In this document: in pieces, positions 1 to 64,000 of the stretch
Numbering within the stretch: position 1 is the stretch's first letter
Layout of the letters: each line of letters begins with the position of its first letter
Assembly: GCA_013214965.1 (NCBI GenBank)
Contig: JABSRU010000004.1
Coordinates: 62,001 to 126,000, forward strand
Direction: 5' to 3'
Length of the DNA stretch: 64,000 nucleotides
Origin: Gammaproteobacteria bacterium
GTDB taxonomy: Bacteria; Pseudomonadota; Gammaproteobacteria; Enterobacterales; Psychrobiaceae
The notes under the pieces: generated by a model
Told to the model about the DNA's origin: nothing
Databases searched by the model: none
What the model saw: the letters and a program-made list of their open reading frames with translations, nothing else
Position numbers and translations under genes: made by a program

Positions 1-414
1 TTGGTTATTCCATCAATACCAATTGCTGCTTGGTTTGCTGTGTTGTATTACTACAGCGTTAATAGTATTGATACTACTGGATTTTATAACTTAGCGATGG
101 TGATTGTTGGGGTGACATTCGTGGTTAACTCACTTGATTCCCTTGTTCGCCTTTATACCGATAACTTAAATATTGGTGTTGAAAAAATCGGTAAAGTTAA
201 GTACTTAATTGGTAACGTGGTTGCTTTAAGCCTATTAACCCTATTGTTCAAATTAGATTTCTTGCAAATCCAATGGGTTGGCGCCGTGGTTATCGGGTTG
301 TTTTTCACCTGTTTCGGTTATATTTTGTTGAAAAAATTCAGCGTGGTTCGAGCTATCGACAGTTCACCATCAGCCAATAAAATAGACTTTAATAAAATTG
401 ATTTACTAAAATAA
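1..414 (+). CDS. BCCT family transporter, C-terminal part (cut by window edge)
   Basis: The frame is open from the first base, so the 5' part of the gene lies outside the window; the TTG at base 1 is most likely an internal Leu codon. The visible 137 residues contain three hydrophobic segments and the sequence SLDSLVRLYTDNLN, which I recognise from the last helices of betaine/choline/carnitine transporters. These carriers take up quaternary amines with Na+ or H+ across the inner membrane. The TorF-like porin gene follows after 14 bp, so the two are probably co-transcribed and could form an outer/inner membrane uptake pair. Family assignment rests on the C-terminus only; the substrate is unknown. 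Confidence 0.6.
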   Translation: MVIPSIPIAAWFAVLYYYSVNSIDTTGFYNLAMVIVGVTFVVNSLDSLVRLYTDNLNIGVEKIGKVKYLIGNVVALSLLTLLFKLDFLQIQWVGAVVIGLFFTCFGYILLKKFSVVRAIDSSPSANKIDFNKIDLLK

Positions 415-428
415 TAAGGATCATAACA

Positions 429-1124
429 ATGAATAAAACGTTAATTGCAATCGCTACTGGTGCTCTTTTAGTCGCTAGCCAAGCTCATGCTGGTGTTTCG
501 GCTACCGTAAAAGTGGCATCTGACTACACCTTTAACGGTGTTAGCCAAACTGACAATGATCCAGCGCTGCAAGCTAGCTTGGATTATGCGCACGACAGTG
601 GGTTTTATGTTGGTTCTTGGGCGAGTAATGTCAACTTTGATGACGTTGCTAACGTAGAGTGGGATTTTTACGTCGGAAATTACTGGCAACTAAACGATAA
701 AATCGGTTTAGACGCTGGTGTTGCTTATTACACTTATCATGGTGAATCAGCGGCAAGTGGTTATAAATATGGTGAAGCTTACACTAAATTTAACCTGAAC
801 TCTGCACTGGGTAATTCTGAACTGAACCTTTGGTATGCTTGGGATTATTTCGGTAGCGATGCTGGTCACTATATCCTGATGTTAGCCCATACTTTTGAAG
901 TAAGCGAAGGTCACCACATTAAAGTGACAGCCGATCGTTCAATCTCGAAGAATATTAGTAAATATTCATGGGATGGCAAGAAGGGCTATAATCACTATCG
1001 CGCTGAGTACATGACGTCTTGGAATCAGTTTGACTTTAATGTTGCGGTAGAAGACACCACGATGAACTGGGACACCTCTGATACCCGAGTTGTATTCTCT
1101 GTATCAAGAAGCTTCGATTTTTAA
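429..1124 (+). CDS. TorF family putative porin (Gcw_chp domain)
   Basis: A 231-residue protein with a clear signal peptide (MNKTLIAIATGALLVASQAHA, cleavage after AHA) followed by a small beta-barrel: alternating aromatic/polar strands, motifs SDYTFNGVSQTDNDPALQASL and FYVGSWASNV, and a C-terminal Phe in FDF. These are typical of the Gcw_chp/TorF outer-membrane proteins common in Shewanella and Vibrio. An AAGGA ribosome site precedes the ATG. It sits directly behind the BCCT gene and ends in a strong hairpin at 1141-1170. The role as a passive channel is inferred from the family; the solute is not known. Confidence 0.75.
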   Translation: MNKTLIAIATGALLVASQAHAGVSATVKVASDYTFNGVSQTDNDPALQASLDYAHDSGFYVGSWASNVNFDDVANVEWDFYVGNYWQLNDKIGLDAGVAYYTYHGESAASGYKYGEAYTKFNLNSALGNSELNLWYAWDYFGSDAGHYILMLAHTFEVSEGHHIKVTADRSISKNISKYSWDGKKGYNHYRAEYMTSWNQFDFNVAVEDTTMNWDTSDTRVVFSVSRSFDF

Positions 1125-1140
1125 ATTAGCTTAAATGATA

Positions 1141-1170
1141 AACTCTCGTGGTCGATGATCACGAGAGTTT
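1141..1170 (+). terminator. Rho-independent terminator after the TorF-like gene
   Basis: Perfect 10-bp arms AACTCTCGTG / CACGAGAGTT around a 9-base loop, starting 16 bp behind the stop codon. The following T-run is short (TTTAAT), so termination may be partial and could feed the MarR gene that starts at 1185. Confidence 0.65.
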
Positions 1171-1184
1171 AATGGATAAATTAT

Positions 1185-1607
1185 ATGGAAACATACGAAC
1201 ATCTTTTATTGTCTTTACGTCAAGTAAATCAGGCGATCTATGTCCACTCAAAGCTATTAAGTAAAGAGTCTGGGTTAACTGGGCCGCAGTTGTTAGTGAT
1301 GAAAAAAATTGCTGAACAAGTGGGGCCAATGGCTAAAAACATTGCACGTCAGGTTAATCAGAGCCCCGCAACGGTAACCAGTATTATTGATCGTTTAGAA
1401 GCTAAAAACTTAGTGCAACGCACTCGAAGCACTGATGATAAACGGCGGGTTGAATTGTATTTAACCGAGCAAGGCACTGCTCTACTGAGACAAGCACCGC
1501 TGCCGATACAGGCTCATTTTATTGAGCGCTTTCAGGCGTTAGAAAATTGGGAACAAAATCAGTTACTGTCGTCGGTGCAGCGTATAGCCACCATGATGGA
1601 AGGATAG
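1185..1607 (+). CDS. MarR family transcriptional regulator
   Basis: A 140-residue protein with the MarR winged-helix layout: an N-terminal dimerisation helix, the helix-turn-helix around residues 50-75 (VNQSPATVTSIIDRLEAKNL), and the wing RSTDDKRRVELYLTEQG at about 85-100. Such proteins are dimeric repressors or activators released by small ligands. The preceding hairpin separates it only partly from the BCCT-porin pair, which are the obvious candidate targets together with the gene itself; neither a ligand nor a target is shown by the sequence. It converges with the porin gene on the other strand across a shared terminator. Confidence 0.85.
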   Translation: METYEHLLLSLRQVNQAIYVHSKLLSKESGLTGPQLLVMKKIAEQVGPMAKNIARQVNQSPATVTSIIDRLEAKNLVQRTRSTDDKRRVELYLTEQGTALLRQAPLPIQAHFIERFQALENWEQNQLLSSVQRIATMMEG

Positions 1608-1634
1608 GGTTAACAGATGTTAACCCTATTTTTA
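1604..1634 (+). terminator. Terminator between convergent marR-like and porin genes
   Basis: Perfect 11-bp inverted repeat ATAGGGTTAAC / GTTAACCCTAT with a 4-base loop (1604-1614 and 1619-1629), followed by TTTTTA on the plus strand. It overlaps the stop codon of the MarR-like gene and lies just beyond the stop of the opposing porin gene, so it probably works in both directions. Confidence 0.75.
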
Positions 1635-1644
1635 CTAAAGACTA

Positions 1645-2862
1645 TTAGAAATAATAACCAATATTGATGTTAAAGCGCTTGTTAGTGTCGCTTGAATCAC
1701 CCGCCATAGTACCACCGATAAACGGTTGGTTTTTAGCTACGATATAATCGACATAAGCATAGATGCCACCCGCACTAATCGCCACACCTGTCACATTCAT
1801 CTTCGTATCGTTATTAAATGAACCCGACTTATCAGTCATGACATTATAATCGTTATAAAAAGTTAAATTAGTAATAGGACCTAATGCAACATTCTTAGAA
1901 TAAGACAAGTTCAGGTTATACAAACTTGCTTCAGCTGGAATTGTGTCATGGAAACTATAGGCACCAACCGCCACAAAGTCGCTGTTATTGTCTAGGTCAT
2001 ATTCGTATTCAGAGTATTGAAACATAATGCCGAAGTTATCAATCTTACTCTTAACATGGAATGCAAAAGCGTCATGATCGCCAACCGAACCACTAGAACC
2101 TTCCAGTCCGCCACTCAATAATGATACACCAACTTCGGTGTTATTGAATTTGTAAGCGTAACGTACGTTAAGGGTATTGCTTTCAGCCATAGCTGTACCA
2201 GGCTTATCCCAAGTACCTTCACTGTTCACATCACGAATACCGACAACATCGTAAGAGTAACGATCGGTGCGGTTATCAACATAACCGTCGATGCCACCTA
2301 GTTCATCATTTTTGAAAAAAGCGATACGAATGTCATGGTTATCGTATTGACCAATAAATGACAGACCCGTATCAAAATCATCTTCTAGTCCGGCATAATA
2401 CCCTGAGCTAAAAAAGAAACTGTTTGAGTTGTAATTTAAGATCCCAAATGGAACTTGAGTTATCCCAATTTGACCTTCCCAATGCTCGTTAAAGTCATAG
2501 GCAACATAAGCGTGATGCACTACATTCATGTATTGGTACCAGCGGTATTGTGCTGATAATTTAACATCACCAATGCTGCCATTAATGTCTAAACGAAAAA
2601 CATCAAAATCAAAGTCGCCACCGCGATCGGTATTGGCATCGTTGTAATCTTCATAGCTATACTGAAAACGTACAGCGCCACCAACTTTAATGTTAGGGGT
2701 TAAGTCGCTAGTTGCTTTCTTATTACTACTAACTTTTTCTTTTAGTTCAGCGATTTGTTGCTCTAATTGTTCTAAACGTTGTGAATCACTAGCGGTTTGG
2801 TTAGCCCAAACACTCGTCGAGCTGGCTAATAATAAACCAATGAGTGGGATTGAAATTTTCAT
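1645..2862 (-). CDS. Porin with N-terminal coiled coil (OprP/O-like barrel)
   Basis: A 405-residue secreted protein: signal peptide to about residue 20 (…STSVWA), a short coiled coil at roughly 25-46 (SQRLEQLEQQIAELKEKVSS), then a long beta-barrel with repeated aromatic strands (VGGAVRFQYSYEDY, KLSAQYRWYQYM, WEGQIGITQVPFG) and a terminal Phe in NIGYYF. The layout matches trimeric porins of the phosphate-selective/DcaP-like type, where the coiled coil is periplasmic. It lies downstream of fdhA on the same strand with a 48-bp gap, so it may be the last gene of the sarcosine operon and serve entry of methylamines or betaine; that link is inference from position. Confidence 0.7.
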   Translation of the reverse strand: MKISIPLIGLLLASSTSVWANQTASDSQRLEQLEQQIAELKEKVSSNKKATSDLTPNIKVGGAVRFQYSYEDYNDANTDRGGDFDFDVFRLDINGSIGDVKLSAQYRWYQYMNVVHHAYVAYDFNEHWEGQIGITQVPFGILNYNSNSFFFSSGYYAGLEDDFDTGLSFIGQYDNHDIRIAFFKNDELGGIDGYVDNRTDRYSYDVVGIRDVNSEGTWDKPGTAMAESNTLNVRYAYKFNNTEVGVSLLSGGLEGSSGSVGDHDAFAFHVKSKIDNFGIMFQYSEYEYDLDNNSDFVAVGAYSFHDTIPAEASLYNLNLSYSKNVALGPITNLTFYNDYNVMTDKSGSFNNDTKMNVTGVAISAGGIYAYVDYIVAKNQPFIGGTMAGDSSDTNKRFNINIGYYF

Positions 2863-2910
2863 CTATTTTTCTCCAATATATTGTTTGCTATTATTGTAGG
2901 TTAAATTGCT

Positions 2911-4107
2911 TTAAACAACCATGGAATGTGGGTCAATAACAAATTTCTTTGCTGCGCCGCTATCAAATGCTTGATAACCTGCGGGTGCACCATCGAGCGA
3001 AATCACTTGGACATTCACCGCTTTAGCAATCTGAATTTTGTCCCATAAAATAGCCTGCATTAAATTACGATGATATTTCATCACGGGACATTGCCCGGTA
3101 ACGAAATAATGTGATTTGGCCCAACCTAGTCCAAAGTTCATGCTAAGTTGTCCTGTTTTAGCCGCTTCGGTTGAGGCACCAGGATCGCCAGTAACATAAA
3201 GTCCCGGAATACCAATGCCGCCACCAGCGCGGGTGACTTCCATCATCGTATTTAAAACGATAGCGGGTTGTTCTTTATGGTGACTACAGCCATGACTGTG
3301 GGCTTCAAAACCGACACAATCGACTGCTGCGTCTACTTCTGGTACGCCTATAATTTGTTCAATCATATCGGGCACTGTGGCGTCTAGACGTAAATCGATG
3401 GTTTCACAACCAAAACTACGTGCCTGAGCGAGACGATCTGGGTTCATATCACCAACAATGACACAGGCTGCACCGAGTAATTGTGCCGAAGCCGCGGCAG
3501 CTAAACCAACGGGACCCGCACCAGCGACATAAACCGTTGAGCCAGGAACTACGCCTGCGGTGACTGCGCCATGATAACCGGTCGGAAAAATATCAGAAAG
3601 CATGGTTAAGTCGCGAATTTTTTCTAACGCTTGCTCTCTATCTGGGAATTTCAATAGATTGAAATCGGCATAGGGCACCATCACGTATTCAGATTGACCC
3701 CCAACCCAGCCACCCATATCAACATAGCCAAATGCTGCACCAGCACGTCCTGGGTTAACGTTTAAACAAATACCAGTTTTACCTTCGCGACAGTTGCGAC
3801 AGCGACCACAGGCAATATTAAAGGGGACCGATACAATGTCACCAATTTCTAAAAACTCGACATCACGGCCTTTTTCGATAATTTGACCGGTAATTTCGTG
3901 GCCTAACACTAGGCCAGGTTCGGCGGTCGTACGCCCACGCACCATATGTTGGTCGCTACCACAAATATTGGTGGTCACCACTTTTAAAATAACGCCATGC
4001 TCACACTTTCGATTACCGATCGAAAGTTTAGGGTAAGCAATACTTTGAATTTCAACACTGCCCGGGCCGGTATAAACAACGCCACGGTTTCCATGATTTG
4101 AACACAT
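2911..4107 (-). CDS. fdhA: Glutathione-independent formaldehyde dehydrogenase
   Basis: A zinc-dependent medium-chain dehydrogenase of 398 residues, the usual length for the Pseudomonas FdhA family. Visible features are the catalytic-zinc region (CGSDQHMVRGRTTAEPGLVLGHE), the structural-zinc cysteines in CGRCRNCREGKTGIC, and the Rossmann motif GAGPVGLAAAASAQ. FdhA oxidises formaldehyde to formate with NAD+. Formaldehyde is released when betaine-derived N-methyl groups are oxidised, which fits the neighbouring purU and sox genes. The ATG at 4107 is preferred over an in-frame TTG two codons earlier because it has a GAGAGAG ribosome site. Copy 2 of the sox cluster has no fdhA partner. Confidence 0.92.
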   Translation of the reverse strand: MCSNHGNRGVVYTGPGSVEIQSIAYPKLSIGNRKCEHGVILKVVTTNICGSDQHMVRGRTTAEPGLVLGHEITGQIIEKGRDVEFLEIGDIVSVPFNIACGRCRNCREGKTGICLNVNPGRAGAAFGYVDMGGWVGGQSEYVMVPYADFNLLKFPDREQALEKIRDLTMLSDIFPTGYHGAVTAGVVPGSTVYVAGAGPVGLAAAASAQLLGAACVIVGDMNPDRLAQARSFGCETIDLRLDATVPDMIEQIIGVPEVDAAVDCVGFEAHSHGCSHHKEQPAIVLNTMMEVTRAGGGIGIPGLYVTGDPGASTEAAKTGQLSMNFGLGWAKSHYFVTGQCPVMKYHRNLMQAILWDKIQIAKAVNVQVISLDGAPAGYQAFDSGAAKKFVIDPHSMVV

Positions 4108-4183
4108 AATCAAGCTCTCTCATTCAATTAAAGTGAAGTCAGAGTAACGTTTTGTTGATTATATCGGCAGTTCTAAAAGAGAC

Positions 4184-4212
4184 GTCCGCATGCCTGAAAC
4201 AGACATACGGAC
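4184..4212 (-). other. Hairpin between purU and fdhA
   Basis: Nine-base arms GTCCGCATG / CATACGGAC with one mismatch and an 11-base loop, lying 14 bp beyond the purU stop and about 75 bp before fdhA. The U-run on the minus strand is weak (TCTCTTTT), so I read it as a partial terminator or RNA-processing hairpin that could lower fdhA relative to purU. Confidence 0.45.
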
Positions 4213-4225
4213 ATTTAGGGGGGAA

Positions 4226-5095
4226 TCACTTAGCAAAAACGACTGTTTTCTTTTGGTGTAAAAATATTCGGTGTTCAATGTGGCAACGTACTGCGCGGGA
4301 GAGGGTTAAACATTCAATATCACGACCCTTAGCGGCTAAGTCTTTCGGATAATAACTGTGGTCAACGGTTTCGACGCCTTGGCTAATGATGGGTCCTTCG
4401 TCGAGGTCATCGCTGACATAGTGAGCCGTAGCACCCACTAATTTTACCCCACGGTCGTAGGCTTGATAATAAGGCCTAGCACCCTTAAATCCGGGCAATA
4501 ACGAATGGTGAATATTAATCGCTTTACCGGATAGTTTTTGACACATTTCGTTCGATAACACTTGCATATAACGCGCTAACACCACTAAATCGGCCTTGGA
4601 GTCTTGAATAATCTGCCAGACCTGTGCTTCTTGCTCAGGTTTAGTGTCTTTACTAATAGGTAAGTGGTAATAGGGAATGCCATGCCATTTCGCCAGAGCT
4701 TCCAAGTCGGGGTGATTGGAGATTATCGCCGGAATTTCAATTGCTAAATCACCGGTACGATAACGATATAATAAGTCATTAAGGCAATGATCGTGCTTGG
4801 ACACCATGATCACGACTTTGGCTTTATAAGCGCTCGACGCTAACTGCCATTGCATATTAAAGGCGCTAGCACGTTCGTTAAATTCACGCTCAAATAGCGC
4901 AAGGTCGAAGGGTTGCTCGTTATTGGGCCTAAACTGGATTCGAATAAAAAAATGATTAACGTCGGTATCATCAAAGGAATGAATTTCGTTAATATAAAAT
5001 CCTTGTTGATATAAATAACGGGTCACGACATCAACCGTACCGGGCTGGCTGGGACAATGAGCGGTAATGATGTGGGTTTGTGAGGTATCGGACAT
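4226..5095 (-). CDS. purU: Formyltetrahydrofolate deformylase (copy 1)
   Basis: A 289-residue PurU protein: N-terminal ACT domain (about 8-85, starting HIITAHCPSQPGTVDVVTRY) and a C-terminal formyltransferase fold with HHSLLPGFKGARPYYQAYDRG and the AHYVSDDLDEGPII segment that carries the catalytic Asp. It hydrolyses 10-formyl-THF to formate and THF, regenerating the folate acceptor used by sarcosine oxidase. It follows soxG by 82 bp. A paralogue (20321-21199) occupies the same position behind the second soxG. The two proteins are colinear and nearly identical around the active site. PurU attached to sox operons is a known arrangement in Pseudomonas (purU2). Confidence 0.93.
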   Translation of the reverse strand: MSDTSQTHIITAHCPSQPGTVDVVTRYLYQQGFYINEIHSFDDTDVNHFFIRIQFRPNNEQPFDLALFEREFNERASAFNMQWQLASSAYKAKVVIMVSKHDHCLNDLLYRYRTGDLAIEIPAIISNHPDLEALAKWHGIPYYHLPISKDTKPEQEAQVWQIIQDSKADLVVLARYMQVLSNEMCQKLSGKAINIHHSLLPGFKGARPYYQAYDRGVKLVGATAHYVSDDLDEGPIISQGVETVDHSYYPKDLAAKGRDIECLTLSRAVRCHIEHRIFLHQKKTVVFAK

Positions 5096-5177
5096 GGTCG
5101 ATGATCCTTTGTTTCTCTGTGAAAATTGTCGGGTCGACGGATCAACCCGATCGGCACTAAAGTGCTGTTATCAATAT

Positions 5178-5774
5178 TTAAGTAATAGTTAGGCCGTATT
5201 CTTTGCTGCCTTGTTGGATCCATAACCAAATATAATCTGAAAAGCTTCGTCGTACCACTAATTGAAACTTGTTTTTCTCCAGTCTCAATATATGAGCACC
5301 CGCTTTCGCGAAGTTGGTGCCGATGACTTTACCGATTGGGAAACTGTCGAGGTGCAAATCATAACCGGTCGACTTTTTCAGAAGATCGATAACGTTGATG
5401 CCACTGAGTTCCAAAATGGTTTGTGCGCCGCTGATATCACTGACCGCAAAGTGACCTTTCAGGCAAAGGCGTAGCTTTTTCTCAACGTCATGCTCCGTAC
5501 CTGACGCCACCACGATGAGCCATTCATCGGGGGCTAGCCACATAATTTGTGCCCGTTCACCTTTGGCGCTGCTACAAGCACTTAGCGGCAGCTCAACGCC
5601 TAACACTTCTTTAATCCCTGCTAAAAATTCAGGATCTTGGCTATTACCGCGTAAATTGAGGTGACCCAAAAATTTCGCTTCATGTAATATTACGCCGCCA
5701 TCCCCAGATTGCCCGACTAAGTCATCGAGCTGAGCATGATGGAGTGGTGATTCCATATTGATTGAATTAGACAT
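5178..5774 (-). CDS. soxG: Sarcosine oxidase gamma subunit (copy 1)
   Basis: A 198-residue gamma subunit of heterotetrameric sarcosine oxidase, with a GcvT-like fold (LNLRGNSQDPEFLAGIKEVLG, IMWLAPDEWLIV, SDYIWLWIQQG). The start MSNSINMESPLHHAQ at 5774 is chosen because GGGAG lies just upstream and because it gives an 8-bp ATGTCTAA overlap with the soxA stop, the same as in copy 2. A longer reading frame starting inside soxA exists but would add residues alien to the family. The gamma chain is thought to help assemble the alpha-beta-delta core. Its product is needed with SoxB, D and A for sarcosine to glycine conversion. Confidence 0.9.
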   Translation of the reverse strand: MSNSINMESPLHHAQLDDLVGQSGDGGVILHEAKFLGHLNLRGNSQDPEFLAGIKEVLGVELPLSACSSAKGERAQIMWLAPDEWLIVVASGTEHDVEKKLRLCLKGHFAVSDISGAQTILELSGINVIDLLKKSTGYDLHLDSFPIGKVIGTNFAKAGAHILRLEKNKFQLVVRRSFSDYIWLWIQQGSKEYGLTIT

Positions 5775-8700
5775 TTTGACGGTCTCCCTTGGGATCATAA
5801 AATACTGGGCTGCAAATTTCAGCTTCAACGGTGGTGCCATCACTCAATGGCAAAAATACACTTTGTCCTTTGCGGCTAATGCCACCTTTGACCACAGCAA
5901 GAGCAAATGAATAACCCATGCAAGCACTGTAATAACTTGAGGTAACATGACCGACCATGGTCATTGGGATCGGCTGATCTTTTTCAAATACAATTTGCGC
6001 CCCTTCCGGTAACACAAATTTAGGATCTTTGGGTTTCAAACCGACCATTTGCTTACGATCATCACGTTTGTTATCGAAACGAGTCCATGAACGCTTACCT
6101 ATAAAGCTAAATTCTTTCTTCTTACCAACCACCCAATCCATATCAAGATCCTGCGGCGTGACCGAGCCATCCGTATCTTGCCCGACAATGATAAAGCCTT
6201 TTTCTGCCCGTAGAATGTGCATGGTTTCTGTGCCGTAAGGGGTAATATCGAATTCTTGTCCCGCTGCCATCACTGCTTGCCATGTATGCATGCCATAGTT
6301 GGCCTGAACGTTGATTTCGAAGGATAGCTCACCGGTGAAGGAAATCCGGAAAATCCGTGCTTTAACGCCAGCGACGGTTGCCTCAATCCAGTCCATGTAA
6401 CGGAAGTTGTCATTACTGACATCAACATCACAAATTTTCTCTAATACCTTACGGCTGTTCGGGCCAGAAATTGTCATGGTTGACCAATGATCGGTAACCG
6501 TTGAAAAGTACACCTCCAATTCTGGCCATTCGGTTTGATGCCACAGCTCTAGCCATTGTAAAACTCCGGCTGCACCGCCAGTAGTCGTGGTCATGATAAA
6601 GCGATTTTCACCGAGACAGGCAGTAACTCCATCGTCAAACACCATACCGTCTTCTTTACACATCACGCCATAGCGACATTTACCAACGGCCAATTTACTC
6701 CATGGGTTAGTGTAAATACGGTTTAAGAATTCGCGAGCATCTTTACCTTGAATGTCTATTTTACCTAAGGTTGAGGCATCGAGAATACCGACACTGTTGC
6801 GGGTTGCTAAACATTCGCGCTCTAATGCTTGTTGCATTGTTTCGCCTGTTTTAGCGAAATACCATGGTCGTTTCCATTGGCCAACATCTTCAAATTCTGC
6901 ACCGTTATCAAGGTGCCATTTGTGCATTGCACTAAATCTCGCCGGATCAAAAAGGTGCTTAACATCGGCTCCCGCAAGCGCACCAAAGGTGGTTGGCGTA
7001 TACATTGGTCGGAAAATAGTCGTGCCGGTTTCAGGAATGGTTTTGTTTAATGATTTAGCGGTAATCGCCATGCCATTAATGTTACCTAATTTACCCTGAT
7101 CGGTACCAAACCCCAGTGCCGTGTAGCGTTTTACATGCTCAATCGACTCAAACCCTTCACGGTTAGCCAGTTCAATCCCTGCGGCAGTGACATCGTTTTG
7201 GTAATCGACAAACTGTTTCGGGGCGCGACTCGTTGGCTTACTGTGGGGAATATGGAATAAAGCCATCGCTGGATCTTCTTGTGGATCGTTAATCAGCGGT
7301 AAAATACTCGCATAACTGCCATCACCTTTGCCAGCGTCTTGCGCGGCAGTAGATCCCGTTTTAAAGCCATCGCTAATCACATTCGAAAGCGCATAAACGC
7401 CAGATAAACCACCACAAATATGCTGTTGTTGTACTGTTTCACCGGGAACGAATCCCGCAATATCATCGTTCCAGACTGGTCGTGAACCCGTATGGGATGA
7501 TAAATGGATCACCGGACTCCAGCCGCCTGAGCTGGCTACTGTGTCACAAGAATAATGAGAGATGGCGCTAGATACGCTATGATTTTCTGCATTAATCGCC
7601 GCAACCTCGACGCCTTTAACGCGTTTGCTTCCTTTAACATTAATCACGCCTTGACCAAACAGAACCTTAATGCCTAATGCTTGGGCTTGTTGTACTAATT
7701 CACCGTTAGAAGTTGTACGGGTATCAACAATCGCTACCACTTTACGGCCAGCTTGATGCCAGTCGATTGCGGTTTTATAAGCGTTATCATTGGTGGTCAT
7801 TAGCACCAATTCATTGCCCGGTACGACACCGTAGCGATTGATGTAGGTTGAAACGGCGTTTGCTAGCATACAGCCGGGCACGTCGTTATTACCATAAACT
7901 AATGGTCGTTCGTGAGCGCCGGTGGCTAAAATAACTTGCTTAGCCCGTACTTTATGTACACGTTGCCGAGAACTTGTCGTGACGTGTTCGCCCAAATGAT
8001 CGGTCCGACGCTCGTTAATACCCACAAGGTTATGATCGTAATAACCAAAAACGGTGCTGCGTGGCAATAATAAAACATTGCCCATTGTGGTCAGTTTATC
8101 GACAATATCTTTAACCCACAGGCTTGGTAATTGACCATCAATAGCTTGTGTACTACAGAGTAAGTGACCACCGAATTCATTTTGCTCGTCACTAATGATC
8201 ACTCGCGCGCCAGTTTCTGCTGCCGCTAATGCCGCCGCTAATCCAGCAGGGCCAGCGCCAACAATCATGACATCACAATGATGATGCATTTTATCGTATT
8301 CGTCGGGATCTGGTTGTTGTGGACTACAGCCTAAACCAGCACCTTTTCGGATCAGTTTTTCATAGGACATCCACAGTGATTGTGGGTACATAAAGGTTTT
8401 ATAGTAGAAACCTGGGGGCATCATTGCTCCACCGATTTTACCAAGACCCGCCATTAAATCAAAATCGACATTGGGCCAACCGTTGGTCGAACTGGCCGTT
8501 AATCCTTGATAAAGCTCGGTTTGGGTCGCCCGTGGATTAGGAATTGTGGTTGCTTGGGTCGAACCCACTTGAAAAATAGCGTTGGGTTCTTGTGAATCAC
8601 AAGTGATGATGCCACGGGGACGCGAGTATTTAAAACTGCGACCAATAACATCAACGCCATTGGCTAATAATGCGGAGGCAATCGTATCACCTTCATAACC

Positions 8701-8793
8701 CTGGTAGGTTTTACCATTAAAGATAAACGTTAAAGGCCGGTTGCGGTTGATATGTTGATTAGCAGCCGCTGCTACGCGATTTACTTGTGTCAT
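5767..8793 (-). CDS. soxA: Sarcosine oxidase alpha subunit (copy 1)
   Basis: A 1008-residue alpha subunit, normal family length. Order of domains: N-terminal ferredoxin-like region (about 15-110, FNGKTYQGYEGDTIASALLA) lacking cluster cysteines, an NAD-binding Rossmann fold at about 170-200 (VMIVGAGPAGLAAALAAAE), and a C-terminal GcvT-like folate domain from about residue 600 (PMYTPTTFGAL … GQDTDGSVTPQDLDMDW). With SoxB it oxidises sarcosine and passes the C1 unit to THF, giving glycine, 5,10-methylene-THF and H2O2. It overlaps soxD by ATGA and soxG by 8 bp, implying translational coupling. Compared with copy 2 (21861-24884), the folate half is almost unchanged while the NAD half holds most substitutions. 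Confidence 0.95.
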   Translation of the reverse strand: MTQVNRVAAAANQHINRNRPLTFIFNGKTYQGYEGDTIASALLANGVDVIGRSFKYSRPRGIITCDSQEPNAIFQVGSTQATTIPNPRATQTELYQGLTASSTNGWPNVDFDLMAGLGKIGGAMMPPGFYYKTFMYPQSLWMSYEKLIRKGAGLGCSPQQPDPDEYDKMHHHCDVMIVGAGPAGLAAALAAAETGARVIISDEQNEFGGHLLCSTQAIDGQLPSLWVKDIVDKLTTMGNVLLLPRSTVFGYYDHNLVGINERRTDHLGEHVTTSSRQRVHKVRAKQVILATGAHERPLVYGNNDVPGCMLANAVSTYINRYGVVPGNELVLMTTNDNAYKTAIDWHQAGRKVVAIVDTRTTSNGELVQQAQALGIKVLFGQGVINVKGSKRVKGVEVAAINAENHSVSSAISHYSCDTVASSGGWSPVIHLSSHTGSRPVWNDDIAGFVPGETVQQQHICGGLSGVYALSNVISDGFKTGSTAAQDAGKGDGSYASILPLINDPQEDPAMALFHIPHSKPTSRAPKQFVDYQNDVTAAGIELANREGFESIEHVKRYTALGFGTDQGKLGNINGMAITAKSLNKTIPETGTTIFRPMYTPTTFGALAGADVKHLFDPARFSAMHKWHLDNGAEFEDVGQWKRPWYFAKTGETMQQALERECLATRNSVGILDASTLGKIDIQGKDAREFLNRIYTNPWSKLAVGKCRYGVMCKEDGMVFDDGVTACLGENRFIMTTTTGGAAGVLQWLELWHQTEWPELEVYFSTVTDHWSTMTISGPNSRKVLEKICDVDVSNDNFRYMDWIEATVAGVKARIFRISFTGELSFEINVQANYGMHTWQAVMAAGQEFDITPYGTETMHILRAEKGFIIVGQDTDGSVTPQDLDMDWVVGKKKEFSFIGKRSWTRFDNKRDDRKQMVGLKPKDPKFVLPEGAQIVFEKDQPIPMTMVGHVTSSYYSACMGYSFALAVVKGGISRKGQSVFLPLSDGTTVEAEICSPVFYDPKGDRQNV

Positions 8794-9089
8794 GATTGCC
8801 CCTTCTCACTGGCGGTAACGCTGGGCTGTTGACCCATTTTGTAGGATTCCATGATCTGATAAGTCACGGTGTTTCTGGTGACATTGAAATATTTTCGACA
8901 GCCATGGGTGTGCAGCCACATCTCATGATGCAAGCCGCGGGGATTTTTACGGAAAAATAAATAGCGTGCCCATTCTTCATCGCTTAACACCTCTGGATCT
9001 AACGGCCGGACAATGTGCGCTTGTCCCGCCGGGCTAAATTCTTCTTCTTCGCGCATTTCTTCACAATAAGGACAATGGATAAGTAACAT
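8790..9089 (-). CDS. soxD: Sarcosine oxidase delta subunit (copy 1)
   Basis: A 99-residue zinc-binding delta subunit. The expected ligands are visible: Cys6 and Cys9 in HCPYC, and His60/Cys64 in WLHTHGCRKYF. It is a structural subunit of the tetrameric enzyme. Its stop overlaps the soxA start (ATGA) and it follows soxB by 21 bp. Against copy 2 (98 aa) I count nine changes in the first 94 residues plus a different tail. Confidence 0.93.
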   Translation of the reverse strand: MLLIHCPYCEEMREEEEFSPAGQAHIVRPLDPEVLSDEEWARYLFFRKNPRGLHHEMWLHTHGCRKYFNVTRNTVTYQIMESYKMGQQPSVTASEKGQS

Positions 9090-9110
9090 GATAATTCCTC
9101 TTAGCGGGGT

Positions 9111-10361
9111 TTAGTGGGCAACGCCGGCTGCGCCGTGTTCGTCGATCAATTGACCCGATGTAAAACGATCAATATTAAAGGGTTTCGCTAATGGATGCGG
9201 ATCATCATGGGCGATTGTATGGGCAAAAACATGCCCAGCGCCTGGTGTCGCTTTAAAACCACCAGTGCCCCAGCCACAGTTAAAATAGAGCCCTTTAATG
9301 TGGGTCTTCGAAATAATGGGACAGGCGTCTGGGCAAGTGTCGACAATGCCACCCCAAGCTCGATTAAGACGAACTCGGCTAAAGATTGGAAACATTTCAA
9401 TGATCGCGGCAATCGTATGTTCAACCACGTTAAATGAGCCACGTTGCCCGTAACCTAAGTAACCATCAATGCCTGCGCCAATCACTAAATCCCCTTTATC
9501 CGATTGACTAACATAACCATGAACATGATTTGACATTACCACGGTATCCAAGATGGGTTTAAGGGGTTCCGAGACCATGGCTTGGAGCGGATATGATTCG
9601 AGCGGTAAATCCATCCCGACCATTTTTGCTAATACCCCTGAATTACCAGCAGCGACACAAGCCACTTTACCGGCGGAGATAAAGCCACGATTGGTTTCAA
9701 CACCAACCACGGCGCCATCTTTCACGCGAATATCGGTCACTTCGGTTTGCTGTAATAAATCAACGCCTAAATTATTGGCGGCACGGGCGAAGCCCCAAGC
9801 CACGGCATCGTGCCGCGCTGTGCCAGCTCGTGCTTGCCAAGAAGCGCCCATGACCGGATAACGAGCACCTTTAGAACAGTCTAAAATAGGCACCATTTCT
9901 TGCACTTGCGCAGTGGTTAACACTTCGGAATCAATACCATTTAAACGGTTAGCATTAACACGTCGTTCAATGTCACGCATGTCTTGCAGGGTGTGCCCAA
10001 GGTTTAAAACGCCGCGTTGGCTAAACATCAGGTTATAGTTGAGCTCTTGGGCTAAACCTTCCCATAACTTTAAGGAATGCTCATAAAGATGAGAGGCTTC
10101 ATCCCACAAGTAATTTGAACGAACAATGGTGGTATTACGCGCGGTATTACCGCCGCCAAGGTAACCTTTTTCGACCACTGCAATATTGGTGATGCCATGC
10201 TCTTTAGCGAGGTAGTAGGCTGTTGCTAAGCCATGCCCACCGCCCCCGATTATCACGACGTCATAATGCTTTTTTGGGATTGGATTATTCCAAACTCGTT
10301 GCCAGTTCTCGTGATAGGTTAATGAATGGGTTAATAAACCAAATCCTGAATATTGTTGCAT
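9111..10361 (-). CDS. soxB: Sarcosine oxidase beta subunit (copy 1)
   Basis: A 416-residue flavoprotein of the DAO fold. The FAD-binding motif is at about 35-55 ([18 protein letters not shown]). The His in [12 protein letters not shown] (about residue 184) corresponds to the family's covalent FMN attachment site. It carries the sarcosine-oxidising site and is the first gene of the soxBDAG-purU-fdhA run. An AAGGTAAAGG ribosome site precedes the ATG. By eye it differs from copy 2 (25193-26443) at 20 of 416 positions, while silent changes are frequent, so the duplication is not recent and both copies are under purifying selection. Confidence 0.95.
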
Positions 10362-10389
10362 GACCTTTACCTTGTCTTTTTATTGTGTG

Positions 10390-10406
10390 ATGGATTAATA
10401 ATCCAT
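10390..10406. promoter_or_regulatory. 17-bp perfect palindrome upstream of soxB copy 1
   Basis: ATGGATTAATAATCCAT, 8-bp arms around one central A, centred about 37 bp before the soxB start. Size and position suit a dimeric regulator site, or an accidental symmetry in AT-rich DNA. No equivalent palindrome precedes soxB copy 2. Confidence 0.4.
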
Positions 10407-10502
10407 AGAGTTGGCATCACTAATGGTTGTTTGTCATTAAGATGGTTTCGATACTAGCTTGTGATATCAAAGGTAATAGTTCCGTTACCGTCGAAGTTGA
10501 GA

Positions 10503-10536
10503 CCAAAAACGACATCAGTCATGATGTCGTTTTTGG
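10503..10536 (-). terminator. Terminator behind gbcB
   Basis: A perfect 15-bp inverted repeat CCAAAAACGACATCA / TGATGTCGTTTTTGG with a 4-base loop, 16 bp beyond the gbcB stop. The TTTTT run is inside the stem, giving an A/U-rich foot as in bidirectional terminators. It separates gbcB from the sox operon, so the two should be independent transcripts. Confidence 0.8.
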
Positions 10537-10551
10537 AGTGGCTTGATTGGA

Positions 10552-11649
10552 TTAAAATTCAATAGATACGTTGCCTTGGGGTACGCTACAGCAACTTAAT
10601 ATATAGCCATCTGCGACATCTTCGTCGGTGATCCCTCCATTGTGTGACATCACGACTTCACCTTGGGTTTTCTTCACTTTACAGGTACCACATATTCCCA
10701 TACCACAAGCTTTTGGTATGTGGAGGCCAACTTGTGATGCCGCCGAGTGGACGGTTTCGCCGGGTTTTATCTTAACTGACTTGCCAGTTTTGCTAAATTC
10801 AACTTGCAACAAAGCGCTGTCATCTATCATTTCATCGGCGGCCGTTTCGGCTTGCTGTTGAGCGTCAAGTTTCGCTTCTTCCGGCGGCGCACCAAAGCTT
10901 TCTTCATGGTAATTAGCCATGTCAAAGCCAAGCCCGACCAGCATTTTTTTAACCGCTGCCATATAAGGCGTTGGGCCACAACAATAGATGGTGCGTTCCA
11001 TAAAATCAGGCGCAACAATTCTTAATTTATGTTCGTCGAAAAAGCCCGTGAATCCGCTCCAGCTTTCGCCTATGTTATAACGTTCACAAATAAGGTTAAG
11101 GTTAAAATTGTTAACTCTTGAATCCATGTATTCTAATTCGCGGCGATAAATGATATCGCTAGGGGTACGAGCACTGTGAGCAAAAATCATATCGACTTTG
11201 CCATTAGTATCGAACCACCAACGCGCCATCGACATAATGGGGGTAATACCGACGCCACCAGACAATAACAATACTTTGTCACTGCTAATGTCGATGCAGT
11301 TGAAAATGCCGACTGGACCATGCACTGCTATTTGGTCACCATTTTTTAAATTGTCATGGAGCCAATTAGAGACTTGACCGCCAGGTACTCTTTTTACGGT
11401 GATCGAAAAACTGTATGGCACCGAAGGTGACGATGAAATGGTATAGCTACGCAGTACCTGTACGCCATCAATTTCTAATTCGAGCGTCACGAATTGGCCA
11501 GGTTTGAAAAAGTGCATCACCGGGCGTGTGCTGGCAAAGCAATAGGTTCGAACATCAATGGTTTCGTCGATCACCTTGACGCACTCCACATTGTGACGAC
11601 CATTGGTCCATGCTTGGGTGTTAATAGATTGTAGAAAATTAGCTGACAT
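10552..11649 (-). CDS. gbcB: Glycine betaine demethylase reductase component
   Basis: A 365-residue reductase with an N-terminal FAD domain (RSYTISSSPSVPYSFSITV), an NAD(P) domain (LLLSGGVGITPIMSMARWW) and a C-terminal plant-type 2Fe-2S ferredoxin (CGMGICGTC at about 311-319 with a further Cys near 353). The sequence follows the Pseudomonas GbcB family closely, including the start NGRHNVECVKVI. It passes electrons from NAD(P)H to the Rieske oxygenase GbcA, removing one methyl of glycine betaine as formaldehyde. The ATG at 11649 matches family starts better than a GTG 11 codons upstream. It is divergent from gbcA across a 286-bp regulatory region and ends at a strong terminator. Confidence 0.92.
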   Translation of the reverse strand: MSANFLQSINTQAWTNGRHNVECVKVIDETIDVRTYCFASTRPVMHFFKPGQFVTLELEIDGVQVLRSYTISSSPSVPYSFSITVKRVPGGQVSNWLHDNLKNGDQIAVHGPVGIFNCIDISSDKVLLLSGGVGITPIMSMARWWFDTNGKVDMIFAHSARTPSDIIYRRELEYMDSRVNNFNLNLICERYNIGESWSGFTGFFDEHKLRIVAPDFMERTIYCCGPTPYMAAVKKMLVGLGFDMANYHEESFGAPPEEAKLDAQQQAETAADEMIDDSALLQVEFSKTGKSVKIKPGETVHSAASQVGLHIPKACGMGICGTCKVKKTQGEVVMSHNGGITDEDVADGYILSCCSVPQGNVSIEF

Positions 11650-11811
11650 GAAAGAGCCCCGAATATTAATTCTATTTTTCACTTAATATCTACCTGTCAT
11701 CTTTTTACGCTTAGCTGAAAACGACATTGATCTAATCGTTTTTGCCATAACCAGTAATTCAATCAGAAAGCAGACCTGTTATTTTGAATCAATAGTGCCA
11801 ATAATTAGTGA

Positions 11812-11845
11812 TTTTTGGTCGTTATTAATCGGTTTTTTGGTCGTT
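11812..11845 (+). promoter_or_regulatory. Pair of 12-bp direct repeats between gbcB and gbcA
   Basis: TTTTTGGTCGTT occurs exactly at 11812-11823 and 11834-11845. The repeats are 22 bp apart, that is two helical turns, about 90 bp before gbcA. Same-face spacing suggests an activator that binds direct repeats, such as the AraC-type GbdR known for this pathway in Pseudomonas. That assignment is inference; no such regulator gene is in the window. Confidence 0.5.
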
Positions 11846-11935
11846 TACAGATAAATCACTGCTTGGATAGACCTGCAAAATCATGGCTAAAGTTAATTTA
11901 TTAAAAGCAATGTATACCGCAATGGAGAATTGGTC

Positions 11936-13204
11936 ATGAGCTGTGCTAGTGAGCAACAAAATATAGTTAATAATTCAGCCAACAAAACTGCTCAAGCAGT
12001 TGCCGACGTGTTGAAAAAACATCCTATTACTTATTCTTTGCCGCAACAGTTTTATAATGATGCTGATGTGTTCAAAGTCGAGATGGAGCAAATTTTTTAT
12101 AAGGAATGGTTATTTGTTGGTATCACTGGCGAAATTCCTGATAAGGGTAATTTTATTACCTTAGATATTGGTGATAATCCGATCACGATTATCCGTGATC
12201 AAAACGGTGAGGTCCGTGCTTTCCATAATGTCTGTCGTCACCGAGGGTCTAAATTATGCTTAGTTAAGCAGGGAAAAGTGCCTAAACTGGTGTGCCCTTA
12301 TCATCAATGGACCTATGAACTAGATGGTAACCTTTTATTTGCTGGTACCGAAATGGGCAGCGAATTCGATAAGAGTGACTTTGGTTTACACCCGGTTAAT
12401 TGCCGCGTGGCTGGTGGTTATATTTTTGTTTCTTTAAGTGATAATCCCACCAATATCGATGGTTTTTTCGATGATTTAACGCATTATCTCGAACCTTATG
12501 ATTTAGACAATAGTAAGGTGGCGATTGAAAGTACCATTTTAGAAGACGCGAACTGGAAACTGGTGATTGAAAACAACCGTGAGTGCTATCACTGTAATGG
12601 CAACCATCCTGAGTTACTTAATACCTTGCAAGAGTGGGATGATACTGAAGATCCTCGAGCCAGTGATGCTTTTAAGGCTCAAGTTGCCACTAAACAAGCG
12701 ATGTGGGAAGCGGAAGGGATTCCTTATAAGCATGTATCTCATGGTCATGGTTTACGCAATCGTATTGTGAGGATGCCATTACTTGAGGGTACGGTGTCGA
12801 TGACCATTGATGGTAAAGCTGGTTGTAAAAAATTGATGGGTCGGATTAATAATCCGGATCTTGGTTCGATGCGAATTCTACATTTACCCAATTCATGGAA
12901 CCATGCAATGGCGGATCATTTAATCGCGTTTCAGGTGATCCCATTAGGACCGCAGAAAACCCAAGTGACCACTAAATGGATTGTCCACAAGGATGCCGTT
13001 GAAGGGGTTGATTATGATATTGAGCATTTACGTGCGGTGTGGGATGCAACTAACTTGCAAGATCGTACCTTGGCGGAAAACAACCAGCGCGGTATTAATT
13101 CTATGGCGTATCAACCTGGTCCTTATTCCACAACATTTGAGTTTGGTGTGGTTAATTTTATTGATTGGTTTAGCGACACGATGCAAAAAAATATTAATGG
13201 TTAA
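11936..13204 (+). CDS. gbcA: Glycine betaine demethylase Rieske oxygenase component
   Basis: A 422-residue ring-hydroxylating-type oxygenase alpha subunit. The Rieske ligands are CRHRG and CPYHQW (about residues 100-123), and the mononuclear-iron region ENNRECYHCNGNHPE is at about 212-226. GbcA demethylates glycine betaine to dimethylglycine with O2, using GbcB as reductase. GGAGAA six bases upstream supports the ATG at 11936 rather than the TTG two codons earlier. It is divergent from gbcB, ends at a terminator at 13242-13273, and is followed by a BCCT transporter likely to supply its substrate. Full length, no missing ligand. Confidence 0.93.
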   Translation: MSCASEQQNIVNNSANKTAQAVADVLKKHPITYSLPQQFYNDADVFKVEMEQIFYKEWLFVGITGEIPDKGNFITLDIGDNPITIIRDQNGEVRAFHNVCRHRGSKLCLVKQGKVPKLVCPYHQWTYELDGNLLFAGTEMGSEFDKSDFGLHPVNCRVAGGYIFVSLSDNPTNIDGFFDDLTHYLEPYDLDNSKVAIESTILEDANWKLVIENNRECYHCNGNHPELLNTLQEWDDTEDPRASDAFKAQVATKQAMWEAEGIPYKHVSHGHGLRNRIVRMPLLEGTVSMTIDGKAGCKKLMGRINNPDLGSMRILHLPNSWNHAMADHLIAFQVIPLGPQKTQVTTKWIVHKDAVEGVDYDIEHLRAVWDATNLQDRTLAENNQRGINSMAYQPGPYSTTFEFGVVNFIDWFSDTMQKNING

Positions 13205-13241
13205 TTAACTCCAAGTTAATTGCGCTATAATAGTCATCAGA

Positions 13242-13273
13242 AGCCAGCAACGTTCACTTGCTGGCTTTTTTGT
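13242..13273 (+). terminator. Terminator after gbcA
   Basis: Nine-bp arms AGCCAGCAA / TTGCTGGCT around a 7-base loop, followed by TTTTTTG. It lies 38 bp beyond the gbcA stop, so the BCCT gene should have its own promoter. Confidence 0.85.
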
Positions 13274-13324
13274 GACTATTATATTTAGTCGGTGGAGGTT
13301 ATCCTTATGTCGCATTTGGAAAGC

Positions 13325-13338
13325 TTGACTTAAATCAA
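13325..13338. promoter_or_regulatory. FNR/CRP-type site upstream of the BCCT gene
   Basis: TTGACTTAAATCAA matches the FNR consensus TTGAT-N4-ATCAA at 9 of 10 defined bases. It is 180 bp before the BCCT start, rather far for direct activation. The surrounding 13300-13470 looks like decayed coding DNA (a 40-codon hydrophobic frame without a start), so a chance or relic site is possible. Confidence 0.35.
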
Positions 13339-13419
13339 GTCTGACTTAATGGGGTTGTCGCTGTTTTCGGAGTGGGCGCGGCAGTGCTGGGTAGTTTTTA
13401 CTCGGTGTTAGGGACTTAT

Positions 13420-13472
13420 ACCAATTACATTAAGTTTGTGATCTTATTGGGCAATCATTTAACGTAATTGGT
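13420..13472. repeat. Inverted repeat with ACCAATTA ends (possible miniature repeat)
   Basis: ACCAATTACATTAA at 13420-13433 faces TTAACGTAATTGGT at 13459-13472: 14-base arms with one mismatch around 25 bases. ACCAATTA-type inverted repeats are familiar as dispersed intergenic elements in marine gammaproteobacteria. It ends 46 bp before the BCCT start. No second full copy was seen in this window. Confidence 0.5.
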
Positions 13473-13518
13473 ATTGGTAAACACTCTTCATTTAATAATA
13501 ACTAAAAGGTGGTTTATC

Positions 13519-15111
13519 ATGGTTGCAGATCGAGGTCTGTTAAAGGGCATGAATCCTGTTACAACCGTTATATCGATGGTAATGATCTCGTTGTTTGTGT
13601 TGGCCGGTGTCTTTTTTACCGAACAATCGGCGGCGTTGTTTACAGCAGTATCGGGTTGGATTTTGGATTATCTCAAATGGTATTACATTGGCGTAGTAGC
13701 AATTTTTCTGTTTTTCTGTATCTGGCTAGCGTTTAGCCGTTATGGGAATTTACGCTTAGGCGATGACGATTCGCGGCCGGAATATAGCAACTTTTCTTGG
13801 TTTTCGATGTTATTTAGCGCAGGAATGGGTATTGGTTTAGTGTTTTGGTCGATTGCTGAGCCTATTTATCACTTCCAGAGTAATCCGTTTATTACCGAGG
13901 GCTTAACGCCTGAAGCGGCTCAAGTCGCGATGCGATTAACCTTCTTTCACTGGGGACTTCATCCGTGGGCTATCTATGTCATTGTTGGTTTGTCTTTATC
14001 TTATTTTGCCTACCGAAAAAAATTACCCTTAACCCCTCGCTCGGCGCTTTATCCATTAATTGGCGATAAAATGTATGGCCCTATTGGTCATGCAGTCGAT
14101 ATTTTAGCGGTGTTTGGTACGGTATTTGGTGTGGCGACATCGTTAGGTTTAGGTGTGACACAAATGAACACCGGTCTTAATACGATGTTTGGAATGGAAG
14201 TCTCGCTCGGAAATCAAATTATATTGATTGCTGTCATTTCTGCGATTGCGACTATTTCAGTGGTGTCAGGTGTTGGTAAAGGCGTTAAGATTTTATCTGA
14301 AGTTAACATGTGGCTAACCATTGGTATTTTGGTTTTCTTACTCTGTTTTGGTCCGACCCGTTATTTGTTGGGCAGCTTATTGCAAAACACCGGTGATTAT
14401 CTAGGGCATATTTTAGCGCTGAGTACTTGGACCGATGCTAACGATAATAGCAAATGGCAAACTTGGTGGACTGCATTTTACTGGGGCTGGTGGATGGCTT
14501 GGGCACCTTTTGTTGGGATGTTTATTGCTCGAATCTCAAAAGGACGAACTATTCGTGAGTTTATCGTTGGTGTGCTATTGGTACCGACACTCTTAGGTTT
14601 CGTGTGGTTAACGTTGTTTGGTAGTACCGCTATTTACATTGAGTTGTTCCATCATGTCATGAATGACGCCGGTGAATCGGTCGCCGCGGTAGGTCAAGCG
14701 GGTATTGTCGATGCGGTTAAAGCTGATGTGACGCAAGCCTTATATGTCACGCTTGATAAACTTGATGCGGGTATCTTCGGTACCGTTGCTGCATTTTTAG
14801 CGACGTTGTTAATTGCGACTTACTTTATTACCTCATCAGATTCTGGCACATTAGTGGTCACTACTATCTTGTCGATGGGACATGAAAACCCTCCGACACC
14901 TCATCGAGTCTTTTGGGGCTTAGGTGAGGGGGCCGTTGCTGCTATTCTGCTGTTGGTCGGTGGACTTAAAGCGTTGCAAACGGCATCAATCATTGCGGCA
15001 TTACCGTTCTCATTCGTGATGATTATTATGATGTGGGGTTTGGTTAAGTCATTACGACAGGAGGGCGTAGTCCCTTTGGTGCATCGCCAGTCTAAACTTG
15101 GAAGTACTTAA
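13519..15111 (+). CDS. BCCT family transporter, probably glycine betaine uptake
   Basis: A 530-residue, roughly 12-helix carrier. Family motifs are the glycine-rich AGMGIGLVFWSIAEP (about 98-112) and the tryptophan-rich GWWMAWAPFVGMFIARISKG (about 321-340), which lines the quaternary-ammonium site in BetP-type proteins. The ATG at 13519 has AAAGGTGG upstream; an in-frame earlier ATG would add 17 non-family residues. The C-terminus is short, without the long charged tail of osmosensing BetP, which fits a nutritional rather than osmostress carrier. The position directly behind gbcA argues for glycine betaine as substrate. A second BCCT gene is cut by the left window edge. Confidence 0.9.
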   Translation: MVADRGLLKGMNPVTTVISMVMISLFVLAGVFFTEQSAALFTAVSGWILDYLKWYYIGVVAIFLFFCIWLAFSRYGNLRLGDDDSRPEYSNFSWFSMLFSAGMGIGLVFWSIAEPIYHFQSNPFITEGLTPEAAQVAMRLTFFHWGLHPWAIYVIVGLSLSYFAYRKKLPLTPRSALYPLIGDKMYGPIGHAVDILAVFGTVFGVATSLGLGVTQMNTGLNTMFGMEVSLGNQIILIAVISAIATISVVSGVGKGVKILSEVNMWLTIGILVFLLCFGPTRYLLGSLLQNTGDYLGHILALSTWTDANDNSKWQTWWTAFYWGWWMAWAPFVGMFIARISKGRTIREFIVGVLLVPTLLGFVWLTLFGSTAIYIELFHHVMNDAGESVAAVGQAGIVDAVKADVTQALYVTLDKLDAGIFGTVAAFLATLLIATYFITSSDSGTLVVTTILSMGHENPPTPHRVFWGLGEGAVAAILLLVGGLKALQTASIIAALPFSFVMIIMMWGLVKSLRQEGVVPLVHRQSKLGST

Positions 15112-15144
15112 CTACATTTAAGATTGGTTTAAAAATAAAGTAAT

Positions 15145-15182
15145 AAAAAACCAGCGCGGTCATACTCGCTGGTTTTTTTTTG
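15145..15182 (+). terminator. Terminator after the BCCT gene
   Basis: AAAAAACCAGCG pairs with CGCTGGTTTTTT around an 11-base loop and is followed by further Ts, a strong bidirectional-type terminator about 35 bp beyond the stop. The 200 bp behind it hold only a short open frame ending near 15325 with no recognisable product, and no start or ribosome site. Confidence 0.85.
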
Positions 15183-15383
15183 GCTGTTGCAAAATTAAAC
15201 CATCGATCCTGATTGTGAGATTAACCTCGCTCTAGCGACCGTCAGTAATATTGGCAGCAAACAGCTGACTTTGGCACAGACATTAACATCAGCGAGTACC
15301 AAGGTGACTAAAGGCTCAAAATAGGCGGATATTTTTGCAGGATTAAATAAGAGTCGTTTCATGTGCTGGTTTAGGAATGGGGC

Positions 15384-16040
15384 TTAATTTGGGTATACAA
15401 TGAGTCCAAGTTGTTCAAGTAATTGCTCCTGTTGCCAAGTACAAATCTTAACTCCACTAAGGTCGATTTTTCGTGGATCTAAGCCATCTAATTCCGTATG
15501 GCTTAGATTACAACCTTGCAGGTTAAATTGACCCCAACAATCTTCTGAAAATGTACTCCGACTTAAATCAGATTCTTTAAAAGATGCATTTTGTAGGTTT
15601 GTACCAATCCATTTGTTTTCTGATAAATCACATTTTTCAATACATTGACGCTCGAGATTTGCGTAAGATAAATTGCATCCGCTAATCAATGCGGAGCAAA
15701 AATATATGCTGTTGCTAACCTGATTTAAGAAACTGGTTTGTGCGAAATTGACTCCTTTTAAATCACAATCTCTAAATGTAATCCCAAAACATTTTGCACC
15801 ACTGAAATCAGACATTGCGAGTTGGCAATTTATAAATGTACAATCGCGGAGATCACTATAATTAAGATAGCAACCTTCAGTCGTTCCCTGTTCTATAAAT
15901 ATACAATCAAGAAACTGAGTATCTCTAAGGTTAGCACGAGTAAAATCACATCGATAAAACTTACAATGATTAAAAATTGATTCACTAATATCTTGATTAG
16001 AAAAGTCAATTTGATTGAATATTTCGTTATTTTTGATCAT
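15384..16040 (-). CDS. qnr: Qnr family pentapeptide repeat protein, QnrS-like
   Basis: A 218-residue protein built almost wholly of pentapeptide repeats (A/C-D/N-L/F-X-X), giving a right-handed quadrilateral beta-helix. It has the exact length of QnrS, and many stretches match my memory of QnrS, for example DFTRANLRDTQF, FCSALISGCNLSYAN, ENKWIGTNL and HTELDGLDPRKIDLSG, plus the ending LGLIVYPN. Qnr proteins are DNA mimics that bind gyrase and topoisomerase IV and reduce quinolone susceptibility. Chromosomal members in aquatic gammaproteobacteria are considered the source of plasmid genes. GGAGTGAGGA lies before the ATG. It is a single-gene unit; no LexA box (CTG-N10-CAG) was seen upstream. 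Confidence 0.88.
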   Translation of the reverse strand: MIKNNEIFNQIDFSNQDISESIFNHCKFYRCDFTRANLRDTQFLDCIFIEQGTTEGCYLNYSDLRDCTFINCQLAMSDFSGAKCFGITFRDCDLKGVNFAQTSFLNQVSNSIYFCSALISGCNLSYANLERQCIEKCDLSENKWIGTNLQNASFKESDLSRSTFSEDCWGQFNLQGCNLSHTELDGLDPRKIDLSGVKICTWQQEQLLEQLGLIVYPN

Positions 16041-16303
16041 AAATAGTCCTCACTCCTAAAGAGTCGACAGACTATCACTTGAACATGAGAATGCAATAAA
16101 AACAAACCTATATAAATCAATGAATTAAAAGGTGTTTATTTGCCGTGTTAAGCTGCCTAGCCGTTGCGTGTTGCGGCGTTCGCTGATTTATCTTAGTCGG
16201 CGATCGAATAAAATACTTTAAGCGGTTATCGCCACTTAAGGGGGCCTAGGTCTTGGCGTTGTTTTTTCATTTACGGTATAGCTTGATATGCTTTGTTTTT
16301 ATG

Positions 16304-16711
16304 CTAGCACTTGAAATTTGGTTGCTCGTTTAGAAGATTGATTAAGGGCAAAAATAACGGTTGCGGCAAGTTATCCAATGAACACCACTGCCATTGTTTA
16401 CATTTGTCCGGCTCCATAATTTGAGCTTCATTATCATGGCATGAAGCGATGACGAACAGCGTGATATAGTGTTTAGCTTCTTGCTCAAAGATGTCGTTGG
16501 TAAATTGGAATTTTTTGATGGCCGTTAAAGTTAGACCTGTTTCCTCTAACACTTCCCGCGCCGCACATTGTTCGATACTCTCGCCTAGCTCTAAATGACC
16601 GCCAGGGGTTGCCCAAGTATTAGCGCCATGTGAGCCAATGCGCTCTCCTAATAAAATGCGATTATTCCTCAAGATAATCACAGCCACTCCAACCCGTACT
16701 GCTTTATTCAT
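16304..16711 (-). CDS. Nudix hydrolase
   Basis: A 135-residue Nudix protein. The Nudix box GGHLELGESIEQCAAREVLEETGL (about 37-60) has all the catalytic Glu and Arg residues. The layout (VGVAVIILRNNRILLGER … NTWATPGGHLE) resembles NUDT15/MTH2-like nucleotide diphosphatases, which act on modified or excess NTPs; the substrate is not certain. It is the last gene of an apparent three-gene operon, 4 bp behind the pilin-like gene. Confidence 0.85.
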   Translation of the reverse strand: MNKAVRVGVAVIILRNNRILLGERIGSHGANTWATPGGHLELGESIEQCAAREVLEETGLTLTAIKKFQFTNDIFEQEAKHYITLFVIASCHDNEAQIMEPDKCKQWQWCSLDNLPQPLFLPLINLLNEQPNFKC

Positions 16712-16715
16712 TATG

Positions 16716-17162
16716 TTATTTTTCCTTCTCTTTCAGGTATTCGCATGGTGGTAAATGAATAGAAATTTTTGTGTAATTTGGGGTACTGCATTTCCATTTA
16801 AATCCCTTGTTCTTGTTATAACTGGGCCTTAATTGAAAAGCCCCATTCTCTACGCCACTTTTTTTAGTGAGTAGCACCGTAATAACGCCACCTTTTGAGA
16901 TGGTAAGACTGTTTAGGGAGCGATCCTTAAATTTTTCTGGCGCAGGTAAGTGCATCTCGTTGTTTGATGAGGGGAACCTGCCATGGTTTAGATGATAATG
17001 CTCTACTTTATATTTGTTTATAATTGCACTATTAAGCCCTTCGCTGATGTGAGCAATCGTATAATGTTGTACGCCACGTCGTTTATCGAGTAACTTAATC
17101 GTTAGGCTTGATAATAACGTGACAATAAAAATCACCACGAATACTCTAAAAACTAATCTCAT
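16716..17162 (-). CDS. Membrane-anchored protein with pilin-like C-terminal domain
   Basis: 148 residues: an N-terminal transmembrane helix (about 5-23, VFRVFVVIFIVTLLSSLTI) and a periplasmic domain that reads like the globular part of type IV major pilins: HLNHGRFPSSNNEMHLPAPE, then ISKGGVITVLL, GAFQLRPS, FKWKC and a final LPPC that would close the pilin disulphide loop. The N-terminus lacks the prepilin signature (Gly before Phe, Glu at +5), so it should not be processed by PilD or polymerise normally. It sits between a DUF2007 gene (7-bp gap) and a Nudix gene (4-bp gap). The domain call comes from recalled motifs only. Confidence 0.55.
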   Translation of the reverse strand: MRLVFRVFVVIFIVTLLSSLTIKLLDKRRGVQHYTIAHISEGLNSAIINKYKVEHYHLNHGRFPSSNNEMHLPAPEKFKDRSLNSLTISKGGVITVLLTKKSGVENGAFQLRPSYNKNKGFKWKCSTPNYTKISIHLPPCEYLKEKEK

Positions 17163-17169
17163 CTTTTAT

Positions 17170-17475
17170 TTAAACCTTAGCATGCTGGCAATTCCAGCAT
17201 ATTTCAAATGCATCACCATTCTTTTCATCGCAAGATGAGCAAGTCCAGTCTTCTTGTTCTGGTTGGTTTTGCAGGGTTGTAATCAAGCTTTCAGCGGCTT
17301 GGTAATCTGCCTCATGGTGCACCCAAAGTTCTGGCCAGGTATCAATGGCCGATAGCTCGCCAGCACCCGCAGAAGCAAACTCATTTTTTAATACGGTTGA
17401 AATACTATTCTCGGTCAGTAGATTTTTGGCTAGCTCGACCAGAACATTGTTTTGATTGGTATAAATCATCTTCAT
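17170..17475 (-). CDS. DUF2007 (putative signal-transducing) protein with C-terminal zinc ribbon
   Basis: 101 residues. The N-terminal 70 residues (IYTNQNNVLVELAKNLLTENSISTVLKN … AIDTWPELWVHHEADYQAAESLI) fit the DUF2007 fold, a small alpha/beta domain related to PII-like signalling proteins. The C-terminus carries a zinc ribbon, CSSC and CWNC spaced 12 residues apart. Function is unknown. It is the first gene of the run with the pilin-like and Nudix genes. Confidence 0.75.
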   Translation of the reverse strand: MKMIYTNQNNVLVELAKNLLTENSISTVLKNEFASAGAGELSAIDTWPELWVHHEADYQAAESLITTLQNQPEQEDWTCSSCDEKNGDAFEICWNCQHAKV

Positions 17476-17553
17476 AAAATGTTTCCAGCTAGTTTTAGTT
17501 AACTATAACCTAGCTGGAGTTGAGGCGAATTACAATATTTAAGGCTGATCAAT

Positions 17554-17815
17554 TTATGCTTTGAGTGTTAATACCACACGACCACAATATCTCCTTTGTT
17601 TCAGGCTTGAATGCCAAAGCTTAAGGAGCGATCTGAACCAACAAAATCGATGGCACCAGTAACACCGCCTCGGGTGCTTTTAATGAGTGCTTTAACGGCA
17701 TTTTTATCGGCCGGTTCAATCACTGTATCAGCACCTTCATCGAGGGCTAGTTGTCTTTTTGCTGGATCAATATCAGCGACAATAATTTCACAATTGAGTA
17801 AGGCTTTAGCCATTG
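17554..17815 (-). pseudogene. Remnant of zinc-type alcohol dehydrogenase
   Basis: On the minus strand the frame KALLNCEIIVADIDPAKRQL … GGVTGAIDFVGS is clearly the cofactor domain of a medium-chain alcohol dehydrogenase. It is broken downstream; after a gap the family's C-terminal GRVVLTLKA and a stop appear at about 17583-17554. The N-terminal catalytic half is absent. The relic abuts, tail to head, another relic on the opposite strand, so a deletion or rearrangement joined two unrelated gene fragments here. Confidence 0.7.
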
Positions 17816-17839
17816 ATAGATCTGATAATTCGAGGCCGC

Positions 17840-18175
17840 AAGCAAGAGGGCATTAGCTTTTTATTAACTGAGATGAAAACGCTAGGGGGCACAGTCAAGC
17901 CGATTATGACCTTAGGCGGTCGCCGTGAAGTCAATGAAGTACCCACGAACGCACTAATATTCCGATGTAGTAGTGTCAAAGCAACATTTGACCTCGTTAT
18001 TCTCATTGTTAGGTGAATCGGCTAATGGGATGGCTGATATACGATAAGATAGGGAGTTTATGGTACGTGTTATTACCACTGAAGTGCAGCAGATAATCGA
18101 CGGGCGATACCTTGAAGTTTCGGGGATGTACGCACTGCCATTTGTGCCCGAGCAATATGATATATGCAGACGTTG
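17840..18175 (+). pseudogene. Remnant of acyl-CoA dehydrogenase
   Basis: Two fragments in different frames: GISFLLTEMKTLGGTVKPI followed by GGRREVNEV (about 17845-17945), and QQIIDGRYLEVSGMYALPF with flanking residues (about 18060-18165). Both match the middle and C-terminal parts of acyl-CoA dehydrogenases (the family reads …MKTPGI-VRPI…EVNEVFF… and …GTEIQQ…). About 110 bp between them is unrelated and the substrate-binding end is missing. The gene is clearly decayed, no function. Frame shift and deletions were seen directly; family assignment is by recalled motif. Confidence 0.65.
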
Positions 18176-18332
18176 ACATCATTGACCCACACTTTGACGA
18201 ATAAAAACTTAATTTCGCACAGTGGTATTGTGGAGGTTTTGGTTAGACTAATTATTTAACGATTGGCACTGGTATTTTAAGCGGAAATTGCTATGGTGTT
18301 GTGCTATTTATTGATTTGATTGTGGTATTTAA

Positions 18333-19571
18333 ATGACAAAATCCCCGGTAAAGCTGCTCAGTATTTTTGTAGTTTTTAGCTGTTTATTATTGGCATTAAA
18401 TTTTGGCTTACGTTCTTCAATGGGATTTCTGTTGGAGCCAATTTCCAGCACTTTTGGTTATGGTCGCGAAGTGTTTGCGATGTCTTTGGCATTACAAAAC
18501 CTATGTTGGGGCTTATTTCAACCTGCTGCTGGCGCGTTAGCGGATAAGTACGGCAGTAAAAATACCATCATTGCTGGTGCGTTATTGTATGCGTTGGGAT
18601 TATACGTGACTTCCATTGCTGACAGTGTGTTGGGACTTCATCTAGGTGCTGGATTATTGATTGGTATGGGAATTTCTGGCACAGGTTTTGGCATTGTATT
18701 ACCTGCTTTAGCACGGGCTGTTGCGCCTGAAAAGCGGGCATTTGCCTTGGGTGTTGGTACGGCAGCAGGTTCGGCTGGGCAGTTTTTATTGATCCCGGTC
18801 GCGCAAGAGTTTATTAGTGGTTACGGCTGGCAAACGGCGTTGTTATTAATGGCTGGCGGTGCATTAATGATGATGATGTTTGCCTCGGTATTCGATGAAG
18901 AAAAATTAGCTAATTCCGCACAGGCCGAACAGTCGTCACAAACGTTAAAAGAGGCATTAGCCGAGGCTAAATCCCATAAACACTATTGGCTATTAATTGC
19001 CGGATTTTTTGTTTGTGGTTTTCAATTGGCATTTATTACCGTGCATATGCCTGCGTTTATTAGCGATCAAGGGTTTGAAACATCGGTCGCCGCCAACAGT
19101 CTTGCCTTAATTGGCTTATTTAATATATTTGGCTGTTTGTTATTTGGCTCGTGGTCGGGGAAATATTCTAAGAAAAATCTATTGGGGATTATTTATTTAT
19201 TTCGCGCCATCGCGATTACCGTCTTTATGCTGGTGCCGATGACGACCACCAGTATTTATTTATTTTCGATTATCACCGGATTTTTATGGCTGGCTACGGT
19301 GCCGCCAACATCGGGATTAGTAGCCCAAATGTTTGGCTTAAAACACATGGGCACACTCTATGGCATTGTCTTTTTAAATCACCAAATTGGTTCGTTCTTT
19401 GGGGTATGGCTCGGGGGGTACTTATTCGATGCCTCGGGCAGTTATAATGTTGTTTGGTGGCTAGCGGCCAGCATTGCGTTAGTAACCGCCGTCATTCATA
19501 TCTTTATTGATGAACGTCCCGTGATAAGAGTTCGGGAAGAAATGGCGGCTGAAATTAGAGCTGCTTATTGA
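18333..19571 (+). CDS. MFS transporter
   Basis: A 412-residue major facilitator with 12 predicted helices. The helix 2-3 loop motif GALADKYGSKNTI (about 63-75) and the central cytoplasmic loop around residues 185-215 are visible. The pattern (LEPISSTFGYGREVFAMSLALQ, HMGTLYGIVFL) resembles the monocarboxylate/oxalate-formate porter group of the MFS. The substrate is not deducible. It stands alone behind the two pseudogenes; no close ribosome site stands out (TGTGGTATTTAAATG), so expression may be low. Confidence 0.8.
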   Translation: MTKSPVKLLSIFVVFSCLLLALNFGLRSSMGFLLEPISSTFGYGREVFAMSLALQNLCWGLFQPAAGALADKYGSKNTIIAGALLYALGLYVTSIADSVLGLHLGAGLLIGMGISGTGFGIVLPALARAVAPEKRAFALGVGTAAGSAGQFLLIPVAQEFISGYGWQTALLLMAGGALMMMMFASVFDEEKLANSAQAEQSSQTLKEALAEAKSHKHYWLLIAGFFVCGFQLAFITVHMPAFISDQGFETSVAANSLALIGLFNIFGCLLFGSWSGKYSKKNLLGIIYLFRAIAITVFMLVPMTTTSIYLFSIITGFLWLATVPPTSGLVAQMFGLKHMGTLYGIVFLNHQIGSFFGVWLGGYLFDASGSYNVVWWLAASIALVTAVIHIFIDERPVIRVREEMAAEIRAAY

Positions 19572-19693
19572 TGCCGATGGTCAAAGAGACGTTTAACCTT
19601 AGTCAACTTGAGTCTCAGTTGATTGAATTTTCTTTTTACTTGGCGTATTTTAGCGGATCGAAAGATTGATCCTCTAAGCTTGATGGGCTGTTA

Positions 19694-20230
19694 TTAGTTC
19701 TGAGGCAATAGTTCTTGACGAATAAGGGTTAGGAGAAAAGTTTCGCGCTCGATCGACATCCCTTTTTTGTCACTATTGGCCATGGTGTGTTTGTTGTGAG
19801 CAATGGCCTGATGAATATTGATCCACACCGGGCGCATCCCGTTATGAATTTCATAATCTTCTAATAAGGTTTCGCCAAGCTCTTTATGAATAGTGCAGGT
19901 ATAGCAAAACGACTCCATGTGCATTATATCAAAATCATCTTTGTACCACGGGCGAAATTCTTCATAGCGCCCAAATTCAACAATGTTAGTGATATTGGTC
20001 GCGCCAGTTTCTTCTTGCAGTTCCCGAAGCAGTCCTTCAATGATGTTTTCGCCTTCGTCGACGCCGCCACCGGGCAAAGTGTAATCGTGATAACGCTCGG
20101 TGTATAACATCAAAATATCTTCACCATTTAACACAATGGCACGGGCTGCTTGACGGTGGAACGATTTATCGCGACCGGAGTTTCGTAAATCAAGCACCGT
20201 AGGGTGAATAGAGGATTTTAAAAGGCGCAT
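19694..20230 (-). CDS. Nudix hydrolase
   Basis: 178 residues with a complete Nudix box GGGVDEGENIIEGLLRELQEETG (about 54-76), preceded by ARAIVLNGEDILMLYTERYHDYTLPG. The extended N- and C-terminal parts differ from the first Nudix protein of this window (16304-16711), so they are not recent duplicates. Substrate unknown; ADP-ribose- or nucleotide-sugar-type is possible. It lies downstream of the second purU, in the place where fdhA sits in copy 1. Confidence 0.82.
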   Translation of the reverse strand: MRLLKSSIHPTVLDLRNSGRDKSFHRQAARAIVLNGEDILMLYTERYHDYTLPGGGVDEGENIIEGLLRELQEETGATNITNIVEFGRYEEFRPWYKDDFDIMHMESFCYTCTIHKELGETLLEDYEIHNGMRPVWINIHQAIAHNKHTMANSDKKGMSIERETFLLTLIRQELLPQN

Positions 20231-20284
20231 TAATTTACTTTATTAATAAAATAGACGGGGAGTATAGTGGGTTGTAGTAAGAAT

Positions 20285-20313
20285 GTAACCAATTACGCAT
20301 AGTAGCTGGTTAC
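20285..20313 (-). terminator. Hairpin behind purU copy 2
   Basis: Seven-base arms GTAACCA / TGGTTAC with a 15-base loop, 8 bp beyond the purU stop on the minus strand. No clear U-run follows, so this is at best a weak terminator closing the second sox operon. Confidence 0.4.
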
Positions 20314-20320
20314 TCAAAGA

Positions 20321-21199
20321 TTACTTGGCAAAGACGATAGTTTTTTTATCATGACGAAATATGCGATGCTCTATGTGATAACGGATAGCTCGAGATAAGG
20401 TTAAACACTCGATATCACGTCCTTTTGCTGCTAAATCTTGCGGGTAATAGCTGTGATCTACCGTTTCAACACCTTGAGTAATAATTGGTCCTTCATCAAG
20501 GTCATCGCTGACATAATGTGCTGTAGCACCAACAAGTTTTATACCACGGTCATAAGCTTGGTAATAAGGTCTTGCGCCTTTAAAACCTGGTAATAAAGAA
20601 TGATGAATGTTAATCGCTTTTCCTGATAATTTTTTACACATATCACTCGATAATACTTGCATATAACGTGCTAATACGACCAAGTCGGTTTCACAATCTT
20701 GAATTATTTCCCATACCTTAGCCTCTTGCTCAGGTTTTGTCTCTTTACTAATTGGCAGGTGGTAGTATGGAATATTATGCCATTTAGCTAATTCCTCTAA
20801 ATCCGGATGATTAGAGATGATCGCTGGAATTTCAATGTTTAAGTCACCTGTTCGATATCGATAGAGTAAATCATTGAGGCAATGGTCATGTTTCGACACC
20901 ATAATAACAACGTTAGATTTAAAGGGACTAGACGCCAATGTCCATTGCATACCAAATGCACTAGCTCGCTGATTGAACTCATGGCAGAACTGAGCGCGAT
21001 CAAACGCTTGTTCATCGTCAGGCCTAAATTCTATGCGGATAAAGAAATGCTTTTTATCCGTGTCATCAAATGAGTGAATTTCATTAATATAAAACCCTTG
21101 CTCAAACAGAAATCGAGTAACTACATCCACGGTACCCGGTTGGCTAGGGCAGTTGGCCGTTATAATGTGGGTTTGTGGTGTTGATGTAATATCGGACAT
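20321..21199 (-). CDS. purU: Formyltetrahydrofolate deformylase (copy 2)
   Basis: 292 residues, colinear with the copy at 4226-5095: ACT domain then formyltransferase domain with HHSLLPGFKGARPYYQAYDRG and AHYVSDDLDEGPII. Most differences lie in the ACT domain and linker (for example FDRAQFCHEFNQR for FDLALFEREFNER), which could mean different regulation by glycine or methionine, the usual PurU effectors. It hydrolyses 10-formyl-THF to formate. It follows soxG copy 2 by 69 bp. Unlike copy 1 it has no fdhA behind it. Confidence 0.92.
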   Translation of the reverse strand: MSDITSTPQTHIITANCPSQPGTVDVVTRFLFEQGFYINEIHSFDDTDKKHFFIRIEFRPDDEQAFDRAQFCHEFNQRASAFGMQWTLASSPFKSNVVIMVSKHDHCLNDLLYRYRTGDLNIEIPAIISNHPDLEELAKWHNIPYYHLPISKETKPEQEAKVWEIIQDCETDLVVLARYMQVLSSDMCKKLSGKAINIHHSLLPGFKGARPYYQAYDRGIKLVGATAHYVSDDLDEGPIITQGVETVDHSYYPQDLAAKGRDIECLTLSRAIRYHIEHRIFRHDKKTIVFAK

Positions 21200-21268
21200 T
21201 TTTGATCCTTTATTTTTAATAAATAGCCCGTTAAAATAATGACTCTATTAAAAAGGGCTTTATAATCT

Positions 21269-21868
21269 CTAGACAATAGTTAAACCGCATTCTTTACAGC
21301 CATGCTGGATCCACAGCCATATATAGTCGGAAAAACTCCGTCGAATAACTAATTGGAATTTGTTTTCCTCTAGTCGCAAAATATGCGCGCCTGCTTTTGC
21401 AAACGTCGTGCCGACGACTTTACCAATAGGGAAGCTCTCTAAATGAAAATCATAACCACTGGATTTTTTCATGAGTTCAATAACATGGCTACCACTCAAC
21501 TCAAGTATGGTTTGTGCACCACTAATATCGCTAACGGCAAAGTGACCTTTAAGTTGGGCGCGTAGTTTTAACTCAACATCGTATTCACTTCCTGAGCCAA
21601 CCATCACCAACCATTCATCTGGGGCGAGCCATATGATTTGAGCCAACTCACCTGTTGCGCTGGTACAGGGGGCGGTAGGAAGGTCTATTCCAAATACTTT
21701 TTTGATACCTGATAAAAAATCAACGTCTTGTGCATTGCCTCGTAAATTGAGATGACCTAAGTATTTTGATTCATGTAAGAGAACACCACCACCAGCACTT
21801 GATTGACCGACTAAACTGTCTAGTTGTGCATGGTGTAATGGTGATTCCATATTAATTGAATTAGACAT
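21269..21868 (-). CDS. soxG: Sarcosine oxidase gamma subunit (copy 2)
   Basis: 199 residues, same fold and start (MSNSINMESPLHHAQ) as copy 1, with an identical 8-bp overlap with the soxA stop. It differs from copy 1 more than the other subunits do, mainly in the first half (SLVGQSSAGGGVLLHESKYLG for DLVGQSGDGGVILHEAKFLG). The role in assembling the tetrameric oxidase is taken from the family. Confidence 0.9.
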   Translation of the reverse strand: MSNSINMESPLHHAQLDSLVGQSSAGGGVLLHESKYLGHLNLRGNAQDVDFLSGIKKVFGIDLPTAPCTSATGELAQIIWLAPDEWLVMVGSGSEYDVELKLRAQLKGHFAVSDISGAQTILELSGSHVIELMKKSSGYDFHLESFPIGKVVGTTFAKAGAHILRLEENKFQLVIRRSFSDYIWLWIQHGCKECGLTIV

Positions 21869-24800
21869 TTTGACGGTCTCCCTTTGGATCATAGAATACT
21901 GGGCTGCAAATTTCAGCCTCAACGGTGGTGCCATCACTTAATGGTAAAAAGACACTCTGCCCCTTACGGTTGATGCCACCTTTAACGACAGCAAGGGCGA
22001 ATGAGTAGCCCATACATGCGCTGTAGTAACTTGAAGTAACATGCCCAACCATTGTCATCGGAATGCTTTGGTTTGGTTCAAAGACTATTTGTGCACCTTC
22101 TGGCAAAACAAATTTTGGGTCTTTTGGCTTTAGCCCAACCATTTGTTTACGATCGTCACGTTTGTTGTCATAACGAGTCCAAGATCGTTTACCAATAAAG
22201 CTAAATTCTTTTTTCTTACCAACAACCCAATCCATGTCTAAATCTTGTGGTGTGACTGAACCATCAGTATCTTGACCAACAATAATAAAGCCCTTTTCAG
22301 CGCGTAGAATATGCATGGTTTCAGTGCCATAAGGTGTGATATTAAACTCTTTGCCAGCTGCCATTACTGCTTGCCAAGTATGCATGCCATAATTAGCTTG
22401 AACGTTAATTTCAAATGATAATTCACCGGTGAATGAGATTCGGAATATCCGCGCTTTAACACCCGCAACGTTGGCTTCAATCCAGTCCATATATTTAAAG
22501 TTATCGTTGCTTACATCAATATCACATATTTTTTCTAACACCTTACGACTATTAGGACCTGAAATAGTCATGGTTGACCAATGATCGGTGACGGTTGAAA
22601 AGTAAACTTCAAGTTCTGGCCATTCTGTTTGATGCCATAATTCTAACCATTGCAACACGCCAGCAGCGCCGCCTGTGGTGGTGGTCATAATAAAGCGATT
22701 TTCGTCAAGACAAGCAGTTACACCATCATCAAAAACCATGCCGTCTTCTTTACACATCACACCATAGCGACATTTTCCAACGGCTAATTTGCTCCATGGG
22801 TTAGTGTAAACACGGTTTAAAAATTCACGAGCATCTTTGCCCTGAATATCAATTTTACCTAAGGTTGATGCATCTAGAATACCGACACTATTTCGGGTCG
22901 CCAAACATTCACGTTCTAGTGACTGTTGCATCGTTTCGCCCGCTTGTGGGAAATACCATGGACGCTTCCATTGACCGACGTCTTCAAATTCAGCGCTATT
23001 ATCGAGATGCCATTTATGCATCGCGCTAAAACGAACAGGATCAAATAAATGCTTAACGTCGCTACCAGCCAGAGCACCAAAGGTAGTTGGTGTATACATT
23101 GGACGGAAAATGGTAGTACCCGTCTCTGGAATAGTTTTGCCCAGAGATTTGGCGGTAATCGCCATGCCGTTAATGTTGCCTAATTTACCTTGATCAGTTC
23201 CAAAGCCGAGTGCGGTGTAGCGTTTAACATGCTCTATTGACTCAAAGCCTTCGCGGTTTGCGAGCTCGATGCCAGCAGCTGTCACATCATTTTGATAATC
23301 GACAAACTGCTTGGGTGCTCGGCTTGTCCGTTTGCTGTGTGGTATGTGGAACAACGCCATTGAAGCATCTTCTTGTGGATCGACGATATGTGGCTGCGAG
23401 CCTTCATAGCGTCCTTCACCTTTGTCTGCCGCTTGTGCAGCTTTTGCCCCAGTAGAAAAACCATCGTTTATCACTTTGGATAATGAATAAACTCCCTCTA
23501 AACCGCCACAGATATGTTGTGCTTGAACCGTTTCACCCGGAACAAACCCCGCGATATCATCCTTCCATACTGGGCGAGACCCCGTATGTGATGAAAGGTG
23601 TATTACCGGACTCCAACCACCAGAGCTAGCAACGGTATCACATGAAAAGTGTTTAGCTGAACCGGTAAGACAGTGATTATTCACATTGATTGGTGCGATA
23701 TCGACACCTTTAACGCGTTTGCTGCCTTTAACATTAATCACACCATGACCAAATATGATATCGATGTCCAATTGCTTAGCTTGTTTAACTAGCTCACCAT
23801 TTGATGTCGCACGCGTATCAACAATAGCAATGACCTGTCGCCCTGCCTGATGCCAATCAATCGCCGTTTTATATGCGTTATCATTAGTGGTCATTAACAC
23901 TAGTTCGTTACCTGGCACCACCTCGTAACGATTTATGTAGGTCGAGACAGCATTGGCTAACATACACCCTGGCACATCATTATTGCCATAAACTAAAGGG
24001 CGTTCGTGAGCACCTGTCGCTAAAATCACTTGTTTTGCTCTTACTTTATGCATTCGCTGGCGAATCGTCTTCGATTTATGTTCACCGAGGTGATCGGTGC
24101 AGCGCTCATTGATGCCAAGTAAATTATGATCGTAATACCCAAAAACGGTACTACGTGGCAGCAATAACACATTGTCCATATTTGAAAGTTTTTCGACGAT
24201 TTTTTCTACCCAAAGATTAGGTAGCTGACCGTCTATTTGCTGTGTGCTGCATAAAAGGTGACCGCCAAATTCATTTTGTTCATCGCTAATAATGACTCGG
24301 GCACCAGTGTCGGCCGCCGCTAAGGCCGCGGCCAAACCTGCAGGGCCGGCACCTACGATCATAACATCACAATGGTGATGAATTTTATCATAGCTATCTG
24401 GGTCTGCTTGGGTTGGACTTGTGCCTAACCCAGCGCCTTTACGGATTAAATGCTCGTAAGACATCCATAATGATTGTGGATACATAAAGGTTTTATAATA
24501 AAAACCAGGGGGCATCATTGAACCGCCCACTTTGCCTACCGTTGACATTAAATCAAAGTCGACATTCGGCCAGCCATTTGTCGACGTTGCGACTAAACCT
24601 TGATAAAGCTCTGTTTGAGTCGCTCGCGGATTAGGGATTGTGGTGGCTTGTGTTGAGCCCACTTGAAAAATTGCATTGGGCTCTTGTGAGTCGGCCGTGA
24701 TGATACCGCGTGGACGTGAATATTTAAAACTACGACCGACGACATTAACACCATTAGCAAGCAGGGCAGAGGCAACAGTATCTCCTTCGTATCCTTGATA

Positions 24801-24884
24801 TTCTTTACCGTTGAAAGTAAAGCTTAAAATACGGCTACGATTAATGTGTTTGCTTTTTGCTGCAATACGATTAACTTGTCTCAT
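21861..24884 (-). CDS. soxA: Sarcosine oxidase alpha subunit (copy 2)
   Basis: 1007 residues with the same domain order as copy 1: ferredoxin-like region, NAD Rossmann fold (VMIVGAGPAGLAAALAAAD) and C-terminal folate domain. The N-terminal half carries most substitutions, for example SKHINRSRILSFTFNGKEY, and the linker near residues 480-500 is reworked (AAQAADKGEGRYEGSQPHIV). The folate half is nearly identical in protein while silent sites differ widely. It overlaps soxD by one base (TAATG) where copy 1 uses ATGA. Confidence 0.95.
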   Translation of the reverse strand: MRQVNRIAAKSKHINRSRILSFTFNGKEYQGYEGDTVASALLANGVNVVGRSFKYSRPRGIITADSQEPNAIFQVGSTQATTIPNPRATQTELYQGLVATSTNGWPNVDFDLMSTVGKVGGSMMPPGFYYKTFMYPQSLWMSYEHLIRKGAGLGTSPTQADPDSYDKIHHHCDVMIVGAGPAGLAAALAAADTGARVIISDEQNEFGGHLLCSTQQIDGQLPNLWVEKIVEKLSNMDNVLLLPRSTVFGYYDHNLLGINERCTDHLGEHKSKTIRQRMHKVRAKQVILATGAHERPLVYGNNDVPGCMLANAVSTYINRYEVVPGNELVLMTTNDNAYKTAIDWHQAGRQVIAIVDTRATSNGELVKQAKQLDIDIIFGHGVINVKGSKRVKGVDIAPINVNNHCLTGSAKHFSCDTVASSGGWSPVIHLSSHTGSRPVWKDDIAGFVPGETVQAQHICGGLEGVYSLSKVINDGFSTGAKAAQAADKGEGRYEGSQPHIVDPQEDASMALFHIPHSKRTSRAPKQFVDYQNDVTAAGIELANREGFESIEHVKRYTALGFGTDQGKLGNINGMAITAKSLGKTIPETGTTIFRPMYTPTTFGALAGSDVKHLFDPVRFSAMHKWHLDNSAEFEDVGQWKRPWYFPQAGETMQQSLERECLATRNSVGILDASTLGKIDIQGKDAREFLNRVYTNPWSKLAVGKCRYGVMCKEDGMVFDDGVTACLDENRFIMTTTTGGAAGVLQWLELWHQTEWPELEVYFSTVTDHWSTMTISGPNSRKVLEKICDIDVSNDNFKYMDWIEANVAGVKARIFRISFTGELSFEINVQANYGMHTWQAVMAAGKEFNITPYGTETMHILRAEKGFIIVGQDTDGSVTPQDLDMDWVVGKKKEFSFIGKRSWTRYDNKRDDRKQMVGLKPKDPKFVLPEGAQIVFEPNQSIPMTMVGHVTSSYYSACMGYSFALAVVKGGINRKGQSVFLPLSDGTTVEAEICSPVFYDPKGDRQNV

Positions 24885-25180
24885 TATTTCACCTCTTGAC
24901 TAGCAGTGACACTAGGCTGTTGGCCCATTTTGTATGTTTCCATGATTTGATAAGTCACTGTATTTCTCGTCATGTTAAAATATTTGCGACAACCATGAGC
25001 ATGCAGCCATAGTTCGTGATGTAATCCGCGTGGATTTTTACGGAAAAATAAATAGCGTGCCCATTGCTCATCGCTTAGTTCTTCGGGGTTTAACGGACGC
25101 ACTATATGTGCCTGTCCAGCTGGACTAAACTCTTCTTCTTCGCGCTGCTCTTCACAATAAGGACATTTGATAAGTAACAT
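24884..25180 (-). CDS. soxD: Sarcosine oxidase delta subunit (copy 2)
   Basis: 98 residues. Zinc ligands Cys6 and Cys9 (KCPYC) and the HAHGC pair are preserved. The tail ends ASQEVK instead of ASEKGQS. It lies between soxB (12-bp gap) and soxA (1-base overlap). Confidence 0.93.
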   Translation of the reverse strand: MLLIKCPYCEEQREEEEFSPAGQAHIVRPLNPEELSDEQWARYLFFRKNPRGLHHELWLHAHGCRKYFNMTRNTVTYQIMETYKMGQQPSVTASQEVK

Positions 25181-25192
25181 AATTAATTCCTC

Positions 25193-26443
25193 TTAGTGGG
25201 CAACACCGGCTGCGCCGTGTTCATCAATGAGTTCGCCAGATGTAAAGCGATCAATACTAAATGGTTTAGCGAGAGGGTGTGGATCATCATGGGCGATAGT
25301 ATGTGCAAACACATGGCCCGCACCAGGTGTTGCTTTGAAGCCGCCAGTACCCCAACCGCAGTTAAAATAAAGTCCTTTAATATGGGTTTTAGAAATAATA
25401 GGACAAGCATCTGGACAGGTGTCAACAATCCCGCCCCATGCACGATTGAGGCGAACCCGACTAAAGATGGGAAACATTTCAATAATAGCGGCAATCGTGT
25501 GCTCAACCACGTTGAATGAACCGCGCTGTCCATAGCCCAAGTAACCATCAATACCAGCGCCAATCACTAAGTCGCCTTTATCTGATTGACTGATGTAGCC
25601 GTGTACATGATTTGACATCACGACGGTATTAAGGATTGGTTTTAACGGTTCCGATACCATCGCTTGTAGAGGGTGAGATTCAAGCGGTAATTCCATGCCA
25701 ACCATTTTTGCGATAACAGTCGAGTTGCCAGCGGCAACACAGGCTACTTTCCCAGCAGAAATAAAACCACGATTAGTCTCAACGCCAACGACTGCATCAT
25801 CTTTACGACGGATCCCTGTTACTTCTGTTTGTTGAAGCAAATCAACACCTAAAGCTGCAGCTGCGCGAGCAAAGCCCCAGGCAACTGCATCATGACGTGC
25901 AGTACCTGCACGGGCTTGCCATGAAGCCCCCAATACTGGGTAACGGGCATTTTTAGAGCAGTCTAAAATAGGTACCATTTCTTGAATTTGGGCCGTGGAG
26001 AGTACTTCACCGTCGATACCGTTTAGGCGGTTAGCGTTGACACGTCGCTCAATATCACGCATGTCTTGCAACGTATGACCAAGATTGAGCACACCTCGCT
26101 GGCTAAACATTAAATTATAATTAAGATCCTGAGCCAATCCTTCCCATAATTTTAATGAATGCTCATATAAATGAGAAGCTTCATCCCACAGATAATTAGA
26201 ACGCACTATCGTTGTGTTACGTGCTGTGTTACCACCACCTAGGTAGCCTTTTTCAACCACAGCGATATTAGTGATGCCATGTTCTTTAGCTAAATAATAG
26301 GCAGTTGCTAGACCATGCCCACCACCACCGATAATCACTACGTCATAGTGTTTTTTAGGGATTGGGTTATTCCACACCCTTTGCCAGTTTTCGTGGTAGG
26401 TTAATGAATGTTTTAACAAACCAAATCCAGAATATTGTTGCAT
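25193..26443 (-). CDS. soxB: Sarcosine oxidase beta subunit (copy 2)
   Basis: 416 residues, 20 differences from copy 1 counted by eye. The FAD motif and the FMN-linking His ([12 protein letters not shown]) are intact, so this copy should be active. Substitutions cluster around residues 195-250. It follows glyA by 105 bp on the same strand, reproducing the glyA-soxBDAG-purU order known in Pseudomonas. AAGGTAAGGG supports the start. Confidence 0.95.
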
Positions 26444-26475
26444 GCCCTTACCTTTCTTATTTTAATTCTATAGCT

Positions 26476-26513
26476 GGGTTAATGACTTTTAATACTTACC
26501 TTGTCATTAACCC
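26476..26513 (-). promoter_or_regulatory. Inverted repeat between glyA and soxB copy 2
   Basis: Perfect 11-base arms GGGTTAATGAC (26476-26486) and GTCATTAACCC (26503-26513) with a 16-base spacer, about 33 bp before the soxB start. It may be a regulator site or a partial terminator/processing hairpin that tunes soxBDAG relative to glyA. The other sox copy has a different palindrome in this position. Confidence 0.5.
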
Positions 26514-26548
26514 GTTAGTCGATCTAGTGCTCGACATTTTATATATTG

Positions 26549-27802
26549 TTAGCCATATACAGGGTTAGCATCACACAAGCCCAGTACCTTGCCCTTTACT
26601 TCAGATATCATCTGCTCGTTATTGATGTCGTCTAATACATCACAAATCCAACCTGTTAACTGTGCGACGTCTTCGCTGTTAAATCCTCGACTTGTAATCG
26701 CAGGTGTACCAATTCGTAAGCCACTGGTGACGAAAGGAGACTGAGGATCGTTAGGTACTGAATTTTTATTAACCGTGATATTGGCACGACCAAGTGCTGC
26801 ATCCGCATCTTTTCCGGTAATACCTTTGTTGATTAAGTCGAGTAAAAATAGATGATTGTCGGTGCCACCCGAAACAACGCTGTATCCCCGTTGCTGGAAA
26901 GCTTCGGCCATTACTTGCGCGTTTTTGATTACTTGTTGTTGGTATTCAACATAACCAGGTGATAATGCTTCTTTAAATGAAATAGCTTTAGCGGCTATAA
27001 CGTGCATTAATGGGCCGCCTTGGCCAGCAGGGAAAACGGCTGAGTTTAGTTTTTTTGCTAACTCTTCATTGTGTTTTGCTAAAATTAGACCACCACGAGG
27101 GCCGCGTAATGTTTTGTGCGTTGTTGTGGTGACAACATCAGCAATCGGCACTGGATTCGGGTATAGTCCGGCAGCCACTAATCCTGCGACATGAGCCATA
27201 TCAACAAATAGCCATGCGCCAATGCTGTCTGCGATATCACGAAAACGTTGCCAATCGACAATTCGTGAATAAGCTGAAAAGCCAGCAATGATCATTTTGG
27301 GTTGATGCTCATGAGCAAGACGCTCAACTTCTTCATAATCGATTTCACCCGTTGCTTCATTTAGCCCATATTGTACTGAGTTATAAATTTTTCCTGAGAA
27401 ACTCACTTTAGAACCATGTGTTAAATGACCGCCATGAGCAAGGCTCATACCCAGTACTGTTTCACCTGGTTGTAATAGCGCCATAAATACAGCTGCGTTA
27501 GCTTGTGAACCTGAATGGGGCTGTACATTTGCGTAGTCAGCACCAAATAGCTCTTTGGCGCGGTCAATTGCTATTTGTTCAATGGTATCTACATGCTCAC
27601 AGCCGCCGTAATAGCGTTTTCCCGGATAACCTTCTGCATACTTATTAGTTAGTTGGGTGCCTTGTGCTTTCATAACGCGTGCACTGGTGTAGTTTTCTGA
27701 GGCGATAAGTTCAACATGATCCTGTTGGCGTTTGTCTTCTGCTTGAATCGCGTGCCAAATGTCATTGTCGAAACCGGCTATCTCATCATTTTTATAAAAC
27801 AT
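26549..27802 (-). CDS. glyA: Serine hydroxymethyltransferase
   Basis: A 417-residue PLP enzyme of normal length. The substrate region [15 protein letters not shown] and the PLP-lysine motif [15 protein letters not shown] (about 220-234) are intact. It interconverts glycine plus 5,10-methylene-THF with serine. Standing at the head of soxBDAG-purU, it uses both products of sarcosine oxidase, and the serine made can be deaminated by SdaA (34890-36257). It is probably a dedicated catabolic isozyme like Pseudomonas GlyA1, with a housekeeping glyA elsewhere; the latter cannot be seen here. Confidence 0.95.
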
Positions 27803-27839
27803 TTTTCTTTCTCCGCGGCTAAATACGCCATTGTGATTT

Positions 27840-27869
27840 AATACTAGCTTGAGGATAAGCTAGTATTTT
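27840..27869 (-). terminator. Hairpin between nhaC and glyA
   Basis: Perfect 11-base arms AATACTAGCTT / AAGCTAGTATT with a 6-base loop. It is 28 bp beyond the nhaC stop and 38 bp before glyA. The T-run is on the plus-strand side; on the minus strand only TATTAAAT follows, so read-through from nhaC into glyA is possible. Confidence 0.6.
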
Positions 27870-27895
27870 TGTGTCTGTACTGGTGGGATAAAAGC

Positions 27896-29347
27896 CTATC
27901 CAGACTCTTCTTCTTGTTTATATCTTTCTAGTTCAGCATCAGAAATTTTTGGTGAAAATCGTCCAAGTGCGGCGTAACACAAACCGATGACTGGTGATAA
28001 CCAACACGCGAATGCTAGTGGAATGTAGAGTAGATTCTCCACATTACCATCGCTAATGCCTAATCCTAGAGCGGTGATAACAAAGGCACCACCTGCATTC
28101 CAAGGTACCAGCGGAGAAATTAAGGTGCCGCCCTCTTCGATGGCTCGTGATAGGTTTAGTTTTGAATACCCTTGTTTGACATAAGCTGATGAAAACATAC
28201 GGCCGGGTAAGGCAATAGAAAGATACGGGTCGCCAGCAACAAGATTAGTGGCAATGGCTGTTGTAGTTGCTGAAGCTTGTAAGCCGAAAAAGGAATTAAC
28301 ACGGCGTAGCATGACTTCAATAATGGTATCGAGACAATGAGTACGCTCAAGTGCGCCACCAAAACCTAATGCAATAATAACCAAGGTGATAACCCAAGTC
28401 ATCGATTGCACTCCTCCTCTATTTAACAGACCATCAATTTCAGCAATGCCAGTTTCAATTTTGTATCCTGATTGCATAAAGTTAAATACTTCATGCAATG
28501 AAGCGTCTTGAACAAACATAGCGAGTAGTGCGCCAGACAATACGCCTGCAAATAATGAGGGTAAGGCAGGCATTCTTTTTAGTGCAAGAATAATGACAAT
28601 TAACGGTGGGAGTAACAATAACAAGGAGAGGTTAAAATTACTTTCGAGGCCGTTCGTGATAGCTTCTATTTTTGCGAAGTCGACATCGCCTGATCCAATA
28701 AAATTAAACCCAACGATTAAATAAATAGTAAAAGCAATCAGCATTGCAGGTACTGTTGTTGGCATCATATTACGAATATGATCAAAGAGGTCTACACCGG
28801 TGACCGCTGGTGCTAAATTGGTTGTGTCAGAAAGTGGGGATATTTTATCGCCAAAAAAGGCACCCGATACGACAGCTCCTGCAGTCCAATACATTGGGAT
28901 ATCAAATCCTGACCCGATCCCCATCAGGGCAAGACCTACGGTACCAGTGGTACCCCAAGATGTTCCCAATGAAACAGAGACAACAGCACATAACAACATA
29001 CCTGCCGCAAGGAATACTTCTGGATTTAATATCGTTAATCCATAGTATATCAACAATGGGACGGTGCCACTGGCAATCCAAACGCCAACAATCATGCCCA
29101 CTGTCATTAAAATTGCAATAGAAGGGAGTCCAACACGAATCACGTGCATTACACCACTTTCGATGTCATCCCAGCGATAGCCGCGAAACCATGCGAATGT
29201 CGATGTGATCGCTATGCCAATTGCTAACGGAATGTGCGGGGTAAAGTCTCCGAAGTAAAATAATTGAATCGCTAGTAGTGCCAGAGTCAAAATTATCGGC
29301 ATTATTGCCATAATGAAACTGGGTTTTACATTTTTATTATTTGTCAT
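27896..29347 (-). CDS. nhaC: NhaC family Na+/H+ antiporter-type carrier
   Basis: 483 residues and about 12 hydrophobic helices. The family signatures GTSWGTTGTVGLALMGIG and GAFFGDKISPLSDTTNLAP (about 163-181) are intact. NhaC proteins exchange Na+ for H+, and relatives such as MleN couple this to organic acid exchange. AGGAGA before the ATG is a strong ribosome site. The upstream region holds three TTTACA half-sites arranged as in the response-regulator/porin region, so this carrier is probably controlled by the neighbouring two-component system. The placement among glycine/serine genes raises the possibility of an amino-acid-linked role, which is only inference. Confidence 0.88.
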   Translation of the reverse strand: MTNNKNVKPSFIMAIMPIILTLALLAIQLFYFGDFTPHIPLAIGIAITSTFAWFRGYRWDDIESGVMHVIRVGLPSIAILMTVGMIVGVWIASGTVPLLIYYGLTILNPEVFLAAGMLLCAVVSVSLGTSWGTTGTVGLALMGIGSGFDIPMYWTAGAVVSGAFFGDKISPLSDTTNLAPAVTGVDLFDHIRNMMPTTVPAMLIAFTIYLIVGFNFIGSGDVDFAKIEAITNGLESNFNLSLLLLLPPLIVIILALKRMPALPSLFAGVLSGALLAMFVQDASLHEVFNFMQSGYKIETGIAEIDGLLNRGGVQSMTWVITLVIIALGFGGALERTHCLDTIIEVMLRRVNSFFGLQASATTTAIATNLVAGDPYLSIALPGRMFSSAYVKQGYSKLNLSRAIEEGGTLISPLVPWNAGGAFVITALGLGISDGNVENLLYIPLAFACWLSPVIGLCYAALGRFSPKISDAELERYKQEEESG

Positions 29348-29436
29348 TTTTTTCTCCTGTTGTTTATCAGGCGATGTGTAAGACTCTAATTTTACTTGCT
29401 GTCTTTTTCATCACGCAGGAGACACTAAAGGATAGA

Positions 29437-29474
29437 TGTAAACTCAGGATTAATAACTTGTAAAAAGATGTAAA
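29437..29474 (-). promoter_or_regulatory. Triple TTTACA element upstream of nhaC
   Basis: Read on the minus strand, TTTACA half-sites end at 29469-29474, 29459-29464 and 29437-29442, i.e. offsets 0, 10 and 32, with TTTACAAGTTATTAATC in the middle. The same core sequence and offsets occur at 33544-33581. It is oriented toward nhaC and ends 90 bp from its start. Direct half-sites about one helical turn apart are how OmpR/PhoB-type regulators bind. Confidence 0.7.
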
Positions 29475-29579
29475 CGAGATTAACAATTTAATAACGTCGC
29501 CGATTTTAGGATATATAAGGAAATCCTAGAGAGGCAGTGATTATAAGAGCTTGGGTTTATTCCTGCTTCACAATGACAT

Positions 29580-31928
29580 TTAATTGTTGTAGGTAATCGC
29601 CTTGGCCAAAGTTAGTTCCATGACTGAATCTAGCTGTGAGCTATACTTAATATGACCATCTTGAGCACTGTGTTCTAATTCTCGTAGTAGGTTACTTGCT
29701 TGCGAAAAACCAAGCATGTCACAAGCTCCAGCAATTTTGTGCGCTTGGTGGGCAACCTCATAATGGTCGTCGTTGATAAGGCTTTGTTGAAGTGTGGGCC
29801 AAAGTTTTTTTAAGTTATTACAAAAACTAAGCATTAACTTTGAGAGCTTAGCTGGACCTAAAATATGAAGGTGAGTATCAATCATTGATGGATCAAGTAG
29901 TGGGTAATCTTTATGAATATCGATATGTGGTATGTTCTCTGGAGAGCTCGTCTGTTGGGGATCTAGTACGCGGGCTATAGCGTCAAGTAGCAATTTTTGT
30001 TTAACGGGCTTTGCGACGACATCTTGTAATCCTGCATTAAAATAATCATGAATGTCGTCTGGGCGAACACTGGCTGTCAAGGCAATGATAGGGGTGTCGT
30101 AGTTACAAGATTCTATACTCTGGCGAATTTTAGCACTAATATCGAGCCCGCTTAGCCCAGGCAAATGCATATCCATCAGTATGATATCAAAGGTCTTATC
30201 ACTCGTTATAGTAATAGCATCATGACCATTATCAGCTAATGTTATTTGATGCTGCTCAAGTAAACCTATCACAACTTGTTGGTTTATTTCGACATCCTCA
30301 ACCAGTAGTATTTGCAGTACGGGTAGAGTCGGTAGTGTGGCTTCAATTTTATATTGATCTGGCTTGGCTTTTTTTAGTATGACCTCAACCCAAAAAGTAC
30401 TGCCTTGACCTAATATACTTTCGACGCCTATCTGCCCACCCATTTCTTGACTTAGTTGACGACAAATTGAAAGACCAAGGCCGGTGCCGCCAAAACGTCG
30501 AGTAATTGATTCATCGGCTTGCACAAACCGCTCGAAGATACGCTCTTGCAATGCTGGTTCGATACCAATACCACTATCCTGAATTGAAAAACGAATTCGG
30601 TCATGCTTATCATTTTTTTCTTGATGAACGATACGTAGAAGTACCTCGCCACGATCGGTAAATTTAATCGCGTTGGCGAGTAGATTAGTTAATATTTGAC
30701 GTAAACTGCCAGCTGCATCATGGTAACAATAGCACGTCGTATTGGTTTCAAGCTTTAGCTGTAATTTTTTTTCATCGGCTTTAGGTTGCATTAGGCTGAT
30801 AATACTGTGTGACAGTTCATCGAGGGAAAAAAATGATTCAGCACAGACATATGCTCCTTCCTCTAGTTGTGCATATTGAAGTACATGATCAAATGTCTCA
30901 AGCAATGCTTCGGTTGAATCATGCAATATTTTAGTTCTATGGCGCTGTTGTTGGCTAAGTTCATTGTTTTCTAGTAGCTGAATCATACCAAGCATGCCAT
31001 TCATCGGGGTGCGAATTTCATGGCTCATCGTGGCTAAAAATTGCGATTTTGCGTTATTGGCTTGTTCAGCGACTTCTTTGGCTTGCTGTAAGCTCATTGT
31101 CCGACGTTCTACCATTTTTTGCAGTTGGTCGCGGTTGTAGCGCAATGCTTGTTGTTCAGTTTCGCGGCGATTAATATCATAACGAATTGCCAAGCGCATA
31201 TTGTTTAGTGCGGTGACTAATTGATTTAGTTCATCTGGCGGGCTGGGTTGTCGTCGAATTAAGGTTAAGGGGGATTCTAGTTCGCCGTCTGCTATTGCTT
31301 GGCTGTAGTGTGCCATACTCTCTAGGTGCCGGGTGATTAGTCGCTGTAAAATGAACATAATCACTAACATGATGAGTGCTACCAGTAATGTTTGGTTCAA
31401 TAATATACTAAAACCGGTTCGAAATAATCGTGTATGGACGGCAGCTAGATCGGTGGTAACAATTAATGTCCCCAGTTGACGGTTGTTTTTTAATTCGTTG
31501 TTGTTACCTAAGTTAGCGATACGTTTATTTGGTGTGTTAAGTTTAAAGCTTGTTTTGATGACTTTATCTTTTGTGTCTATTACGTGTTTAGGTAAACGGA
31601 TAAGCGTATGGCGAGTATGATCAGTCAGTTCAATGCTCACAATATCTGGCAGTGCTTTGATGCCTTTAAGTTGTAATTCAAGTTGTGCTTGATCAAAATC
31701 CCACATACTACGAGCTAAGCTAGCAAGATAGCTAGCGTGAATTAATTGGATTTGCTGATCAATATTTCTCATTTCTCGTCGATAGTCGAACGAAATTTGT
31801 AGTACCGTGGAAAGCACAATAAAAAAACAACTACATAGTGTTACATAAAGCATCATTCGATAACTTAACGGATGATCTTTGGCATAACTTAATAAACGGC
31901 GCCAGCCTAAAATGTTAGAGAGCTTCAT
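29580..31928 (-). CDS. Hybrid sensor histidine kinase with receiver and Hpt domains
   Basis: 782 residues. In order: TM1 (about 25-45), a periplasmic sensor of about 130 residues, TM2 (about 178-198), HAMP, coiled coil, HisKA with the phospho-His in [12 protein letters not shown] (about 302), an ATPase domain (NLLANAIKF at about 415, then GTGLGLSI), a receiver with phospho-Asp in MDMHLPG (about 583), and an Hpt domain with [11 protein letters not shown] (about 729). This is the TorS/ArcB-type four-step phosphorelay. It overlaps the binding-protein gene by 14 bp, so the periplasmic protein is likely its ligand-presenting partner, as TorT is for TorS. Signal unknown. Confidence 0.9.
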
Positions 31929-32715
31929 GATTGAGATTAACGTTGGTTTGAGAGTTTAGGTAAATGTTACTATATTTTTGCTGTAGTTTTTTTATTGTCC
32001 CATTGCGATGAAGTTCTGTTAGTCGATGATTAATATAAGGTAAATGTTTCTCTAGTTCACTGTGACGACCTATAGCAAGGTAATAATATTCGGTGGTTAA
32101 CTCAAATGGTGCTGTGATAATTTGTTGGGTGTATCCAAATTTTTTAGTTTGTAATTTACCGCTCATCGTACCTAATGGCATGAAATTAATTCTACCATAA
32201 GCTAGCTTTTTAAAATTTTGTCGCCCCTGAGAAACATATTCAATATGATTGTTGCTAGCAATAAACTTGTCTAACTTGTCGCCAAAACTATCACCAAAAA
32301 GTAAGCCCACTCTTTTTCCTTTTAAATCATCAAGTGAATGATACTTTTTGCTTTGAACTGAATGAACAAACACACCAATGGGATCGGAGACAATATGTTG
32401 TTTGCTAAAACTAAAATCGGGCTCTCGACTGGCTATTCGATAGGCAGCGACAACAATATCGGCATGGCCATTCTTAACTTCCCACAAACAGCGCTTCCAA
32501 TTACCGACAATATCTAACTTAACTTGATAGCCTAATTCACCAAATAATAATTTAACAACTGTTGGTGCAATACCAATTAATCGTTGTTGTTGAACCCAAG
32601 ACACTGGTGGATAATAAGGATGACCACATGCGATAAGCTCTCGCGCTTGACTATTAACGGGCAAGAAAATTAATCCGATGATCAATAAACAATGCGCTAA
32701 AAATGATGGTTTCAT
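31915..32715 (-). CDS. Periplasmic solute-binding protein, family 3
   Basis: 266 residues with a signal peptide ([24 protein letters not shown]) and the family-3 amino-acid-binding fold: [57 protein letters not shown] and [16 protein letters not shown]. No ABC permease or ATPase is nearby. The gene overlaps the response regulator by ATGA and the kinase by 14 bp, so it is more likely a sensory binding protein that presents a ligand to the kinase than a transport component. The type of fold and the serine/glycine gene context make a small amino acid or betaine-derived compound a fair guess. Confidence 0.8.
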
Positions 32716-33440
32716 ACTACATCGAGAAGTTTAGGTGTAAACAAATAGCCAGCGCCATGCACTGTCAAAATCAAACGTGGGTCGGTTGAGTCGTCACCAA
32801 GTTTGCGGCGTAATCGGCCTATGAGTACATCTACAGTTCGGTCGGTAGGAACCCATTCTCGATTGCGGATTTGGTCAAGAATTTGATCTCTGCTCATGAT
32901 GTGTCCAGCATGATTCATTAAGCTTTTTAGTAGCTGGAATTCCCCTTCTGTCAATTGGACTGTCGCTTCGTTTTCATCGATAAGTTGTCGTCTTACAGGG
33001 TTTAATTTCCAGCGATCAAACGCTTTTAAATTGTGATCATTATTATCCATCGACTTGGCCTGCTTGCACAGTTTGACTCGACGAATAAGGCTTTTTGCTC
33101 TAGCTAGAATTTCTCGGGGATTAAAAGGTTTAGTGACGTATTCATCTGCTCCGCACTCGAGTCCGATTAGGCGGTCAACTTCATCTTGACTACCTGTAAC
33201 TAGAATTATCCCTACTTCGTTATTAACGCGTATCTCTCTGGTTAAGGTCAAACCATCTTTGCCGGGCATGCGGATATCGAGCAGAATCAGATCGATAGTT
33301 TCATAAGTTAGCACTGTTTCTGCTTCTTCAGCCGTTGCTGCGCATAAAACGTCGTAGCCTTCATTTTCAAAATAACTACTTAACACTTCGCGCGTTAGTT
33401 CGTCATCATCTACCACTAAAATCTTGGTTCCTGTCGGCAT
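32712..33440 (-). CDS. OmpR family response regulator (TorR-like)
   Basis: 242 residues. The receiver has acidic pocket Asp11-Asp12, phospho-Asp55 in LILLDIRMPGKDG and the conserved Lys in YVTKPFNPRE. The C-terminal winged helix (about 145-238) includes SRDQILDQIRNREWVPTDRT and the wing VHGAGYLF. It is the first gene of the regulator-binding protein-kinase operon and is divergent from the porin gene. The 286-bp gap between them holds the TTTACA element, so autoregulation and control of the porin are both likely. Confidence 0.92.
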   Translation of the reverse strand: MPTGTKILVVDDDELTREVLSSYFENEGYDVLCAATAEEAETVLTYETIDLILLDIRMPGKDGLTLTREIRVNNEVGIILVTGSQDEVDRLIGLECGADEYVTKPFNPREILARAKSLIRRVKLCKQAKSMDNNDHNLKAFDRWKLNPVRRQLIDENEATVQLTEGEFQLLKSLMNHAGHIMSRDQILDQIRNREWVPTDRTVDVLIGRLRRKLGDDSTDPRLILTVHGAGYLFTPKLLDVV

Positions 33441-33520
33441 TATAAGTGTCCCCTCATTCTTATGCTGATACCTTGTTCAGTCTAGCGATATATTACACCC
33501 CGTCAAGCGACGTAACCAGG

Positions 33521-33582
33521 TTGTAAACAAGAACCTCAACCTGTTTACAATTATTTACAAGTTATTAATCTTGGGTTTACAT
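33521..33582 (+). promoter_or_regulatory. TTTACA element between response regulator and porin genes
   Basis: Plus-strand TTTACA at 33544, 33554 and 33576 (offsets 0, 10, 32), with TTTACAAGTTATTAATC in the middle exactly as upstream of nhaC. In addition TTGTAAACA (33521-33529) and TGTTTACAA (33542-33550) form a perfect 9-base inverted repeat with a 12-base spacer, absent at nhaC. The direct set points toward the porin gene (145 bp away); the inverted half-site would face the regulator operon. Confidence 0.7.
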
Positions 33583-33726
33583 TCTCTCGTTAGTGTTTTC
33601 ATCCTGGTGGAAAAACATTCAACAATACCGCTTTATTTATCGATGTTTGGGTAAGTATTTTGTTTAAGTTGGGTATATCCACAGTTAATAAAAATAAGAA
33701 TCCAATAACAAACCAAAGGAAAAAAG

Positions 33727-34794
33727 ATGCAATATCTAAGATTAAAGTCAGTATTACTTCCGTTAACTATAGCATTACCTATTTTTACTGCTCATGCTGG
33801 TGATGAAATGGCAAAAGCGACACTGCAAGATAAATTAAATGAAATTCAAACGCGTTTGGCGCAACTTGAACACAAAGAAGCAACCGCGACACCACAAAAT
33901 AAAAATACAACCGTTAGTTTATATGGATCGCTACGACCAACCTTTGGTGTGACTAGCAGCGATGCTCAGGACAATTGGGATGTTGGCGATGCGCTTTCGC
34001 GTATCGGTGTTGCTGTTAACCATCAATTAAGTGATGGCATCACGGGCTTTGCTAAAGGCGAGTTTAAAGTTCAAATACAAGGAGATGCTCATTTTGGCGA
34101 CACACGTAAGGCGTATGTTGGTATTAAAGGGGATTTTGGACGTGTAGCAATAGGTAAACAAGATACAACACACTTTGCGATTATTGCAGGACCTGTTGAT
34201 ATCTTTAACCGTGCTAATACTCCATTAGCTTATGATGATGTTAGTTTGTTTCGTCAGCAAGAAATGATTTCTTACCGCAAGTCATTTGGTAATGTCGAAT
34301 TTAGGGCTGAAGCACAATTTAAAGGTGATGACGCGCTTAACGCCGGCAGTGACTTAGTTAATGCTGGTGTTAAATATCAGGGCGATGATTATAGCTTAGC
34401 AGTTGCATATTTAAGTCGAGATTTAGCAGGGGTTGATGAAAATACCTTAGGTGTTTCAGCGAGTAAAAATTTTGGCGATTGGTATATCGGTGCTGCATAT
34501 TTAGATCTTAAACGTAATGTCATTGATGCAGACATTCAAACGTTTGATCTTGTAGTAACTTATTCAATTAATGAACAATATAAGGTGTTATTTGGCGCTT
34601 CAAAGCTTAATGATGAGCTAATTAGTAGCGTATCAAATGATGTGACTCGTTTTAATACCACGCTGGAATGGCAAGGTAGTAAAGACTTTCGATTATTTGT
34701 GGAATATCAAAATAATAATTATTCTACCCAGAATGAGAAAGATAGCGACCAGTTAATGGTAGGGATGCGTTATAACTTCAATTATCAGTTTTAA
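33727..34794 (+). CDS. Gram-negative general porin
   Basis: 355 residues with a signal peptide (…IALPIFTAHA), a short coiled-coil stretch (LQDKLNEIQTRLAQLEHKE, about 31-49) and a 16-strand-type barrel with TTVSLYGSLRPTFGVTSSDA, GKQDTTHF and a terminal Phe in YNFNYQF. AAAGGAAAAA precedes the ATG. Trimeric diffusion channel of the outer membrane by family. It follows the TTTACA element in the direction set by the half-sites and precedes sdaA, so it may admit the amino acid that sdaA degrades. Confidence 0.8.
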   Translation: MQYLRLKSVLLPLTIALPIFTAHAGDEMAKATLQDKLNEIQTRLAQLEHKEATATPQNKNTTVSLYGSLRPTFGVTSSDAQDNWDVGDALSRIGVAVNHQLSDGITGFAKGEFKVQIQGDAHFGDTRKAYVGIKGDFGRVAIGKQDTTHFAIIAGPVDIFNRANTPLAYDDVSLFRQQEMISYRKSFGNVEFRAEAQFKGDDALNAGSDLVNAGVKYQGDDYSLAVAYLSRDLAGVDENTLGVSASKNFGDWYIGAAYLDLKRNVIDADIQTFDLVVTYSINEQYKVLFGASKLNDELISSVSNDVTRFNTTLEWQGSKDFRLFVEYQNNNYSTQNEKDSDQLMVGMRYNFNYQF

Positions 34795-34801
34795 TGATGA
34801 T

Positions 34802-34834
34802 CATGAAGTGGTGGGGGATCCCTATCACTTCGTG
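34802..34834 (+). other. Strong hairpin between porin and sdaA
   Basis: A 15-bp stem (34802-34816 with 34820-34834, including three G-T wobbles) closed by a 3-base loop, beginning 7 bp after the porin stop. No T-run follows, so it more likely protects the porin mRNA 3' end or attenuates read-through into sdaA than fully terminates. Confidence 0.55.
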
Positions 34835-34889
34835 AGTGTAATGCATATTGCACAGTTGTGATTTTCATTTGTATTAAAAGAGAAATTTT

Positions 34890-36257
34890 ATGATTAGTGT
34901 TTTTGATATGTTTAGCATTGGGATCGGTCCATCGAGTTCTCATACGGTTGGGCCGATGCGAGCGGCATTTCGTTTTAGTCAATCACTTGAGCACCAAGGT
35001 ATTTTGAGTAAAGTTAGTCACATAAAAACTGAATTATTTGGTTCACTGGGGCAAACAGGCATCGGACATGGTAGCGGAAAAGCGGTGATATTAGGGCTAG
35101 CTGGTTTTGAACCTGAAACTATAGATCCTGAAATGATCGACGTCTTTCTTTTACAGGTTAAGGAGACTCAGCGGCTTTCATTGCTAGGGAAATATGACAG
35201 TTTATTTTCAAGGCAGAATGCTATTATTTTTCATCGTCGCAAAACATTACCTGCCCATGCAAATGCAATGGAACTAAAAGCTTTTAATGGCGATGAATTG
35301 CTATTTAGTAAAATTTATTATTCGGTGGGTGGTGGCTTTATTGTTGATGAAAAAGAGATAGTTACTTTAGATACTTCACTCAAAGATAATTCAAAGTATG
35401 TATTTTCCAGCGGTGTTGAATTGTTGAAGCTATGCAAAGCTAATGGCTTTAGTGTTTCTTGCTTGATGATGGAAAATGAAAAACAACTGATACCAGAACA
35501 ACAAGTACACAATCAATTAGCCGAAATTTGGCATGCGATGAAAAGAAGTGTTGAACGGGGTTGTCGCCGTGAAGGCATTTTACCCGGTGGATTAAAGCTA
35601 CGACGCAGAGCTCCTTCTTTACTTCGGAGTCTCAAAGCCAATGGCAATAATTGTGTTGACCCATTAATAGCAATGGACTGGGTCAATCTGTTTGCCATGG
35701 CTGTTAATGAAGAAAATGCAGCTGGAGGACAGGTTGTTACCGCGCCAACCAATGGTGCCGCTGGTATTATTCCTGCCGTATTATGTTATTACGATAAATT
35801 TGTTGAGCCTGTTACTGATGCTATCGCAGTACGTTACTTGTTAACAGCTGCTGCCATTGGCATTCTTTATAAGAAAAATGCATCGATTTCAGGCGCCGAA
35901 GTTGGCTGCCAGGGAGAAGTTGGTGTTGCGTGCTCTATGGCTGCGGCGGCTTTAACAGACATAATGGGAGGTACAGTTGATCATGTAGAGAGCGCTGCAG
36001 AAATTGGCATGGAGCATAATCTAGGTTTAACCTGTGATCCTGTTGGAGGCTTGGTACAAGTACCTTGCATCGAGCGAAATGCAATGGGAGCAATTAAAGC
36101 AATTAATGCCTCAAGACTAGCGCTTCGAGGGGACGGTAATCATAAAGTGTCGCTCGATAAGGTAATAAAAACAATGTGGGATACAGGCAATGATATGAAA
36201 AGTAAATATAAAGAAACTGCTCGGGGTGGTTTAGCGGTTAATGTCATCGAGTGTTAA
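34890..36257 (+). CDS. sdaA: L-serine ammonia-lyase (iron-sulphur type)
   Basis: 455 residues, a single-chain SdaA/SdaB enzyme of normal length. The N-terminal beta domain has the serine-binding GPSSSHTVGPMRAA; the alpha domain carries the cluster cysteines in CQGEVGVACSMAAAAL and in CDPVGGLVQVPCIERNAMG. It converts L-serine to pyruvate and ammonia, the exit step of the betaine-sarcosine-glycine-serine route encoded here. AGAGAAA precedes the ATG. Located 95 bp behind the porin, it is probably co-controlled by the TTTACA element. It converges on folE with a shared terminator. Confidence 0.95.
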   Translation: MISVFDMFSIGIGPSSSHTVGPMRAAFRFSQSLEHQGILSKVSHIKTELFGSLGQTGIGHGSGKAVILGLAGFEPETIDPEMIDVFLLQVKETQRLSLLGKYDSLFSRQNAIIFHRRKTLPAHANAMELKAFNGDELLFSKIYYSVGGGFIVDEKEIVTLDTSLKDNSKYVFSSGVELLKLCKANGFSVSCLMMENEKQLIPEQQVHNQLAEIWHAMKRSVERGCRREGILPGGLKLRRRAPSLLRSLKANGNNCVDPLIAMDWVNLFAMAVNEENAAGGQVVTAPTNGAAGIIPAVLCYYDKFVEPVTDAIAVRYLLTAAAIGILYKKNASISGAEVGCQGEVGVACSMAAAALTDIMGGTVDHVESAAEIGMEHNLGLTCDPVGGLVQVPCIERNAMGAIKAINASRLALRGDGNHKVSLDKVIKTMWDTGNDMKSKYKETARGGLAVNVIEC

Positions 36258-36289
36258 TTTAAATAACCGATAGAAATCATTTTATATCG

Positions 36290-36321
36290 ATAGCCCGCAT
36301 AGTTTGCGGGCTAGTTGTTTT
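36290..36321. terminator. Bidirectional terminator between sdaA and folE
   Basis: Nine-base arms TAGCCCGCA / TGCGGGCTA with a 5-base loop, followed by TTGTTTTATT on the plus side, located between the convergent stops. Confidence 0.8.
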
Positions 36322-36326
36322 ATTAC

Positions 36327-36986
36327 TTATCTACGGTGTAAGAACTCACTACGGGTTGCCGGATTACTTTTAAATATCCCACCTAGCGCTGTGGTCGTCG
36401 TTGAGCTGGTTGAATCCATGACGCCCCGTGATTTCACGCAATAATGGACCGCATCCATCGTGACGGCAACATCTTTGGTTTCTAGTAATGTTTGCAGAGC
36501 TATGAGGATTTGTTGAGTCAAACGCTCTTGAACTTGTGGACGCTGGGCAAAAAATCGCACGATACGGTTAATTTTTGATAAACCGATGATTTTTTTTTGC
36601 GGCAAATAAGCCACTGTTGCCATGCCGTCAATAGTAACAAAATGGTGTTCACAGGTACTGGTCACAGTAATGTCTTGCACCTTGACCATTTCATCAACCC
36701 CCATTTTGTTATCGATCACAGTGATCTTAGGGAAGTTTTCGTAGTTGAGTCCTGAAAATATTTCATCGACATACATTTTGGCGATACGTTGTGGAGTATC
36801 CTCAAGGCTGTCATCGGTAAGATCCAATGACATTAAATTAAGGATTTCTCTCATGTGATATTCGATACGATCCTTTCGTTCGGCAGGACAGACGTCCAAT
36901 GAACGCATAGGGGTTTCTATGCCTTTATCTTCAAGCGCTGCTCGCACTTTTAACGCTGCTTCACTTAATGCCAAGATAGTCTCCAT
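36327..36986 (-). CDS. folE: GTP cyclohydrolase I
   Basis: 219 residues closely matching E. coli FolE. Landmarks are [15 protein letters not shown]-type sequence ([15 protein letters not shown]), [13 protein letters not shown] with zinc-binding Cys and His, [16 protein letters not shown] and the C-terminal VHYCVKSRG. It makes dihydroneopterin triphosphate, the first step of folate synthesis, relevant here because folate carries the C1 units from sarcosine. [13 protein letters not shown] at 36986 aligns with the E. coli start; a GTG nine codons earlier is the alternative, and neither has a good ribosome site. Confidence 0.93.
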
Positions 36987-37564
36987 CAATATACAACGGG
37001 GTGACGAGTTCACTAATTAGCAAGCACCGAACACCATAAAACAATTAATAGTGAAGAATACCTACTTTTGAAGTAAATTGAAATCTTGTTTAGCAAACAA
37101 TCAAATTAAATGCCGTGTTATTTAGGCTTATAACTTTAAGTGGAATGGCCGTATTTAACTACCTATGCTTAGGTTTGACCATAAGCCGTGTGACTCGCTG
37201 AGCGATTAGGGGTGGTTGAATGTCGTTATCCATCCCATCTATTGAGGGTATTATTTGGCTTTGAGTAAAGGGCACTGAGGCTTCTAAGCTGTCGTTTTAA
37301 TCACTAGGGAAGTCATTATGATTAAACGCCTTCAGAGACTAAAAAGCTAGCGATGATACTTGCTATATATGTCATTATTAAACGAGAATGCGTCGATAAG
37401 GATTGTTGTTTTTATGAGGACTTTAGGAAAGATGTATGATGTCGAATTTTTCATATCCTTATTAGCTTAGTCGTTCTTTTTGTACGATGTTGTTTGGCGT
37501 GTATCTATTTTAGTTTTGGTGACAAAGGTTGGGTCGGTGGTGGCTATGTTCAATATTTAGATTC
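36987..37564. other. Gene-free stretch between folE and the polysaccharide export operon
   Basis: 578 bp with no convincing gene. A frame of about 40 codons ending at 37569 (…VCRC-type hydrophobic stretch then FSFGDKGWVGGGYVQYLDS) reads like a small membrane peptide but has an upstream stop and no ATG, GTG or TTG near its beginning. The folE promoter must lie at the left end; the export operon's terminator at the right end is not obvious. Confidence 0.5.
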
Positions 37565-39649
37565 TTAACAATCCTTTAAATTGGTAAGGGTCTGCTGCGA
37601 ATAAGCACCATAATATTGCCGGGAATCATTTTTAGTACGATTGAGAATAACCCCAGATATCTCGATGTTGGTATGCTGTAATTCATGCATGTCGTGCATA
37701 AATTTAGCGGTGGTGCTTTTGGTGACATCAGTCACCAGCGTCATACCTTTAACACTCTTGGCTATGACTAATGCATCACTGACGGATAATATCGGCGGAC
37801 ACTCTAAGATAACCCGATCGTATCGATTTAATAACACCGTCAACAGCAGTGAAAATCGCTTTGAGGTGAGAAATAACAGGGCATTAGTCGGTTGAATACC
37901 CGATGATAAGACATCGGCATTGAGTTCTTCATTGTGAAAAATGCATTGTTCTAGTGTGTGCGTCTCGGCGATGAAGTTGGTCAACCCCAAACGGTGTGGT
38001 GACTGCCCTAATACCGCAGCAATCGATGGCGATCGTAAATCAGCATCAACAATAATCACGCGCTCTAATTCGGAAAATGAGCGGGTTAATTGCAAACAAC
38101 AACTCGACTTGCCTTCATTAGGCATTAATGAGGTTATCGCGATTAAACGCTGGCTATGTAGCGATGGCTCGGTCATAAAATTTGTTCTAATAGAGTGAAT
38201 CGATTCTTGATACAGTTTGAAATTTTTACCGTGGCCTTTTAGCACCGGATGTTCAGCGGTCACTCCTTTTATTTCAGGTAATTCCCCCAGAATATTAAAG
38301 CCTTGGCTAATTACAATTTGTCGATAACGGCTGCGATTATTGCCAACAAAATGCAGAATTAAGACCAAGACAATGGCTAGCATCGAGCCTAATAAAACAG
38401 ATAATACGGCAATCAGCCGCCTTTTCGGACCAATAGGCTGCACGGGAACACGCGCGGGATCGACAACGATAAAACTCGCGATGGTGGATTTGTTATCTAA
38501 TATTTCCAACTGTTTTTGACGGGCTATCAACTTTTCTAACAAGGTTAAATGAGCTTTTAATTCACGATTAATTAATGCAAATTCCCGTGCTTTGATAATC
38601 GATTGTTCTAAATTATGTTTCGCGGTTAATTGTTTGCTATCTATTTTTTTTAGTAAATAAACCACGTCTTTCAAGCGTGCTTTATATTGCTGTATCTGAT
38701 AGTAAACTTGCCCTCGCATTTGTCGTTTAGCTTCGTCTATTTTTAGGCTAATTGACTGATACTTAGGGTGCTTGTGCAAATATCGTAATTTAACCTGAGA
38801 TCGTTCTGCTTTCAGACTTTCTAACGACTGTAGTAGACTCTTAATAATCTTAATATTTGCAATTTTAGTAATAGTGACGATGCGATTAATATCATTATTA
38901 TAACGCTTAACCTTGGACAATAAACGTAACAGCAGCTCGTGCTCTTGGTTGAGCGCCCGCTGCTCATTAAATAATAAGCTAATTTCGTGTTGATCTAACT
39001 TCACTAAGTTGGCGATATCAATCGCGTTGTTATCATGGCGAAAAGCGTTAAGTCGATCTTCTTTTTTGATTAATTGTGCTTGAATATGGGCTATTTTCTG
39101 ACTTAACCAGTCATCATCATTCTTTATATGAGGTTGTAACAACTGCGCTTTATAAGCGATGAAATTCGTCGTTATCGTATTGACTAATTGGGCACTAAAA
39201 TTAGCGTCGACGCTTTCAAACGAAATTTCTAACAAGTTAGTTCGAGCAATCTGCTTGATCGACAAATTTTGTTTAATTTCTTCAGCGCCCCAAGAGTCTC
39301 CCTGCTGCTCTTTTTGAAAAACAGCAGGAATTGATAATTTACTGACTAATTGTGCTAAAAACTGATGTGACGTTAGTAATTTAATGGAGGTGTCAAAATC
39401 AATATGATTGGTGGCAACATCAGGCATGACCGAAGTGATGGTGTTATTTCTATTTTCGCCATTAAGCAATACCGTTGCTTGTGCTTGGTATATATTTGGC
39501 TTCGTGCTGGCAAATAACACCCCAAGTACTAATGAAACGGTGCTAATAAATATAATCAGTAGTTTTCTTTGCCATAGAACCGTAAACAACTCAGAGAGAT
39601 CGATTTCATCATCAGCATGATTCGTTGACTCGTATTGGGGGTCTGACAT
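37565..39649 (-). CDS. Wzc/GumC-like polysaccharide co-polymerase with BY-kinase domain
   Basis: 694 residues: a Wzz-type N-terminal region with TM1 at about 32-50, a long periplasmic coiled coil (about 150-400), the PVQPIGPKRR motif before TM2 (about 406-430), and a cytoplasmic tyrosine-kinase-like ATPase with Walker A LMPNEGKSS (about 507) and Walker A' VIIVDADLRSPS (about 530). The usual Asp of the Walker B (…IIDTPP) is Glu here (VILECPP, about 612), and the tail has only YYGAY instead of a long tyrosine cluster. It controls chain length and export of a surface polysaccharide. The ATG at 39649 shares one base with the preceding stop (TGATG). Confidence 0.85.
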   Translation of the reverse strand: MSDPQYESTNHADDEIDLSELFTVLWQRKLLIIFISTVSLVLGVLFASTKPNIYQAQATVLLNGENRNNTITSVMPDVATNHIDFDTSIKLLTSHQFLAQLVSKLSIPAVFQKEQQGDSWGAEEIKQNLSIKQIARTNLLEISFESVDANFSAQLVNTITTNFIAYKAQLLQPHIKNDDDWLSQKIAHIQAQLIKKEDRLNAFRHDNNAIDIANLVKLDQHEISLLFNEQRALNQEHELLLRLLSKVKRYNNDINRIVTITKIANIKIIKSLLQSLESLKAERSQVKLRYLHKHPKYQSISLKIDEAKRQMRGQVYYQIQQYKARLKDVVYLLKKIDSKQLTAKHNLEQSIIKAREFALINRELKAHLTLLEKLIARQKQLEILDNKSTIASFIVVDPARVPVQPIGPKRRLIAVLSVLLGSMLAIVLVLILHFVGNNRSRYRQIVISQGFNILGELPEIKGVTAEHPVLKGHGKNFKLYQESIHSIRTNFMTEPSLHSQRLIAITSLMPNEGKSSCCLQLTRSFSELERVIIVDADLRSPSIAAVLGQSPHRLGLTNFIAETHTLEQCIFHNEELNADVLSSGIQPTNALLFLTSKRFSLLLTVLLNRYDRVILECPPILSVSDALVIAKSVKGMTLVTDVTKSTTAKFMHDMHELQHTNIEISGVILNRTKNDSRQYYGAYSQQTLTNLKDC

Positions 39650-40164
39650 CAAAAGAAGCTCTTATGGATCTTGATGACATCACCAGGATGAACAATAGTT
39701 TCGCTCAAGACCTTAAATACTTTCTTTTCTAAACCGCGCTGAATCGTCCAGTGGCTGTTCGATGCCCGATCTTTAAGACCACCAGACAAAGCAATAACTT
39801 GCTCAATAGTGATATCTGGCTGATAGGTATAACTCCCAGGGGTTCGTACCTCACCATAAATAAAGAATGGTCGATAGGATGTCACACGTACCGACACGCT
39901 GGGTGCAACTAAATAGTTATTCCTTAATAAGGCTTCAATTTGTGCTTTTGCTTCCTGTTGAGTCTCGCCATTAAGCTTAATATTACCAAGCAAAGGAAAA
40001 TCGATGAAGCCTTGCTGACTGATTTGTCCAACAAACGACAAGTCTTCTTCTTGATAAACCGTAATAAAAAGCGCATCTCCAGGGCCCAAACGGTAAATAT
40101 CTGTTTGGGCCAACATCTGATTCGCCCAAACTAAACAAAGTATCGCGCAGCAAAATTTTACCAT
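39649..40164 (-). CDS. Wza-like polysaccharide export protein
   Basis: 171 residues: signal peptide (MVKFCCAILCLVWANQMLAQ), the Poly_export domain (YRLGPGDALFITVYQEEDLS … GFIDFPLLGNIKLNGETQQEA) and one SLBB-type domain (RPFFIYGEVRTPGSYTYQPD). It is short, about half of E. coli Wza and without its C-terminal membrane helix, similar to GumB-type proteins. No lipobox Cys at the cleavage point. It overlaps the barrel gene by 7 bp and the Wzc-like gene by 1, a tightly coupled unit. The barrel protein may provide the outer-membrane passage that this short form lacks. Confidence 0.85.
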   Translation of the reverse strand: MVKFCCAILCLVWANQMLAQTDIYRLGPGDALFITVYQEEDLSFVGQISQQGFIDFPLLGNIKLNGETQQEAKAQIEALLRNNYLVAPSVSVRVTSYRPFFIYGEVRTPGSYTYQPDITIEQVIALSGGLKDRASNSHWTIQRGLEKKVFKVLSETIVHPGDVIKIHKSFF

Positions 40165-41282
40165 TGGTAGGCTACCTTTAGCCCGACTCTGCGCTGATTG
40201 ATATCGGGTGACTCTAGTAAATTTGAACGCTGTTGTTGAGCAACACTGATATAACTATGAAGTTGTATCCCCTCGAATACACGCCAATTCCACCCGATAC
40301 TCAGGTTTTGTTTTTTGGAGTAATGATTTGCTCCAACCCCCTTACTTTGTCGATTGTTAAGAGCTAAGAGGAACTCATGATGCTGGTTTAGTTGATAACT
40401 TCCATCTAACTGATAAGTAGTGGTTACTTGGCTAACATGGCGAAAATCGGTGCTTAATACTGAGCGTTGAGAAGTAGAAAAGTTGAGTGTTGTTAGATCT
40501 GAGATTTTCCAGCGATCCGAAATAGTCCAAAATAATCCAGTTTTATCTTGAGCTATCTGCTTGTAACCTCCAACGATAACATTAAGTTTGTTACTGCCAC
40601 CTAATCCCGTGATAAAACCAAGACCGCCTTCAACCAGTTGGCTCGATAGCTGATTAATACGTTGCGACGCATAGCGACCACTTAATTGCAGATAGCTATC
40701 TTCGCTAATCTTATAACCATAACGTGAACTAATTTGACGAGAGTCATTACTCGATGACGAATGATCATTATTGATGTTGTTTTTTAGATAGCGGATGTTA
40801 ATTGAAAAAAATCTATTTTCGGGAGCTTTACCTATTTGCAAGGTTGCATCAAGGCGCTGCTGCTTTTTACTCAGGGGCTGCGGGCCAGATTTAAACAGCT
40901 CCACTCCGCTGTCACCACTAATTAACTGCTCTTTAGTTAATCCTGCGTTTAGCTTCACCGTAGCATCTGGGGATAAAAATAATTGTAGCTGAGGACGTAA
41001 TTGGTAGGCTGTGTTGTCTAAAGTGTCAATATTAGAGTAAGTGGCATGGCTAATAGAGAATGGCAATGCCAAACCATAACCTTCAAATAATAAGGTGCTA
41101 TTGTTTGCAATTGTTAACGTATATGCAGAGGCTGCAATACGATGAGCTGAACTATTGTATATATTATTGCTCTGTTCTAATGCTAGAGAGGTTGCTAAAC
41201 TACTGATATCCTTATCCCATACTGAATCAGCATGGACAATACTACTACTCATCATTAGAAGCCAAATACGAAGTGACTTCAA
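40158..41282 (-). CDS. Outer membrane beta-barrel protein of polysaccharide export operon
   Basis: 374 residues with a signal peptide (MKSLRIWLLMMSSSIVHA) and an all-beta pattern of alternating polar/aromatic strands to the end, closing with VGLKVAYQW. The start is a TTG with AGAGAAA upstream; the next ATG lies inside the signal peptide and would remove its charged end. No family is recognised with certainty; similar barrels accompany Wza/Wzc-like pairs in marine gammaproteobacteria. It is the first gene of the operon, so it is likely part of the export route. Confidence 0.65.
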   Translation of the reverse strand: MKSLRIWLLMMSSSIVHADSVWDKDISSLATSLALEQSNNIYNSSAHRIAASAYTLTIANNSTLLFEGYGLALPFSISHATYSNIDTLDNTAYQLRPQLQLFLSPDATVKLNAGLTKEQLISGDSGVELFKSGPQPLSKKQQRLDATLQIGKAPENRFFSINIRYLKNNINNDHSSSSNDSRQISSRYGYKISEDSYLQLSGRYASQRINQLSSQLVEGGLGFITGLGGSNKLNVIVGGYKQIAQDKTGLFWTISDRWKISDLTTLNFSTSQRSVLSTDFRHVSQVTTTYQLDGSYQLNQHHEFLLALNNRQSKGVGANHYSKKQNLSIGWNWRVFEGIQLHSYISVAQQQRSNLLESPDINQRRVGLKVAYQW

Positions 41283-41755
41283 AGTTTTTCTCTATTTTTT
41301 ATTGTTTTTATTTGATTAAATTGTTACTACATAATCAACCGATGGTCGTGTTATTTAGCACAACGAATATCTTGTCCCAAACATTTAAACTCATAATAAT
41401 GAAACGAAAATGAAACAAAGGTGTAACAAAATATTTAAAGGAGCCAGTTTAGCGAATAGGACAAAGAGTGGTAACATCATAAAGGTTTATTTTTGTACGA
41501 TAACTACTACTAAAGTGGTAGTTAAATGGCAGGGTGTTAGTTAATTGGTCTCCAATCACTACACCGCAGCTTTGCTGGTGGCGAAAAACATACGGTCGTC
41601 ATACTTGCATATTCTCATTGTTACGCCCCTAATGATGGATTTCTCTGCTTTTTCAGTCGAAAATTTGTCACGATTGAGTCATTCAACACTGCTTAGTGTG
41701 GTTAAAAATACTATAATCAGCATTAGATTTTTATCAATGACCAATCGAGTGACCA
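41283..41755. other. Intergenic region between export operon and TPR-like gene
   Basis: 473 bp. It must hold the promoter of the export operon. A hairpin AACTACTAC / GTGGTAGTT (41502-41523) with one wobble is visible. An 83-codon plus-strand frame (41545-41796) overlaps the next gene, has biased composition and no ribosome site, and I do not consider it real. Confidence 0.5.
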
Positions 41756-42175
41756 ATGAACACAAAAATATACAAGCGCGTACATACTTTAGCTGAAAGC
41801 TTAATGAGCGCGGTTCAGAAAAAAGATCAAACCTTATTTGATAATCACTACAGTGAATTAAAAACCGTATGTGAAGAGCATGAAAATAGTGATAAAGACC
41901 ATCCTGTGCAATGGGAAACCCTCGCTGACTTTACTGAAGATCGTGCGTTAGCCATTACGATTTATGATAAAGCACTGATTAAGGCGAAGGCGATTAAATC
42001 AAGAGATTTTCAGTCATCTATTGGTTTTTCGATTGCAACACTGAAATTAGACTTAGGCGACAAAACCAGCGCTATCGAATATCTATCACAAGCACAAATA
42101 AGCAGTAAAAGAATTCCAGATTACGATTTAAAAGATGAAATCAATGATTTGTTAGATAAGTTAACGAACTCGTAA
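41756..42175 (+). CDS. Hypothetical protein, TPR-like helical repeats
   Basis: 139 residues, acidic, with no signal peptide or membrane segment. The pattern WETLADFTEDRALAITIYDKALIKA, then SIGFSIATLKLDLGDKTSAIEYLSQA reads like two helix-turn-helix units of a tetratricopeptide repeat, usually a protein-interaction module. No partner is apparent; the following gene also encodes a small acidic protein. Ribosome site is weak. Confidence 0.6.
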   Translation: MNTKIYKRVHTLAESLMSAVQKKDQTLFDNHYSELKTVCEEHENSDKDHPVQWETLADFTEDRALAITIYDKALIKAKAIKSRDFQSSIGFSIATLKLDLGDKTSAIEYLSQAQISSKRIPDYDLKDEINDLLDKLTNS

Positions 42176-42241
42176 TATTGACACTTGAGCCTGTTCCTAA
42201 ATTGGTAATTTAATCGTTTTATTTAGTTAGGTGGAGGCTTT

Positions 42242-42412
42242 ATGGTTGGCCATGAGTTGTTCGAGAAAATTATTGATATCATTGAGTCTAAATCAAGTGG
42301 TGTCAATTCAACCTTTAGGCCTGCCAGCGCAAGAATGGACGCTATTGCACACTTGGGCGCTGAATTAGTTTTATCGGCGAAAGATGCTGACTTAGGTGAT
42401 TTTGAAGAGTGA
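42242..42412 (+). CDS. Small hypothetical protein (56 aa)
   Basis: ATG at 42242 has an excellent GGAGG site four bases upstream. The product, beginning MVGHELFEKIIDIIESKS and ending DADLGDFEE, is a soluble acidic peptide of helical character. Unrecognised. The strong translation signal and 66-bp gap from the TPR-like gene suggest it is real and co-transcribed. Confidence 0.6.
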   Translation: MVGHELFEKIIDIIESKSSGVNSTFRPASARMDAIAHLGAELVLSAKDADLGDFEE

Positions 42413-42542
42413 TACGAATTTTAAAAAATACAATTATTAGGTAACTATTAATAGTACGAGTTTGATTTTTTAAGTAAGATTTATTTGGTCGTGATGTTAA
42501 CAAATTATGGTGTTTTTGGTTAAAGGTACTACAAGAAATAAA

Positions 42543-42619
42543 TGGTGGCCCTTCCGTGACTCGAACACGGGACCTGACGATTATGAGTCGTATGCTCTAA
42601 CCAACTGAGCTAAAGGGCC
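42543..42619 (-). tRNA. tRNA with CAU anticodon, probably tRNA-Ile2
   Basis: On the minus strand the sequence runs GGCCCTTTAGCTCAGTTGG … CTCATAA … GGTCCCGTGTTCGAGTCACGG AAGGGCC ACCA, a complete cloverleaf with encoded CCA. The CAU anticodon fits Met or lysidine-modified Ile. The acceptor stem GGCCCUU/AAGGGCC has the C4-G69 and C5-G68 pairs that TilS recognises, like E. coli ileX and unlike elongator Met (GGCUACG). I therefore prefer Ile2. It lies downstream of rpoD on the same strand. Confidence 0.85.
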
Positions 42620-42739
42620 ATTTATATTGATTGCGACAGAGACTTCTGTAAGCGGCGATAAGTATAAGCATTTTTTGTCACCGCGTCACTAGTAAGTCGT
42701 CGCTTTTTGCTTGATCGCGCATTATTTGAGCTTAGCCAT

Positions 42740-42768
42740 AAAAAAACGCCTCAATAAATGAGGCGTTC
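42740..42768 (-). terminator. Terminator of the rpsU-yqeY-dnaG-rpoD operon
   Basis: On the minus strand ACGCCTCA … TGAGGCGT with a 7-base loop followed by TTTTTTAT, about 30 bp beyond the rpoD stop. It separates rpoD from the tRNA gene, which needs its own promoter. Confidence 0.9.
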
Positions 42769-42796
42769 AGCTGTTCTCAACGGTTAAAGCAGTGCT

Positions 42797-44641
42797 TTAG
42801 TCGTCTAAGAAGCTCTTCAGTTGTTCTGAGCGAGAAGGGTGACGAAGTTTACGTAGTGCTTTCGCTTCGATTTGACGAATACGTTCGCGGGTTACGTCAA
42901 ACTGCTTACCAACTTCTTCTAAGGTGTGATCGGTGTTCATGTCGATACCGAAACGCATTCTTAGTACTTTCGCTTCACGAGCGGTTAAGCCGGCTAGTAC
43001 GTCGTTAGTCGCTAGTTTTAAGCCTTCTGAAGTGGCCGATTGTAATGGCAACTCTAGGGTTGTATCTTCGATGAAATCGCCTAGGTGTGAGTCGTCGTCA
43101 TCACCAATTGGAGTTTCCATTGAGATTGGCTCTTTAGCAATCTTAAGTACCTTGCGGATCTTGTCTTCAGGCATTTGCATGCGTTCGGCAAGTTCTTCTG
43201 GTTGTGGCTCACGTCCCATCTCTTGTAGCATTTGACGTGCAACACGGTTAAGTTTGTTAATTGTTTCAATCATGTGTACTGGAATACGAATAGTACGGGC
43301 CTGATCGGCAATTGAACGGGTGATTGCTTGACGGATCCACCACGTGGCGTAAGTTGAGAATTTGTAACCACGACGGTATTCAAACTTATCAACCGCTTTC
43401 ATCAAGCCGATGTTACCTTCTTGAATCAAATCCAAGAATTGTAAACCACGGTTGGTGTATTTTTTAGCGATAGAGATAACCAAACGTAAGTTAGCTTCAA
43501 CCATTTCTTTCTTAGCACGACGAGCTTTCGCTTCACCAATCGACATGCGACGGTTAATGTCTTTGATCGAGCTAATCGTTAAGTCGGTATTACCTTCGAC
43601 AACTTTTAGCTTTTTGATGGCACGTATTATTTCAACTTCGTATTCAGCAAGTCCCTCGGCATAAGGTACGTCTGAATTGATTGCGTTAATTAACCAAGTT
43701 TGATCTGATTCGTTACCAGGGAAAACCTTGGTTAAATCACGTTTTGGCATTTTAGCGCGGGTACAAGCAAACTTAATGATTAAGCGTTCTTGAACACGGA
43801 TGTTGTCCATCACGTCACGCATGTTTTTAACCATACGGTCGAATTGTTTTGGCACTAAGCGGAACTGACGGAATACTTCGGCCAATTCTTTAGTTGCTGA
43901 TTTTGTGTCGGCGTGGTCACGACCTTTGTTGCTAGCGAGCTCTTTTACTTTGTCGAAAGCGACGCGTAATTCACCAAATTTTTCACGAGCTTCTTCAGGA
44001 TCAGGGCCGTGATCAATTTCTTCCTCTTCTTCGTCGTCGTCTGAATCGCCATCTTTTTTATCTGCATCTTTTTGCTGTTGCGCGCTTAATGCTGATCCGA
44101 TGTGAGAACCGGTATTTCCCATGAACTCTTCTTCATTGGGATCGATAAATTTGGTGATAATGTCGGTTAAACGAATTTCTTCAGCTTCGAAACGATCGTA
44201 TTGATCAAGTAACGAGCTAATCGCTGCTGGGTAATCAGAAACAGAGACTTGAACCTGCTTGATCCCTTCTTCGATTCGCTTGGCGATAACAATTTCGCCT
44301 TCACGGGTTAGTAGTTCTACGGTACCCATTTCACGCATGTACATACGAACAGGATCGGTAGTACGACCAATTTCACTTTCAACAGTGGCTAATACTTGAG
44401 CGGCAGCTTCTGCGGCATCTTCATCGGTACTATTTTCTGACATCATTAAGGTATCTTGATCAGGTGCTGTTTCGAACACTTGAATACCCATATCATTTAG
44501 CATTTGGATGATGTCTTCAATTTGATCTGAATCGACCATGTCAGAAGGTAAGTGGTCGTTAACCTCGGCATAGGTTAAATAGCCTTGTTCTTTACCTTTG
44601 GTGACTAGAAGTTTTAAACGAGACTGAGAGGTTTGCTCCAT
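42797..44641 (-). CDS. rpoD: RNA polymerase sigma-70 factor RpoD
   Basis: 614 residues, the normal length for the group-1 sigma factor with its non-conserved insert (acidic run [14 protein letters not shown] at about 197-210). Region 1.1 is at the N-terminus. Region 2 contains [20 protein letters not shown] and [17 protein letters not shown]; region 4.2 is [20 protein letters not shown]. It directs RNA polymerase to housekeeping promoters. It is the last gene of the macromolecular-synthesis operon, 95 bp after dnaG, and ends at a strong terminator. Confidence 0.98.
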
Positions 44642-44736
44642 AGATCATTACCCACTATAAATGACGACAAAAGAACAACTATTAAAAGTTGCAAAGGATT
44701 AATTATAACGCGTTTGAACGAAAGCAGCTAGTTTTG

Positions 44737-46500
44737 TTAACGTTCATTTTGGATTAATTGTGCATATTCTTGACGTTCCTCACTGGTTAATGTGTCAACC
44801 CGTGATTTATGCGCCAATTGTTCGAGCCGCAATTCGAGATGCTTATTGATTATTTGAATGATCGTATCAATAAATTGTTGTTCTAGATTGTCTTTTTCAA
44901 TGTCGTGTTGCCATACTGTCATTTTTAACAGCGCGGGATATTCATTGGTACCACGCCAACGCTCAAGCAATTGTGCTGAGCTAATCTCGGGTTGTTGGCG
45001 CACTTGATCGATTAATTTTTGTAATAAATCAGTGCCTTTTATTTTTATTTTATCGAGTTGCGGTATGTTGGCTATTGCTTTCACTAATGCCGGATATTGG
45101 ATAGTTAAACCAATGGCTTGACGAACAATTGAGCCCCGTTGTGATCTTTTTCGTTGTTGTTTAACCTGACTAGGCTTTTCTTGGCTAATAAAACGATCGA
45201 GCGAGTCGGCTTCCACCCCAAGGTATTTGGCTAGTTTTTCTTTGATCATTTGCTGAAACACACCGTCAGCAATGGTATTGACCAGTGGCAATGCGAGTTT
45301 TGCGAGTTTTGAGCGACCATCTTCCGAGTCCATTTCAACTTGGCTTAAGAGGTTATCAAACAAAAATTTTGATAATGGTGTCGCTTGATCGACCAAGGCA
45401 ATAAAATCGGTTTCGCCCAGTTGACGAACCATGGAGTCGGGATCTTCACCGTCGGGTAAAAACATAAATTTAATTTGGCGACCATCTTGCAACAATGGCA
45501 AGGAATTGTTGAGGGTTCGCCATGCGGCCTCGCGGCCTGCACGATCGCCATCGTAACAACAGATAATTTCACTGGTGTTACGAAACATCAGTTGAATTTG
45601 TTCTGACGTGGTGGCTGTACCCAGTGAGGCTACGGCCCAGCTGATGCCATTTTGCGCAAGTGCAACCACGTCCATGTAGCCTTCAACCACTAATAAGCGG
45701 TTGAGGTCGCGATTGGCTTGTTTGGCTTCAAAAAATCCGTAAAGCTCTGAACCTTTATGAAAAATAGGTGTTTCAGGCGAGTTGAGGTATTTGGGCACAG
45801 AATCGTCAAGTACTCGACCGCCAAAACCGATGACACGACCACGACGATCGCGGATCGGAAACATCACCCGATTACGAAAGCGATCGTAAATACGATTCGA
45901 GTCTTCGTTTTTTATTAATACACCGGTGTCGAGCAATTGTTTTTCACGCTCAAAACCTTGACCAAATTTGTCTTTAACTGCTTGCCATTCGTCGGGCGCG
46001 TAGCCAATGCCAAAACGTTGGGCAATTTCACCACTTAAGCCACGATTTTTTAAGTAGCTAATTACTTCGGCGCCATTTTTATTTTGTTTTAGTTGTTGGC
46101 GGAAGTAGGTTTCGACTTGGGTCATCAACTCGTAATAGTCTAGTTTTTTTTGTTTGTCGATTGAATATTGCTGGGGTGATTTTTTATCAACGCCAGAGTC
46201 TTCTCGCGGCACGTCTAAATTATACAGTCCGGCGAGTTCCTCGATAGCATCGGGAAAATCGAGTCGGTCATATTCCATTAAAAATGAAATAACGTTACCA
46301 CTAGCGCCACAACCAAAGCAGTGATAAAACTGTTTGTCTTGGCTGACGTGAAATGAGGGACTTTTTTCGCCATGAAATGGACAACAGGCGACATAGCTTT
46401 TACCGGCTTTTTTAAGTTTTACTCGCCCGTCAATCAGGTCAATAATATCGGTACGTGAAATAAGATCATCGATAAAATGTTGGGGGATTAAACCAGCCAT
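44737..46500 (-). CDS. dnaG: DNA primase DnaG
   Basis: 587 residues. N-terminal CHC2 zinc finger (CPFHGEKSPSFHVSQ … FYHCFGCGASG, about 40-66), catalytic TOPRIM domain with LLVVEGYMDVVALAQNG (about 260-277), and a helicase-binding C-terminal domain. MAGLIPQHFIDDLISR at 46500 matches family starts; an in-frame ATG 15 codons earlier adds a non-conserved tail. It makes RNA primers for replication. Two hairpins in the gap to yqeY probably lower its expression. Confidence 0.97.
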   Translation of the reverse strand: MAGLIPQHFIDDLISRTDIIDLIDGRVKLKKAGKSYVACCPFHGEKSPSFHVSQDKQFYHCFGCGASGNVISFLMEYDRLDFPDAIEELAGLYNLDVPREDSGVDKKSPQQYSIDKQKKLDYYELMTQVETYFRQQLKQNKNGAEVISYLKNRGLSGEIAQRFGIGYAPDEWQAVKDKFGQGFEREKQLLDTGVLIKNEDSNRIYDRFRNRVMFPIRDRRGRVIGFGGRVLDDSVPKYLNSPETPIFHKGSELYGFFEAKQANRDLNRLLVVEGYMDVVALAQNGISWAVASLGTATTSEQIQLMFRNTSEIICCYDGDRAGREAAWRTLNNSLPLLQDGRQIKFMFLPDGEDPDSMVRQLGETDFIALVDQATPLSKFLFDNLLSQVEMDSEDGRSKLAKLALPLVNTIADGVFQQMIKEKLAKYLGVEADSLDRFISQEKPSQVKQQRKRSQRGSIVRQAIGLTIQYPALVKAIANIPQLDKIKIKGTDLLQKLIDQVRQQPEISSAQLLERWRGTNEYPALLKMTVWQHDIEKDNLEQQFIDTIIQIINKHLELRLEQLAHKSRVDTLTSEERQEYAQLIQNER

Positions 46501-46547
46501 AAAAACTCTTAAAAATCTCGATATAAAATATATTTTAGTCGACAAAC

Positions 46548-46619
46548 AAATAAGCCGCGCAAAAAATGCACGGCTTATTTATTTCGCAATATACCTCGTG
46601 ACCAATGGTCGCGAGGTAT
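46548..46619 (-). terminator. Two adjacent hairpins between yqeY and dnaG
   Basis: Distal to yqeY: ATACCTCG-T-GACC / GGTC-G-CGAGGTAT (46591-46603 and 46607-46619), a 13-bp stem with one wobble and a 3-base loop. Then AAATAAGCCG / CGGCTTATTT (46548-46557 and 46571-46580), 10 bp followed by TTTGTTTG. The second resembles the internal terminator that, in E. coli, lies between rpsU and dnaG; here it follows the inserted yqeY. Confidence 0.7.
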
Positions 46620-46630
46620 GAGTACAAAGC

Positions 46631-47077
46631 TTAGGCAGAGAAGGATGCTTTAATTAAGCCACTTATCTTGCCTAAATCAGCACGACCTTGAACCTGAGGT
46701 TTAAGGATAGCCATGACTTTCCCCATCTCTTGCATTGAAGTTGCGTTAGTTTCTGCGATTGCTGATTTAATCAAACCATCGATTTCATCGCTGGTTAGTG
46801 GTTTCGGTAAAAATTCCTCAATCACTGTGATTTCTTGCAATTCTACATCGACTAAATCTTGACGATTTGCATCTTCAAACTGTTTTGCTGCATCGCGGCG
46901 TTGCTTAACCATTTTTACTAAGATGGCTAAAACGTCATCATCGTTTAAGGTAATGCGCTCATCGATTTCTCGTTGTTTAACGGCAGCAAGAGCCATCCGA
47001 ATTGTAGACAAGCGTTTTTTTGCTTTCGCACGCATCGCTACTTTCATTTGGTCTTTTAGTTGCTCTAGTAGGCTCAT
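46631..47077 (-). CDS. yqeY: YqeY/GatB-like domain protein
   Basis: 148 residues of the YqeY family: MSLLEQLKDQMKVAMRAKAKKRLSTIRM, IDERITLNDDDVLAILVKMVKQRRDAAKQFE, and the C-terminal MGKVMAILKPQVQGRADLGKIS typical of the GatB tail domain that binds tRNA. The precise role is unknown; a link to tRNA-dependent amidation or tRNA handling is proposed. It is placed between rpsU (13-bp gap) and dnaG, an arrangement usual in Shewanella-like genomes. Confidence 0.93.
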   Translation of the reverse strand: MSLLEQLKDQMKVAMRAKAKKRLSTIRMALAAVKQREIDERITLNDDDVLAILVKMVKQRRDAAKQFEDANRQDLVDVELQEITVIEEFLPKPLTSDEIDGLIKSAIAETNATSMQEMGKVMAILKPQVQGRADLGKISGLIKASFSA

Positions 47078-47090
47078 AGTCGACTAATTC

Positions 47091-47306
47091 TTAGTACATA
47101 CGTACGCGACGAGCGTTTTCACGGCTCAATTTCTTAGCAAGACGCTTTGAAGCAGCTGCTTTAGCACGCTTACGTGCAGTCGTTGGCTTTTCATAGTGCT
47201 CACGACGACGTACTTCAGATAAGATTCCAGCTTTTTCACAAGAACGCTTGAAACGACGTAGTGCTACGTCAAATGGTTCGTTTTCTCTAACTTTAACTAT
47301 TGGCAT
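47091..47306 (-). CDS. rpsU: 30S ribosomal protein S21
   Basis: 71 residues, identical in length to E. coli S21, beginning [21 protein letters not shown] and ending in a basic tail ([11 protein letters not shown]). It helps mRNA pairing with 16S rRNA. First gene of the operon with yqeY, dnaG and rpoD. No LexA box was recognised in the 200-bp gap to the divergent tsaD. Confidence 0.98.
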
Positions 47307-47507
47307 TTGCCTTTCGCCTCGAAGGTTGTTTTATATAAGCCAAGTGCAATAAATAATGTTGCAGGGCTGTCAAATTTTGGTGCGACATTTTAATCCGAAC
47401 CGTGCCCTATTGTAAAGCGAGATCACCAGTAGTAGCAAATTATTTCTCCAATACTGCGAAATATAGTACAATCGCGCTCACTTATTTTTTGTTCGAATTG
47501 AAACTAC

Positions 47508-48533
47508 ATGCGTATTTTAGGAATTGAAACCTCTTGTGATGAGACCGGTATTGCCATTTATGATGATCAAGATGGCTTGTTAGCTCATCAGCTTTATAGT
47601 CAGGTAAAACTGCATGCTGACTACGGCGGTGTGGTTCCTGAATTGGCCTCTCGCGATCACTCAAGAAAGATCATCTCATTGATTCGACAGACATTAAAAG
47701 AGGCTAACTGTACTAAGGATGACATCGATGGAGTTGCGTATACCGCAGGGCCTGGCTTAGTTGGTGCCTTGTTAGTTGGGGCTTCCGTGGGCCGTTCGTT
47801 GGCCTATGCTTGGGACAAACCAGCCGTGGCGGTTCACCACATGGAAGGGCATTTGTTGGCGCCAATGTTGGAGGAAAATAAGCCAGATTTTCCATTTTTG
47901 GCGCTATTAGTGTCTGGCGGGCATACCCAAATGGTTCGAGTCGATGGCATTGGTCGTTATACTTTACTTGGTGAATCAGTGGACGATGCCGCAGGTGAAG
48001 CGTTTGATAAAACTGCTAAATTATTAGGGCTTGATTATCCCGGTGGACCTCGCTTGGCCAAAATGGCAGAAATGGGCGATAGTTCACGTTTTACCTTTCC
48101 ACGACCAATGACTAATAAGCCAGGGTTAGATTTTAGTTTTAGTGGCCTAAAAACCTTTGCGGCGAATACTATTCGCGATAATTCGGTTGATGGTGTCTGT
48201 GATCCACAAACCCAAGCTGATATTGCACGAGCTTTTGAAGATGCGGTGGTTGATACGCTAGCCATTAAATGTAAAAGAGCCTTAAAAGAGACAGGTTTAA
48301 AACGCTTGGTGATTGCTGGCGGCGTTAGTGCTAATAGTCATTTACGTATAGAGCTCGAAAAATTAATGGTTGGGCGCGGCGGTAAGGTATTTTATCCCCG
48401 TCATGAATTTTGTGCTGACAATGGTGCGATGATCGCTTATGCGGGAATGCAGCGTTTAAAAGCCAACCAAACCGTTGGTTTAGAAATCTCTGCGACCCCA
48501 CGTTGGCCGATGGATACCTTGCCAGCGGTTTAG
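47508..48533 (+). CDS. tsaD: tRNA N6-threonylcarbamoyladenosine transferase TsaD
   Basis: 341 residues of the Kae1/TsaD ASKHA fold: [20 protein letters not shown], metal-binding His pair in [12 protein letters not shown] (about 110-121), GGHTQMV and [10 protein letters not shown]. It transfers the threonylcarbamoyl group to A37 of ANN-decoding tRNAs together with TsaB and TsaE. TACAAT at 47467-47472 could be its -10. Divergent from rpsU, a common arrangement. Its stop overlaps the opposing plsY stop by 4 bp. Confidence 0.97.
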
Positions 48534-49129
48534 CGCTTTTTAAATTTTTCGGAGACTTTGGGCTCTTGCCCTTTGAGTAATCGCATAATGTTGGGCTGAT
48601 GGCGAATGATGATCAACAGTCCAAGCATCGCAACTGGAATGGTATATTCAGGCTTGATTATGTAAGTGAGGAGCGGTGAGATAATCGCGACAAATATTGA
48701 AGCAAGGGACGAATAGCCCGAAATTAACAAAACAACAATCCAGCTGACTAATAACAAACCGGTCAAATCCAAGCCAATTGGCAGCAACGAACCCAATGCC
48801 GTCGCCACCCCTTTACCGCCTTCAAATTCAAAAAATATTGGAAAAATATGCCCTAAGCAAGCGGCAATCGCGACTACGCCTAAACTGATTGGGTCGAGAC
48901 CAATAAAGTAAGAACACCAGACTGGAATCGTCCCTTTGAGTAAGTCTCCCATTAATACTAATATCGCCAGTTTTACACCAGCCAGCCGTAAAATATTGGT
49001 GGCTCCCGGGTTTCCTGAGCCATTTTTGCGGGGATCGGGTAGCTTATAAATTCGCGCAACAATGATTGCGCTCGACAGAGAACCAGCAAGGTAGGCAAAT
49101 ATCGCCATTAGAAAAGTTAAGGCGATCAT
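48530..49129 (-). CDS. plsY: Glycerol-3-phosphate acyltransferase PlsY
   Basis: 199 residues, about five membrane helices, with the three PlsY motifs: [30 protein letters not shown] (split over 15-45), [21 protein letters not shown] (about 92-112) and the late [10 protein letters not shown]. It acylates glycerol-3-phosphate from acyl-phosphate at the inner membrane. Convergent with tsaD (4-bp overlap), divergent from folB. Confidence 0.96.
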
Positions 49130-49335
49130 TGGCTAGCGATCCTTAAACTTTGATCTAGAATTAGGGTGATTAAAATTGGTTGTCGATTCCGTGTCATTTG
49201 ATGGCTGTTTTCCTTGGCTATTTACGCTATATTAGCGCGATTGTTAATTTTGTGTATATATTTGTCGCTCATCATACGCGCAGATATATGATAAAGGTAT
49301 CCGACCATTTTATTCGGCATAATAATTAGAGAGCA

Positions 49336-49692
49336 ATGATGGACATCGTTTTTATAAAGCAATTAAAAGTTGAAACCACAATTGGCGCCTACGACTGGGA
49401 AAAAACCATTAAGCAAACTCTGTTGCTCGATCTAGATATGGCTTGGGATAACACCGCGCCCGCGTTAGAGGACGATCTGAATAAAGCCTTGGATTATGCC
49501 AGTGTGTCGCAGCGGATCACCAGTTGGCTTGAGCAACAAAAAATAGAGTTAATTGAGTCTGTCGCTGAGCGTTTGGCGCAGATGTTATTGGTGGAATTCT
49601 CGATCACTTGGTTGCGTTTAACAGTGACTAAGCCCGATGCCGTGGCTAATGCCGCGGGCGTTGGCGTAACGATTGAGCGGGGAAAAAGATAG
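49336..49692 (+). CDS. folB: Dihydroneopterin aldolase
   Basis: 118 residues: MDIVFIKQLKVETTIGAYDWEK, the conserved DYASVSQRIT and the C-terminal LTVTKPDAV. It cleaves dihydroneopterin to 6-hydroxymethyl-dihydropterin. The start is an ATGATG doublet (49336 or 49339). folK follows after 2 bp, the next enzyme of the pathway, then uppP. Confidence 0.95.
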   Translation: MMDIVFIKQLKVETTIGAYDWEKTIKQTLLLDLDMAWDNTAPALEDDLNKALDYASVSQRITSWLEQQKIELIESVAERLAQMLLVEFSITWLRLTVTKPDAVANAAGVGVTIERGKR

Positions 49693-49694
49693 CC

Positions 49695-50195
49695 ATGGCG
49701 ACCATATATATTAGTATTGGCAGTAATATCGATAAAGCCAAGCACATTCGCCAAGGTATTGAGCAGTTGAAATATCATTTTGGTGAACTCGATATTTCGT
49801 CGGTGTTTGAAAGTGAATCGGTCGGTTTTGATGGTAGTAACTTTTTTAATCTAGTCTGTTGTGCTGACACCCTGCTCGATATTGCAAGTGTCACTACCTT
49901 GTTACGTCAGATTGAAGTGGCTAATGGCCGTGACCGTAGTGCTAAAAAGTTTAGTTCTCGGACCTTAGATTTGGACTTATTGCTCTATGATGACTTAGTG
50001 GTTGATGAGCCCGTTCAACTCCCTCGCGATGAAATAGACAAAAATGCTTTTGTGTTGTGGCCGCTGGCGCAGATTGCGCCAGCATTAATCCACCCCAGCT
50101 TAGCAATCTGTTATCAGGATTTATGGCAAGATTTTGATAAAACTAAACAACCCATATGGATAATCCCTTTTGACTTTCAAGGAAGTAATCAATAG
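49695..50195 (+). CDS. folK: Hydroxymethyl-dihydropterin pyrophosphokinase
   Basis: 166 residues: ATIYISIGSNIDKAKHI, LRQIEVANGRDRSAKKFSSR and the acidic Mg-binding TLDLDLLLYDD, as in HPPK. It pyrophosphorylates 6-hydroxymethyl-dihydropterin for folate synthesis. It directly follows folB and abuts uppP with no gap (stop TAG then ATG). Confidence 0.95.
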   Translation: MATIYISIGSNIDKAKHIRQGIEQLKYHFGELDISSVFESESVGFDGSNFFNLVCCADTLLDIASVTTLLRQIEVANGRDRSAKKFSSRTLDLDLLLYDDLVVDEPVQLPRDEIDKNAFVLWPLAQIAPALIHPSLAICYQDLWQDFDKTKQPIWIIPFDFQGSNQ

Positions 50196-50999
50196 ATGTC
50201 AACGTTAGAAATTATAATTTTATCATTAATTCAGGGTTTTACTGAATTTTTACCCATTTCTAGTTCGGCTCACCTTATTTTGCCGTCGGCGGTATTAGGG
50301 TGGAAAGATCAAGGCTTAGCCTTTGATGTCGCTGTGCACCTTGGGACATTATTAGCGGTGATGATTTACTTTAGAGCCGAAGTGGTGACGTTGCTAAAAG
50401 CGTGGTTTGGTTCGTTGGCTGGCACGCATAATGGCGAAAGCCGCCTAGCGTGGTGGCTTATTGTTGGCACGATCCCGGCCGGTTTGTTTGGTTTGTTGGC
50501 TAAAGATTTCATTGAACTGTATTTACGTTCGGCTTGGGTTATTGCGGCAACGACCATTAGTTTTGGTTTGTTATTATGGTGGGCTGATCGTAAGGCGACC
50601 CAACAAATTGATGAATATAAACTGACTTTATCTAATGCAATCTATATTGGTTTAGCGCAAGCGATGGCTCTTATTCCTGGCACCTCACGCTCTGGAATCA
50701 CCATGACCGCTGGCTTAATGTTGGGGATGACCCGTGAAAGCGCGGCGCGTTTTTCATTTTTATTGTCGATCCCAATTATTATCATGAGCGGTGGCTATAC
50801 TGCCCTGGGTTTCCTCGATGACTCTGTTGTCGTTAACTGGTCTGAGTTAGGCTATGGCATTGTGTTGTCATTTATCAGTGCTTATATTTGTATTACCTTC
50901 TTCCTGAATGTGATTAGCAAAATGGGGATGTTACCGTTTGTGATTTATCGTTTATTACTCGGTGCCGGCTTAGTCACTTTCTTACTTTATACTAGCTAA
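50196..50999 (+). CDS. uppP: Undecaprenyl-diphosphatase
   Basis: 267 residues and about eight membrane helices. The two active-site motifs are [17 protein letters not shown] (about 12-28) and [17 protein letters not shown] (about 160-176). It recycles undecaprenyl-diphosphate to the monophosphate for cell wall and polysaccharide export. Last gene of the folB-folK-uppP run; its stop overlaps the opposing cca by 8 bp. Confidence 0.97.
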
Positions 51000-52197
51000 T
51001 CGCTAACACTCTCGCTTGAAACAGCGCCGGCTTAATAGCGGCGCCTGTGATCCCTTGCTCCATTATTTCCTGTGCCTTGACCGCTTGCGCTAATTCAAAA
51101 TACTTAATCATGATTTGGCGTTGTGGATATTCATTGGTTTCAAAGCCGAGTCTACCTCGCGCATCGGCTTCACAGGTTAACAAAAACTGATGATAACGCT
51201 GTGGTTTGCGCCACACGTCTAATTTATCAAACAGTTTAATGATGGTGTCTTTGCGCATTTCATCACAACGATGAATTTTACAATGATGATCACTCACTAA
51301 TAATGCCAACTCTTGCTGTAAATTTGGTACTCGCAAGCGCTGACACAATTGTTTAATCAATGGTAATCCCGACTGACCATGACCATGGTGCGATGGCCAT
51401 TTATGCTCCGGAGTATTGGCTTTTCCTAAGTCATGGACCAGTGCTGCAAATCGAATCACCGGATCATTGGTTAACTTAGCCGCTTGCTCAACGACCATTA
51501 GGGTGTGAATGCCAGAGTCTATTTCTGGGTGCCATTTAGCGGGATTAGGGACGCCAAACAACTGATCAATCTCTGGCAATAGTACGGTTAGTGCTTGGCA
51601 TTGGCGCAACACTTCAAAGAACACCTGAGGGCTTTGTGAGTCAAGGGCTTTGGCCATTTCACTCCACACGCGCTCAGGCGTTAAATGTGCTAATTCACCC
51701 TGTTGGGCAAGTTGTTGCATTAAAGCGAGTGTTTCTGGCGCAATGGTAAAGCCAAGATGCGAAAATCTGGCGGCAAATCTGGCGACCCGTAATACCCGCA
51801 GTGGATCCTCACTAAAGGCCGGAGAAACGTGCCGTAACACTTTATTGTTAAGATCTTGCTGACCATTAAAGGGATCAACCAAGTCACCATTGGGGGCTTG
51901 TGCGATGGCGTTAATGGTGAGATCACGGCGAATTAAGTCATCTTCTAACGTTACATCGGGTGCGCTATAACAGTCAAAACCAGTGTATCCATGGCCTGAT
52001 TTACGCTCGGTACGGGCTAACGCATATTCTTCTTTGGTGTTTGGATTAAGAAAGACCGGAAAATCTTTACCGACTTGCTGGTAGTGTTGGTCCAGTAGTT
52101 GCCGCGGCGTTGCGCCAACGACCACCCAGTCGCGATCTTTAACGGCTATGTTGAGTAATTTATCTCGTACCGCACCACCGACTAAAAATATTTCCAT
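50992..52197 (-). CDS. cca: CCA-adding tRNA nucleotidyltransferase with HD domain
   Basis: 401 residues, class II CCA enzyme. N-terminal nucleotidyltransferase ([24 protein letters not shown], then the template [11 protein letters not shown]) and a C-terminal HD phosphohydrolase domain ([25 protein letters not shown], about 227-251). It repairs or adds the tRNA 3' CCA. Similar in length to E. coli Cca (412). Single gene between convergent uppP and divergent gspAB. Confidence 0.96.
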
Positions 52198-52307
52198 CCG
52201 CCTACCTATAAAAAGAGATTCATATGATTTTTATTATACCTACTTAGACCTCATCCGCGAAGTCTGTTAGGATTTAAGCGAATTTTTATGAATCAAGGTA
52301 AGGTTGA

Positions 52308-54395
52308 ATGTATCAGGCGTTTTACGGTCTCAAGGAAATTCCATTTTCCATTGCCCCTAATCCAAAATATCTATTTTTAAGTGATCGTCATCAAGAGGCG
52401 TTGACTCATTTGGAGTATTGCCTTAATGGTAGTGGCGGTTTTGTCCTTTTAACCGGTGAAGTTGGCACTGGTAAAACAACCTTGACCCGTTCGCTACTGA
52501 ATAACTTATCCGATGATACCGACATTGCTTTTGTGTTGAATCCTAGCTTGACCGAAGTCGAATTGCTGTCGACGGTCTGTGATGAATTTGATATCACCTA
52601 TCCTGTTTATCCGAGTTTAAAGCAATTGGTTGATGGCATTAGCAAGTTTTTGTTGGCTAATCATCAGAAAGAACGCAACACTTTATTAGTGATTGATGAA
52701 GCCCAGCATCTTCGGGCTGAAGTGTTAGAGCAGCTGAGATTATTAACCAATTTAGAAACCGATAGTAAAAAATTGTTGCAGGTTATTTTAATTGGTCAGC
52801 CAGAATTACAACAACAACTTAAGCAGCAGCATTTGCGACAATTGGCACAGCGCATTACCGCCCGCTATCATCTAATGCCATTAATTAAAGAAGATGTTAG
52901 TGCCTATATTGCCCACCGCCTACGTATTGCGGGGCGTGAAACAGGGCTGTTTAGCAAGAAAGCCTGCGATCGAGTGTTTAAATTAAGTGAAGGGATCCCG
53001 CGGGTTATTAACCTAATTTGTGATAAAGCGTTGTTATTAGCCTATGGCGAGCAGCTTACCGAAATTGGAGTGGCTAATATTAATAACGCGGCTTCACAGG
53101 TGCTATTTGTTGACTACGAACACCAAAAGTCAGCAATTACTAGGTATAAGCCTGCACTTGCTGGTGCTGCGATGTTGTTACTGGGTTTAAGTGCTGGCTG
53201 GGCATTATTTAGGTATGTACCCGTTATCATTGAGCAGGGAAGTGCCCTAGAGCTAGCTGAACCGACTGGAAAGGTACTACTATCTGTCGATATTTCGCAA
53301 CAGCTAACACCTTATCTGGCATCTGCTCGATTAGAAAACACCGCATTCTCTGGCTTAATGGGAGCATGGGGTACTGCGCAAGGCGCAGGTACAACGCCAT
53401 GTGTTTCGGCTAAAAAGTATGGCCTGCGTTGTATCGATGGTCATGGTTGGGCTCAACTCATTGCCTATAACCACCCAGCTGTGGTGAGTCTTAATATGGA
53501 GAATCAACAGTATTATGGGGTCATAGTTGCCTTTGATGGTGCCGAACAACTATTATTGCAGTTATTCGATCGGCAAGTTGTGATCACTAAATCGTGGTTA
53601 CTTCAGAATTGGGCGGGAAGCTTTACGCTATTATGGCAACCGCCGGCGCAGTTTAAGCGATACTTAAAGCTCGGTGACGGAGGTAGCGCGGTCGCTGAGC
53701 TGGCTACTTTACTCAATCATTATTACCGTTTAGAGCAATCGAACTTGCAAACGTTTGATCTTAAACTAGTGAGACTAGTTAAGCGATTTCAACAAGACAA
53801 TCAGTTATCTGTTGATGGCATCGCTGGTGAAAAAACCTTATTTAAATTGCAGGTGGCTACGCAACAGCAACACTTGAAATTACAGACATCAGCGATGCTA
53901 GTCGCTAAAACAGTGGCAATGCCACCACCCGAAAAACTCGTTGCAAAGGCGCCCGTTTATCATGCACAGTTGAGTAATAAGCAGGTCACGGTTAATTCTA
54001 AAAAAACGCAAGTCGCCTCAGTCCAGTCAGCAGATAGTCAACTGAATGTGATAAAAAGTAATGATAAAGTCTCTAATGACTTAGCCAACCGCTTTAATCA
54101 GGCACTGGCAGACATGAAAGCTGATGAAGAAAAACCTAAGCAAAGTAGTAAGCTGCATCCACAACCATTAACGCGTTATCCACAGTGGTACCAAGATTTA
54201 GTGCCGAGTTTAGATTTTAGCTCTCATATTTATTCCAGTGAAGCAAATAATCGTTGGGTCAAGGTTAATAAGCAGGTGGTTAAAGAAGGTGAGCTGATTA
54301 ATGCCAATATGCGATTGGTCGCCATTACTCCCGAGCAGGTGGTGATCGAAATGCAGCAACGACAGTTTACATTACCAGCGTTAAGCAGTTGGTAG
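52308..54395 (+). CDS. Fused GspA-GspB protein (type II secretion)
   Basis: 695 residues. In order: an AAA+ ATPase of the ExeA type (YGLKEIPFSIAPNPKYLF; Walker A GEVGTGKTTL at about 49-58; Walker B TLLVIDEAQ at about 124), a membrane helix (about 283-307), a C39-peptidase-like region (about 330-440), a peptidoglycan-binding domain (about 455-517), a polar linker, and a final 73-residue domain (from RYPQWYQDLVPSLDFSS to FTLPALSSW) that matches the C-terminus of GspB/ExeB. GspA and GspB together help insert the secretin GspD through peptidoglycan and are usually two genes. The frame is uninterrupted, so this is a natural fusion. No other gsp gene is in the window. Confidence 0.8.
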   Translation: MYQAFYGLKEIPFSIAPNPKYLFLSDRHQEALTHLEYCLNGSGGFVLLTGEVGTGKTTLTRSLLNNLSDDTDIAFVLNPSLTEVELLSTVCDEFDITYPVYPSLKQLVDGISKFLLANHQKERNTLLVIDEAQHLRAEVLEQLRLLTNLETDSKKLLQVILIGQPELQQQLKQQHLRQLAQRITARYHLMPLIKEDVSAYIAHRLRIAGRETGLFSKKACDRVFKLSEGIPRVINLICDKALLLAYGEQLTEIGVANINNAASQVLFVDYEHQKSAITRYKPALAGAAMLLLGLSAGWALFRYVPVIIEQGSALELAEPTGKVLLSVDISQQLTPYLASARLENTAFSGLMGAWGTAQGAGTTPCVSAKKYGLRCIDGHGWAQLIAYNHPAVVSLNMENQQYYGVIVAFDGAEQLLLQLFDRQVVITKSWLLQNWAGSFTLLWQPPAQFKRYLKLGDGGSAVAELATLLNHYYRLEQSNLQTFDLKLVRLVKRFQQDNQLSVDGIAGEKTLFKLQVATQQQHLKLQTSAMLVAKTVAMPPPEKLVAKAPVYHAQLSNKQVTVNSKKTQVASVQSADSQLNVIKSNDKVSNDLANRFNQALADMKADEEKPKQSSKLHPQPLTRYPQWYQDLVPSLDFSSHIYSSEANNRWVKVNKQVVKEGELINANMRLVAITPEQVVIEMQQRQFTLPALSSW

Positions 54396-54424
54396 ATCAA
54401 TACAAAATTATCTGAATTTATTAC

Positions 54425-54474
54425 TTGCCTGTTTCGATTCGGGCTTTATAATATCGCTAATGATAATAGTTACT
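54425..54474 (+). promoter_or_regulatory. Promoter and Fur-like box of fbpABC
   Basis: TTGCCT (54425) and TATAAT (54447-54452), 16 bp apart, form a good sigma-70 promoter. At 54456-54474, GCTAATGATAATAGTTACT matches the 19-bp Fur consensus GATAATGATAATCATTATC at 14 positions. The box covers the expected start point, suiting repression by Fe-Fur. Confidence 0.7.
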
Positions 54475-54488
54475 ATTTAGAGGGTTGA

Positions 54489-55502
54489 ATGAAATCAATT
54501 ACAGCAGTTGCAGCGCTAGTGATGACCGTAGTGTCATCTTTTTCGGCGATGGCTCATGATGAAGAAGTAAATATTTACTCTTATCGCCAGCCATTTTTAA
54601 TTAATCCAGTGGTCGAAGATTTTACCAAGCAAACGGGGATTAAAGTTAATGTCGTCTTTGCTAAGAAAGGGCTAGCGGAGCGCTTACAGCGTGAAGGCAA
54701 GCACACTAAAGCTGATTTAGTGTTAACCACTGATATTAGCCGCTTGATGGATCTTGCTGAAAAAGGCTTAACTCAGCCAGTGAATAGCAAGGTGATTAAT
54801 AGCAATGTTCCTAGTTATTTACGTGATGCTGATAACCAATGGTTTGCATTAACCACTCGTGTTCGTAATCTATACGTATCGAAAGACCGTATTGGTGACA
54901 CCAAATTAACCTACGAAGATTTAAGCGATCCTAAATACAAAGGTAAAATTTGTACCCGCTCTGGTAAGCATGCTTATACGGTTGCGTTAATCTCATCGAT
55001 GATTGCTCATCATGGTTATGATGATGCCAAAGTATGGCTTGAAGGATTTAAAGCAAACTTAGCCCGTCGTCCTCAAGGTAATGACCGTGCACAAATCAAA
55101 GCCATTACTCAAGGTCAGTGTGACATCGCATTGGGCAACAGTTATTACTTTGGTAAAATTTTAAACAATCCAAAGCAAAAGGCTTGGGCAGAATCGGTGG
55201 CGATTACTTTCCCTAATCAGCAAGATCGTGGTGCTCACATTAATGTTAGTGGCATGGTATTAACTAAATATGCTCATAACAAAGCGGCAGCCATTGCGTT
55301 AATGGAATATTTAACCAGTGATTTAGCACAAAGTATTTACGCCAAAGTAAATATGGAATACCCAGTTAAAGTAGGCATTAAGCCATCACCATTAGTGGCA
55401 TCTTGGGGCGAATTTAAAGCCGACAAGCTAGCGATGTCAGACATTGCTAAAAACCGACAGTTGGCATTAAAAATGTTAGATCAGGTGAAATTTGACTTGT
55501 AA
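54489..55502 (+). CDS. fbpA: Ferric iron ABC transporter, periplasmic binding protein
   Basis: 337 residues with signal peptide (…VMTVVSSFSAMAHD). It is a class of FbpA/FutA/IdiA binding proteins: VNIYSYRQPFLINPVVEDFTKQ at the N-terminus and the iron-ligand tyrosine pair in GNSYYFGK (about 217-224). It binds Fe3+ in the periplasm and delivers it to FbpB. First gene of fbpABC behind a Fur-like box. Confidence 0.92.
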   Translation: MKSITAVAALVMTVVSSFSAMAHDEEVNIYSYRQPFLINPVVEDFTKQTGIKVNVVFAKKGLAERLQREGKHTKADLVLTTDISRLMDLAEKGLTQPVNSKVINSNVPSYLRDADNQWFALTTRVRNLYVSKDRIGDTKLTYEDLSDPKYKGKICTRSGKHAYTVALISSMIAHHGYDDAKVWLEGFKANLARRPQGNDRAQIKAITQGQCDIALGNSYYFGKILNNPKQKAWAESVAITFPNQQDRGAHINVSGMVLTKYAHNKAAAIALMEYLTSDLAQSIYAKVNMEYPVKVGIKPSPLVASWGEFKADKLAMSDIAKNRQLALKMLDQVKFDL

Positions 55503-55552
55503 ATGGTATAAGATACTGTTTATTAAATCCTGAGACGATTAGTTAGTTGTAA

Positions 55553-57184
55553 ATGTTTATTAAACTAAATCTTAAATGGCCAGCTTTTAGCTGGCTTTTG
55601 TCATTATTGTTGTTCTTACCGCTGCTGGCAATTATTTGGCAGTCTTTTGGTGATGACCAAGATATCTTTTCCCATCTGTGGCAAACCGTGTTGCCAGACT
55701 ATCTCCTCAATACTTTGTTGGTCGTGACGGGGGTTGCACTTTCCTCCATGCTGATTGGTGTACCGCTAGCTTGGCTCATTGCGATGTGTCAGTTTCCGAT
55801 GCGTGGCTTTTTTGTCTGGGCTTTGTTGTTGCCGTTAGCCATGCCGTCCTATGTTGTTGCTTATGTCTATACCGATCTGTTGGAGTATGCCGGGCCGGTG
55901 CAAACATGGCTGCGAGCAAGCTTTGGTTGGCACGGCGCCATGGATTATCAATTTTTTGAAGTGCGCTCGGTCACTGGCGCTATTGTGATGTTGACGCTGG
56001 TATTATTTCCCTATGTCTATTTATTGGCTCGTACTGCTTTTTTAGAGCAAGCGAATTCATTATTGCAATCGGCTCGGATGCTCGGTTGCACGCCGTGGCA
56101 GAGTTTTACGCGAGTGTCACTGCCGTTGGCACGTCCGGCGATTGCCGTCGCTACGTCGTTAGTTGCGATGGAATCCTTAGCGGATTTTGCCGTGGTCAAT
56201 TATTTCTCAGTGCCCACTTTAACCACCGCTGTTTATGATACGTGGTTAGGGTATGGCAGCTTAGCGGCCGCTGCTCGCTTGTCATCTTTAATGATTGCGG
56301 TGTTGTTTGTGCTCATTAGCATTGAGCGGCTCGGGCGTAATCGTCAACAGCATTATCAAAAAACCACGGGACAGGAACATAAAGATCGCTTTCAACTACG
56401 CGGTGGTAAAAGCGTGGCAGCGGTATTATTTTGTGGACTGATTTTTGGGGTCGCTTTCCTATTGCCATTCATTACGTTGATTGATTTAGCGATATCTTAT
56501 TTCGATGTCTCATGGAATGATCAGTTTATAGCATATACCTACAATAGCTTGATGTTAGCGACGATAGTGAGTGTTATCTGTATCGTGATTGGGGTGTTAC
56601 TAACTTATTTTAAGCGTTTATCTAATCAACGTTTCAGTCATGTTCCAGCCAAAATTTCGACCACGGGTTATGCCTTACCTGGCACGGTGTTAGCGATCGG
56701 GGTATTGATTCCTTTAACCTTTATTGATTTGAGAATTAACGATTTGATGGCTTGGTTGAATTTAGAGGAACCGGGTTTAATTCTATCTGGGACGTTGTTT
56801 GCCATTGTTGTTGGTTATGTGGTGCGATTTGTGGCCATCGCAATTGGCGCGGTTGAGTCGAGTTTAAACAAAATCACGCCATCGATTGATATGGTGAGCA
56901 CGACATTGGGTCTATCGCCACTAAAGATGTTACTTAAAATTCATTTACCTTTAGTCAGGAAAGGCTGTTTTGCGGCGGCTTTGCTGGTATTTATTGAATC
57001 AATGAAAGAGTTACCGGCGGCCTTATTATTACGACCGTTTGGCTTTGAAACATTAGCGACCTATGTTTATCAATATGTGTCTGATGAACAACTTGAGCAT
57101 GGCGCATTAGCGGCTATTGTTATCGTGGTGGTCGGGCTTATTCCCTTAATATTTTTAAATCGTTCTTTGGAGCAACAGCATTAA
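55553..57184 (+). CDS. fbpB: Ferric iron ABC transporter, permease
   Basis: 543 residues, a fused two-domain permease with about 12 helices. Each half has an EAA loop: SARMLGCTPWQSFTRVSLPLARPAI (about 170-195) and STTLGLSPLKMLLKIHLPLVR (about 460-480). It moves Fe3+ across the inner membrane with FbpC. It is separated from fbpA by 50 bp and from fbpC by 1 bp. Confidence 0.93.
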   Translation: MFIKLNLKWPAFSWLLSLLLFLPLLAIIWQSFGDDQDIFSHLWQTVLPDYLLNTLLVVTGVALSSMLIGVPLAWLIAMCQFPMRGFFVWALLLPLAMPSYVVAYVYTDLLEYAGPVQTWLRASFGWHGAMDYQFFEVRSVTGAIVMLTLVLFPYVYLLARTAFLEQANSLLQSARMLGCTPWQSFTRVSLPLARPAIAVATSLVAMESLADFAVVNYFSVPTLTTAVYDTWLGYGSLAAAARLSSLMIAVLFVLISIERLGRNRQQHYQKTTGQEHKDRFQLRGGKSVAAVLFCGLIFGVAFLLPFITLIDLAISYFDVSWNDQFIAYTYNSLMLATIVSVICIVIGVLLTYFKRLSNQRFSHVPAKISTTGYALPGTVLAIGVLIPLTFIDLRINDLMAWLNLEEPGLILSGTLFAIVVGYVVRFVAIAIGAVESSLNKITPSIDMVSTTLGLSPLKMLLKIHLPLVRKGCFAAALLVFIESMKELPAALLLRPFGFETLATYVYQYVSDEQLEHGALAAIVIVVVGLIPLIFLNRSLEQQH

Positions 57185-57185
57185 G

Positions 57186-58220
57186 ATGACAACGTTAGCG
57201 ATTGAGAATTTAGTCTGTCAATATGATGGAAAACCGGTTATTTCAGATTTATCACTGTGTTTAAAAAGCAATGAAATTGTGGCGTTACTAGGTCCTAGTG
57301 GTTGCGGTAAAACAACCTTACTGAGAGCGATTGCTGGCCTACAGGCGGTGACGCAGGGCTCGATAACCATGGGCGATACGTTGGTTAGTAGCAGTAAAGT
57401 GATGATTGGGAGTGAAAAGCGTCATATCGGGATGATTTTTCAAGATTATGCGTTATTTCCCCATTTAACCGTGGCACAAAATGTTGGTTTTGGGATTAGT
57501 CGTCGCAGTAAAATTGAACAACAAGAGCAGGTCGAACAAATGCTTAAGTTGGTTAAATTGGAGCCATTTAGCGAGCGCTTCCCCCATGAATTATCTGGCG
57601 GACAGCAACAGCGAGTCGCCATTGCGCGTGCTTTAGCCTATCAGCCTAACATTATGTTACTCGATGAACCCTTTTCAAATATCGATAGTCAATCACGTTT
57701 AAGTATTATGATGGAAATTCGTGGCATCTTAAAACAACAACAAGTGCCGGCGGTGTTTGTTACTCATAGCAAGGATGAAGCCTTTGCTTTTGCCGATAAA
57801 TTGGCAATTTTCAACCAAGGTAAAATTGAACAGATTGGCAGTGCACAAGATCTCTATTTACGTCCAAAGAGCCCTTATGTCGCCAGTTTTATGGGTAAGG
57901 CTAATTTTGTTGATATTATCGGGGTGGATCAGCAGTGTGTGACCACCGCCATTGGTAAAATTGACTTATTGCCACAAGATTTAGTGATTAATCTGCCGAG
58001 TCAAATAATGTTACGGCCTGAACAGCTGAAGCTCACTGCAGATGCAAGTAGTCACTTTTATGTTGAACATTGTTTCTTCGGTGGCAGCCATTGGGTTTAT
58101 CAAATTAAAGATCACCAGCGTCCTAGTTTAGTGTTAGAAGTGCACCATCGTGAACATTTCGAGCTAAACACTGCCGTTGCAATAACGATTGGGGCACATC
58201 CGTTGGTTATATTTAACTAA
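57186..58220 (+). CDS. fbpC: Ferric iron ABC transporter, ATP-binding protein
   Basis: 344 residues: Walker A GPSGCGKTTLL (about 36-46), Q-loop GMIFQDYALFPH, signature LSGGQQQRVAIARALA (about 137-152), Walker B IMLLDEPFSNID, then a TOBE-like C-terminal domain. It powers FbpB. The same transcript may continue into the Dyp peroxidase gene after 68 bp. Confidence 0.93.
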   Translation: MTTLAIENLVCQYDGKPVISDLSLCLKSNEIVALLGPSGCGKTTLLRAIAGLQAVTQGSITMGDTLVSSSKVMIGSEKRHIGMIFQDYALFPHLTVAQNVGFGISRRSKIEQQEQVEQMLKLVKLEPFSERFPHELSGGQQQRVAIARALAYQPNIMLLDEPFSNIDSQSRLSIMMEIRGILKQQQVPAVFVTHSKDEAFAFADKLAIFNQGKIEQIGSAQDLYLRPKSPYVASFMGKANFVDIIGVDQQCVTTAIGKIDLLPQDLVINLPSQIMLRPEQLKLTADASSHFYVEHCFFGGSHWVYQIKDHQRPSLVLEVHHREHFELNTAVAITIGAHPLVIFN

Positions 58221-58244
58221 ACTTATGTTTTAATTGATGTAGAC

Positions 58245-58261
58245 TAATCTAAATTAGATTA
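58245..58261. promoter_or_regulatory. 17-bp perfect palindrome before the Dyp peroxidase gene
   Basis: TAATCTAAATTAGATTA, 8-bp arms around a central A, 27 bp before the GTG start. It may be an operator for independent control of the peroxidase. It does not fit the Fur or OxyR consensus. Confidence 0.5.
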
Positions 58262-58288
58262 AGTATTGTCGAAGAATTGGAGTGAAAT

Positions 58289-59206
58289 GTGGCAAGGGAA
58301 CAAGCAGGTGTTTGTGCTGAAGGTAATTTACATGGGTTATATTTGTTGTTCGACTGCCATGAAGGTAGTGAAGCAGCTATTCGTTCACAATTAGCAGAGA
58401 TATCCCATTATTTAGATGAAGCCAGTGAGCAATATTGTGAAGTTGCTTTTTCAGGGTTTATTGCCATTGGTGCCAATTATTGGTCGCAACTATACGGCGA
58501 TACCGGACCCGCGTTATTGCGTCCATTCCCTTCATTGGGCTGCGACGATCGTCATGCGCCCGCGAATCCCTATGACTTATTCATTCATATTCGGTGTGAT
58601 CGTGCGGACATTAATCATTTAGTTGGCAATGAAATTTGTCTAATGCTGGAAGATTTAGCGACGATAGTCGAGCAGGTTAATGGTTTTCGTTATCTCGATA
58701 GTCGTGATTTAACTGGCTTTGTCGATGGTACTGAAAATCCGAAAGGTATTCATCGCCAAAAAGTGGCATTAGTGGGTGAAGAGGACAGTGAATTTCGAGG
58801 TGGCAGTTACATTCACATTCAGCGTTATCGTCATGATTTAAAAAAATGGAATCAACTGAAAGTTAAAAATCAGGAAGACATTATCGGGCGCACCAAAGAA
58901 GATAATCAGGAATACACCTCGTTTAACAAGCCTAAAACCTCACATATTCGTCGTGCTGCAATTAAAGATGGCAATGGTAAATCATTGGAAATTTTACGTC
59001 AATCGATGCCCTATGGCGATATGCAAGAACAAGGGTTGTTTTTTATTTCCTGTTGTTCGACCCCGAATAATTTTGAATTGATGCTGCAAAGCATGATAAT
59101 GAGTGATCATAAAGGACATTATGATCACTTACTCGATTTTACTCAGGCAATCTCAGGCGCCGCATTTTTCGCACCTTCGATGACCTTTTTAGCGCATCAT
59201 GCTTAG
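58289..59206 (+). CDS. Dyp-type heme peroxidase
   Basis: 305 residues, class B (YfeX-like) length. The diagnostic GXXDG motif is present in GFVDGTENP (about 149-157). The proximal heme His would be the one in RYRHDLKKW or the later conserved His, and the distal Arg is in SHIRRA. It oxidises porphyrins or dyes with H2O2; YfeX-like proteins are linked to heme metabolism. The start is a GTG with GGAG upstream. The position behind fbpABC suggests a role in iron supply or in removing peroxide, which the sarcosine oxidases of this genome produce. Confidence 0.9.
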   Translation: MAREQAGVCAEGNLHGLYLLFDCHEGSEAAIRSQLAEISHYLDEASEQYCEVAFSGFIAIGANYWSQLYGDTGPALLRPFPSLGCDDRHAPANPYDLFIHIRCDRADINHLVGNEICLMLEDLATIVEQVNGFRYLDSRDLTGFVDGTENPKGIHRQKVALVGEEDSEFRGGSYIHIQRYRHDLKKWNQLKVKNQEDIIGRTKEDNQEYTSFNKPKTSHIRRAAIKDGNGKSLEILRQSMPYGDMQEQGLFFISCCSTPNNFELMLQSMIMSDHKGHYDHLLDFTQAISGAAFFAPSMTFLAHHA

Positions 59207-59209
59207 GCC

Positions 59210-59680
59210 CTAAAGGTTAACATTAAATAATTCTTTAATGGTGTTGAGCGCTTTATCGATATCGGTCACTTTCGCTGGTGCTATAAAAATGGTGTCGTCA
59301 CCAGCGATAGTACCGAGAATGCCTTCGGCCTTACCGATAGAGTCGAGTAAGCGGGCAATTAATTGCGCGGCGCCAGGGCTGGTACGAATGACAATTAAAC
59401 TGTCATTGTGATCAAGGTCGATCACTAAGTTTTTGAGTGGGCTGCTAGTATTTGGCACCCCCATTTCCGCGGGCAAACAATATACCATTTCGTGTTTGGC
59501 GTTCCGGGTTCTGACCGCGCCAAATTTACTGAGCATTCGTGATACTTTCGATTGATTGATATTTTCAAAACCATCGTGCTGTAATGCAGTGACAATGTCA
59601 CCTTGAGAGCCAAATCGCTCTTCTTTTAATAATGACTTAAACGCTTTGATTAACTCGTCTTGTTTATGATTCGTTTTCAT
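59210..59680 (-). CDS. argR: Arginine repressor ArgR
   Basis: 156 residues, the E. coli ArgR length. N-terminal winged helix with [21 protein letters not shown] (about 42-62) and C-terminal arginine-binding hexamer domain with [15 protein letters not shown] and [13 protein letters not shown]. It represses arginine biosynthesis genes when bound to arginine. The ATG at 59680 aligns with family starts; one three codons earlier is also in frame. It is divergent from mdh, as in E. coli, across a region holding tandem ARG-like boxes. It converges on the Dyp gene with 3 bp between the stops. Confidence 0.95.
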
Positions 59681-59733
59681 TATATCCATCTTTTATTGTT
59701 GTTTTAATTACATATTCGATTCGTCTGAGTATA

Positions 59734-59772
59734 TATGCACTATTTTGCATAAAAATTGATGAAAATTCAATT
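59734..59772. promoter_or_regulatory. Tandem ARG-like boxes upstream of argR
   Basis: Two 18-bp sites, TATGCACTATTTTGCATA (59734-59751) and ATTGATGAAAATTCAATT (59755-59772), 3 bp apart. They match the ARG box WNTGAATWWWWATTCANW at about 14 and 13 positions (counting N). Paired boxes 2-3 bp apart are the standard ArgR operator, consistent with autoregulation. Remainder of the 59690-60027 gap: a possible mdh -10 TATACT at 59871. Confidence 0.55.
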
Positions 59773-60027
59773 TATATTGTGTTTTTTGAATAAATAAAGC
59801 GTAGGTGGAGATTTAGTTAAATTATTGTGATTATTGCGCAACTCGATACCTAGTTAATCACAAAATAAGGTATACTCAGTGCGCAAATTATGAGGGGTAA
59901 CTGTCAATATTTCATTGTTATGGATTTAGGATCTGCTTTAGTCGGCTAGTAAGTCTGCACATTAACAATTAAAGTATCGGTAAGTAATTATCACCATATT
60001 CTATTTTAATCTCTGAGGGAGAACGTT

Positions 60028-60966
60028 ATGAAAGTTGCAGTATTAGGCGCAGCTGGCGGTATCGGCCAGGCACTAGGTTTATTATTAAAGACACAACTAC
60101 CTGCGGGTTCAGAATTATCATTATATGATATCGCACCGGTAACTCCAGGTGTCGCTGCAGATCTTAGCCACATCCCAACTGACGTAAAAGTAACAGGTTT
60201 TGCAGGTCAAGACTCTTCACCAGCACTTGAAGGCGCTGATGTTGTATTAATTTCTGCTGGTGTTGCACGTAAGCCTGGCATGGATCGTTCTGATCTGTTC
60301 AACATTAATGCTGGTATCGTTAAGAACCTAGTCAGCGTTTGTGCTGATGTCTGTCCAAAAGCGTTAATCGGCATTATCACTAATCCTGTTAACACCACAG
60401 TAGCCATTGCTGCTGAAGTATTAAAAGAGAAAGGTGTTTATGATCCTGCTCGTTTATTCGGTGTTACTACACTAGACATTATTCGCTCAAACACTTTTGT
60501 TGCAGAAGCTAAAGGGTTAAACCCTAGCGACGTTAACGTTCCTGTTATCGGTGGACATTCTGGTGTGACTATTCTGCCATTGTTGTCGCAATCTGGTGTT
60601 GAATTCACAGCAGAAGAAACAGCAGCATTAACAACTCGAATCCAAAATGCTGGTACTGAAGTTGTTGAAGCAAAAGCGGGTGGCGGTTCAGCGACTTTAT
60701 CAATGGGTCAAGCAGCAGCACGTTTCGGTCTTTCTTTAGTTCGTGCATTAAACGGCGAAGAAAACGTAGTTGAGTGTACTTATGTTGAAGGTCCTGGCGA
60801 CCAAGCTCGCTTCTTCGCTCAACCGGTATTACTTGGTAAGAACGGCGTTGAAAAAGTACTTAGCTATGGCGATCTAACTGACTTTGAAACTGCTGCTTTA
60901 AACGGCGCATTAGATACATTAAAAAGCGACATTACTTTAGGTGAAGAGTTTATTAACGCAAAATAA
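60028..60966 (+). CDS. mdh: Malate dehydrogenase
   Basis: 312 residues, identical in length to E. coli Mdh. NAD motif [19 protein letters not shown] (2-20), substrate Arg in [11 protein letters not shown] (about 80-90) and catalytic His in [13 protein letters not shown] (about 173-185). It oxidises malate to oxaloacetate in the TCA cycle. Codon use is strongly biased, as expected for a highly expressed gene. GAGGGAGAA precedes the ATG; a perfect terminator follows. Confidence 0.98.
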
Positions 60967-61002
60967 TAACGCGTTGCTGTAAACTTTTTTACTTTAAAAT
61001 GA

Positions 61003-61037
61003 AAGCACCCAACATGAAAATGTTGGGTGCTTTTTTG
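61003..61037 (+). terminator. Terminator after mdh
   Basis: Perfect arms AAGCACCCAACAT / (A)TGTTGGGTGCTT with a short A-rich loop and TTTTTTG. 36 bp beyond the mdh stop. Confidence 0.92.
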
Positions 61038-61261
61038 TGTTGGATGCTAAATTTAAACAATAACTCGGATTTTTTAATAATCCGTTAGCTTTTTTTAATA
61101 ATTGAATAAGCATTTTTTTCTATATTGTTTATAAATAAAGAAGACATACCAAAAGGTTAACAATTACGAAGTATTGATTGATGAAATATTAGATTTTAAA
61201 TAATTTTAACCGTGTTGGTATTACAAAATAATAAGAATGTATAGCAATAAAGGGGAAACAA

Positions 61262-63844
61262 ATGCTTTTTAATCGTAAAAAAACATTAATCACAAAAGTG
61301 ATTCTGTCGGTAATGTCATTAACGCCTTGTTATATTTATGCCGCAGAAAAACCGATAAATAATGATGAGAACGAGATTGAAGTCGTGGTCATTACTGCGC
61401 AAAAACGGGTGCAAAACATCTTAAAGGTCCCGATAACTGTGGGTACAGTTTCCGATGATCAAATTGAAGAAAGTGGCTCGGTATTATTAAGCGAGATTGA
61501 CAAATTTATTCCTGGTTTTACTTATCAAGATGCGTCAATGACTCAAGGTGGCGTCTCCATGCGTGGGATCTCAAGCCCAAATATCAGTGTTGGTGGTGAC
61601 CCATCTTCAGCCACATTTTATGATGATATTTATATGCCCCGGGCGGCTCAAAATGTTTTATTTTCAGATATTGAGCGAATTGAAGTGCTCAAAGGACCAC
61701 AGGGAACGCTGTTTGGTCGAAATGCGGCGATGGGCGTGGTTAGTGTCGTGCCTAAGGCACCGATTTCAGATCAAGAGGGCTTTGTAAAAGCGACTTATGG
61801 CACGGATAACCTTGTTCGATTAGAGGGCATGGGCAACGTTGCGTTGTCGGAATCGGTCTTTATTCGCGCTAATATTTTAAGTACTAAACAAGATGGTTTT
61901 ATTGATAATGTCGCCAAGCCTAGCTGGAAATATGGTGGTAAGTTATGGGATCTTGGTGAAAAAAGTCATCGTGCCGCCAGAGTATCTTTGTTATGGGAGT
62001 TATCGGACCAAACTAGTTTTCAATTATCCTACGATTGGGATGACTTAGAACAAGGCCCACCAATGGCCGTTGGAGTGAGTAAATACGCTTATCAACAGGG
62101 CAACGATCCTTTTAATTCATCGGCAGAGAATGATGTTCGTGATGGCGTGGAGTCTCGGGATATGTCAGGAATTATTGCCAAAATAAACCATGATTTTGAT
62201 AACGAATGGTCATTGAAATATGTCGTTAGCCATCGTGAATGGCAAACTATTAATCGGGAAGACGACGATGGTACTGCCGATATCACGCGATATTTTTCCA
62301 CCTCAAATAATGAAAATTCCAATATTTTTTATACGGAGCTGCAAGCTAATTATTCCGGAGATAGTGTTAATACGGTGATGGGGTTTTCCTATTCGAAAGA
62401 GAAAGTGAAGCAAACAACGGAGTTGAACATTACGGCTGATGCCGCCGCACGGCTAATTACCGGTGAGTTAAATGGTTTTATTAAGTCTAATGTTGCTGAG
62501 AAATTGGCAGCAGCCATTGGTGGTAATACCGATGCCCATGCTGAGGCTGCATTTGGCCCTGGCGTTACTTTTGCGGGGGCGGTGAATAAAACCTTCCAAG
62601 ATAGTGGTTTTCCGTTGAATCATCTGTGGAATGCTGATGAGTGGGCCAACACCTTAAATGTGCTCGGTTATGGCGATGCCATTATGGCTGGAATTGGCCT
62701 ACCAGGCTCGCCACTAACGGGTCGAATTATTACCGCCAGTGGCGATGTCACCTATGATCTGGTTGCTAAAGAATTAGCGATGCCGGCTATTTTTGGCCCG
62801 AGTTATTCTGGCAAAATCTGGCGAGAGAGAATCGATAACACCGGTGAATTTACCAACTGGGGCATATATGCTGATATTGATTATGCGGTGACCGATAAGT
62901 GGAATGTGATTGGGGGTTTACGTTACTCAAAAGATACCAAGGATTTTTCGTGGTACATTCCAATCAATGACTTTGTTAAGTTGCGCCCAGGAGTGCCCAA
63001 TTTACTGTTTCAACCAGTCCAACTATCAGCCTCTGATAGTTGGAATGAAGTGACAGGCCGCTTGGTCACTAGTTATCAAATGACAGATAAGGATATGACT
63101 TTTATGTCATATTCTACGGGGTATAAGTCCGGTGGATTTGACTCCTTAACCCCAAGTACCCAATCTTTTGCTCCTGAAAATACCAGTAATATTGAAGTCG
63201 GGTATAAAGGAATTATTGGCGATAGTTTGGTGGCGAATTTTAGCGCCTATTATCTCGAACTTGAGAATTTACAACGCTCCGTTGACTCTAAATTACCAGG
63301 TAGTTCACAAGCTGTGCCAGTGATTATCAATGAAGACCGTAATATTTCTGGTCTTGAATTAGATTTAAGATGGTCAGCGACCGACAGTTTAAGGTTAGGA
63401 CTGGTGACCGAACTCCGATCAACTGAGTCTTTTACCCCTCAGTTTTATAATGCTGAAGGGACATTAATCGATGCTAAAGAAACGAAACAAAACGCATCAT
63501 TAAATTACACCGCGATGTTGGATTATATGCCGGACGTTGCTAATGGCATGATGAACCTTCATCTTGACTATGTGTTTATCGAAAATGTAAATGATAAAGA
63601 GCCAGGGTTGGAGTCGTACAAAAAAGCGATTCCTGCTTATTTTTATGACACTAAAAACCTCAGTGGTCGCCTATCTTGGACTAATAATAATGAAACGTTA
63701 GAGGTCGGGCTATGGGGCAAAAATTTACTCAATAAACGTCGAATGGTCAGCGTCGGTGGCTTGACCGCTGAAGTATTAGGCACACCGTTTGGGCAGGTTA
63801 ATCGTCCGCGTGAGTATGGAGTTGATTTCAAATACTTATTTTAA
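61262..63844 (+). CDS. TonB-dependent outer membrane receptor
   Basis: 860 residues. Signal peptide to about residue 28 (…LTPCYIYAAEK), TonB-box-like EVVVITAQKR (about 40-49), plug domain with RIEVLKGPQGTLFGRNAAMGVV (about 139-160), then a large barrel ending in DFKYLF with the terminal Phe. The pattern ITVGTVSDDQIEESGS and the ALNYTAMLDY-type late strands resemble the FecA-like/pesticin group found in sphingomonads and marine gammaproteobacteria. It imports a large ligand using TonB energy; no clear Fur box lies upstream, so the ligand may be a carbohydrate or other organic compound rather than a siderophore. Single gene with own terminator. Confidence 0.9.
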   Translation: MLFNRKKTLITKVILSVMSLTPCYIYAAEKPINNDENEIEVVVITAQKRVQNILKVPITVGTVSDDQIEESGSVLLSEIDKFIPGFTYQDASMTQGGVSMRGISSPNISVGGDPSSATFYDDIYMPRAAQNVLFSDIERIEVLKGPQGTLFGRNAAMGVVSVVPKAPISDQEGFVKATYGTDNLVRLEGMGNVALSESVFIRANILSTKQDGFIDNVAKPSWKYGGKLWDLGEKSHRAARVSLLWELSDQTSFQLSYDWDDLEQGPPMAVGVSKYAYQQGNDPFNSSAENDVRDGVESRDMSGIIAKINHDFDNEWSLKYVVSHREWQTINREDDDGTADITRYFSTSNNENSNIFYTELQANYSGDSVNTVMGFSYSKEKVKQTTELNITADAAARLITGELNGFIKSNVAEKLAAAIGGNTDAHAEAAFGPGVTFAGAVNKTFQDSGFPLNHLWNADEWANTLNVLGYGDAIMAGIGLPGSPLTGRIITASGDVTYDLVAKELAMPAIFGPSYSGKIWRERIDNTGEFTNWGIYADIDYAVTDKWNVIGGLRYSKDTKDFSWYIPINDFVKLRPGVPNLLFQPVQLSASDSWNEVTGRLVTSYQMTDKDMTFMSYSTGYKSGGFDSLTPSTQSFAPENTSNIEVGYKGIIGDSLVANFSAYYLELENLQRSVDSKLPGSSQAVPVIINEDRNISGLELDLRWSATDSLRLGLVTELRSTESFTPQFYNAEGTLIDAKETKQNASLNYTAMLDYMPDVANGMMNLHLDYVFIENVNDKEPGLESYKKAIPAYFYDTKNLSGRLSWTNNNETLEVGLWGKNLLNKRRMVSVGGLTAEVLGTPFGQVNRPREYGVDFKYLF

Positions 63845-63874
63845 TTGACTGAATATCTTAAAATTTCAGAGTCT

Positions 63875-63906
63875 AAATCCCGGTCAGAGTTATGCCGGGA
63901 TTTTTA
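63875..63906 (+). terminator. Terminator after the TonB-dependent receptor
   Basis: AAATCCCGG / CCGGGATTT stem with a 12-base loop, followed by TTTATA, about 30 bp behind the stop. Confidence 0.85.
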
Positions 63907-64000
63907 TATAGGAATTTTGGATCATGGATAAATGTAATTAATTAATATAAGTTAATAATCATTAATATTTTTCGGCTTGTTAGCAATGCATGATGCTTTA

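Follow-up and report, generated by a model that had tools for sequence, protein, structure and literature searches.

Qnr proteins shield DNA gyrase against quinolone drugs. A gene of this family lies within the window, the 64,000-nucleotide stretch of DNA analyzed here, and raises the questions of which Qnr lineage it represents, how it reached this marine bacterium and what drives its transcription. An earlier sequence-only reading had described it as a probably resident, QnrS-like chromosomal gene. The 218-residue reading frame on which that description was based is real, and its strand, which was not given, is the minus strand; the frame is intact and runs from an ATG at 16040 to a TAA ending at 15384 (Table 1). 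The locus is now very probably best read as a functional chromosomal qnr of the Photobacterium/QnrVC branch, which would protect gyrase and which probably arrived horizontally with its own SOS-independent promoter region.

Table 1. Features of the qnr locus (positions within the window)
Feature	Positions	Strand	Basis
BCCT betaine/choline/carnitine transporter, converging on qnr	13468..15111	plus	orthologue (88-89%) in a congener, without qnr after it
Terminator-like inverted repeat between converging BCCT and qnr	15142..15181		arms 93% complementary
qnr, encoding a Qnr-family pentapeptide-repeat protein of 218 aa (Photobacterium type, sister to QnrVC)	15384..16040	minus	ORF, family profile, tree, fold
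Ribosome-binding site of qnr, AGGAGTGAGG	16048..16057	minus	sequence; good Shine-Dalgarno
Extended -10 element TGATAGTCT, 28 bp before ATG	16069..16077	minus	-10 hexamer identical to mapped qnrVC1 promoter (PMC2600354, PMC8876359)
-35-like hexamer TTGCAT, 16 bp before -10	16091..16096	minus	sequence, locus alignment
Conserved qnr upstream region including core promoter, ~93 bp	16069..16161	minus	multi-locus comparison; top own-genome site with clade-free model
Weak terminator-like hairpin between Nudix gene and qnr	16218..16239	minus	hairpin search
Nudix hydrolase, upstream neighbor of qnr	16304..16711	minus	orthologues (~65%) in three congeners without qnr

Affiliation and predicted function of the Qnr protein

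The product scores 338 bits against the curated NCBIfam profile of the Qnr equivalog (NF033086; cut-off of 240, residues 8 to 217) and is thus a genuine Qnr. It falls below the cut-offs of the named-subfamily profiles QnrVC (374 bits versus 460), QnrAS (361 versus 490) and QnrS (332 versus 460). Amino acid identity is 73% with the Qnr of Photobacterium profundum (QnrPP), 72% with that of P. frigidiphilum and 71% with that of P. indicum, followed by QnrVC4 (71%), QnrVC1 (69%), QnrS1 (63%), the plasmid-borne QnrS2 (62%), QnrA6 (60%) and QnrB1 (~41%); identity with any experimentally tested Qnr is only ~73%. The nearest family is therefore not QnrS, as the Photobacterium and QnrVC proteins are closer. 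The family search and QnrS1 comparison proposed as checks of the sequence-only reading therefore uphold Qnr membership and full QnrS length but not a specific QnrS affiliation.

A tree of 61 Qnr sequences places the window protein in a clade (support 97/86) with the three Photobacterium sequences, a copy from G157, a genome of another family, and copies in metagenome-assembled genomes labeled Robiginitomaculum (NORP54; locus L002) and Aliivibrio (NORP241; locus L005). The G157 gene is nearly identical to that of NORP54, and NORP241 is probably a mixed bin, as it contains two RpoD genes. QnrVC forms the sister group of this clade (96/86), and QnrS is placed elsewhere. A true QnrS-lineage gene is highly improbable, despite equal length, the identity with QnrS1 and the survival of a wider clade joining the window protein to QnrS and its Vibrionaceae relatives (p-AU 0.17): a clade of the window protein with QnrS1 and QnrS2 alone is rejected (p-AU 5e-5), the best tree separates the two lineages with the above support, and the QnrS profile score is far below its cut-off and lower than those for QnrVC and QnrAS. 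The window gene nevertheless resembles qnrS1 and qnrS2 in the absence of a LexA box, in its -10 element and in its upstream region. With the QnrVC family, found as integron cassettes in Vibrio and other bacteria, it shares the mapped promoter PqnrVC and the upstream region, but no attC-like inverted repeat was found downstream of it, and it lies outside any integron. The Photobacterium genes agree with it in length, clade and promoter region, whereas their gene neighborhoods are unrelated to that of the window and more than one-quarter of residues differ.

The AlphaFold model of the window protein (pLDDT 94, pTM 0.89) predicts the architecture of QnrB1 and AhQnr, a right-handed quadrilateral beta-helix that bears two loops and ends in a C-terminal helix. 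The closest PDB folds are indeed AhQnr (3pss) and QnrB1 (2xtw), both with a TM score of ~0.9; both share the two-loop fold, with 41 and 35% identity, respectively, in structural alignment. Mutation of F13, L38, G56, C72, C92, G96, C115, S116, S153, L159 or D188 reduces activity in other Qnr proteins (PMC2964730), and all 11 positions carry the wild-type residue in the window protein. QnrPP is cited as a quinolone resistance determinant in PMC2600354. Family, fold and conserved residues together lead us to infer gyrase protection. With its right-handed pentapeptide-repeat helix, its two loops and a dimerization helix at the C terminus, the protein would bind DNA gyrase, and topoisomerase IV, and would help the enzyme escape quinolone-type poisons, with low-level tolerance as the expected outcome.

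A protein of this fold might instead mainly modulate gyrase or DNA topology under natural stress, e.g., cold or DNA-targeting metabolites, with quinolone protection as a by-product. This is conceivable, if somewhat less than probable: the bacterium carrying the window gene is environmental, the promoter region is of old date and occurs widely in bacteria without clinical exposure, and cold induction is reported for qnrA in Shewanella algae (Kim 2011, as cited in PMC10886550). Such a role is compatible with gyrase protection against quinolones as the main explanation, and the present evidence does not separate the two.

Genomic setting and origin of the gene

qnr is a single-copy gene in the 4.25-Mb genome (144 contigs, 95.7% complete, 3.25% contamination). 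Its location is chromosomal, as previously claimed, since the 193-kb contig also carries rpoD, dnaG and mdh, and the contig belongs to the genus, as the neighboring gbcA and BCCT genes have orthologues with 84 to 89% identity in one congeneric genome (G004). qnr probably forms its own transcript, given the hairpin on the Nudix side, of a type about equally common in shuffled sequence, and the inverted repeat on the BCCT side. Neither the Nudix nor the BCCT gene is retained as a candidate functional partner of qnr, as both are present without it in congeners.

Residence of the gene, which had been considered probable, is not supported. No qnr was found in the eight congeneric genomes, four of which have an estimated completeness of 100%, and their best pentapeptide matches are weak (~20 to 32% identity). 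The synteny comparison that had been suggested places the flanking genes in congeners without qnr: in G004, gbcB-gbcA-BCCT is followed by other genes, with neither qnr nor the Nudix gene, while the latter occurs in G005, G006 and G007, in a different setting in G005, the one examined. Furthermore, qnr has a GC content of 0.333, and its GC3 of 0.237 is the lowest in a set of 25 genes from the window. The neighborhoods of its closest relatives are unrelated; at the DNA level, the window resembles the loci of other clade members only in the gene itself and ~10 to 90 bp upstream. Absence from congeners, low GC3 and the unrelated contexts of relatives favor horizontal acquisition, which is probable on these sequence comparisons.

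Vertical inheritance within the genus, with loss in the other sampled species, is in turn quite unlikely. It would accord with the absence of a recognizable mobile element adjoining qnr and with a contig carrying housekeeping genes and flanks that have congeneric orthologues, but it is opposed by the eight congeners lacking the gene, by its GC3 and by the nesting of the protein among Vibrionaceae-type sequences. The claim that no mobile element surrounds qnr holds for the material covered, as no transposase or integrase was recognized among window ORFs of at least 120 aa read by eye or by Pfam analysis of eight neighbors. The qnr locus showed no LexA box, attC or transposon; an integron cassette was rejected, the only downstream feature being the terminator-like inverted repeat. 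Capture of cassettes is possible in this organism, as two integron integrases scoring above the family cut-off are encoded on other contigs (G000:C123:143108-144055 and G000:C117:710-1651). The gene is thereby a further environmental qnr from beyond the usual reservoirs, apparently gained by a genus otherwise without it.

The window contains additional features near qnr. Upstream of the Nudix gene lie adjacent genes for a pilin-like 148-aa protein (PF00114, 35 bits; 16716-17162) and a DUF2007 protein. The noncoding stretch 17480-18330 seems to contain a decayed fragment of a zinc-type alcohol dehydrogenase (minus-strand reading at ~17600-17850, by eye), and this apparent remnant points to earlier rearrangement next to qnr. 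purU-soxG-soxA-soxB-like genes occur as two diverged direct copies (4226-10361 and 20321-26443) 16.09 kb apart, with 75 to 82% nucleotide identity in matched blocks; these flank the gbcB/gbcA/BCCT/qnr/Nudix/MFS genes, and G004 has one such copy in the 40-kb stretch compared.

Relatives of the window gene lie in varied surroundings. On a 36-kb contig of G157 (L137 6728-13004, G157:C23), the nearest copy lies close to genes for a tyrosine recombinase and a CARB-like class A beta-lactamase; this environmental genome may carry a mobile resistance region there. In P. profundum (L020 99-2394), genes resembling the Zot and secretin genes of a filamentous phage are located ~3.6 kb upstream of qnr, the secretin having a GspD-type match and Zot being a reading by eye.

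A conserved region upstream of qnr genes

qnr loci of Vibrionaceae, Shewanella, Psychromonas and Colwellia, as well as QnrVC and QnrS, share an upstream region. Its consensus approximates TTTGnnGCCTTAAAATGGCnATTTTAGG..TTTTAAnTTGTTGTTTTTAAnGG.TTTnnTTTTnTTG, followed by ~15 to 18 bp, TGnTAGTCT and then 23 to 40 bp to the ATG. The window version reads ...GCAGCTTAACACGGCAAAT...CTTTTAATTCATTGATTT...GGTTTGTTTTTATTGCAT-N16-TAGTCT, with TGA immediately before TAGTCT (16161-16069, minus strand), and matches 26 of the 31 columns that are conserved in at least 80% of the other loci. Across 30 loci, pairwise identity is ~0.50 in the 125-bp upstream region versus 0.28 at fourfold-degenerate codon sites and 0.36 farther upstream. 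QnrS1 and QnrVC both carry the region, and, among plasmid records at ≥99% identity, which largely represent one recent expansion, the qnrS1 gene occurs in 1967 and its upstream stretch in 1962.

The conserved region coincides with the mapped promoter PqnrVC, whose core (TTGAGA...TAGTCT) has a start located by 5'RACE according to PMC2600354 and PMC8876359. In PqnrVC (Fonseca & Vicente 2008, 2012), the TAGTCT -10 hexamer is preceded by TGN and lies 28 to 29 bp before the ATG, as in the window, and the window gene has a PqnrVC-type promoter, as judged from the position of TGATAGTCT and the match to an independent sequence model. PqnrVC was published as the core promoter of the qnrVC cassette, whereas the conserved ~60 bp farther upstream, of which no description was found in the literature searched, is also present on chromosomal qnr genes of many families. 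The core promoter is already known, and what is new is the ~93-bp upstream region, common to qnr genes of many families, with many marine bacteria among the carriers, and present almost nowhere else.

Specificity for qnr was assessed at several scales. The independent model, built from 21 loci with the clade of the window left out, ranks the window site first in its own genome (36.8 bits, E 1.4e-8; next site, 18.3 bits). A regulon search of the same genome gave no second convincing site (next best, 19.9 versus 52.1 bits). In 388 genomes of the order, a 28-locus model detected 40 sites at E ≤ 1e-5, 38 of them directly before qnr by coordinates, one before a qnr interrupted by an IS66-like element and one before a Bcr/CflA-like MFS gene, so that 39 of the 40 strong sites precede a qnr. 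Recovery of qnr sites was expected, as many of the detected genes were among those used to build the model or are closely related to them; the information lies in the detection of almost nothing else. Almost nothing was found among 368 other genomes of the class-wide sample either, and a regulon was rejected, since neither the genome that holds the window nor the part of this sample beyond the order offered another convincing site. Approximately half of the 80 qnr-bearing genomes lack a site at E ≤ 1e-5, mainly those of the Aeromonas-type lineage and those with the native family f2 genes. More important than the gene itself is the upstream region, which is qnr specific and common to chromosomal, integron and plasmid copies.

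The site before the Bcr/CflA-like efflux MFS gene, in a single genome of another family (L193 1299-1399; G034:C17:152298-152398, minus strand), scores 31 bits (E 8e-7). No comparably strong site was found before such an MFS gene in 10 other genomes of that family.

Possible SOS-independent regulation

qnrB is under LexA control (PMC10886550). As the sequence-only reading had it, no LexA box (CTGT-N8-ACAG, ≤1 mismatch) is present in 16041-16300, and QnrB/QnrD-type SOS regulation was rejected; the window as a whole contains 15 such matches versus 17.7 expected. The further claim of that reading, regulation different from that of qnrB, is supported by the presence of the conserved QnrVC/QnrS-type promoter region. 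The gene would have arrived with this promoter region, consisting of an extended -10, sigma-70-type promoter and, upstream of it, a conserved A/T-rich stretch that accompanies qnr, and the region would drive qnr independently of LexA.

Two other modes of action were considered for the upstream stretch. A transcribed RNA element was rejected, as RNAalifold predicts no base pair for 28 upstream sequences and the conserved block is upstream of the mapped start. The spacing of T-tracts is nonrandom (lags 10 to 15), but curvature by phased A-tracts was also rejected, being predicted as weak (mean z 1.1; window z 1.0) in a wedge model with assumed angles; curvature is therefore not claimed, and no physical sensor is supported.

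PMC5444012 and PMC6003256, citing Okumura 2011, report that quinolones induce qnrS without SOS. For this response the conserved upstream region is a candidate, and it would probably account for the induction of qnrS1 and qnrVS1 by gyrase inhibitors, which is reported to be independent of SOS. As qnrS1 responds in Escherichia coli, the factor involved would need to be general, either RNA polymerase together with DNA topology or a DNA-binding protein that is conserved. With regard to the inducing signal and the working of the upstream part, we infer, tentatively and as a rather doubtful proposition, that the ~60 bp upstream of the -35 may be a dedicated element through which qnr responds directly to gyrase inhibition or the resulting topology change without LexA. 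Such an element would have persisted in many families of a single order, remained intact in plasmid qnrS1 and integron qnrVC and once become attached to a Bcr/CflA-like efflux gene. The region provides a defined stretch for testing the cause of SOS-independent qnrS induction by quinolones.

In G120 (L192 1118-4449), an IS66-like insertion splits a qnr closely related to that of G157, and the upstream region is still intact.

Follow-up and report, generated by a model that had tools for sequence, protein, structure and literature searches.

The DNA considered in this study, referred to as the window, is a stretch of 64,000 nucleotides from a gammaproteobacterial genome, and the features that matter here are collected in Table 1. 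Genes for a response regulator, a histidine kinase and a periplasmic binding protein lie between the gene for an NhaC-type transporter and those for a porin and an L-serine ammonia-lyase. The neighbourhood also holds gbcA, gbcB and fdhA, which with soxA, soxB, glyA and purU make up a set for the catabolism of sarcosine and glycine betaine. It therefore points to the route from betaine through sarcosine, glycine and serine to pyruvate, not to serine in particular. The original prediction spoke of a compact regulon for serine or a related amino acid; a regulon is well supported, but one of the TorR type (see below) and concerned with sarcosine and glycine betaine, not serine alone. To judge by gene order, nhaC may head a longer unit running through glyA and the sox genes to purU.

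Table 1 Features of the window. Positions are counted from its first letter.
Feature	Position	Strand	Basis and remarks
purU, formyltetrahydrofolate deformylase	20321..21199	-	Profile search
soxA, sarcosine oxidase alpha	21861..24884	-	Profile search
soxB, sarcosine oxidase beta	25193..26443	-	Profile search
glyA	26549..27802	-	Perhaps downstream in the nhaC unit; putatively co-transcribed
nhaC, NhaC-type transporter; predicted target	27896..29347	-	Profile searches
nhaC element	29422..29474	-	TTTACA 5' ends at 29474, 29464 and 29442; -10-like TAGTGT at 29427-29422; matrix score 36.0
TorS-like histidine kinase	29580..31928	-	CHASE5, HAMP, HisKA, HATPase, receiver, Hpt
Periplasmic binding protein, SBP_bac_3	31915..32715	-	4-base overlap with the regulator gene
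Response regulator, OmpR/PhoB family, TorR-like	32712..33440	-	Domain and NCBIfam profiles, tree
Inverted half-site TGTAAA	33522..33527	+	Precedes the first box of the porin element by 22 bases
Porin-sdaA element	33544..33596	+	TTTACA at 33544, 33554 and 33576; -10-like TAGTGT at 33591-33596; matrix score 36.0
Porin (Porin_4); predicted target	33727..34794	+	Profile search
sdaA, L-serine ammonia-lyase; predicted target	34890..36257	+	Profile search; element before sdaA in Psychromonas (L051)

Direct reading of the letters confirms the arrays that the original prediction had reported. Three TTTACA hexamers at offsets 0, 10 and 32 stand before nhaC (minus strand, 29474-29437, TTTACATCTTTTTACAAGTTATTAATCCTGAGTTTACA; gene start at 29347) and again before the porin (plus strand, 33544-33581, TTTACAATTATTTACAAGTTATTAATCTTGGGTTTACA; gene start at 33727), with an identical 17-base core, and each array is oriented toward the gene it precedes. 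Two features were absent from that account: the hexamer TAGTGT, found at both sites 15 bases past the start of the third TTTACA, and the inverted TGTAAA upstream of the porin array. TGTAA occurs near the latter position in 12 of the 19 aligned promoters described below; the window's own nhaC promoter is among those without it.

Exact TTTACA-N4-TTTACA is confined within the window to these two sites. With up to two mismatches the pair occurs 10 times as against 14.1 expected, so it is the exactness, not the TTTACA pair in general, that is notable. The exact 17-mer core has two copies in the window and two in the whole 4.25 Mb genome, throughout which up to three mismatches bring no enrichment (38 matches versus 72 for the reversed pattern). 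A loose match of the core lies in the window at 55537-55553 and was discounted. The full 0/10/32 pattern, allowing up to two mismatches, matches the genome twice, perfectly in both cases and at the nhaC and porin sites, and the control not at all. A search of the genome for a wider regulon, using the pattern of two boxes and a -10 with two mismatches, gave four matches versus six in the control; the four are the two perfect sites and two that are indistinguishable from chance. Rfam had no match at gathering score in positions 18000-37000 of the window, hence no known RNA between the genes, and generic scans for sigma-70 promoters (41 versus 47.1 in shuffles) and terminators (15 versus 14.8) were not used.

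The element is non-random: Colwellia, Psychromonas, Amphritea, Neptuniibacter, Oceanimonas, Zobellella, Thauera, Aromatoleum and Pseudomonas have the array before nhaC, with a -10-like TA(G/C)NNT whose distance from the start of the last TTTACA is 15 bases. The 0/10/32 array is present in 22 of 42 nhaC upstream regions (shuffle frequency below 0.01), one of them, L074, weakly. It was not found before the other 20 despite the presence of the regulator; these are mainly Marinomonas, with 18 from the Marinomonas/Maribrevibacterium/Marinobacterium group and two from Neptunomonas. The original prediction had staked itself on relatives keeping the element, and they are thus divided. The locus counts are not independent, because many of the loci come from close relatives. 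The upstream-region counts omit L041-L046, which are of another kind than the regulator loci or (L042) share a contig with L069; rows L104-L126 (36 to 40% identity) were omitted as well, save three that served as outgroups of the tree.

When the spacing of three boxes was left free, 10/32 was the best of those tried, with 23 of 44 regions versus a median of 1. Of the 44 regions, 21 hold a pair of boxes 22 apart with a -10 at 15, and the 32/15 twin of this arrangement scores the same number; the next best spacing reached 5 and the median was 0. The -10 letters T, A and T at +47, +48 and +52, which played no part in choosing the promoters, are present in all 19 that were aligned. If an upstream region had lately been copied within the locus, with no regulatory role, a 17-base core identical at both sites would be left, as is seen, but I regard this as extremely improbable, given that boxes, spacing and -10 are kept across some ten genera, Betaproteobacteria included, while most letters between the boxes vary.

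The same 19 promoters were used to train a matrix. They were chosen by their match to TTTACA at 0/10/32, so the TTTACA columns are biased, whereas the -10 columns are unbiased. With genera left out in turn, all 19 training sites score from 22.7 to 35.2; L074, which lies outside the training set, scores below 24. The original prediction had proposed a matrix scan of the genome and relatives as one check, and a scan of 2.47 Mb of loci with the trained matrix (counting both strands and some overlaps: L045 twice, L042 with L069, L157 with L159) finds 30 distinct sites scoring at least 24.3, the next match being at 17.4. The sites precede nhaC (23), porin genes (5), sdaA (1, directly before the gene in Psychromonas) and an AraC-type gene (1, in locus L082). 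In this genome nhaC, the porin and sdaA are likely targets. The claim that the regulator controls nhaC, the porin and probably sdaA gains from a widely conserved element tied to that regulator and from the Psychromonas sdaA site, but the arrangement is not universal, as the element-free nhaC genes attest.

Looser and more distant searches give the following picture. Across 369 genomes of the same class, the exact pattern of two boxes and -10 has four occurrences, two of them in the genome under study. In nine genomes, the 0/10/32 pattern with two mismatches gives 20 matches versus 7 in the control; 14 are at promoters of the nhaC or porin type, and the other 6 are chance-like. Over twelve Oceanospirillaceae-type genomes, a related 0/11/21 array has 11 matches (control 0), in 10 of the 11 cases just upstream of the TorR-like regulator and in the remaining one before nhaC, on a contig other than the regulator's.

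The regulator belongs to the OmpR family, as had been predicted, with both its domains above cut-off (Response_reg, 102.2 bits against 30.2; Trans_reg_C, 89.2 against 26.2), and judged by its sequence it is of the TorR type. TorR (NF008034) is the best of 102 matching NCBIfam models, at 250.8 bits and so under the equivalog cut-off of 275, and the kinase likewise reaches 435.3 bits against the TorS model TIGR02956, under its equivalog cut-off of 676.5. In the tree, four TorR rows form a separate branch (100/99) without the window regulator, with long branches flagged. No match to the TorT profile was listed for the binding protein of the window. Its structural model (pLDDT 88.4) has an amino-acid-type fold that names no ligand, and proteins that bind amino acids predominate among the top Foldseek matches. 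Regulator, family-3 binding protein and TorS-like kinase are encoded together in 55 of 57 loci; glyA, sdaA, sox and purU are all lacking from the stretch covered in 37 of the 57. In L065 the regulator gene is followed by nhaC, rather than by the binding protein.

The window system resembles TorTSR of E. coli in pairing a TorR-like regulator and a TorS-like kinase with a separate periplasmic protein, and in having the regulator gene divergent from a target. The likeness extends to the promoter. In the E. coli tor promoter the boxes form a pair at a distance of 22 bases, and a gap of eight bases separates the last decamer from a -10. The tor-type layout (decamer, 12 bases, decamer, 8 bases, -10) fits both window sites, whose scores with this layout imposed are reached by 1 and 2 of 500 shuffles. 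The box spacing of 22 and the same spacing from box to -10 are common to E. coli torC, the tor locus of the genome itself, one congener and the window elements. Tor box sequences are given in PMC9239176; according to PMC10845959, the torC -10 is overlapped by a motif TTGCT(nnnn)AAGAT. In letters the two kinds of box differ: the consensus is CTGTTTACAT in the window-type system and CTGTTCATAT in tor, a disagreement at two of ten positions, and the window boxes, with their TTTACA core, do not match the tor box. Single boxes of both systems can nevertheless coincide; congener G003 has TTATTCACAT as its downstream tor box, and TTCACA is the third box of the Pseudomonas loci.

Other differences concern the proteins. 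The window-type system has a family-3 binding protein instead of TorT, its predicted targets are a transporter, a porin and sarcosine/serine catabolism rather than TMAO reductase, and its regulator and kinase fall below the TorR and TorS cut-offs, whereas the genome's own tor locus rises above them. That locus is complete and separate, with TorR (375.8), TorS (941.4), TorT (395.0; cut-off 310), TorC, TorA and TorD all above model cut-offs. Contig C62 carries its torC, torA and torD together with a torR, torS and torT of their own, and the window system is unlinked to torCAD. A complete tor locus having a promoter of the same layout and similar boxes invites the thought that the genome's authentic TorR, responding to TMAO, drives nhaC and the porin genes. 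This is very unlikely, since a dedicated TorR-like regulator from a separate clade is encoded between both sites and accompanies the element from genome to genome.

SouR is known for the regulation of sarcosine and betaine catabolism in Pseudomonas. GbdR and SouR serve the same pathway as that considered here, but they are cytoplasmic AraC-type sensors, with neither phosphorelay nor periplasmic sensor, unlike the window system. It might be such a DJ-1/AraC-type regulator, GbdR- or SouR-like, and not the TorR-like regulator, that binds the element: genes of this type are often near nhaC, they adjoin nhaC or the regulator in loci of Aromatoleum, Thauera, Pseudomonas, Amphritea and Oceanimonas, and the element of L082 precedes one. 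That gene, however, resembles a target more than a binder (autoregulation is possible), the spacing equals that of tor promoters to the base, and 10 of the 12 Oceanospirillaceae-type genomes have box arrays a short way upstream of the TorR-like regulator, all of which make an AraC-type binder improbable.

The element very likely serves a TorR-type phosphorelay as operator and promoter, switching on uptake and sarcosine/serine catabolism. It is conserved and combines the tor layout with another box sequence; through it a three-protein sensing system very probably turns on, in marine and some other bacteria, a transporter, a porin and enzymes for the breakdown of sarcosine and serine. The binding protein, standing in for TorT, would sense a small molecule in the periplasm, presumably sarcosine or a compound close to it (glycine betaine, dimethylglycine, glycine or serine), and signal through the TorS-like kinase to the TorR-like regulator. 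The regulator, once phosphorylated, would occupy the pair of boxes spaced at 22 bases, together with at least one box farther upstream; the second box of the pair would replace a -35, and RNA polymerase would be activated at the -10 that follows the last decamer by eight bases. In this view nhaC (possibly along with glyA, sox and purU) and porin-sdaA would be switched on together, so that uptake is induced jointly with the conversion of sarcosine, by way of glycine and serine, into pyruvate.

A narrower version is possible, though I would not bet on it as a whole: a phosphorelay with changed sensor, box letters and targets, which detects sarcosine (or dimethylglycine or betaine) in the periplasm by means of an amino-acid-type binding protein that has lost an aspartate found in a solved relative, has the NhaC-family protein as its sarcosine carrier, and coexists with a complete true TorTSR in one cell, separated from it by some two letters in each consensus box. 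A genome with two TorR-type systems that share a layout, their consensus boxes two letters apart, would constitute a natural experiment in paralogue insulation.

The locus type has been described in part. A glyA-soxBDAG-purU island in Colwellia psychrerythraea 34H (PMC3691474) has, like the window, a sox operon with an NhaC protein (CPS_2476), a porin (CPS_2472) and a serine dehydratase gene (CPS_2471, there called truncated). Unlike in the window, the regulators named are AraC, XRE and GGDEF; GbdR is also named. The substrates of porin and NhaC are left unassigned there and the regulators putative, 'two-component' occurs 0 times in its text, and its passages contain no such element. The original prediction, which knew of no description, thus holds for the element within those passages, but not for the porin and NhaC beside sox. 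Among open-licence papers in PMC, taken by title and the start of the abstract, none describes a TorR-like sarcosine/NhaC system.

The analysis supplies a candidate regulator, operator and -10 for the use of betaine and sarcosine in marine bacteria, and makes NhaC-family proteins candidate carriers for sarcosine or related compounds. At an E-value of 1e-100, NhaC is lacking from 6 of 14 Oceanospirillaceae-type regulator genomes, and the other 8 have nine NhaC genes, only two with the array. SoxA was found in 27 of 29 regulator genomes, hand-chosen from among such genomes, and not in the other two. Over 58 genomes, the one under study included, NhaC occurs in all three with the regulator and in none of the other 55, and SoxA in five, namely the same three and 2 of the 55.

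The original prediction proposed a real regulatory element, made of TTTACA boxes at offsets 0, 10 and 32, ahead of both nhaC and a porin gene. Both arrays are present exactly as described, and no exact TTTACA-N4-TTTACA pair other than theirs occurs in the window. When up to two mismatches are allowed, the 4.25 Mb genome has two matches to the 0/10/32 pattern, both of them here and both perfect (control 0), and the claim of a real element is upheld. At each array the hexamer TAGTGT starts 15 bases past the start of the third TTTACA. The pattern of two boxes and this -10-like hexamer is unspecific in AT-rich genomes at two mismatches, giving 4 matches against 6 in the control for the source genome and 16 against 15 for a Psychromonas genome (G061). 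In its exact form it has four matches among 369 genomes of the class, two of them in the source genome.

Between the arrays lie three overlapping genes, encoding a response regulator (top NCBIfam model TorR, 250.8 bits against a cut-off of 275), an SBP_bac_3 binding protein and a kinase (top model TorS, 435.3 against 676.5) with CHASE5, HAMP, HisKA, HATPase, receiver and Hpt domains. To one side of the trio are nhaC, glyA, soxB, soxA and purU, to the other the porin gene and sdaA; gbcA, gbcB, a BCCT transporter, fdhA and a second copy of soxA/soxB are farther away. The neighbourhood encodes a route that starts with glycine betaine, passes sarcosine, glycine and serine, and ends at pyruvate. 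The SoxA proteins of the two copies are 89% identical; a duplicated sox operon is likewise described for Colwellia 34H in a passage of PMC3691474. The gap between nhaC and glyA (whole-gap fold z -2.91) holds a strong 11-pair hairpin followed by a T-run on the plus strand, and the hairpin is therefore perhaps an attenuator or processing site within the unit. A pentapeptide repeat gene of the Qnr family also lies in the window; it passes the general Qnr cut-off (338 bits against 240) and falls under that of QnrVC (374.1 against 460).

Coordinates of features in the window and of two sites in loci of other genomes
Feature	Position	Strand
soxA/soxB copy	5767-10361	
Qnr-family gene	15384-16040	
soxA/soxB copy	21861-26443	
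nhaC-glyA hairpin	27840-27867	
Array ahead of nhaC	from 29474	minus
Response regulator gene	32712-33440	minus
Array ahead of porin gene	from 33544	plus
Site at DJ-1/AraC-type gene, locus L082	20383	minus
Match scoring 17.4, Amphritea locus L057	14689-14714	

The source genome has a separate, complete tor locus, whose TorR, TorS, TorT, TorC, TorA and TorD each score over the cut-off. The four torC boxes of E. coli K-12 are at positions -111, -101, -80 and -58 relative to the start of torC; from box 3 to box 4 is 22 bases, and TAAGAT comes eight bases beyond box 4. According to a passage in PMC10845959, the torC -10 is covered by the motif TTGCT(nnnn)AAGAT. The same layout of decamer, 12 bases, decamer, 8 bases and hexamer is common to the genome's own tor promoter, that of a congener (G003) and both window sites, the -10 hexamers outside E. 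coli being putative. The consensus decamers of element and tor differ at 2 of 10 positions, although individual boxes can coincide: the downstream tor box of G003 ends in TTCACAT, and the third box of the Pseudomonas element is TTCACA. Judged from sequence, the system is of the TorR type, with boxes, sensor and predicted targets that differ from those of Tor. The original prediction also named the correct regulator, as far as sequence can tell; its binding to the element and the identity of its signal are predicted.

In the named genome collection 485 loci were confirmed, of which the best 80 were taken; the first 57 of these (L047-L103, regulator identity 56 to 87%) were studied, and the other 23 (36 to 40%) were left out, save three outgroups. 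The trio is adjacent in 55 of the 57, the exceptions being L060, where the contig stops within the binding protein gene, and L065, where nhaC takes that gene's place after the regulator. TRAP transporter genes were seen close to the regulator in L054 and L059, and genes of similar size near it in other loci. NhaC (at least 60% identity) is encoded on the stretch in 41 loci, which with a second congener (G004) give 42 upstream regions. Conservation of the element ahead of nhaC was borne out in 22 of these, which have the 0/10/32 array with a shuffle frequency below 0.01, and failed in 20, where no array was found at that frequency; two of the 20 come from Neptunomonas, the other 18 from the group of Marinomonas, Maribrevibacterium and Marinobacterium. 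By eye, many array-less Marinomonas regions (L076-L102) share a stretch like TTCACATTGTTCATACAAAGTATTACGACTTGTTTGTGAA, which might be a divergent operator for this regulator. The opening letters of the boxes differ in Thauera, Aromatoleum and Pseudomonas (TGCACA, ATCACA, ATTACA), with ACA cores and spacing kept. Across 19 aligned promoters ACA is found in all for boxes one and two and in 18 for the third; the -10 letters T, A, T are invariant, and at the third -10 position 18 promoters have G and one has C.

Among the three-box spacings tried, 10/32 comes out on top (23 of 44 regions, median 1), and among the spacings tried for a pair plus -10 the best are 22/15 and its twin 32/15, each found in 21 of 44 regions (the runner-up has 5, the median is 0). 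A matrix built from the 19 promoters scored them from 22.7 to 35.2 when each one's own genus was left out. Over 2.47 Mb of strand it found 30 distinct sites scoring at least 24.3, ahead of nhaC (23), porin genes (5), sdaA (1, in Psychromonas L051) and a DJ-1/AraC-type gene (1, in L082). The next match, at 17.4, may be genuine though weak, as it too adjoins a DJ-1/AraC-type gene; the pair hint at a regulatory cascade.

A second arrangement, 0/11/21, was matched 11 times in 12 Oceanospirillaceae-type genomes when as many as two mismatches were allowed (control 0), with no match in two of the genomes of this type. By their coordinates, ten sit a short way upstream of the regulator gene, facing away from it, a position that suggests possible autoregulation. 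The eleventh (G069) precedes nhaC with the regulator on a different contig, and scores 24.3 by the matrix, outside the training set. This unlinked site makes the strongest case that the element would go with the regulator itself, rather than simply with the surrounding genes. Counting against that tie, NhaC was not found at E 1e-100 in 6 of 14 Oceanospirillaceae-type genomes. The other eight have nine NhaC genes. Three of these are close (78 to 82%), and the array is present at two of the three (G069, G063); it was found neither at the third, from Neptunomonas (82%), nor at the six NhaC genes of 60 to 62%.

The likeliest signal would be sarcosine or a near compound, because SoxA accompanies the regulator across genomes. 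In 58 genomes, the source included, the regulator (at least 59% identity) occurs in three, and close NhaC in those three only; SoxA is in all three as against 2 of the other 55. It is also in 27 of 29 chosen regulator genomes, and was not found in G058 and G075 at the threshold used. This reading is tempered by the 37 of 57 loci in which glyA, sdaA, sox and purU are absent from the stretch, partly as contigs end early. In 41 binding protein sequences R97 is invariant and G182, which aligns with an aspartate of the solved relative 4zv1, nearly so. Such an arginine and aspartate hold an amino acid by its carboxylate and ammonium groups; the missing aspartate would suit an N-methylated ligand, a weak hint.
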